Both the position numbers and the translations under genes were made by a program. From a virus, in IMG/VR virus record IMGVR_UViG_3300010354_015610, positions 1 to 27,811 of that record: a stretch of 27,811 nucleotides of DNA; one strand, given 5' to 3'. Each line of letters opens with the position of its first letter. Positions within the stretch are counted from its first letter, which is position 1. The notes under the pieces are model-generated. The model was not told where the DNA came from and searched no databases. It saw only the letters and a program-made list of their open reading frames with translations. Of this stretch, positions 1 to 27,811 are shown in pieces.

Positions 1-240
1 ACCATTAAGACTACACTGATCAAGAAGCCAACAACTAAAGTCATAATTTTGTACCATTATGCGTTCTACATCACGCTCTGTAGTACTACTTATAGCTCCA
101 AGATGTATCACCCAATCTAAATTTTTAACAGTGGGAACTGATTCTCCCCATTCGTATAACTGTAAGTCATGTTCATTAGCCAAGGCTCTTACCATATTTT
201 GCCCTATAAACCCTCTATATCCAGTTATTAGAATTCTCAT
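1..240 (-). CDS. NAD-dependent epimerase/dehydratase, N-terminal fragment cut by window edge
   Basis: Only the first 80 codons are in the window; the gene continues past the left edge. The N-terminus reads MRILITGYRGFIGQN, the glycine-rich dinucleotide-binding loop of the extended SDR family (nucleotide-sugar epimerases and dehydratases), followed by DWVIHLGAISST, the usual second conserved strand of these enzymes. Its start codon overlaps the stop of the cupin gene upstream by four bases (ATGA), so the two are translated together. A role in sugar-nucleotide conversion is likely, but the exact substrate cannot be read from the N-terminus. Confidence 0.85.
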   Translation of the reverse strand, partial: MRILITGYRGFIGQNMVRALANEHDLQLYEWGESVPTVKNLDWVIHLGAISSTTERDVERIMVQNYDFSCWLLDQCSLNG

Positions 241-587
241 TTTTGACTATCACCTTTGATCAAACGATAGTTATCATCCACATTATCTGCTGTACTTACT
301 TCTAGTATAGTGCCTTCCTCTAGGCAAATTAACTGATGAGGCTGTAGAGGAGGATTATGCCAAACATCCCCTATACAAAGTTTTTGTTCTGTTTGCTCGG
401 CATTATTAGTATTAATAGTTCGCACTAGAAATGAACCTGTTAATACGTACCACGTTTCATCTTTGACGGCATGAAAGTGCATACTGAATCGTGAGTTTTT
501 TTTGAAATTCAATAATTTGCCACAATATTGATTAGTAGATGCCCAAATAAGTTCGTGCCCCCACCCTTTATCTACTATATTAGTCAC
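237..587 (-). CDS. Small single-domain cupin protein
   Basis: 116 residues with a recognisable cupin motif 1: H37-x-H39-x4-E44-x6-G51, the metal-binding histidines and glutamate, and a second histidine around residue 84 (PHQLICLEEG) where motif 2 supplies its ligand. Such small cupins resemble the C-terminal domain of mannose-6-phosphate isomerase/mannose-1-phosphate guanylyltransferase and often sit beside nucleotide-sugar genes; here the next gene is an epimerase. It overlaps both neighbours by four bases. Fold assignment is good; the substrate (a sugar phosphate or sugar nucleotide) is inferred from context only. Confidence 0.75.
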   Translation of the reverse strand: MTNIVDKGWGHELIWASTNQYCGKLLNFKKNSRFSMHFHAVKDETWYVLTGSFLVRTINTNNAEQTEQKLCIGDVWHNPPLQPHQLICLEEGTILEVSTADNVDDNYRLIKGDSQK

Positions 588-1267
588 AACCCTGCCTCAC
601 CTAAAATCATTTTTGCCCATTCGGCATCAGAAAGATAATCTCGAAATTTCTTTTGCCAAAAATCTGGATCGATAATAGCCATAATCATTTGTAGATGTTC
701 GGCATTAATTGAACTTAACCAAGATACACCGCTATCACAATTAAATATAACCCACGGACTAATTCTACCATTTTGTATATGATGTACTATACGGTTAGAT
801 GAGCCCGAACGAAAATAATTAGCAAAATTATTATCTAAAATTGAATCAGTATCGGCATATTCCTGCATTTCTTTTAATGATCTTTCTATAGCATCTTGTA
901 CTGGTTCTCTTTTAATATATGTATGCATCCAAGTAATGTAGAGATGATCTTTAGTCCAGTGATCAAGTTTATGATTATTCTTTAACAACCACTCCACTAG
1001 ATTAGGTACGTTGATAGCTCTAATATCAACTGCCCAACGACCAAATTTTACAAATGCAATATAAAAATTGCTGGCAGCAAAATCATCATATGTTTTTAAT
1101 TTAGCACTACCTTGCGTAGTTTCAAAAAACTTTAAGTAGGCTTTAAAACCAATCTGCACACCTTGTTCTTGTTGTTGATTATGTCTACGTTTAGGTTCAC
1201 ATAGATGGGCAACTAGTGTGCTTTGTTTAACATATGATTTCTTACAAAATTTGCATTCAAAAGTCAC
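584..1267 (-). CDS. Hypothetical phage-type protein with N-terminal zinc-finger-like motif
   Basis: 227 residues. The N-terminus has CKFC (C5, C8) and then H21-L-C23, spaced like a C2HC/C2H2 zinc finger (FECKFCKKSYVKQSTLVAHLCE), followed by a basic patch. The remainder is soluble and rich in aromatic residues, and I do not recognise a catalytic motif. It overlaps the genes on either side by four bases, so it is part of the UvsW operon. A nucleic-acid-linked role fits the finger and the neighbours, but this is inference. Confidence 0.7.
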   Translation of the reverse strand: MTFECKFCKKSYVKQSTLVAHLCEPKRRHNQQQEQGVQIGFKAYLKFFETTQGSAKLKTYDDFAASNFYIAFVKFGRWAVDIRAINVPNLVEWLLKNNHKLDHWTKDHLYITWMHTYIKREPVQDAIERSLKEMQEYADTDSILDNNFANYFRSGSSNRIVHHIQNGRISPWVIFNCDSGVSWLSSINAEHLQMIMAIIDPDFWQKKFRDYLSDAEWAKMILGEAGL

Positions 1268-1725
1268 CCTAACACCTTTTTAATATCGCTGTCGGTATAG
1301 CCCATACTCAATGCAGTCTGTTTGAGTTCATCCTTGGTTGTCACAGATGCTAACAATTCCAAATCTTTGTTTTTCATGTCTGGATACAGTTCGGCCAGGA
1401 ACTTGTAGACCTTATTGTCGCCTTCCTTTTTCTTGCTAGGTTGCCAGTAATGTCTTTGCAACCCTAAATTTGGACTTACTGTGGTACACAATAACCATTG
1501 TAGTTTTTCGTGTCGATTAATATCAAAAAAGTGCAGATTAACACGATCATTAGTGGCTCGTAAATACCATTCTTGAAAATCGGGTTCACTATCTACGCTA
1601 GCACCATATTTCATAATTAAGTAGCTGCTAAACTTTTTACGTTCTTGATCAGTCAACTCGTCATAGAATTCTCTATTTTTCGTATCAAATTGACGCATTT
1701 CATTTTGAATACTTAGTTTGTCCAT
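1264..1725 (-). CDS. Conserved hypothetical protein, UvsW operon
   Basis: 153 residues, highly charged and soluble. It contains a central segment LQWLLCTTVSPNLGLQRHYW and ends in a helical region (KDLELLASVTTKDELKQTA) that looks like a small helical domain. I do not recognise the family. Its first 26 bases overlap the end of the upstream gene and its end overlaps the zinc-finger protein gene by four bases, so it is co-translated with both. Confidence 0.65.
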   Translation of the reverse strand: MDKLSIQNEMRQFDTKNREFYDELTDQERKKFSSYLIMKYGASVDSEPDFQEWYLRATNDRVNLHFFDINRHEKLQWLLCTTVSPNLGLQRHYWQPSKKKEGDNKVYKFLAELYPDMKNKDLELLASVTTKDELKQTALSMGYTDSDIKKVLG

Positions 1726-1954
1726 GTTCTCTTACAAGGTTATATAGTAGTATAAACTTATCTCGTGCTTCTTGTAAAGCGGAATGATGTTCGGCTAACA
1801 CATTGGCATAGACCCAATCTGCATAGCTTAATCTAGATTTTGCAGACTGATATGGGTCTATATTGTTTGCTATTAACTTTCTATCCCTAGATCCGTATTC
1901 ACGTTCGTAGATGGTATTACCGCCATCTGGACTTTCATATATGGTATTATTCAC
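1700..1954 (-). CDS. Small hypothetical protein
   Basis: 84 residues, unrecognised. The N-terminus carries a short near-repeat (NTIYESPDGG then NTIYEREYGS); the C-terminal half is helical and charged. It follows the upstream gene with a single spacer base and overlaps the downstream gene by 26 bases. The placement supports a real gene; the function is unknown. Confidence 0.6.
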   Translation of the reverse strand: MNNTIYESPDGGNTIYEREYGSRDRKLIANNIDPYQSAKSRLSYADWVYANVLAEHHSALQEARDKFILLYNLVREHGQTKYSK

Positions 1955-1955
1955 A

Positions 1956-2459
1956 CTACCAAGCCTTTGTATAATTTACAACTTCACTTTGTCTGCTAAT
2001 CTCTTTAACAAAATAGACACACAAGGGTTTTTCTTTGTCCGATTCTAAGGGTATAGCCAGTAGTTGTCCAGGTTTAAGTTTAGGAAAGTACCACTTAACA
2101 TCTTGATAGATATCAACCACTTCTATGGGATAGAATTGAGGTTTAAAACTGCTGAGAGGATTAAAGGCAAATGCACTGAAACCCCTATCATTAAGACTGG
2201 TAAGAGGAACAACTTCTAAATCACCTAGATCATGTTCACCTATAAGCATTTGCCAATCTATAGGCATTTGCAATTCATAATTGCCAATACGTAATACTAA
2301 AGCAGGGCTGTTAAAGCTCTCTAAAAAAATCAATGGGATAAAAAAATAGTCTGGATCTTTACTGTCCGAATTGTCCAGGACACAAAATCTCACATCATCA
2401 ACTTCTTCAGGTATACTGGATAAATCATAGCTTGTGTTTTCTAAGGTCAATAATCGCAT
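1956..2459 (-). CDS. Hypothetical protein, UvsW operon
   Basis: 167 residues, acidic, apparently mostly beta strand, with proline-rich turns (FYPIEVVDIYQDVKWYFPKLKPGQLLAIPL). No membrane segment or known catalytic motif is visible. It starts 9 bases after the UvsW stop and ends one base before the next start, so it is in the same operon. I do not recognise it. Confidence 0.65.
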   Translation of the reverse strand: MRLLTLENTSYDLSSIPEEVDDVRFCVLDNSDSKDPDYFFIPLIFLESFNSPALVLRIGNYELQMPIDWQMLIGEHDLGDLEVVPLTSLNDRGFSAFAFNPLSSFKPQFYPIEVVDIYQDVKWYFPKLKPGQLLAIPLESDKEKPLCVYFVKEISRQSEVVNYTKAW

Positions 2460-2468
2460 TGTTAGTTC

Positions 2469-3929
2469 TCATTTTAATTGCCATCTATCCTTTTGTATAG
2501 AAAAAGGATATTTTGCTTCTGTATAAAACTTTTTTCTTGCAGTAAGATGTCGTTTGGCAAATTTGCAGGTACTAGTAATATCCCAAATTTCTACGTGATC
2601 CTTGTCTTCAGCTTTGCGGATACCTCGGCCAATACTTTGGATAACTCTAACAAAGCTTTTTCCGGGCTCCACAAGAACCAAATTAAAAATCCTAGGAATA
2701 TTAATACCCACAGCGGCCACACCATAAGTCGCCACAATAACCTTTTTATCACTAGTTGCAACTTGATCATATTCTTCTTTTCTACTGGCCGCTTTGGTTG
2801 ATCCACTTACAAATACTGCATCATTGATTAATTTTGTTAACTCTTTACCTGGTGCTACCCTGTCTACTAGAACTAGAGTATTACCATTCTGTCGTATATT
2901 GTCGACTAACTTACTTATGTGAAGTAATCTTTCCTGGTTCTCTAATAGATATTTTAATTCCTGTTGATAGGTTTTATACTCTACATAGTCTTCTAGTTGC
3001 AGTATATTAACGTGACACTCTGCCAGATGTCCTGCCTCTTGTAATTCGTTGGCACTAAGTTTACCAACTATATCCCCAATACAGCATCGTAATGCCATAA
3101 AGGCATATTCTTCTTTGGGAATAGTGCCAGTTAATCCCCATCGAATAGGTACGTGTCCAAATACACTGCTTAATAGAGTTTTTAAAGCATCGGCCTTGGC
3201 CATATGTGCTTCATCAACTATTACACACACAACATTGTCGATAAATTCACCAATGGTGCAAACTGCTTGACCATTCTTAGTATCTTTAAGTAGGTTATTT
3301 AAACTTTGCCAAGTACAAATTGTATGTTGTCGATTATAGTCTTTTCTGTCACCGAAGTATACACCAACATCTAATCCAACATTGACATAGTCTGCTTCTG
3401 TTTGAGTGACCAAACTCTTGTTTGGAACAATAATTATGCTTCTACCATAACGTTGCACACTTGCACTCAATGCCGCTGTCATAATAGTTTTACCGGCACC
3501 AGTAGCAACTTCCTGGATACTTTGAGGATTTTTAAAAAAGTTATTTAGAATAGGTACTTGATAGTCCCTTAACAAAATGGGTTCGTTGGCTTTAGGATGA
3601 CCCGCTGGCCAAGTCCTATCTGCAAAAAAATTTTCCCCAATCTCTTTGAAATCAAAGGTTGTAGAATAACTTCTTTGATCATTAATTTCCACATCATAAC
3701 CATGCTGCTCCAGAATAGGCAGTATTTCTGGAAGTAGATTAATGTAGGTAGTACCGCCTAGATTAAAAAAGCCAACTTTGCCATCCCACCTTCCTAATCT
3801 CACACTGGGTTGATATCTTGCGCCCGGAATTTCGTATTTGAATTTGTTGCTAAGATGTCGACGTAGAGATAGATCTAGTCCCTCCAACTTAACATTTACT
3901 TCATCTTTAATAGTTAGTATACAGTTCAT
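2469..3929 (-). CDS. uvsW: UvsW-type superfamily 2 DNA/RNA helicase
   Basis: 486 residues, close to the usual length of T4 UvsW. It has the N-terminal UvsW DNA-binding region (GARYQPSVRLGRWDGKVGFF, about residues 36-55), a Q-motif-like LLRDYQ, Walker A ATGAGKT (142-148), the DEAH box (239-242), the LTGTI motif III (about 266-270) and motif VI QSIGRGIRK (431-439). In T4, UvsW unwinds branched recombination intermediates and R-loops and moves replication from origin-dependent to recombination-dependent initiation. Its start overlaps the upstream 349-aa gene by four bases, suggesting the two products act together. It is the best phage hallmark in the window. Confidence 0.92.
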   Translation of the reverse strand: MNCILTIKDEVNVKLEGLDLSLRRHLSNKFKYEIPGARYQPSVRLGRWDGKVGFFNLGGTTYINLLPEILPILEQHGYDVEINDQRSYSTTFDFKEIGENFFADRTWPAGHPKANEPILLRDYQVPILNNFFKNPQSIQEVATGAGKTIMTAALSASVQRYGRSIIIVPNKSLVTQTEADYVNVGLDVGVYFGDRKDYNRQHTICTWQSLNNLLKDTKNGQAVCTIGEFIDNVVCVIVDEAHMAKADALKTLLSSVFGHVPIRWGLTGTIPKEEYAFMALRCCIGDIVGKLSANELQEAGHLAECHVNILQLEDYVEYKTYQQELKYLLENQERLLHISKLVDNIRQNGNTLVLVDRVAPGKELTKLINDAVFVSGSTKAASRKEEYDQVATSDKKVIVATYGVAAVGINIPRIFNLVLVEPGKSFVRVIQSIGRGIRKAEDKDHVEIWDITSTCKFAKRHLTARKKFYTEAKYPFSIQKDRWQLK

Positions 3930-4975
3930 TTAATTATTATAACTTTTTCTGCCTTTGTAAGCCAAGTGGATTTTTTACCTCCCACGAGGATAGGACTAAA
4001 ACTTACTAGTAATTTCATTGCACCTAAATTTGTGTTAGTACGTTTACTATTTAAATAAATTATGTCTTTACTATCCGACTTTGGAATTCCGATATCGTAA
4101 ATATGAATTGGTAGTCTATCAGTTAAACGAGCATAGGTCAGTATCTCGTCAATAAAATCATCGGACTTTTCAATATTAATTCTTCTATCTTGCAAATACT
4201 TTACTAACGACTGATCAATATTTTGTTCAATCCAATTTTTTGTAGTAGAGTCTAAGGTATAGCCTAAGACTGAACTCATATCTATTAATTTGATCAAATT
4301 ATCCTTGGATAACCCGCCGCAATGTTCTTCGATGTAGTCCAACAGATCCTGTGCAGCATTAGATATGCTAACTTCATTATCACGAAGTTGAAGTTCTATT
4401 TTATATTTGTCCCCACTTTCCACTGCTTCTATCTTGTTATTAAGTTCTAAAACTTCAGATCCTATTTCAAAATCAAAGTTTTTTCCCAGGTTGACTGCAA
4501 AATTTACAGTATTTTCAGTTAATCCAAACTCCCACACTCGACGGTCATGAACGAATTTACTATGACCTGGCAAGTTGCCGATGCAAGACTTTATAGCCGA
4601 AATAATCTTATTATCAAAGGGAAATTTTACAATTAAATTGTTATCCTCAAGAAATATTTTTTTGGATCTATCAACTTGCCGTATACCAAGTCTAAATTTT
4701 AGATCTTCATCAGGCACAATTACAGGTTTGGCGAGATTAGCCAACTGCTTTTTGTATTTCATAACAATTTTCACAGCCAACTCAGCTTGCTTGTCTGTAT
4801 AGGCTACTTGGGTGTCAGACGTTTGAAACGCTAGACTATCTACTATTTGTGTATCATATCTAGCTAGATTAATCCTGACAGACTGTCTTGCAAAAAACAA
4901 TAAAGGTTGCCCAAGATCATCTCTAAGACCTGCAATATATTCAATATAGTCTTCAACAAAATTAAATTTAATCAT
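3926..4975 (-). CDS. UvsW-linked protein with HARP-like stretch
   Basis: 349 residues. Around 111-160 it contains NNLIVKFPFD...IKS...LPGHSKF...RRVWEFGL. This resembles the HARP/SMARCAL1-like pattern (a hydrophobic strand, FP-D, a helix, then a lysine-rich W-x-F-x-L) found next to helicase cores. Before it comes YTDKQAELAVKIVMKY, a helical segment. No Walker motifs are present, so it is not itself a helicase. It is the first gene of the operon and overlaps uvsW by four bases, so an accessory or DNA-binding role in branch processing is a reasonable inference. The likely promoter sits so close that the mRNA may be leaderless. Confidence 0.7.
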   Translation of the reverse strand: MIKFNFVEDYIEYIAGLRDDLGQPLLFFARQSVRINLARYDTQIVDSLAFQTSDTQVAYTDKQAELAVKIVMKYKKQLANLAKPVIVPDEDLKFRLGIRQVDRSKKIFLEDNNLIVKFPFDNKIISAIKSCIGNLPGHSKFVHDRRVWEFGLTENTVNFAVNLGKNFDFEIGSEVLELNNKIEAVESGDKYKIELQLRDNEVSISNAAQDLLDYIEEHCGGLSKDNLIKLIDMSSVLGYTLDSTTKNWIEQNIDQSLVKYLQDRRINIEKSDDFIDEILTYARLTDRLPIHIYDIGIPKSDSKDIIYLNSKRTNTNLGAMKLLVSFSPILVGGKKSTWLTKAEKVIIIK

Positions 4976-4981
4976 AAGGGC

Positions 4982-5009
4982 ATTATAGCATAAGCCATGC
5001 TAAAGTCAA
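4982..5009 (-). promoter_or_regulatory. Sigma70-like promoter of the uvsW operon
   Basis: On the minus strand, TTGACT (5004-5009), 16 bases, then TATAAT (4982-4987). The expected transcription start, about 7 bases downstream, falls at 4975, which is the A of the first ATG of the operon. No Shine-Dalgarno sequence precedes that ATG. Confidence 0.65.
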
Positions 5010-5037
5010 AAAAAAACTCTGTCAATATTGACAGAGT
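5008..5037 (-). terminator. Rho-independent terminator after the 115-aa gene
   Basis: Perfect inverted repeat ACTCTGTCAAT/ATTGACAGAGT at 5016-5037, followed on the minus strand by nine T (A run at 5008-5016). It ends the unit that starts with the AAA+ ATPase or the 115-aa gene and lies just before the uvsW operon promoter. Confidence 0.85.
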
Positions 5038-5055
5038 CATTTGCACACTTGTCGG

Positions 5056-5403
5056 TTATAGACAGTCGTTGTCTTTTTCTATCTTTCCTAGTTCTTTGAG
5101 TAAAAACTCATTGCGTATATTTTGTTCACAACGATCGATTTTATTCTTGTTAGTAGCCCTTATCATTAAATGATAATTACGAGCCCATTCCATACCAGCT
5201 AGCCAATTTTCTGCTTCAGTCAAGTTACCAATAAAAATTTCTGCATCACGGCAATAAATTGGTAACCTATCTTGATAGGGCACTAATGCAAAGACATCAT
5301 GATTTGTGTGATGATGTTTGGGTTTTGCAACTTCAAGTCCAAAATCACGTGCACGATCTCTAAACCTCATGAACCTATCAGCAGTGCGCCAACCGATTGT
5401 CAT
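5056..5403 (-). CDS. Hypothetical protein of 115 residues
   Basis: A soluble, charged protein rich in Arg, His and Asn, with KPKHHHTNHDVF near the N-terminus and ENWLAGMEWARNY in the middle. I do not recognise the family. A Shine-Dalgarno-like AGGAAA precedes the ATG. The gene begins 36 bases after the AAA+ ATPase stop and is followed by a strong terminator, so it is probably the last gene of that transcript. Confidence 0.6.
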   Translation of the reverse strand: MTIGWRTADRFMRFRDRARDFGLEVAKPKHHHTNHDVFALVPYQDRLPIYCRDAEIFIGNLTEAENWLAGMEWARNYHLMIRATNKNKIDRCEQNIRNEFLLKELGKIEKDNDCL

Positions 5404-5439
5404 AAAATTTCCTGTGCTAAATTTATACTTATGCCTAAA

Positions 5440-6465
5440 TTAAACTGCCGCTTTCATACAAGTAGTTTTGGCCATAGCCTGCCACCGGGTAGGAAAACTT
5501 TTACGCAGATCCGCAATCTTAAGTGCCATACGGAGAGACATTTCGCGCAATTTATTCTTGTTTACATCCATAAACGCAATGATCTCATCTTGTGCAGACT
5601 GTTCGAAATCATAGTTACTGAACAACTCGCCATCGGCTGCAATCTGTTTGATACGCAGAATCTTGTCACGCATAGTATCAAGAGTCAGATCCAGATAATG
5701 GCAACGGCTCTGCAGTGCATCCAAGTGATCCCGAAGTTTTTGCGATTTCATTTGATCAAATTTAAGATTGGTGATAAAAATCACACTTCCGTTAAAGTTG
5801 AACGTATCGGGCACACCTTCACGACGTAGCATATTGCTGTCACTGAGCCAGGAAATTTTACGCTTCTTGCCACTGTCCAGTGCACCCTTGAGTAGGTTAA
5901 GAGCAACATCGTCAAGCAGAATACTATCGCAGTCATCGAACACAAGAACGCAATTTGGATCACTGTATTTGTATAGAGTGCAATACAGTCCCAGGGCCGT
6001 TGCACTACCTTTAACAACTTCTGCACGAAGACGACGTCCAGCAAGTTGATCCAACAGAGTAGCCTTTTCAATTTCACGTTCGATACCAAAGCTTTTGCCA
6101 ACTCCTGGAGGACCTGACACAATCATTGCACGGATGTCGCCTGAGATACTGGCTTTGGTCATCTCGATAAGAATATCGAAACGTTCCCGAATACGTTCCA
6201 TTACCTGTTCATCAGTTTCGGAAATATCTTCAATGGGTTCAGCTGCAGTCTGAACAACCGAACCAGTAACAAATTCGTAGTCTGCGGGGCTGTCCACGTT
6301 AATGCGAATGGTATCGGGCATATTGGGGAAAGAATCGTTATTGCGAACAGTGACAAAACGATTTTTATTAGTGGTTTTAAATTGTTCGACTAGTTCAAAC
6401 GTCATACCTGCTACGCTCTTGTTACGGTAGCTACCTTGCCGGATCCGAATCGTTGCTTGGGTCAT
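5440..6465 (-). CDS. Phage AAA+ ATPase
   Basis: 341 residues. Walker A GPPGVGKS is at 118-125, Walker B VLVFDDCD at 173-180, and sensor-1-like VIFITNLKF follows about 50 residues later, then the helical lid region. This is the single-domain AAA+ layout with a divergent 115-residue N-terminal extension. Such ATPases are common in large phages, usually without a known substrate; they may load or remodel a DNA or protein complex. GC content and codon use look somewhat higher than in the sugar operon. It is driven by one of the repeated operator-bearing promoters, with a good SD (AGGAG) before the ATG. Confidence 0.85.
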   Translation of the reverse strand: MTQATIRIRQGSYRNKSVAGMTFELVEQFKTTNKNRFVTVRNNDSFPNMPDTIRINVDSPADYEFVTGSVVQTAAEPIEDISETDEQVMERIRERFDILIEMTKASISGDIRAMIVSGPPGVGKSFGIEREIEKATLLDQLAGRRLRAEVVKGSATALGLYCTLYKYSDPNCVLVFDDCDSILLDDVALNLLKGALDSGKKRKISWLSDSNMLRREGVPDTFNFNGSVIFITNLKFDQMKSQKLRDHLDALQSRCHYLDLTLDTMRDKILRIKQIAADGELFSNYDFEQSAQDEIIAFMDVNKNKLREMSLRMALKIADLRKSFPTRWQAMAKTTCMKAAV

Positions 6466-6494
6466 TGCTAGCTCCTGTTGGATTACTTACTATA

Positions 6495-6528
6495 CCAATA
6501 TTATATTAGAAATTGGAATATTTGTCAA
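6495..6528 (-). promoter_or_regulatory. Repeated promoter/operator cassette, copy 1 (AAA+ ATPase)
   Basis: TTGACA (6523-6528), 17-base spacer, TATAAT (6500-6505). The 22-bp inverted repeat at 6495-6516 covers the -10 box; here its halves match over CCAAT/ATTGG only, the weakest of the five copies. Confidence 0.8.
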
Positions 6529-6531
6529 CCG

Positions 6532-6795
6532 CTAAAGGGTATCTAAAATTTGTTGTAAATCTGCAACATTTTTGAAAACTTCGTTGTGCCCCCTACTAGT
6601 TTTCAACAAAATGAAATTTCGATTATAAATTTCTACGGTTGCATCTAGTGTACGGGCTCGACCAAAAGTCACAGACAAATATTTACGACCTTTTCTATTT
6701 TGAAGGGTACCTGTCAATACACCATAAGGAGCATCGAACACACCCTTGTTAATGACCCATTGATAGATTTGATCTTGAATAGTTTGACTGTTCAT
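6532..6795 (-). CDS. Small hypothetical phage protein
   Basis: 87 residues, mostly beta, with a compact middle KGRKYLSVTFGRARTLDATVEIYNRNFILLKTS that looks like a small barrel or RNA/DNA-binding fold; this is not an assignment. It is the third gene of a three-gene unit, 6 bases after the preceding one. The next promoter begins immediately past its stop. Confidence 0.65.
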   Translation of the reverse strand: MNSQTIQDQIYQWVINKGVFDAPYGVLTGTLQNRKGRKYLSVTFGRARTLDATVEIYNRNFILLKTSRGHNEVFKNVADLQQILDTL

Positions 6796-6801
6796 AGTAA
6801 C

Positions 6802-7017
6802 CTAGGCAATTTTGAAGCGTTCTAAGACTTTGTGTTCTTCTTGATCAACTGACTGAATTGCCTCCCGCAAAGTACAGCCAGTTGTGCCTACGTATTGAGT
6901 GCCATTACTCCAATGGGCATATCGTTCCAATCCTTCACGAATGCCCTGATAGTAGGCACGGGTCTGAGCCAGTTGAAGATATTGATCTTGTTCGGGACTA
7001 AAAACAAGTGAACTCAT
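6802..7017 (-). CDS. Small hypothetical phage protein
   Basis: 71 residues, helical, unrecognised. It contains AQTRAYYQGIREGLERYAHW and TLREAIQSVDQEEHKVLERF, both predicted amphipathic helices. Middle gene of the three-gene unit driven from 7467-7500, separated by 6 to 10 bases from its neighbours. Confidence 0.6.
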   Translation of the reverse strand: MSSLVFSPEQDQYLQLAQTRAYYQGIREGLERYAHWSNGTQYVGTTGCTLREAIQSVDQEEHKVLERFKIA

Positions 7018-7027
7018 TTTATTTTCT

Positions 7028-7441
7028 TTATTTTACCAAAGCGTAAGGTTTGTTCCACTTACCAATATTGATATCCACGTACCAGCCCACATCAAAGTAG
7101 TCGGATTGAATATCGCTGCGATCATGGTTGCCAGTCATCATAGCATCATAAACTTCTTTGAGAAAGTCCAAAGCCCGACCACTGAAGTGGTTTTGAAAGT
7201 GATAGGGATTAACACTGAGGGAACCCGATGTATGAGGCTCCATAACTTTAGCAATATGGCGATTCCGCTCGATTAGGGTCTTATTATAATTATAAACAAA
7301 GTCAATATCGCCCTGGCTTACATTAAGCACTAAGGTGCGGTGATTTTGTATCGCCAAACTGGCTTTGATACCGTATTTTTTGCAGATTGCACGAACCGCA
7401 GGAGCGATTTGGGACTTGCGTTCTTGGGAAATATAAGCCAT
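7028..7441 (-). CDS. Conserved phage hypothetical protein (NHDRSDIQ-DYFDVGWY type)
   Basis: 137 residues. The C-terminal half with GNHDRSDIQSDYFDVGWYVDINIGKWNKPY matches, from memory, a family found in many unrelated tailed phages and labelled hypothetical. The N-terminal half (ICKKYGIKASLAIQNHRTLVLNV) is a mixed alpha/beta domain. It is the first gene after operator-bearing promoter copy 2, with SD GGAG before the ATG. Function unknown. Confidence 0.75.
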   Translation of the reverse strand: MAYISQERKSQIAPAVRAICKKYGIKASLAIQNHRTLVLNVSQGDIDFVYNYNKTLIERNRHIAKVMEPHTSGSLSVNPYHFQNHFSGRALDFLKEVYDAMMTGNHDRSDIQSDYFDVGWYVDINIGKWNKPYALVK

Positions 7442-7466
7442 TTGTTACTCCGTTTTGTTTACTGTA

Positions 7467-7500
7467 CCAATATTATAAGACATATTGGAATATTTGTCAA
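7467..7500 (-). promoter_or_regulatory. Repeated promoter/operator cassette, copy 2
   Basis: TTGACA (7495-7500), 17-base spacer, TATAAT (7472-7477). Inverted repeat CCAATAT-N8-ATATTGG at 7467-7488 overlaps the -10 box. The leader that follows (TACAGTAAACAAAACGGAG) is shared with copies 3 and 4. Confidence 0.88.
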
Positions 7501-7521
7501 CTAAATTAGTGGGCAAGAATC

Positions 7522-7749
7522 TTAGGCCAGATGGGTTTTAACACGGATATAAAAACTGGTACGATAAACTTTATTAGTATACCCGTTGAGGACAAAAGTG
7601 CTCAGAGCTTTACAGTATTGGTCGCTAGTTGCATACCCAACTACAATACGAACAGCTTTATCTTTATTTCCGCGACTTTTATCTGTTGCAACAGGAACGA
7701 TGCCGCAAGAATGAAAAACACTGCGAACTTGTTTTGTATTGGCAAGCAT
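7522..7749 (-). CDS. Small hypothetical protein, basic
   Basis: 75 residues, basic, with alternating beta-like segments (AVRIVVGYATSDQYCKALSTFVLNGYTNKVYRTSFYIRVKTHLA). Single-gene unit from promoter copy 3, with SD CGGAG before the ATG. I do not recognise it. Confidence 0.6.
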   Translation of the reverse strand: MLANTKQVRSVFHSCGIVPVATDKSRGNKDKAVRIVVGYATSDQYCKALSTFVLNGYTNKVYRTSFYIRVKTHLA

Positions 7750-7773
7750 TTGATGCTCCGTTTGTTTACTGTA

Positions 7774-7807
7774 CCAATATTATACGAAATATCGGATTAT
7801 TTGTCAA
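7774..7807 (-). promoter_or_regulatory. Repeated promoter/operator cassette, copy 3
   Basis: TTGACA (7802-7807), 17-base spacer, TATAAT (7779-7784). Inverted repeat 7774-7795 with halves CCAATATT and ATATCGG. Same leader TACAGTAAACAAACGGAG as copy 2. Confidence 0.87.
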
Positions 7808-7811
7808 CCGT

Positions 7812-7970
7812 TTATTTTGTACTGGGTGCTACCCATTCGCCGATGATCTTGACAAAATCTTGATGAACAATAAACGATCCCGCACCATGAGGAGTGGGAG
7901 CCAATTCAATTATTTCGCCCACAGTGGAAATAACATAGTAAGACTGAGACCGATATACAGCAACTTTCAT
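7812..7970 (-). CDS. Short hypothetical protein of 52 residues
   Basis: Starts MKVAVYRSQSYYVISTVGEI and ends KIIGEWVAPSTK. It is alternately hydrophobic, as in a small beta protein. It lies directly downstream of operator promoter copy 4, with a GGAA-type SD in the leader, and fills the space up to the promoter of the next unit. The exact fit between cassette and next promoter is the main support. Function unknown. Confidence 0.6.
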   Translation of the reverse strand: MKVAVYRSQSYYVISTVGEIIELAPTPHGAGSFIVHQDFVKIIGEWVAPSTK

Positions 7971-7995
7971 TTCTGGTTCCGTTTTGTTTACTGTA

Positions 7996-8029
7996 CCAAT
8001 ATTATACCGAATATTGGAATATTTGTCAA
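7996..8029 (-). promoter_or_regulatory. Repeated promoter/operator cassette, copy 4 (best operator)
   Basis: TTGACA (8024-8029), 17-base spacer, TATAAT (8001-8006). The inverted repeat is perfect over eight bases on each side: CCAATATT-N6-AATATTGG at 7996-8017. The right half lies in the spacer and the left half covers the -10 box and the start region. Confidence 0.9.
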
Positions 8030-8037
8030 CCGAAAGA

Positions 8038-8223
8038 TTATTGCTCTACAGTCATCTCACCAATAAAGCGGAGACCAGTTCCTTCTACTTTGTAGGTCAA
8101 CGTAGTTATCTCGAACTCGTCTTCGATGTCCACATCCCATAGCCCAAATTCGTTGGGAGCGATGTTAGTTGCTTCGGGATGACTTTTCCTAAGAATCTGG
8201 TAAACTTCTTTGCGTTCCATCAT
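8038..8223 (-). CDS. Small hypothetical acidic protein
   Basis: 61 residues from the first of two adjacent ATG codons (8221-8223 and 8218-8220). Acidic, with NEFGLWDVDIEDEFEITTLTYKVEG. The stop of the upstream 56-aa gene lies across the two start codons (CAATGATGG), so translation is coupled. Unrecognised. Confidence 0.6.
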   Translation of the reverse strand: MMERKEVYQILRKSHPEATNIAPNEFGLWDVDIEDEFEITTLTYKVEGTGLRFIGEMTVEQ

Positions 8224-8390
8224 TGGAACTCCAGTAGATCTGCTACATAGCCATCATAGAGATATTGCAAAGCCTTCCATACACTGTCTTCTACGGAATT
8301 TGATTCCCTGAGGAGGGTGTAGGCTTCTCGGAAGTAGTTTTCGTCGCCGCGGGCCTCTGCGTAGGCTTCAGCACGTTTCAAATATTCCAT
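8220..8390 (-). CDS. Short hypothetical protein of 56 residues
   Basis: Begins MEYLKRAEAYAEARGDENYF and is helical and acidic throughout, with alanine- and tyrosine-spaced repeats reminiscent of a single TPR-like helical pair. It is the first gene after promoter copy 5 (SD GGAG) and its TGA overlaps the next ATG. Coding sense is supported by the helical heptad-like pattern, the SD and the coupling. Function unknown. Confidence 0.62.
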   Translation of the reverse strand: MEYLKRAEAYAEARGDENYFREAYTLLRESNSVEDSVWKALQYLYDGYVADLLEFQ

Positions 8391-8415
8391 TTACTGCTCC
8401 ACATCGTTTACTGTA

Positions 8416-8449
8416 TCAATATTATACAAAATATTGGAATATTTGTCAA
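8416..8449 (-). promoter_or_regulatory. Repeated promoter/operator cassette, copy 5
   Basis: TTGACA (8444-8449), 17-base spacer, TATAAT (8421-8426). Inverted repeat 8416-8437 with halves TCAATATT and AATATTGG. The leader is slightly diverged (TACAGTAAACGATG). Confidence 0.87.
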
Positions 8450-8456
8450 CCAAATT

Positions 8457-8927
8457 TTACCAACTTGATTGATATTCGAATTCCCAATTCAAGGGCAGGG
8501 ACAAGCAAGAATCCACAATTTTAATTGTATATTCTAGATCATGAAAATAATCTTCATTATATTCTGTTGACCCAAAAAAGAAACCCGACATGCTAGGTAG
8601 CAATTCAGCTGCTCGATCCTTGTCTGCTAGAACATCCATACAAACCTGTTTAAGAGCACTTAATTGGGATCGGCAAACGTGATATTTAAGGCAATTATCA
8701 ATATTTCTTTGGCAATTTCGCACGAACCAAAAATGAATCGAATTTGCTTTACGCCAATAACCTGCATTGATTACAATTTCAGTTACGGCGGGTTCGTCGG
8801 AAAATGCTCCGGTTCGATTTTCTAATTCGGGAAACATTTTACCAACTTCAACTTGAATATTTTCGTCGCCCGGATTCATATATTTACTGAGGAATCGTTT
8901 TCCCCGCAGATACATATCTAAGCCCAT
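8457..8927 (-). CDS. Conserved phage hypothetical protein (GLDMYL type)
   Basis: 156 residues from the ATG at 8925-8927. I choose this start over an upstream in-frame one at 8963 because it gives the typical MGLDMYL beginning and overlaps the preceding stop by one base (TAATG). The start MGLDMYLRGKRF and the middle AGYWRKANSIHFWFVRN resemble, from memory, a hypothetical family widespread in phages of many hosts. No catalytic motif is known to me. Translationally coupled to the 91-aa gene. Confidence 0.75.
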   Translation of the reverse strand: MGLDMYLRGKRFLSKYMNPGDENIQVEVGKMFPELENRTGAFSDEPAVTEIVINAGYWRKANSIHFWFVRNCQRNIDNCLKYHVCRSQLSALKQVCMDVLADKDRAAELLPSMSGFFFGSTEYNEDYFHDLEYTIKIVDSCLSLPLNWEFEYQSSW

Positions 8928-9202
8928 TATACTACCTCGATCATATTGGCAGGTACACGCCAACGACTGACACCTGCATTTACAGTGATATATTTTACTG
9001 CGACTTTTTCCACAGTGCCAATCACCGTTTGATTACGTTTACTAGAATAAAACTTAACACGATCACCCAATGTAATAGCTCGCTTTACCTCACGAGTCAT
9101 TTGTCCTCGACGATACTTTATAGCCATTACAATACTATTAAGTTGATCATTGGTAAGATCACCGAACATAATTGTGCTATTGATATCTTGTACAGTTACC
9201 AC
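8927..9202 (-). CDS. Small SH3/KOW-like hypothetical protein, GTG start
   Basis: 91 residues. The C-terminal half (LGDRVKFYSSKRNQTVIGTVEKVAVKYITVNAGVSRWRVPANMIEVV) has the look of a small SH3-like barrel: G-D-x-V, a G-x-V-x-x-V strand and a final V-x-x-x-x-I. The N-terminal third is helical. The start is GTG at 9200-9202 with SD CGGAG six to seven bases upstream; no better ATG exists. The stop overlaps the next ATG. Confidence 0.68.
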   Translation of the reverse strand: MVTVQDINSTIMFGDLTNDQLNSIVMAIKYRRGQMTREVKRAITLGDRVKFYSSKRNQTVIGTVEKVAVKYITVNAGVSRWRVPANMIEVV

Positions 9203-9232
9203 TTTAAACTCCGTTGAGTGTTAATGTTTCAA

Positions 9233-9261
9233 ACTATAAAAGAAAAGTGAATATTTGTCAA
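9233..9261 (-). promoter_or_regulatory. Sigma70-like promoter without operator repeat
   Basis: TTGACA (9256-9261), 17-base spacer, TATAGT (9233-9238), in front of the 91-aa and 156-aa genes. The CCAATATT repeat of the other cassettes is absent here. Confidence 0.7.
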
Positions 9262-9267
9262 TAGATC

Positions 9268-9432
9268 CTAATCATTTTCTTTGGAGCTGGTGTTGGGTCC
9301 CTCTAGATATTGCTTTAATACCCGCATCAGTTTACGACTGGTATCATAGACATATTCATGGGTATCATCTTCTGTGCTAATAGTAATGATAAAACCATTT
9401 TTTGCACGTCGAATTTCAATATTTTCAAACAT
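9268..9432 (-). CDS. Short hypothetical protein of 54 residues
   Basis: Starts MFENIEIRRAKNGFIITIST. I prefer the ATG at 9430-9432, with AAGGA nine to ten bases upstream, over an in-frame ATG at 9465, because the longer start would overlap the -10 box of its own promoter. The first 35 residues form an apparent beta hairpin followed by a helix. Unrecognised; common kind of phage small gene. Confidence 0.6.
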   Translation of the reverse strand: MFENIEIRRAKNGFIITISTEDDTHEYVYDTSRKLMRVLKQYLEGPNTSSKEND

Positions 9433-9455
9433 AGGTGTATCCTTAATGTTTTTAT

Positions 9456-9484
9456 ACAATAACAAAATTTTAAATATTTGTCAA
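9456..9484 (-). promoter_or_regulatory. Sigma70-like promoter without operator repeat
   Basis: TTGACA (9479-9484), 17-base spacer, TATTGT (9456-9461), directly upstream of the 54-aa gene and just past the end of the sugar operon. No inverted repeat is visible. Confidence 0.65.
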
Positions 9485-9488
9485 TCTA

Positions 9489-9872
9489 TTATTGTAGTTT
9501 TTTATTCAAAACTTGGCGTAGGACAACACTAGCATAAGTAAAATTTTGCTCCATATAGGACAACCCAGCTAAACCATAGGCAATTGATCCCATATCTTTG
9601 AAGTAATTTTCACTAGGCCATTTTTTATGTTTTATCGGCCAACTATCTATAATAAGACATTCGTCTGCTATTGGTAGATATTCATCACGTTTTTTTACGC
9701 TGAGCATTCTTAATGCGATAGCTTCTTGGTAGATGTCGGTTCTTTCAAAGTTACGTGCAAACAGATGTACTAGATAAGCTTCTACTTCATTGGCAAGAAA
9801 TATTTTTGTTTGACCTTCACTTTCTAGAATTAGATCATAACTAACTTTTAAATATTCCTGCCAATGTCTCAT
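9489..9872 (-). CDS. Hypothetical protein, last gene of the sugar operon
   Basis: 127 residues, helical and acidic, with AYGLAGLSYMEQNFTYASVVLRQVLNKK at the end. I do not recognise it and see no catalytic motif. It begins 8 bases after the RfbH-like gene, so it is probably on the same mRNA, but its product need not act on sugars. Confidence 0.6.
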   Translation of the reverse strand: MRHWQEYLKVSYDLILESEGQTKIFLANEVEAYLVHLFARNFERTDIYQEAIALRMLSVKKRDEYLPIADECLIIDSWPIKHKKWPSENYFKDMGSIAYGLAGLSYMEQNFTYASVVLRQVLNKKLQ

Positions 9873-9880
9873 ACAAATAT

Positions 9881-11218
9881 TTATTTGTATAAGCTTAAGA
9901 AGCCCTCTACTTTTTCACCAATATAGGCAATCTGTTCAGGTGTAATCACAGGACTTGTACCATGAAAATAAGTATGAGTCATAGCGTGAGTTGCTTTGGG
10001 AAATCTAAGTTGTGCTGTAAGAGGATCCATAATGTGACTATAAGCAGGCTGCAACATAATATTTCCAGCAAAATATGGCCTAGTTTGAATTAGGTTTTCT
10101 TCCAAATAATCCACAATATCACTGCGGGTAAAAGGAGCGCCTTTGCGAATAGTAAGAGGAAAAGCAAACCAACTAGGATCAGCCTTGGTCTGTGCTCTCG
10201 GTAAATGGAAGAATTCTTCATATGGTTCATATATATTGAATAAAAGTTGATAGTTTCTACGACGTAGTTCGTGAATTTTGGGAAGTTTTTCTAACTGTTT
10301 TAAACCCATACTACACTGCAATTCAATAGGTTTAAGATTATAACCAATTTCATCGTAGACATACTTGTGATCAAAAATTTCACCAGGTAATGTCGGTACC
10401 CATTCCTTAAATCGTGTACCACAGGTTCCGCATTTTAACTTGTTAGCTTCGGGACCAACACAATAACAGCCTCTACCCCATTCTCTAAAACTACGTAGAA
10501 TAATTTCTTGTTTGGGATCATCTGTTGCTACGTAGCCGCCTTCTCCCATGGTCATATGATGTGCAGGATAAAAACTGCAACTAGACATATATCCAAAACT
10601 ACCTAACGGTTTTCCATCATATGTAGATCCCAAGGCATCACAGCAGTCTTCTAATAGCAATATTTCTCGACCAGTCCGACTCTTATAAGAATCTAACATA
10701 TTTTTCAATCTATCCATATCGGGCGGGTTGCCCAAGACATGAGCAAAAGTTAAAACACGTACATCGGGATTTTGATCTAAAACTTTTTCTAGATGATCCA
10801 AGTCTAAATTTAATGTATCCAGTTCGATATCCACAAATACAGCATTAAAACCCATTTGTAATGTAGGATTCAATGTAGTAGGAAATCCAGCAATTGGCAT
10901 CACTACTAGACTTTTTTTAGGTAAATTGTGCCCACGTTTACTAGTCAAACTGGCCATCATTAACAAGTTACTACTACTACCACTGTTAGTCACAATGCCG
11001 TAATTTTTGCCGAATTGCTTGGGAAATTCTCTTTCGAATTTTAGTGCATCATCCCCCATTACCAACCAGCCTTTTAGAAGACTAGCCACACCGGCTTCAA
11101 ATTCGTCTGCATCATAATATGCACCGGCGTAGTTTACAAAATCTTTACCTGCAACCCATTTTTTATTGGCCTGCACTTGATTAATATATTCTCTTACTTG
11201 TTTTAAAATATGTTCCAT
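9881..11218 (-). CDS. RfbH/E1-like nucleotide-sugar 3-dehydrase (PLP or PMP and iron-sulfur)
   Basis: 445 residues of the DegT/DnrJ/EryC1 fold. The cofactor site has TNSGSSSNLL (about 77-86) and SFYPAHHMTMGEGG (215-228). A histidine (H220) stands where aminotransferases have their PLP-binding lysine, the signature of the E1/RfbH dehydrases that remove the C3 hydroxyl of a 4-keto-6-deoxyhexose. Cysteines at 193, 251 and 253 fit the E1 iron-sulfur pattern C-X57-C-X-C; the last ligand (C263 or C266) is spaced differently from the X7 I recall for E1. The known family acts on CDP-sugars with a separate reductase (E3), which I do not find here. Confidence 0.85.
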   Translation of the reverse strand: MEHILKQVREYINQVQANKKWVAGKDFVNYAGAYYDADEFEAGVASLLKGWLVMGDDALKFEREFPKQFGKNYGIVTNSGSSSNLLMMASLTSKRGHNLPKKSLVVMPIAGFPTTLNPTLQMGFNAVFVDIELDTLNLDLDHLEKVLDQNPDVRVLTFAHVLGNPPDMDRLKNMLDSYKSRTGREILLLEDCCDALGSTYDGKPLGSFGYMSSCSFYPAHHMTMGEGGYVATDDPKQEIILRSFREWGRGCYCVGPEANKLKCGTCGTRFKEWVPTLPGEIFDHKYVYDEIGYNLKPIELQCSMGLKQLEKLPKIHELRRRNYQLLFNIYEPYEEFFHLPRAQTKADPSWFAFPLTIRKGAPFTRSDIVDYLEENLIQTRPYFAGNIMLQPAYSHIMDPLTAQLRFPKATHAMTHTYFHGTSPVITPEQIAYIGEKVEGFLSLYK

Positions 11219-11219
11219 T

Positions 11220-11990
11220 TTATTGTCTACTTGTCAAAAATCCAATATAGTCACTATATTGTACACTATCCACAATCCTAAGTCTATGTCTTAAGAAGAA
11301 TTGACCTATTGAGTAACCATTGAAGATACTTAAATGTTCGTGAAATATCCCGTGTGGCAAAGGTGGGCAATCAAAATTCGGCACTTCGAAATAAAAAGTA
11401 GTATCTAGATGACCAAAATTTAATACCTGTTGTAAGACTCGGTCTGGGTCCGATTCGTGCTCTAAAACATGACAACACATAACAAAGTCAAATTTTAGAT
11501 CACTATTTAAACCAAGTTTCTCTATGCCCGGTTGAACAGGTTTATCACTTATGTCATAAACATATTTTTTCACATTGGAATTAAATTCGGGTATATACTT
11601 TCCGTCGTTGCCACCAAAATCCAATAAAGTTTTTATATTGTTCAAGTCAGGATTGCGGTCTATTAGGTAATTTAATCCCACTAGTCTTCGTTCTATTTCT
11701 TCTTCTGTATCAAAAGTTTTAGATACTGCTGCGTAATAAGGATTTAATTCTATTCTGGTCTCGGTATATTCTTTCCCCCGATAGTCTAAATAATATCTAG
11801 AAATTTCAGTATCATCTAATCTAGCATCTGTACCTACCCAGGTACAATCTTGACAAACGATAGCGTGAATAGGTCGATTTGATAAAGTATCTACACCAGT
11901 AGCTCTGGATACTACAAATCTATCTAAAAAGGCATATTTAAATTCTACATTGTAGGATCTGCAGGCCATACAATTATTAATAAGATACAT
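11220..11990 (-). CDS. SAM-dependent methyltransferase with N-terminal zinc-ribbon, sugar C-methyltransferase-like
   Basis: 256 residues. Two CxxC pairs at C7/C10 and C46/C49 look like a zinc-binding head, as in sugar C-methyltransferases. The SAM motif LLDFGGNDGKY is at 122-132, and the post-motif region FDFVMCCHVLEHESDP is typical of class I methyltransferases. The C-terminal NAD-like extension of full-length sugar C-methyltransferases (about 400 aa) is missing, so it is a short version. It sits between an RmlB-like dehydratase and the RfbH-like enzyme, pointing to methylation of a 4-keto-deoxysugar; this is inferred. Confidence 0.75.
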   Translation of the reverse strand: MYLINNCMACRSYNVEFKYAFLDRFVVSRATGVDTLSNRPIHAIVCQDCTWVGTDARLDDTEISRYYLDYRGKEYTETRIELNPYYAAVSKTFDTEEEIERRLVGLNYLIDRNPDLNNIKTLLDFGGNDGKYIPEFNSNVKKYVYDISDKPVQPGIEKLGLNSDLKFDFVMCCHVLEHESDPDRVLQQVLNFGHLDTTFYFEVPNFDCPPLPHGIFHEHLSIFNGYSIGQFFLRHRLRIVDSVQYSDYIGFLTSRQ

Positions 11991-11993
11991 AGC

Positions 11994-12950
11994 TCACCAT
12001 ACAAAAGTTTTACGATAATATTCTACAATTTTGGCTAGTTCTTTATCAAAATTAGCTCGAGCTTGCCACCCCAAAGATTTAAGTTTAGTATCATCTATGC
12101 TATATCTTAAATCTTGACCAGGACGTATCAAATCTTTAACATAATCTCTATAGTCAACGTTCTTTTTAAAATATAATCGAATAATTTTCTGTACAACTTC
12201 GATGTTAGGTAACTCTATATTGCCAGATATATTATAGATTTCATTTACTATTCCGCTGTCGATGATAGTTAATACTGCACGAGCTGTGTCACTGGCGTGT
12301 AACCAAGTTCTTACAGGCTTACCTTTGTCGTGAAGATCAATGGGTTTACCCACTGTTAAATATTTGACCGTTTTTGGTATAAGTTTTTCCACATACTGAC
12401 CAATACCATAGTTATTTGTGGGTCGAACAATAACGTAGGGAATTTGATATGTTCGTGCCCATGCCTGCACTAACATATCCGCTGCGGCCTTAGTGGCGCT
12501 ATATGGATTACTAGGTTTCAATAAATCACTTTCAGTATGACTGCCTTGTAAAATATCACCATACACTTCGTCGGTACTAAAATGTAAAAGAACAGGAACT
12601 TGATATTTTGTTCCCTGTGCTTTTTGTTTAATCAGTTCCAATAATTTGTGTACACCATTAATATTGCTTTTAAGAAAGATATCACTTTGGCTAATACTAT
12701 TATCAACGTGACTTTCTGCAGCGGTATTAATGATGTAGTCACAATCGTATAATCTTTCTAATTCGTTAATGTCTTTGTGTTCGAATATAAAATTTTCATA
12801 TTTTTCTAATCCTTGCAGTAGATTCCAATTAGCAGCATAAGTGCCACTATCTATGCCCCGGACATACCACCCACGTTTTAAACAACTTTCCGCAACATGA
12901 TAGCCTATAAAACCTAAACAACCGGTTACATATACAATTTTTTTATTCAT
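11994..12950 (-). CDS. dTDP-glucose 4,6-dehydratase-like enzyme (RmlB family)
   Basis: 318 residues of the extended SDR family. Residues 10-16 (GCLGFIG) bind NAD. STDEVYGD at 125-132 is the dehydratase signature, with the catalytic Asp-Glu pair, and Y150-x3-K154 is the SDR catalytic dyad (NPYSATKAAAD). This family converts a nucleotide-activated glucose to its 4-keto-6-deoxy derivative, the entry point for deoxysugars. It overlaps the upstream SDR by four bases. The activating nucleotide (dTDP, CDP or UDP) cannot be read from the sequence. Confidence 0.88.
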   Translation of the reverse strand: MNKKIVYVTGCLGFIGYHVAESCLKRGWYVRGIDSGTYAANWNLLQGLEKYENFIFEHKDINELERLYDCDYIINTAAESHVDNSISQSDIFLKSNINGVHKLLELIKQKAQGTKYQVPVLLHFSTDEVYGDILQGSHTESDLLKPSNPYSATKAAADMLVQAWARTYQIPYVIVRPTNNYGIGQYVEKLIPKTVKYLTVGKPIDLHDKGKPVRTWLHASDTARAVLTIIDSGIVNEIYNISGNIELPNIEVVQKIIRLYFKKNVDYRDYVKDLIRPGQDLRYSIDDTKLKSLGWQARANFDKELAKIVEYYRKTFVW

Positions 12951-13741
12951 AAGTAATTTTTTAATCCTTGATGCAAACCCTTTAATTGAATGCCTAATTT
13001 ATTTAATTTGTCTGCGCTACCAGTATAGTTATTTTTACTTGTACTCTCTATAAAAATTTCTCTATCAATATCATGCAATTGTCTAAACTTTTCTATAACT
13101 TCACTAATTAGATATTTGTTTTCGTAAACACAATTTATGTCTTTTGCCCATTCTGGAATATTATTATCTATATAATATTCTACAACAGTACAAAGATCCC
13201 CTATACTGAAATAATCAAAATATCTGTTATTATTAATAACAAATTTTTGATCAACGGAAGATAAAAATTTAGGAAAAATTCTAGTGGCGATTTCTCCGGG
13301 TCCAAAACAATTAAATATTCTTAAATTATAAAAATTATTTTTCGACCAAGATAGTCTACTACGCAAATTTTGACTTAGCCCATATGAATCTATAGGCAAT
13401 CTATCCCAAATTTCATTTTCTTTAACATTGTTAATATTTCTTTGTCTATCATACTCTGCTGCACTGGCAGTATTAATAAATTTTCCAAACAAATCCGAAT
13501 TGGCATAAAAGTTCATATATAGCCCAAGATTGTTTTGAACATCTGAGATAGTATTTGTCATTGTAGCAGCACAGCATACTATAACATCGGGCTGATTAAT
13601 TTCTAACCAATTTTTAACCTTGTTGTAATCTAAAATATCTAAGGTAGTTCTAGTTACATTCAAAATCTTATGTTTTTGATGGAAATATTTGCTTATGTTA
13701 TTGCCAACAAAACCATTACTACCTATTATTGCAATTTTCAT
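12947..13741 (-). CDS. SDR-family nucleotide-sugar reductase/epimerase-like, catalytic Lys replaced
   Basis: 264 residues. It has the N-terminal NAD(P)-binding loop IIGSNGFVGNN (5-15), TASAAEYD in the place of the catalytic Ser/Thr, and DSYGLSQNL, where the YxxxK dyad reads Y120-G-L-S-Q124. The lysine is therefore glutamine. The overall look is that of a short RmlD/GDP-fucose-synthase-like protein. Loss of lysine usually weakens or abolishes dehydrogenase activity, so it may bind rather than turn over its nucleotide sugar. It overlaps both neighbours by four bases. Confidence 0.7.
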   Translation of the reverse strand: MKIAIIGSNGFVGNNISKYFHQKHKILNVTRTTLDILDYNKVKNWLEINQPDVIVCCAATMTNTISDVQNNLGLYMNFYANSDLFGKFINTASAAEYDRQRNINNVKENEIWDRLPIDSYGLSQNLRSRLSWSKNNFYNLRIFNCFGPGEIATRIFPKFLSSVDQKFVINNNRYFDYFSIGDLCTVVEYYIDNNIPEWAKDINCVYENKYLISEVIEKFRQLHDIDREIFIESTSKNNYTGSADKLNKLGIQLKGLHQGLKNYL

Positions 13742-14937
13742 TTGATATTATTTTTAGCAAATTTTATTAAGCCATCAAGCGTAGTTTCGCCTGTTAGTGT
13801 TTTCATCAAACTATATTTTCTGGTCCTATCCTTGTGACCCAAGTAATCTAAAGCAAAATGAGATTTATCTGCTAATCCCCCGGACAATATAACATTCTTT
13901 GTGATACAATCTTTATCTATAGTTTCTATCGCTAGACAATATTGATTAAGCCAAGAACAGGCAATAGCTGATATAAATTGTTTAATTGTTTGCGATTCTT
14001 TAAGATATACAAGCCCAGATTTATCCGGAGATATATAACCCCAACTACCTTCAAAAATTTTTAGATCGACCTGGATGGGATTCTGTTCTAATAAATCGTC
14101 TATAGTCAACTGATTCCAAATATTCCAGAAACGTGAGGGTTCTAATAGTTCTGCTAATACATTCAAAGCTCTGCCAGCTGGGATATGTGTAATCACTTTT
14201 GCCCAGGACGATTTGTCTATAGGTCTAAGATCACCCTCGCCATTCGACATTAACATAGCTACCTGACTACCAGTACCTAAATTAAGAACCAAATCAGCTG
14301 CATTTCCTAAATCCGATCCAATTAGTGCAGCTTGAAGATCCCCTAAGCCCCCATAAATTTGATAACGTTTTTTATCTATAGTGCTTGCTCCTAAATAAGA
14401 GTCTACGATGGGGTAGGTTTCACAGTTTAAGTAATGCAAAATTTTGTCACTAAGATCTGCGGATGAATACTGCACTAATCCTTGACTGGCTACAAGACTA
14501 ATATGATTGCCTTCTATCTCATCCAGGATGGCATTAGCTAATGTGCCGATTTTTTTATTTTTAATGTTTAATGCTTTAATAGTGCTAAAAGCCATACCTG
14601 GCTTAAGTCGCATTTTAGTTTCATTATAAAATTGATAACTCCAACTTAGATCTGCTCTGGCATCTTTCCAACTATAATAATAATCATCCAAACTAAATCC
14701 ATGCATTTCAAAACAGGTAAAAATTTTATCTGCTTGTTGTTTGATATCAATCAGTCTTACTAATTCCTCGAACGCATTTCTATATAATCTTAAAGGAATT
14801 TGATAGGCGGGGTATTTAGCATGATTCTCGGTACTAGGACTAATTACCTCTGCTTTACTTAGTATTCTTTGGGTATCTAGGCAATAGAGCAAGGCTTTTA
14901 TTCTACTTGCACCAAAATCCATTAGAATTATTTTCAC
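13738..14937 (-). CDS. FGGY-family carbohydrate kinase
   Basis: 399 residues of the actin-like ASKHA kinase fold. The phosphate-1 motif is MDFGASRIKALLY (6-18), GGLGDLQAALIG lies in the middle domain junction, LVLNLGTGSQVAML supplies the phosphate-2 motif, and ILSGGLADKS is the adenosine motif. The family phosphorylates free sugars such as xylulose, ribulose, glycerol or sedoheptulose; this short version resembles sedoheptulokinase more than xylulokinase (about 480-500 aa). Its gene overlaps that of the sugar-phosphate cyclase by four bases, so it may supply sedoheptulose 7-phosphate to it (inference). Confidence 0.78.
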   Translation of the reverse strand: MKIILMDFGASRIKALLYCLDTQRILSKAEVISPSTENHAKYPAYQIPLRLYRNAFEELVRLIDIKQQADKIFTCFEMHGFSLDDYYYSWKDARADLSWSYQFYNETKMRLKPGMAFSTIKALNIKNKKIGTLANAILDEIEGNHISLVASQGLVQYSSADLSDKILHYLNCETYPIVDSYLGASTIDKKRYQIYGGLGDLQAALIGSDLGNAADLVLNLGTGSQVAMLMSNGEGDLRPIDKSSWAKVITHIPAGRALNVLAELLEPSRFWNIWNQLTIDDLLEQNPIQVDLKIFEGSWGYISPDKSGLVYLKESQTIKQFISAIACSWLNQYCLAIETIDKDCITKNVILSGGLADKSHFALDYLGHKDRTRKYSLMKTLTGETTLDGLIKFAKNNIK

Positions 14938-16076
14938 GCTACAGCCTTCTTAATAGAACTTAATATTTCACTAAGACCATTATCATCTAAATTTAAACTG
15001 ATAAATTCCATAAGATTACTTGCAGTCAAGGTTGCAATCTTTAAGGTATTGCCCTCTGCTTTCTTATCGTTAGTAAGAAAGGTCATTAGATTTTCCAAGG
15101 GTAAATTTTTAATAAACATTTGTATATAATCACTGATTAGTCTTTTTCCCAAAATATTAATACGTTTATTTAAATGTTCAGACAATAAGTGTCTATCCGT
15201 AGATAGTTGATTTTCTATAATCATACCCAAACTCACAGCCTGTCCATGAGGAATGTAATAATTAGAAAGAGCTTCTAAAGCGTGACCTAAACTGTGACCG
15301 TAATTCATGCTCCTTCTAATATCCAATTCAAATTCATCATTTTCTACAATAGCTTTTTTAACTTGCAGGCTAGAGGAAATTAAATTTTTTATAGTTGTTT
15401 TGTCTTTAACTAAAAACGAATCTATAGAATTTTCTAATAATTCGATACAATTGTCACCTGCAGTGGCAAGTAGTCTGAATATTTCCCCTGCACCACTTAA
15501 ATAATCACTGAGTCTTAATGATTCTAAAAAGTTAATATCAATGAAAACTCTGCGTGGTGCACTAAACAGACCCAAGACATTTTTACTATTACCGTGATTC
15601 ACTGCAGTTTTTCCCCCTAAACAACTATCAGCCTGTGCTAATAGGGTAGTAGGTATAAAAGTCCAAGGTATACCACGTTTAAACATATAGGAACTAAATG
15701 CACCTAAATCCTGTAGTATCCCCCCTCCGATAACAAATAAATGACTGCCCCTATTAGCATTTTGTTCAAGCAACCAATTGCAAATGTGCAAAACCTTGTT
15801 GATATTTTTATTGTCCTCTACTGCATCCACTTCATAAACATTTATATTACCAAAATTAACTGTATTTAGACAGATATTTTTTACATTTTTATCTATCAGT
15901 ATAAGAGGATGTTTTTGATCTTGCATCAATGAATTAATCCAAGTAAATTTGTTATCATTAATAAATTCTACTGTATAGGGTCTCGGCTTACTATCTACTC
16001 GAAAAATATCTAAATTAGAATCAATAGTTAAATCAAATATATCTTGTTGAATTTGAAATTTTGTCTTAATTATCAT
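14934..16076 (-). CDS. Sugar-phosphate cyclase of the 3-dehydroquinate synthase superfamily
   Basis: 380 residues. NAD and metal-site motifs are clear: FVIGGGILQDLGAFSS (115-129), PTTLLAQADSCLGGKTAVN (142-160), then metal ligands E198, H261 (NYGHSLGHALE) and H277 (PHGQA), and DKK at 337-339. In dehydroquinate synthase the E-V-I-K motif has lysine; here it is E198-I-F-R201, an arginine. The superfamily also includes enzymes that cyclise sedoheptulose 7-phosphate (2-epi-5-epi-valiolone synthase, desmethyl-4-deoxygadusol synthase). Given the FGGY kinase beside it and no other shikimate gene, a C7-sugar cyclase is more likely than a true aroB. Confidence 0.8.
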   Translation of the reverse strand: MIIKTKFQIQQDIFDLTIDSNLDIFRVDSKPRPYTVEFINDNKFTWINSLMQDQKHPLILIDKNVKNICLNTVNFGNINVYEVDAVEDNKNINKVLHICNWLLEQNANRGSHLFVIGGGILQDLGAFSSYMFKRGIPWTFIPTTLLAQADSCLGGKTAVNHGNSKNVLGLFSAPRRVFIDINFLESLRLSDYLSGAGEIFRLLATAGDNCIELLENSIDSFLVKDKTTIKNLISSSLQVKKAIVENDEFELDIRRSMNYGHSLGHALEALSNYYIPHGQAVSLGMIIENQLSTDRHLLSEHLNKRINILGKRLISDYIQMFIKNLPLENLMTFLTNDKKAEGNTLKIATLTASNLMEFISLNLDDNGLSEILSSIKKAVA

Positions 16077-16741
16077 TGTTGAAATCCTCCTGCCGAATAT
16101 CCGCCATCTATAACAATATTTTGACCAGTTAAATATGAATTAGATTCGCTGGCAAGATAGTATACTAAATCAGCTACTTCTTCAGATTTACCTAATCGCT
16201 GTAGAGGTATATTATTTTCTAACTGTTTGATTACATCTACACTGTTATTTTTTTTAGTCATTTTAGTCATTATATAACCCGGGCTTACTGAATTAACTGC
16301 TACATTATATTTTGCTAATTCTATAGCCAATGTTCTTGTTATGCCTAGCAAAGCATGTTTACTAGCACTATAGGCCAATCTGCCCTGTCTACCAAACATA
16401 GTATAAAGACTGCCAATTATAATTAGTTTGCCTAAATTAGAAGCTTTCCAATGGTCTATATTTTTTTGTACAATAGGCAAAAAACCCGTGACATTAATTC
16501 TTAAATTTTTTTCTATTTGTTCTATATTATCTAATTCAAATCGTGTAGGATTATTAAATCCTGCACAGTGAATAATAATATCCCAAGGGCCATTATGGGT
16601 AAGAAACTGTTGAACACTATCTCTACAATCTAGGTTGCATACTTTTTGACCTACAGATGTTACTTGAAAGTTTAGAAACTTTTCTGCTATAGCCTGTCCT
16701 ATGTCACCAGTACCACCTAGTATCAATACTGACTTATTCAT
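16073..16741 (-). CDS. Short-chain dehydrogenase/reductase (FabG-like)
   Basis: 222 residues from the ATG at 16739-16741, chosen because it starts just before the Rossmann strand (MNKSVLILGGTGDIG); an upstream in-frame start adds eight residues. It has GGTGDIG (9-15), IHCAGFNN (NNAG position), catalytic S111, Y124 and K128 (YSASK), and the typical PGYI and C-terminal SYLTGQNIVIDGGYS. It is a complete classical SDR acting with NAD(P)H on a hydroxyl or keto group. It overlaps the end of the TPP-enzyme gene by 8 bases. A role in reducing the keto sugar made by its neighbours is inferred. Confidence 0.83.
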   Translation of the reverse strand: MNKSVLILGGTGDIGQAIAEKFLNFQVTSVGQKVCNLDCRDSVQQFLTHNGPWDIIIHCAGFNNPTRFELDNIEQIEKNLRINVTGFLPIVQKNIDHWKASNLGKLIIIGSLYTMFGRQGRLAYSASKHALLGITRTLAIELAKYNVAVNSVSPGYIMTKMTKKNNSVDVIKQLENNIPLQRLGKSEEVADLVYYLASESNSYLTGQNIVIDGGYSAGGFQQ

Positions 16742-18587
16742 AAATGTTATTATGCATTTCCTCATCAGGTAAAAATGGACTCATATTTTCTAGACTAGGA
16801 GCTAGCATAGAACCATCCGATAACTTTTTCGCTGCCAATTTGGGTGCAAATTGCTGTTCAGGATCTACTATAACATTATAAAGCATGGGTTCATTATTAG
16901 TAAATGAATTTTGAACTAGATTATTGGTCCAATCTTCCCATTTCTCTATTCTACGGCTTTTAATATCGAATGCATCTGCTATACGAACAAAATCTGGCAA
17001 ACTAAGTCCATTGGTAAAATCGGTGCCAAATTGATTATCATTAAAGTAATTTTGTTGTGTTTGTTTGATACTTAGATAACCATTATTGTTTAATAAAATA
17101 ATTTTTATTGGCAAACCATAGTTCTTAATAGTTTCAAGTTCTTGAAGATTCATCATTATACTGCCATCACCGGCTATACAAATTATTCGTTTACCAGGAT
17201 TGGCAAATGAAGCACCAATAGCAGCAGGTAAATCATAACCCATACTAGCATCACCAGAATTGGTATAAAGACGCTGACCTTGTTTTATTTTGCCAGTTTG
17301 AAACGGAATTACACAAGCACTGCCATTAGCTGTGACCACAATATCATCTTTATCCAGTGACAGAAATAAATCATTGATAAATTTGTAAGGATTTAATAAG
17401 TCTTTATGTTGATAGTGAGGTAAGACTACAGGATATTTAATTACACGTTCTTTGCACCAGGTTAAAAAACGCTTATGCTCTACCATGGGCTGATATTCAA
17501 CTAATTTATGAAGAAAAGCTGGTATGAAGTCTTTAAGGTCTGCCTGAATGGTAAGATCAGATTTTAGTGTTGGCTTGTCTAGTTCGGCACGATCTATATC
17601 AACGTGAATTTTGTAGGCTTTTTTAGCAAAATTTTTAAAGTTATAGCTTATCTGTCGTATGTTTAATCTACTGCCTAACACAAGAATAAAGTCTGCATTT
17701 TGAACAGTAAAATTGCCGGCCCTGTCGCCTACAGTACCGGGCCGGCCGGCATAACATTCATGATCATTAGGTAGCGCATCATGTGCATTCCACCCTGTTA
17801 CAGTGGGAATACTTAATTGTTTACTTAATTTTAGAAAATTGTGGTATTGGCCGCTTAATCGAATACCTGCACCTGCAAATAAAACTGGGCAACGAGATTT
17901 TTTAAGTTTATCTAATATCTTATCGATTTGTATATCATGATTTCGATGTACATTAGAGTAAGTTTCTAATTCTAATTTGGTATTATCGGTAATATATGGA
18001 CTATTTTTTAAACTTTCAATATCACCCGGCCAACCCTGTAAATGTTGTGAATCAATTTGCATACTACTTATGTCAATCGGGATATCGATCCAAACAGGTC
18101 CAGGCCTTCCATTAACTGATAACCAAAGAGCTTGATCTAGTATCATTTTTATATCTTTAGCATCTTTCACTGTACAACCGTATTTTATAACCGGATTAGC
18201 CATTGCAATTATGTCAATTTCTTGATCACCCAACTGCCTCATAGGAATAGAATACTGTTTATAGTGTGTTTCTAACTTTACTTGACCTGATATAACTATC
18301 ATTGCACAACTGTCCACATAGGCACCATAGACACCGTTCAGTGCATTAATACCGCCGGGTCCTGTAGTTACATTTAGTAATGCTAATCTATTACTGCTTC
18401 TATAATAACTTTCTGCTGCCATTGCCGCAGCTTGTTCGTGATGAAAGCATATAGTGGTAAGTTTTTTATGGCGTGCAAAAGCATCATTAAGATGCATTGA
18501 ACCGCCGCCAGTGACTAGAAAAGCGTGGGTGATGCCAAATTGTGTTAAACGATCTGCAACATAGTCGGCTAAACGTTGCAGAGCCAT
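16734..18587 (-). CDS. TPP-dependent enzyme, acetolactate-synthase/YerE-like
   Basis: 617 residues in the three-domain layout of TPP enzymes: N-terminal PYR domain with catalytic E51 (HHEQAAAMAAES), central domain (about 215-365), and C-terminal PP domain with GDGS (473-476) and NN at 500-501, the Mg-TPP site. It resembles the large subunit of acetolactate synthase, but the setting has no branched-chain amino acid gene. In yersiniose synthesis, YerE of this family adds a two-carbon acetyl unit from pyruvate to a 4-keto-3,6-dideoxy sugar made by an E1-type enzyme, and the operon has an E1-like enzyme. That role is an inference; simple acetolactate synthase activity is the alternative. Confidence 0.85.
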   Translation of the reverse strand: MALQRLADYVADRLTQFGITHAFLVTGGGSMHLNDAFARHKKLTTICFHHEQAAAMAAESYYRSSNRLALLNVTTGPGGINALNGVYGAYVDSCAMIVISGQVKLETHYKQYSIPMRQLGDQEIDIIAMANPVIKYGCTVKDAKDIKMILDQALWLSVNGRPGPVWIDIPIDISSMQIDSQHLQGWPGDIESLKNSPYITDNTKLELETYSNVHRNHDIQIDKILDKLKKSRCPVLFAGAGIRLSGQYHNFLKLSKQLSIPTVTGWNAHDALPNDHECYAGRPGTVGDRAGNFTVQNADFILVLGSRLNIRQISYNFKNFAKKAYKIHVDIDRAELDKPTLKSDLTIQADLKDFIPAFLHKLVEYQPMVEHKRFLTWCKERVIKYPVVLPHYQHKDLLNPYKFINDLFLSLDKDDIVVTANGSACVIPFQTGKIKQGQRLYTNSGDASMGYDLPAAIGASFANPGKRIICIAGDGSIMMNLQELETIKNYGLPIKIILLNNNGYLSIKQTQQNYFNDNQFGTDFTNGLSLPDFVRIADAFDIKSRRIEKWEDWTNNLVQNSFTNNEPMLYNVIVDPEQQFAPKLAAKKLSDGSMLAPSLENMSPFLPDEEMHNNIYE

Positions 18588-19693
18588 CAGATACCTCTGT
18601 GTAAAATTAAATCTTTAAGACGTGGATTTTCGTTGTATGGGCCGTCGATATGATCGATTGTTAGTGGTTGATTAGCCTTAATAGATTGAATTAATTTTTC
18701 ACCATCTAGTACTTCTCTACAACTTAGTTGTCCTTTATGCAAAGGAATGCTTAGATAGAAATCTTTAAGAAAGTTGTCTTTATTAAGTGTATATCCAGGT
18801 TCGATATCTCTTTTAGCATAGGCGCCACGAACTAATGCATCTAGGTATTCAGTTTCCTTTTTACTAATTACACGTCTGCTATCACTATATCCGCCGCACA
18901 TTTCTACTGCTTTATGAAATGCTTTAAACCAAGTATCACACTGTTCGGGCAGACTACAATAAGTGCTTACAGGGATACCCTCATAATCAATATCAATATG
19001 CCTTTCCCAAGTTCTAGCACCTTTAGCATAGCTTATTAGCATACTATTAGACCAGTCGTGATATTCGTGTGTACTGAAACCTACTACATGATCTGGATAT
19101 CTTTGTTTAATATAATCAATTTGATCAAGATGTAATTCATCATCTTCACTAGGGTAAAGACTTACACAGTGATTTATTGCCAAAGGAATATCTCTTCGTT
19201 CAAAAAATATAACAAGATCATCTAGATCTTTTTCGCTAGCGCCACCGGTGCTCACAATCACGGGTTTTCTAGTACTAGCTATTTTATTAATTAAAGGCCA
19301 ATCATTCATATCTGAGCTGGCAATTTTAATAATTGGCATATTAAAAAATTCACAAAGATCTACACTTTGTTCGTCAAATGGTGTGGCCATTGGGATAGCA
19401 CTGACTTTTTTAATTTCGTTAACTAATTTACTAAATTGCTCGATTGTTAATTTAGTATCCTCAGTTTTTTTAACATATCTAAGATCTTGATTGCCTTTAA
19501 AATCGTTATGAATAAATTGATCAACATCTCTAAACTGTAATTTTATAGCTGTTTTGACATTATTGTATCTAGCAACAGTGCCGTGATCTCTAATAATTTT
19601 AATACCTCTTTCAACTTTCCCCCAATGATTATTGGCTAATTCTAGTACAAAAAGGTTCTCGAAAATTTCTCTATCTCGTTGTTTGATTTTCAT
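18587..19693 (-). CDS. NeuB-like PEP-condensing synthase (sialic-acid synthase family)
   Basis: 368 residues. An N-terminal NeuB TIM barrel begins with VLELANNHWGKVERG (16-30), the place of the family motif E-x-(A/G)-x-N-H-x-G, and continues with ATPFDEQSVD, IKIASSDMND and VSTGGAS; a C-terminal SAF domain follows (around 290-350: AKRDIEPGYTLNKDNFLKDF). The family condenses PEP with an N-acyl hexosamine to make nonulosonic acids (sialic, legionaminic, pseudaminic). It may instead use a different aldose here, since no other sialic-acid gene (NeuA, NeuC) is seen. It meets the TPP-enzyme gene with a one-base overlap. Confidence 0.85.
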   Translation of the reverse strand: MKIKQRDREIFENLFVLELANNHWGKVERGIKIIRDHGTVARYNNVKTAIKLQFRDVDQFIHNDFKGNQDLRYVKKTEDTKLTIEQFSKLVNEIKKVSAIPMATPFDEQSVDLCEFFNMPIIKIASSDMNDWPLINKIASTRKPVIVSTGGASEKDLDDLVIFFERRDIPLAINHCVSLYPSEDDELHLDQIDYIKQRYPDHVVGFSTHEYHDWSNSMLISYAKGARTWERHIDIDYEGIPVSTYCSLPEQCDTWFKAFHKAVEMCGGYSDSRRVISKKETEYLDALVRGAYAKRDIEPGYTLNKDNFLKDFYLSIPLHKGQLSCREVLDGEKLIQSIKANQPLTIDHIDGPYNENPRLKDLILHRGI

Positions 19694-19702
19694 AAATGTT
19701 CC

Positions 19703-20464
19703 TTATTTCAAAATACCGTTATAATTAGGTATTCCGAGATTATTATTAACTGCATTCATTAACTGAACACGTTGCTGACTATTTCTACTTCCGGACCAAT
19801 GAATCATATGTGCATAACGCATTTTAAAACAGTTCCATTCGTCCATGTCCCGTTGACTGGCCCAAGGTAACCAATGTGCCATATAATAAATATCTGGTCT
19901 ATGTGCTTCTTCCCAAGGGATATTTTGACTCCAAAACATTTGATTGGTAATAATCTGATCGTCGCCCCACTCACTATCTCTATAATTACTGACCATTTGC
20001 TCAAAAATTTCCCAAACTGATCTAGAGGTTGTATGTGGTATATAAACTAGATCTCCGTTAAAATAATCTTTATGGCTAATATTCCAAGGATTGGGATCTG
20101 TAAACGATTTAGGGTCTGTCCAGTTAAACATTCTAAATTCAGCAAATTGATCAAATATCCTTGTTGGTCTTACCATACTTACATCAGGGCCCACAATAAG
20201 AATATTACAGGGTTCTTGATGCCACATATTGTATACTCTTTGCCATCCCAGCCGTGCAGATTGATTTACGTGATCTACATCTTCTGTAAAACAAACTTCC
20301 TCCCAGTCACCCGCAAGAAAATGACGTAGACTAGCTCGGCTAGCTTGGTACATACTTAGATAATTTTGATATACATCACCTTCTGTACTAGTATCTTTAA
20401 AATTCCATTTAGGATCTTTGATACGACGATGTGCACCGACTACAATATTTTTAACTTTGGACAT
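19703..20464 (-). CDS. Glycosyltransferase-like protein
   Basis: 253 residues, rich in Trp and Tyr. A VGPDVSMVRPT segment after a hydrophobic strand (CNILIVGPDVS, about 86-96) sits where GT-A enzymes carry their acidic nucleotide-sugar-binding motif. GDDQIITNQMFW has the acidic/Gln pattern seen in the acceptor half of such enzymes. I recall no named family with certainty. The neighbours (methyltransferase and NeuB-like synthase) fit a transferase that uses an unusual sugar. It overlaps the upstream gene by 14 bases. Confidence 0.5.
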   Translation of the reverse strand: MSKVKNIVVGAHRRIKDPKWNFKDTSTEGDVYQNYLSMYQASRASLRHFLAGDWEEVCFTEDVDHVNQSARLGWQRVYNMWHQEPCNILIVGPDVSMVRPTRIFDQFAEFRMFNWTDPKSFTDPNPWNISHKDYFNGDLVYIPHTTSRSVWEIFEQMVSNYRDSEWGDDQIITNQMFWSQNIPWEEAHRPDIYYMAHWLPWASQRDMDEWNCFKMRYAHMIHWSGSRNSQQRVQLMNAVNNNLGIPNYNGILK

Positions 20465-21101
20465 CTTTATCTCTATCTATAAACTTACCCATAATTACTG
20501 TGCTATTTTGTCTATAACCCTGGGCATGAATAACACTAAGTCCCTGAGTAGCTAGATATGGAATAGCAGCACTACATTTTCCTATAAACACTCCTTCATT
20601 TGGATGATACCAAGTATCATCACAAATTACTAAACAATTATCTGTCAAATAATCCACCAAATACATAGCCTGCATAAGATGCGATAGTTGGCTATTTAGA
20701 TTATTCATTTCTACATTTAGATTTTGTTTATATCTTTCTTTAACTATAGGCACAAATGGTTCTTCTTCTATTCCTAACCAATAGTTCCAATCAAAGTTAT
20801 CTAAATAGGCTAAAGATATTTTAGCTTCAGGTTCAAACTCTCTATACTTTCTTAAAAAGATTTCGCCTAAAGCATTTATAATTTGAACATTTTTAAATTT
20901 GTCATCGGTTGTTAAAAGACTGCTTAGGTGTCGACATTGATCTTCCATTGCATCCACTGCATATAATTTTGTGGAGCGAGAGGCTGCTTGTTCCGCAAAC
21001 CATCTTGTACTGCCTTCACCTCTTTCAACACCTATTTCTACCCAAACTCCTGGATCGATTTTATCCAAAAATTGTTCTACACTAGTGTATGCTATTCCCA
21101 T
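20451..21101 (-). CDS. Class I SAM-dependent methyltransferase (Methyltransf_24-like)
   Basis: 216 residues. Motif I VWVEIGVERGEGSTRWFAE (19-37) is the SAM-binding loop, LYAVDAMEDQ follows with the acidic residue at the end of strand 2, then KISLAYLDNFDWNYW and CLVICDDTW, an acidic motif typical of O-methyltransferases of the CmcI/macrocin type. It is complete for this small-methyltransferase layout. The gene sits between NadE and the glycosyltransferase-like gene, so a sugar is a plausible acceptor. Confidence 0.7.
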   Translation of the reverse strand: MGIAYTSVEQFLDKIDPGVWVEIGVERGEGSTRWFAEQAASRSTKLYAVDAMEDQCRHLSSLLTTDDKFKNVQIINALGEIFLRKYREFEPEAKISLAYLDNFDWNYWLGIEEEPFVPIVKERYKQNLNVEMNNLNSQLSHLMQAMYLVDYLTDNCLVICDDTWYHPNEGVFIGKCSAAIPYLATQGLSVIHAQGYRQNSTVIMGKFIDRDKDVQS

Positions 21102-21109
21102 TAAAAATC

Positions 21110-22069
21110 CTATTTTAAAATTTTGTCGACTTGTTGTAATCCCGAGAATCTTTCATTAAATAATGGATGAATTAGATTGCAAGGATTATTTCTTTTGAAT
21201 ACACTGTTACTTATTCTGTTTAAAATAGCAGCGACCTTAACCTGATCTGATGAGTCTGGTTTCAAATATTCTATGATATCGGTCAAATTACTAAAACTTT
21301 GTGAGCTATGACATAGACTTAATAGAACTAAATCAAATTCTAAATAACTAAAACCAAATTGATCTTCGTCGCCATTGCTAATGCCTAGTCCATCGGTAGG
21401 TTTAGCCATTACTGTTGATTCTGGGACGCTATAAATTTCTGCTGTTTTAGGCACTTCCCAACTTTTACTAAGACTTTGAATTGGAGCCAAATCCCCCACA
21501 TCCCCATGTAGAGTCCAAAAACCTGCAGCCAATTCACTAAAGTTATCTGTACTGGCTACTAAACCGCCTAACTTACTGGCCATATTATAAAGAGTCATCA
21601 TACGCAGTCTTACACGAAGATTAGCGGATCTAATCTTAGATGTTTTTAAATGAATATCATCATCGAATTGTTTAAAATCCTTAACAAGATTGCGATAGGT
21701 GTCTGTGAGATCAATAGTTTGAATTGGGACCTTAAGTGTTTCTGCGGTTTCAAGTGCTCTTTCAGTTTCCCCTGGGTTCTGTAGAATTGGAAGGGTATAC
21801 GCCTGTACATTCCATTTTGCTGCTTTAAATAATGCTGCGGTAAGAGCACTATCAACTCCTCCGCTCATTCCTATTACAACATTACGAATATTGAATTTTT
21901 TACTGTAGTTTTTGAGTTCGCGTTCTAATTTAGTTGCAGTATCTTCTAGAGTATTTTGATCTGGATAAAGTCCTTGATCTATACATTGATCTAGTAAATT
22001 TCCAAACCAGGAACTTAGTGGGGCGATTGTTTCTTGTCTACTGTAGTAAAGTATATTTTCTTTTGACAT
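21110..22069 (-). CDS. nadE: Ammonia-dependent NAD synthetase
   Basis: 319 residues. The N-type ATP-pyrophosphatase P-loop SGGVDS is at 69-74 after VVIGM. STDNFSELAAGFWTLHGDVGDLAPI is the typical NaAD/ATP-binding region of NadE, and KPTDGL with DEDQFGFSYLEFD completes the active site. It has no glutaminase domain, so it uses free ammonia to turn nicotinate-adenine dinucleotide into NAD. It heads a long sugar operon whose SDR-type and cyclase enzymes need NAD or NADP, which may explain its place here. It starts two bases after the upstream gene. Confidence 0.9.
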   Translation of the reverse strand: MSKENILYYSRQETIAPLSSWFGNLLDQCIDQGLYPDQNTLEDTATKLERELKNYSKKFNIRNVVIGMSGGVDSALTAALFKAAKWNVQAYTLPILQNPGETERALETAETLKVPIQTIDLTDTYRNLVKDFKQFDDDIHLKTSKIRSANLRVRLRMMTLYNMASKLGGLVASTDNFSELAAGFWTLHGDVGDLAPIQSLSKSWEVPKTAEIYSVPESTVMAKPTDGLGISNGDEDQFGFSYLEFDLVLLSLCHSSQSFSNLTDIIEYLKPDSSDQVKVAAILNRISNSVFKRNNPCNLIHPLFNERFSGLQQVDKILK

Positions 22070-22071
22070 AG

Positions 22072-22242
22072 TTATCTCTTAATTTTTTTAAGAACATCAC
22101 GACGCATTAGCACTATTCTATTATTTTGTTGGCGTCGAACAGATATATATTCCACTCCCTCGATTATTTTTATCTGTTTAGGATCATCACAAAGCCATTG
22201 TTCTTTTGTAATAGGATTTTCAAGTAAAATAGGTTGTTGCAT
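22072..22242 (-). CDS. Small hypothetical protein at the head of the sugar operon
   Basis: 56 residues starting MQQPILLENPITKEQWLCDD. The ATG at 22240-22242 has AAGGA six bases upstream, a clear SD; an in-frame start at 22290 overlaps the promoter and is less likely. Basic C-terminus (MRRDVLKKIKR). Unrecognised, though small basic proteins like this are frequent in large phages. It is the first gene of the transcript and is followed after two bases by nadE. Confidence 0.65.
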   Translation of the reverse strand: MQQPILLENPITKEQWLCDDPKQIKIIEGVEYISVRRQQNNRIVLMRRDVLKKIKR

Positions 22243-22261
22243 GATAGTTCCTTGTTTTGTA

Positions 22262-22290
22262 ATTTTAATTATCTGATTACAAAAAGTCAA
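22262..22290 (-). promoter_or_regulatory. Sigma70-like promoter of the sugar operon
   Basis: TTGACT (22285-22290), 17-base spacer, TAAAAT (22262-22267), 20 bases upstream of the first gene. It is the only good promoter I see in front of the operon running down to 9489. The divergent polymerase gene starts at 22369. Confidence 0.6.
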
Positions 22291-22368
22291 TAAGTTTCAT
22301 TCAATATTTTAACCGTTATCATTTAGTCCATAAATAGTTACACTCAAGGCATTTAAGGCTCAATTATT

Positions 22369-24039
22369 ATGGATAGATATCAGGAATTAGAATTATTAAT
22401 CAATAAATTTGTTAGGGAAATACCAAATAACAAAGAATATGATTTAAGGTTAGAAGAAGAATTAGAATTAATAGCTCGATTAGGTTTTGCAAAACATTTT
22501 TTACGTGTTCGTGAAATACTAGACCTTACTCGAGATATACCACATATTACTCGTGGGTCAGCAGGTAGTAGTTTAATTTGTTGGCTAATGGGTATTTCCG
22601 ATGTAGACCCAATCGCAGAACGTATACCGCTAGCACGTTTTATGAATCCAAAACGCGATGATCTACCTGACATCGATTTGGATTTTCCTCATTGGCAACA
22701 AGAAACTGTAATGAATCGTATATTTCGTCGTTGGCCAGGACAAAGTGCCAGAGTTAGTAACTATGTTACCTATAAGGAAAAATCTGCCATTCGAGAAGCA
22801 GCAAAGAGATTTGGTGCTAAAGGTAAACTAAAACGTAATTTTAAATTAGAAGATGTAGTTCCCGAATATGCAGAAGATGCACGTAGACTAGCCAATAAGC
22901 TATTAGGTAAAAAACGTTGTATATCTAAACATTGTGGCGGTATACTAATATTTGATCGTAGTGTGCCAAAAAGTCTAATCAATGCAGAAAATCAAATATT
23001 ATTGGACAAATACGAAATAGAAGATCTCGAACATTTTAAAATTGATATACTGGCTAATCGAGGGCTAAGTCAATTATGGGAAATTGAACAAAGCAATCTA
23101 CTTGATTATCCCGAAGAGGATGATGCTACTGCAGAACTTTTAAGTCGAGGTGATGTACTTGGTGTAACTCAAGCCGAAAGCCCTGCAATGCGAAGATTAT
23201 TTCGTGCAATACAGCCTAAAAGTAGAGCAGATTGTGTGCTAGCAACTGCCTTAATTAGACCGGTGGCCACACAAGGACGCAGGCGTGCCAGTTTTTTCCA
23301 AGATTGGAGCAAGGATGGTTTTGATAATACCATTGTGTTCGAAGATGATGCAATCAAATTGATTAGTGAAATATTAGGATGCAATCACTACGATGCAGAT
23401 ATGTGGCGTCGTGCTTTTGCAAAAAAGAATGAAGAAAAAATGTTTGAGTTTATGCAACTAGTCGGCAATCACCCTAGACGTAATGATGTATTTTTAGCGT
23501 TAAAAGAACTAAGTCATTTTGGGCTCTGTCGTGCTCACGCTATTAACTTAGGTAGATTAATTTGGGCATTAGCTTATCAAAAAGCTCACAACACAAAGAA
23601 TTTTTGGCATTCAGCACTAAAACATTGTCAAGGTAGTTATGCTCGTTGGGTATATTGGCAAGAAGCCAAATTAGCTGGTGTTGTAGGTGTCCCATTAGAG
23701 GGCAATGAAGTAACTGAGCTTATGGCAACTGGTAGATGGAACAGTCCAAGATTTCTTCCTGCATGCAGAGAAGTACGTCGCCCAGGAGAAGTAGAATTTT
23801 GTGGTCTAGTGGCTAACTATCGCGTATTTAAATCAGGTCCTAAAGATTATATAACCTTTGCCACTTTGGGAACAGGTAATGGTCGATATCTTGATGTTGT
23901 TTTGAGACATGCTACTAGCTTTCACGATCATCCTGTGCTATGGGGAATGGGCAAATTAGGCTACAAAAACAATACAGAATATGTTACACTATACAAACAT
24001 AAAAAGTTGAAACTTAGTGAAATTAAACACCTAGAATGA
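22369..24039 (+). CDS. Compact DnaE-type DNA polymerase III alpha core, PHP domain absent
   Basis: 556 residues, about half of a bacterial DnaE. It has the polymerase-core motifs in order: RGSAGSSLICWLMGI (62-76), PDIDLDF (100-106, catalytic Asp residues), HCGGILIFD, ALIRPVATQG after GVTQAESPAMRRLF, YDADMWRRAFAKKN, then FGLCRAHAINLGRLIWALAYQKAH. The PHP exonuclease domain is absent, and the C-terminus (about 445-556) looks like an OB fold (VEFCGLVANYRVFKSGPKDYITFATLGTG). It should polymerise DNA but probably needs other factors for proofreading and processivity. It is on the opposite strand from its neighbours. Confidence 0.88.
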   Translation: MDRYQELELLINKFVREIPNNKEYDLRLEEELELIARLGFAKHFLRVREILDLTRDIPHITRGSAGSSLICWLMGISDVDPIAERIPLARFMNPKRDDLPDIDLDFPHWQQETVMNRIFRRWPGQSARVSNYVTYKEKSAIREAAKRFGAKGKLKRNFKLEDVVPEYAEDARRLANKLLGKKRCISKHCGGILIFDRSVPKSLINAENQILLDKYEIEDLEHFKIDILANRGLSQLWEIEQSNLLDYPEEDDATAELLSRGDVLGVTQAESPAMRRLFRAIQPKSRADCVLATALIRPVATQGRRRASFFQDWSKDGFDNTIVFEDDAIKLISEILGCNHYDADMWRRAFAKKNEEKMFEFMQLVGNHPRRNDVFLALKELSHFGLCRAHAINLGRLIWALAYQKAHNTKNFWHSALKHCQGSYARWVYWQEAKLAGVVGVPLEGNEVTELMATGRWNSPRFLPACREVRRPGEVEFCGLVANYRVFKSGPKDYITFATLGTGNGRYLDVVLRHATSFHDHPVLWGMGKLGYKNNTEYVTLYKHKKLKLSEIKHLE

Positions 24040-24332
24040 AAACACGATTACACCTCCATACCAACAAAGGTCCTAAAACAAGAGCTTATATTGTAGCAGA
24101 ACCTCAAGCACTACGTGAGTTAGCTCGTGCAGCAGAGTCAGCAGCACGTAGTGTGGTTGGTATGGAGACTGTAACTTTCTATACTAGTGATGGTCATGAA
24201 TATGAATTATTCATTGCCTGTGATTTAACCGAAGATGATTGGCAGCAATTGCCAGTGCCTTACGACAAAAAATCTGATCCAGAAAAATTAAATATTGTTC
24301 AACTGTATAATGAACTAAAACAGAGCAATTAA
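24036..24332 (+). CDS. Small hypothetical protein coupled to the polymerase
   Basis: 98 residues, acidic, with a KTRLHLHTNKGPKTRAYIVAE start and a central helix (ALRELARAAESAARSV). Its ATG overlaps the polymerase stop by four bases (ATGA), so it is likely made with the polymerase, as a possible accessory or processivity protein (inference from context only). Unrecognised family. Confidence 0.65.
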   Translation: MKTRLHLHTNKGPKTRAYIVAEPQALRELARAAESAARSVVGMETVTFYTSDGHEYELFIACDLTEDDWQQLPVPYDKKSDPEKLNIVQLYNELKQSN

Positions 24333-24356
24333 AGGCACCCTAGGGTGCCTTTAATT
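24327..24356. terminator. Bidirectional terminator between polymerase unit and ahpD
   Basis: Perfect 30-bp palindrome: AATTAAAGGCACCC, TA, and the reverse complement. The stem ends in A/T runs on both sides, so it can stop transcription from either direction. The two converging genes end inside it (stop codons at 24330-24332 and 24355-24357). Confidence 0.85.
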
Positions 24357-24873
24357 AACTTGCTAACACTCGACTTACCGCGGTGACCACTGCAGCAATA
24401 CGACCAATATCTCTCAATTGCTCAACTGTGTAACCTTCTTTCTTTAAGGTTTCATAATGAGACTTCACACAGAAGTGGCATTTACCCACGATACTAGCAG
24501 CAAGACTGTATGCTTCAAATCTTGCTTTAGTAGTACCGCCATGACTGCTGATAGCATTCATACGTAGTTGAGGTGGAAGACCTTTAAGTTGTTGATCATC
24601 AGCCATTTCAACATAGGGATACCAAGTGTTGTTCATGGACATTAGACTAGCAGCAGTAAGAGCAGCATCTGCTTCTTTGCGATCTGCCAGTTGACTGTGT
24701 ACCCAAGTCCAAAACTTGCTATTTCCAGTTGCAAAAGCAGCAGCTAATGCAACTGCTTCGGCTTCTTCTACTGGCAAACTACTACGCTTGATTACTGCAT
24801 CAATATTAAGTTTAGTATCTTTGGCATATTCCGGGATACTGTTTTCTTTAAGTGCATCAACCCAAGCGGTCAT
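24355..24873 (-). CDS. ahpD: AhpD-type alkylhydroperoxidase
   Basis: 172 residues from the ATG at 24871-24873, which overlaps the ahpC stop by one base (TAATG); a longer in-frame start lies inside ahpC and is unlikely. The CxxC motif is CHFC (C132-x2-C135) followed by H139, with E120 upstream: the AhpD proton-relay set. In mycobacteria AhpD reduces AhpC, taking electrons from dihydrolipoamide-dependent partners; here the pair is coupled in the same order, consistent with a functional peroxidase system. Confidence 0.9.
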   Translation of the reverse strand: MTAWVDALKENSIPEYAKDTKLNIDAVIKRSSLPVEEAEAVALAAAFATGNSKFWTWVHSQLADRKEADAALTAASLMSMNNTWYPYVEMADDQQLKGLPPQLRMNAISSHGGTTKARFEAYSLAASIVGKCHFCVKSHYETLKKEGYTVEQLRDIGRIAAVVTAVSRVLAS

Positions 24874-25418
24874 TATAGAGTCTCCCCTCCGACTGCACGA
24901 TTGCATGGGCAAAGTTCGCCAGTTTGTAATGCATCCAGTACACGCAATGTTTCATCTGGATTACGACCAACATCTAGATTATTAACAGTGACGTGTTGAA
25001 TTACATTGTTTGGATCAACAATAAAGGTAGCACGAAGTGCAGCACCAGCAGGTTGATAGAAAATACCTAGTTGTTCGGCAAGGCTTAGTTCACCGCGAGC
25101 CACATCAGCAAAACTCCAACTATTAGTTTTCTTTAGATCTTCGTGAGCATTACGCCAAGCCAATTTACAAAATTCGTTATCTGTGGAACCGATGAGCAAT
25201 ACTGCATCACGATCTGAGAAATCTTTATTAAGTTTGTCGTAAGCCACAATCTCAGTGGGACAAACAAAGGTAAAGTCTTTTGGATAGTAAACAACAACTT
25301 TCCATTTACCTTCAAAACTTTTTTCAGTGATAGTTTCAAATGCACCATCGGGTGTCAGTGCACCTGGCTTAACTCCGGTAATTGCAAAACTTGTGATTTT
25401 GTCGCCAATTGTTTTCAT
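24873..25418 (-). CDS. ahpC: AhpC-type peroxiredoxin (mycobacterial-like, extra resolving cysteine)
   Basis: 181 residues. The peroxidatic cysteine is C53 in DFTFVCPTE, with the supporting R129 (ALRATFIVDP). The C-terminal resolving region is ELCPCNR (C170 and C172), the two-cysteine arrangement also seen in the AhpD-linked AhpC of Mycobacterium. The enzyme reduces hydrogen peroxide, organic peroxides and peroxynitrite. It is followed by ahpD with a one-base overlap and preceded by a good SD (AGGAG). A gene for an HNH-like protein precedes it. Confidence 0.93.
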   Translation of the reverse strand: MKTIGDKITSFAITGVKPGALTPDGAFETITEKSFEGKWKVVVYYPKDFTFVCPTEIVAYDKLNKDFSDRDAVLLIGSTDNEFCKLAWRNAHEDLKKTNSWSFADVARGELSLAEQLGIFYQPAGAALRATFIVDPNNVIQHVTVNNLDVGRNPDETLRVLDALQTGELCPCNRAVGGETL

Positions 25419-25445
25419 TTATTTTCTCCTGTATTGAAAAATGAA

Positions 25446-25796
25446 TTATTTCTGTGCTTTACAGTTTGGGCAAATTAGTTGAAGATTCTTTTCATCATTG
25501 TTATAAGAATTGCCATCAATATAATCTACTACCAACGGTATAGACTGTTGATTGTGTTTTTCATTATCACATACAGAACAACGATGTCCATGTTGTTCTA
25601 TTAGATATTTTTTAACCCAATCTGGAACCTGTCTCCATGCTGTTGGTGTCTTAGATTCTTTCCATTCGTTTACCAATGAACGGCTACGATATTGTGCTTG
25701 ACAACTGTTATTGCAAAATTTGTTAGTATAGCTGTTCCCTTTAATAGGATTTACTCTACCACAATTTAAACAAGTAAAACATCCCAATGTCTGCAT
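25446..25796 (-). CDS. HNH-family protein with degenerate catalytic motif
   Basis: 116 residues. It has an N-terminal zinc cluster (C9, C12, C28, C32) and a C-terminal HNH-like region HRCSVC (C73, C76), VVDYIDGNSYNNDEKNLQLICPNC (C109, C112). In working HNH enzymes of this type the middle reads DHIDG; here the histidine is tyrosine (Y92), and the last PNCH is PNCK. Nuclease activity is therefore doubtful and a DNA-binding role is possible. Such genes often move between phages. It sits just upstream of ahpC, which it may share a transcript with. Confidence 0.75.
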   Translation of the reverse strand: MQTLGCFTCLNCGRVNPIKGNSYTNKFCNNSCQAQYRSRSLVNEWKESKTPTAWRQVPDWVKKYLIEQHGHRCSVCDNEKHNQQSIPLVVDYIDGNSYNNDEKNLQLICPNCKAQK

Positions 25797-25823
25797 ATCT
25801 TCCTCTAATAGAGCATTTCTAAA

Positions 25824-25860
25824 AGCACTATAAGAATACTTAGTGCTCTACTAAAGTCAA
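25824..25860 (-). promoter_or_regulatory. Probable promoter of the HNH-ahpC-ahpD unit with inverted repeat
   Basis: TTGACT (25855-25860), 16-base spacer, TATTCT (25833-25838). A 7-bp inverted repeat AGCACTA/TAGTGCT (25824-25830, 25841-25847) brackets the -10 box, a layout suited to a repressor. A second nested repeat TAGAGC/GCTCTA (25809-25814, 25845-25850) is also visible. The regulator is not known. Confidence 0.55.
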
Positions 25861-25929
25861 TTATATACGTATAGAACTTAAAATACTATATTTCTGGTAG
25901 AACTAATGTTGTAAATACTCTCGGGCTTT

Positions 25930-26103
25930 ATGGAATCTAAGTTAAGAACTTTAGTTAAATCATTATCGTTTCGAATAGTTGCATTGTTAATTACAGCACC
26001 AATAATAGGTTTTAATCTAGCACTAGGAATACAAATAATATTATTTTTTGCCTATTATCTTCATGAAAGGGTATGGTTAAAGATAAATTGGGGTAAAGTC
26101 TAA
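25930..26103 (+). CDS. DUF2061-type small membrane protein
   Basis: 57 residues beginning MESKLRTLVKSLSFRIVALL and containing FAYYLHERVW near the end. This matches my memory of the DUF2061 family (N-terminal MES-LR-L-K--S-R, a hydrophobic middle, then YYLHER-W). One hydrophobic stretch (SFRIVALLITAPIIGFNLALGI-type) followed by a second predicts two short membrane passes. Function of the family is unknown. It converges on the tmRNA gene, and both use the stem-loop at 26110-26131. Confidence 0.72.
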   Translation: MESKLRTLVKSLSFRIVALLITAPIIGFNLALGIQIILFFAYYLHERVWLKINWGKV

Positions 26104-26106
26104 AAC

Positions 26107-26131
26107 AAAAAAGGCACCCGAAGGTGCCTTT
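26107..26131 (-). terminator. UUCG terminator of the tmRNA gene, possibly bidirectional
   Basis: Stem AAAGGCACC (26110-26118) and GGTGCCTTT (26123-26131), with loop CGAA, read as the very stable C(UUCG)G tetraloop on the minus strand and followed by TTTTTT. It ends the tmRNA precursor; on the plus strand it lies right after the DUF2061 stop. The arms match the core of the 24327-24356 terminator. Confidence 0.87.
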
Positions 26132-26322
26132 GGTTTGTTGGGTTACAAGGTCTTTCCTACCCCGTGGAGCTTACGCGGCTAAGCGAAGATCTCCAATGAA
26201 TGTATCATCATTTGCAGATACTTGTTTTGCTTCTACGGCCGAGTTACCCCAACCCTAACGGTTTCCACATTACCGTGTTGTCCAGTTATCTATTACACGC
26301 CAATCGATACTGTTTCGGGCCC
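26132..26322 (-). ncRNA. tmRNA coding piece with tag frame
   Basis: Begins at G1 of the acceptor stem (26322), followed by a D-arm-like stretch (AAACAGTATCGATTGGCG) and a pseudoknot-like GG/CC region, then the resume codon region (GTAGAA-GCA, with U-A-G at -5 to -3 as in other tmRNAs). The tag ORF is folded into a helix GGAG...CTCC that closes over its last codons. The 3' end of the mature piece is uncertain; I extend it to the terminator stem. Confidence 0.8.
26171..26230 (-). other. tmRNA tag reading frame, 19 codons
   Basis: Starting from resume codon GCA (26228-26230), it encodes AKQVSANDDTFIGDLRLAA and stops at TAA (26171-26173). It ends with LAA, the usual ClpXP signal. The block ANDD in the middle is the usual start of tag peptides (as in ANDENYALAA), so the tag is extended by five residues at the front if this resume codon is right. 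An in-frame GCA five codons later is the alternative. Confidence 0.7.
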
Positions 26323-26410
26323 ATTATAAAAGCACAAATAACATAAACAGACAAATTATACCAAATCCTACTATCAGTCTGACAAAATCATCTTGCATAT
26401 AATACTCTTA
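26323..26410 (-). other. tmRNA intervening segment removed in maturation
   Basis: The 88 bases between the CCA of the acceptor piece and G1 of the coding piece. In two-piece tmRNAs this segment is cut out by tRNA-type processing (RNase P at the 5' end of the coding piece, 3'-end nucleases after the CCA). Here it is almost entirely filled by a 24-codon reading frame. Confidence 0.75.
26324..26398 (-). CDS. 24-residue hydrophobic peptide frame inside the tmRNA spacer (uncertain)
   Basis: ATG at 26396-26398 to TAA at 26324-26326. The peptide begins MQDDFVRL and then has about 17 hydrophobic residues (to ...FVLL), as for a tiny transmembrane segment. Its stop ends one base before the coding piece begins, and an AAGAG six bases before the ATG could serve as a weak SD. 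It might be a real small gene, or an accident of AT-rich sequence; nothing in the codons decides this. Confidence 0.35.
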   Translation of the reverse strand: MQDDFVRLIVGFGIICLFMLFVLL

Positions 26411-26475
26411 TGGTGGACCCGGCCGGCACTGCCCCGGCGTCTTGTTCGTCTTTCAACTTCCTTCATACAACAATA
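26411..26475 (-). ncRNA. tmRNA acceptor piece
   Basis: The 3' half of the tRNA-like domain: it includes the T arm (26422-26438), the 3' strand of the acceptor stem and CCA (26411-26413). The 5' boundary is the predicted transcription start about 26475. A stretch TGTTGT close to it could pair with ACAACA in the coding piece, but this pairing is weak evidence. Confidence 0.8.
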
Positions 26476-26481
26476 AACTGC

Positions 26482-26510
26482 AGTATATATTTATTAAGGA
26501 ATGTTGTCAA
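26482..26510 (-). promoter_or_regulatory. Sigma70-like promoter of the tmRNA gene
   Basis: TTGACA (26505-26510), 17-base spacer, TATACT (26482-26487). Start expected about 26475. The perfect -35 and 17-base spacing indicate strong constitutive transcription. Confidence 0.85.
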
Positions 26511-26549
26511 CTGTTGAGATTAATTTTTGTGGCTTCAATAACCATTAAA

Positions 26550-26816
26550 TTATTTGGAATAACATTGCCTACAATCATCGCATTTAACAGATAATGATCT
26601 AATAAAATCAATAGGTTTAGGAGGATTATCAGATAGACTATCTAATTCAATATAATTGCAGCATTTATCTCTGCAATTTTTACAATCCAGATCGCATCGT
26701 CCTGCTATAAAACCAGTAACAGTTTTGGGAAAATTTCTACAACAGTCAGGTCTTTGATCATATATGCTGCACAGTTCATCTACAGTAAGATATGGGCATC
26801 TCATCGATAAATTCAT
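26550..26816 (-). CDS. YkgJ-like cysteine-rich metal-binding protein
   Basis: 88 residues with 11 cysteines: CPYL (C7), LCSIYDQRPDCCRNFP (C16, C25, C26), then CDLDCKNCRDKCC (C41, C45, C48, C52, C53) and C79, C82, C85. The C-x-IY--RP--CR-FP segment is the core of the YkgJ/UPF0153 family, thought to bind zinc or iron; the full N-terminal CxxC part found in longer members is absent. It lies 16 bases after the DadA-like gene. No substrate is known. Confidence 0.7.
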   Translation of the reverse strand: MNLSMRCPYLTVDELCSIYDQRPDCCRNFPKTVTGFIAGRCDLDCKNCRDKCCNYIELDSLSDNPPKPIDFIRSLSVKCDDCRQCYSK

Positions 26817-26832
26817 TTATAATTTTTGTTTT

Positions 26833-27811
26833 CTATTGCATTAAATCTACAACTTGTTTTGCTGTGGCTGGTGCTAATGTCCATCCTAAATGTCCATGCC
26901 CTACATTGTAAAAAACTTTTGGATTCTTGTTACTTCGTCTTACAATAGGCATCATATCGGGTGTCATAGGACGCAAACATGCCCACTGTGAATAATCATG
27001 TGTATTAATGTCAGGAAAGTTTGTATGTACCCAATCTAATAGTGGTTGTATACGATCCCTACGAATGTCATAGTTTTCCCCTGCCAGTTCTGCAGTGCCC
27101 GCAACACGAAAACGATTGCCTAATGTACTAGTGACTATCTTTGCCTGTTCATCTAATAAACTAACCTTGGGCATTGCATTATACGATTTTGAATCATTAG
27201 CTTTAATTGTGATACTATATCCTTTCACAGGGTAAATGTCCAATCTATCTCCCACAGTTTTTGCTAATTTTACACTGCCCACACCATTAGCAATAACTAC
27301 AGCATTATAATTACTAACATCTGTAATACTTTTTATATTGCAATCATAGCAAAAGCTTACATCGTATTTGCTTCTTAACACTTGTTCCATTGCACAACAA
27401 AATTTATGTATATCACCAGTCCAGTCACTGGAAGTCCACGCACCACCTACTATACCGCTAATACTTCCTAATGCGGGGTCAATATTGACAGTTTGTAGTG
27501 ATGTTAACAGGTCCCATTCACAACCATTATTATTGTATAATTGTTTTGCGCTGTGAGCTTTTTGAAAATATTGTTCGTCTTTATAAAAATGTAAAATTCC
27601 ACAGGCACTTTGGTCAAATTGTAATTTTTCTTCTTCAATGATTTCCGCATATAATGTTCTAGCCACTAGACCTAATTGAATAGTTTTAGCTGTGTTTGTG
27701 TGGTAGGCGCCGTTCAAAGTATTATAAAGAAATTTAATTATCCACTGCCATTGCTGCCAATCCAATCTTGGTCTTATTAATAGCGGAGCATCTTTCTTGA
27801 ACATCCATTTA
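26833..27811 (-). CDS. DadA-like FAD-dependent D-amino acid dehydrogenase/oxidoreductase, 5' part missing
   Basis: 326 residues visible; the reading frame runs off the right edge, so the N-terminal FAD-binding part (GxGxxG) and about 100 residues are outside. It starts in the window with KWMFKKDAPLLIRPRLDWQQWQWI, which matches DadA-type D-amino acid dehydrogenases, and has the C-terminal FAD-binding segment VGHGHLGWTLAPATAKQVVDLM and the substrate region CLRPMTPDMMPIV. The family oxidises D-amino acids (or related amines such as glycine and sarcosine) to keto acids. It is followed by the YkgJ-like gene. Confidence 0.85.
   Translation of the reverse strand, partial: KWMFKKDAPLLIRPRLDWQQWQWIIKFLYNTLNGAYHTNTAKTIQLGLVARTLYAEIIEEEKLQFDQSACGILHFYKDEQYFQKAHSAKQLYNNNGCEWDLLTSLQTVNIDPALGSISGIVGGAWTSSDWTGDIHKFCCAMEQVLRSKYDVSFCYDCNIKSITDVSNYNAVVIANGVGSVKLAKTVGDRLDIYPVKGYSITIKANDSKSYNAMPKVSLLDEQAKIVTSTLGNRFRVAGTAELAGENYDIRRDRIQPLLDWVHTNFPDINTHDYSQWACLRPMTPDMMPIVRRSNKNPKVFYNVGHGHLGWTLAPATAKQVVDLMQ

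Follow-up and report, generated by a model that had tools for sequence, protein, structure and literature searches.

The window (the whole stretch of DNA analysed here, a linear IMG/VR record of 27,811 bases) is a fragment of a jumbo-phage-like genome, and it carries a permuted, phage-encoded tmRNA gene in whose spacer a second gene, one for a protein, is probably nested. The permuted, two-piece tmRNA itself is genuine. When the Rfam covariance models were run, the window matched RF04321 with 95.3 bits (E = 1.4e-17, gathering cut-off 47; 26472-26171, minus strand) and RF01849 with 76.8 bits (E = 1.8e-19, gathering cut-off 50; 26514-26129, minus strand). These were the only Rfam families above cut-off within the window, and the match is far beyond chance.

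The anatomy given in a preliminary description of this DNA was borne out. In the Rfam alignments, the 3' acceptor piece precedes the 5' coding piece. The acceptor stem has 7 bp (GGGCCCG / CGGGTCC) with the G3:U70 pair, and the ACCA end is encoded; the T-arm lacks TTCGA and reads GCCGG-GGCAGTG-CCGGC; the tag frame has a degron-like LAA end. The promoter described as strong matches the sigma-70 consensus at 11 of 12 positions, and the UUCG terminator corresponds to a TTCG-loop intrinsic terminator; together, promoter (26510-26482) and terminator (26131-26110) bound a stand-alone transcription unit. The positions of these features and of the neighbouring genes are collected in Table 1.

Table 1. 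Features of the tmRNA gene and its neighbours in the window.
Feature	Position	Strand	Evidence or remark
Phage DnaE-type DNA polymerase	22369..24039	+	PF07733 2.8e-40; 90% identity to 79-kb viral contig L107
Carboxymuconolactone decarboxylase/AhpD-like gene	24355..24912	-	PF02627 1.7e-12; adjoins AhpC in many phage loci
AhpC/TSA peroxiredoxin, phage-borne	24873..25418	-	PF00578 8.2e-23; identity of up to 92% in phage contigs with a tmRNA
HNH endonuclease-like gene, downstream of tmRNA	25446..25796	-	PHROG matches; adjoins AhpC in phage loci L115, L216, L281 and L314
Intrinsic terminator GGCACC-TTCG-GGTGCC + T-run	26110..26131	-	
tmRNA coding piece, mature 5' end GGGCCCG, mRNA-like domain	26132..26322	-	RF01849/RF04321; 3' limit approximate
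Tag reading frame, ANDDTFIGDLRLAA and stop	26171..26215	-	Second GCA as resume codon
Intervening spacer, 88 nt	26323..26410	-	Predicted to be removed from mature tmRNA; ends form processing stem in fold
Nested ORF, predicted 24-aa transmembrane microprotein, MQDDFVRLIVGFGIICLFMLFVLL and stop	26324..26398	-	Within 88-nt spacer
Acceptor 3' strand CGGGTCC + ACCA	26421-26411	-	Complementary to coding piece
T-arm within acceptor piece	26438-26422	-	
tmRNA acceptor piece (3' half)	26411..26476	-	RF04321/RF01849 alignments; 5' limit approximate
Sigma-70 promoter TTGACA-17-TATACT	26482..26510	-	11/12 consensus; promoter region same in relatives L093, L098 and L099
CxxCxxCC (PF03692) protein gene, upstream of tmRNA	26550..26816	-	Pfam 2.3e-6; tblastn 34-40% to L232/L278

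The tag ANDDTFIGDLRLAA assumes the second GCA as the resume codon, as in the relatives; read from the first GCA it would be AKQVSANDDTFIGDLRLAA. The tag of the relative L088/L099 is ANDDTFIGALKLAA, and 185 of the 216 tags in our phage tmRNA set end in LAA. About one quarter of the phage tmRNAs have long tags of 24-36 aa (for example L337, L324, L369, L451, L459 and L464) in which conserved segments recur, for instance TGEVTVSGKNVKFSAR...LAV or ADTFDFSAMSFTGN...LAA; the recurrence of these segments suggests that the long tags are translated, and the true resume codon could also sit further in. Two other permuted genes (L196 and L198) have a spacer of a few bases and no encoded CCA after the discriminator base, so that they would have to be processed in another way and to receive their CCA afterwards. 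ARAGORN did not detect the tmRNA of the window, and found one of six phage permuted tmRNAs on which it was run.

The preliminary description had missed an open reading frame in the spacer. Its start codon follows the CCA after 12 nt (TAAGAGTATTAT), which include a weak SD (TAAGAG), and its stop lies 1 nt before the coding piece. The predicted microprotein is hydrophobic (best 17-residue mean 3.1), which makes a role in the membrane likely; an involvement in lysis or in membrane proteolysis would be pure speculation. About 25 other phage tmRNA genes have a homologue in the corresponding position. We define this family of spacer microproteins by a length of 22-24 aa, an acidic N-terminus, one hydrophobic helix, a stop at -1 and a spacer of 80-90 nt; the membrane microproteins that recur in spacers of this size have 21-24 aa, a further example being MNDDLTHLGIGVVVVLVVFALVLL. 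The peptide of the window fits the family in length (24 aa), position, stop offset (-1, in an 88-nt spacer) and similarity, the last with a permutation P < 1e-5.

The family appears to be translated, judging from signatures of purifying selection with an excess of third-position changes. Among 14 members, pN/pS was 0.206 and the differences at codon positions 1, 2 and 3 were 394, 171 and 800, as compared to pN/pS values of 0.92 and 7.7 when the same DNA was read in the other two frames. Such periodicity would not be expected from RNA structure alone. Moreover, spacers with the 24-aa ORF were 82% identical (median) vs. 58% for the surrounding coding pieces, which points to conservation of the ORF itself. 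The nearest tmRNA relatives of the window by acceptor and coding piece (L088/L099, L085 and L090) have plain hairpin spacers; the microprotein is therefore not constant in the lineage, and the spacer cargo changes between related phages. No 24-aa spacer protein was found by tblastn in cultured phages, a search in which low-complexity filtering may hide matches, and a narrower DNA pattern for the microprotein gave no matches, its spacing being one that did not fit.

Larger protein genes occupy other phage spacers. Many of the long spacers are ORFs that start 6-16 nt after the CCA, with an SD in between, and stop at the spacer end. One of them (L397) encodes a nested thioredoxin (PF00085, E = 4.1e-21); those of L232 and L278 encode a CxxCxxCC protein (PF03692 for L278) with a dN/dS of 0.065 between the two; those of L102 and L203 encode an 83-aa protein (dN/dS 0.164); and 35-aa membrane proteins are found in L100, L368 and L400. 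The 83-aa protein is inside the tmRNA spacer also in L485 and L489 and is free-standing in L486, L487 (a 331-kb contig) and L488, while the CxxCxxCC protein, which sits inside the spacer in L232 and L278, is encoded by a free-standing gene beside the tmRNA in the window. The occurrence of the same proteins inside the spacer and free-standing indicates that those in the spacer are real genes. No counterpart of the 83-aa protein was found in cultured phages by tblastn, and the phage collection yielded no cultured jumbo phage that has a spacer ORF. Across related phages, the best explanation is that the spacer is a cargo site, which holds a bare hairpin, a microprotein or larger genes.

We weighed this reading against the simpler one of an ordinary phage permuted tmRNA, whose spacer is only a processing hairpin and whose 24-aa frame in the window is accidental. 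A strict ORF test was applied to 209 unique spacers with a tag, and the counts were compared with those of shuffled sequences. Strict ORFs were present in 0 of 70 spacers shorter than 70 nt (shuffled mean 0.76, two bins summed), 29 of 74 spacers of 70-90 nt (0.67), 3 of 28 of 90-110 nt (0.29), 5 of 19 of 110-150 nt (0.07) and 9 of 16 of at least 150 nt (0.01); a looser definition gave little excess below 70 nt. The spacer sequences are phylogenetically non-independent, and the 70-90 nt bin was partly retrieved by an SD-plus-ATG pattern (L446-L475), so that SD and start are ascertained there; when shuffling kept both, the mean was 7.0 and the maximum 12, vs. 29 observed. Leaving out the SD-plus-ATG loci and the window, an ORF of at least 20 aa was present in 27 of 189 spacers, and its absence from the other 162, in a set not selected on SD or start, speaks for an accident, as do the plain hairpins of the nearest relatives and the bacterial spacers. 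The bacterial permuted tmRNAs used as controls, all five from plasmids or chromids (three Cupriavidus, Pandoraea and Microvirga), have hairpin spacers of 31-91 nt and no spacer ORF in any of them. In the Cupriavidus spacers a TGA already sits one base ahead of the coding piece, so that the position of the stop may be inherited, and a conserved TGA at this place eases short in-frame ORFs. The SD and the ORF may be the phage addition. However, an accidental frame is at odds with the ORF counts, with the purifying selection on the family, with the similarity of the window peptide to that family and with the clear protein genes in other spacers, and we consider it unlikely.

The phage origin of the window, a claim of the preliminary description, was confirmed by the tmRNA, capsid and neighbour genes of related phages. 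A UvsW-type helicase, a phage DnaE polymerase and several PHROG families are distributed along the window; the polymerase (22369..24039) served to place the contig, and the nearest match of the helicase is in Sinorhizobium phage Phosso, with Agrobacterium phage Atu_ph07 also among the best matches. Related contigs were retrieved with an AAA protein and the DNA polymerase as queries. A permuted tmRNA is present in seven of the eight that reach at least 250 kb, and relatives of up to 357 kb combine the tmRNA with T4-type capsid genes and the same neighbour genes as the window. The proposed check for virion genes, run on the relatives, revealed a T4-type major capsid gene in 12 of the 13 tested records that reach 250 kb or more. 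The HNH, AhpC and AhpD-like genes turn up again in further viral contigs, and all three occur together in four loci; AhpC adjoins the tmRNA in 9 of the 68 tmRNA-pattern loci with enough flank and thus is not a general neighbour. Two further observations concern the surroundings: a gene for a 57-aa DUF2061 membrane protein (25930-26103; PF09834, 2e-5) lies on the opposite strand just past the tmRNA terminator, and a cluster of sugar-nucleotide, surface polysaccharide-type and NAD-synthase-like genes occupies 9881-22069. At the right contig end (26833-27804) is a gene for a FAD-dependent oxidoreductase (DadA-like) with no relative in any phage locus examined, which makes this end of the window less certain; its matches in the phage collection were only bacterial-looking records labelled Acinetobacter phage MD-2021a. 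This gene and other host-like flanking genes are what a fragment of a bacterial chromosome, or a chimera, carrying the host's own ssrA would show. Against it stand the helicase, the polymerase and the PHROG families across the contig, together with the recurrence of the tmRNA and its three neighbours in viral contigs. A host-chromosome origin was rejected on these grounds, and on the T4-type capsid genes of the related phages, as highly improbable.

The preliminary description had regarded a permuted tmRNA as something unusual in a phage, and this was not supported: the consulted sections of PMC9004378 (2022) report two-piece tmRNAs in Melnitz, in Mosig and in 53 phage tmRNA structures, mostly aquatic, so that permuted phage tmRNAs are not new, and more than 200 distinct ones were recovered here from IMG/VR. 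Two patterns for the acceptor piece each matched at least 120 stretches in viral contigs, while the first of them (P1) gave, in 84,980 bacterial and archaeal genomes, one chance-like match, in Bacteroides and without a proper T-arm. On these numbers the acceptor form looks viral, as read through a narrow motif pattern, and it may still have had a bacterial ancestor. The tmRNA of the window showed no DNA similarity to cultured phages. Permuted tmRNAs were observed in three cultured phages. Sinorhizobium phage Phosso has one at 3097-3699 of locus L445 (PV764938.1 349596-350198) with no annotated feature over it and an unusually long spacer with no annotated CDS inside. The Pseudomonas aeruginosa phages SM1 (L483, KU245542.1) and UF_RH6 (L484, OQ383211.1) have one each (118.6 and 118.8 bits), with the tag ANDTSFDVRLAA; in both phages the annotation of this stretch lists no tmRNA. 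The tmRNA of P. aeruginosa itself is one-piece.

The preliminary description had also suggested an alphaproteobacterial host as the source of the gene, which might take the place of host trans-translation or redirect it during infection. Several findings favour such a capture: the RF01849 match comes with an alpha-like T-arm, the 14-aa tag ending in RLAA resembles that of the alphaproteobacterial Microvirga (ANDNVDMGAVRLAA), and the phage with the nearest helicase, Phosso, itself bears a permuted tmRNA. Against it, the acceptor motif was viral in the scans but for the single chance-like match, the T-arm type differs between related phages, with alpha-like and TTCGA forms mixed, and some related viral contigs also score above the cut-off of RF01850 (beta). 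We regard capture as rather doubtful. The T-loops switch among related phages (alpha-like GGCAGTG and GGCAGAA vs. TTCGA), which suggests an exchange of tmRNA parts.

Returning to the nested gene, its ribosome-binding region lies within the predicted processing stem, as indicated by the pairing of the spacer ends in folds of the acceptor strands plus spacer. In the fold of the window, the acceptor stem is extended by about 10 bp (z = -2.67), with 9 pairs between the first 14 nt of the spacer and its 3' end. Pairing of at least 6 of the first 14 spacer nt with the final 22 is seen in every one of the 46 ORF spacers, and likewise in 144 of the 145 remaining ones.

These features suggest how the gene may work. 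One transcript would run from the sigma-70 promoter to the TTCG-loop terminator, and in the predicted fold of the precursor the two spacer ends pair into a processing stem that prolongs the acceptor stem. By analogy with known permuted tmRNAs, the mature tmRNA would arise as two pieces through cuts made by host RNase P and 3' processing enzymes. No SmpB gene was found among 24 related contigs, so that the phage tmRNA would have to use host SmpB; relying on this and on alanyl-tRNA synthetase, it would free stalled ribosomes in the infected cell and add ANDDTFIGDLRLAA for ClpXP-type proteolysis. The spacer would encode the single-pass 24-aa membrane microprotein. Because its ribosome-binding region is in one strand of the predicted stem and its last codons and stop are in the other, its translation is expected to require a precursor that has been opened or cut. 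We tentatively propose that the pre-tmRNA is a dual RNA, which would act as mRNA for the spacer protein when uncut or freshly cut and as tmRNA when fully processed. With these parts of the nested gene forming the stem, its output would serve as a readout or a regulator of tmRNA maturation, and the spacer would be an exchangeable cargo site.

The window tmRNA is like those of Melnitz (a methylophage) and Mosig (a Pelagibacter phage), which the consulted sections of PMC9004378 present as permuted, of alphaproteobacterial affinity and from large aquatic myophages. Those sections describe a glutamine riboswitch linked to ssrA in Melnitz, whereas no Rfam match to a glutamine riboswitch was found in the window, and they make no mention of a protein gene in the spacer for either phage. 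With the permuted tmRNAs of Alphaproteobacteria and Betaproteobacteria (RF01849, RF01850 and RF04321) it shares gene order, the G3:U70 stem, the alpha-type T-arm and a hairpin that links the two pieces within the precursor, and it differs from them in the spacer ORF, where the five bacterial spacers are hairpins, and in the phage acceptor motif, absent from bacteria but for the one match noted above. The parts of PMC11915505 consulted cover 97,179 tmRNAs, 11,946 permuted, 79 from phages; inside permuted spacers they report a tRNA gene and a repeat element, and the homing endonuclease genes they describe lie in introns, with no mention of a protein gene in a permuted spacer. The group I intron tmRNAs described there likewise have a protein gene within a part removed from the precursor, but they are self-splicing, interrupted in the T-loop and carry LAGLIDADG genes, unlike the permuted-gene spacers, which have no intron and a non-endonuclease cargo. 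In the literature searched, we found no description of a protein gene in a permuted tmRNA spacer. What is new is the probable protein-coding role of the spacer that separates the CCA end from the coding piece, the permuted phage tmRNA being already known.

Permuted tmRNAs are common in jumbo phages, and the usual tool, ARAGORN, misses most of those tried. If the nested gene is confirmed, a rescue-RNA gene that doubles as a protein messenger would pack coding capacity in a new manner, ribosome rescue would be linked to the expression of another gene, and conserved microproteins would be seen to hide in RNA regarded as discarded.
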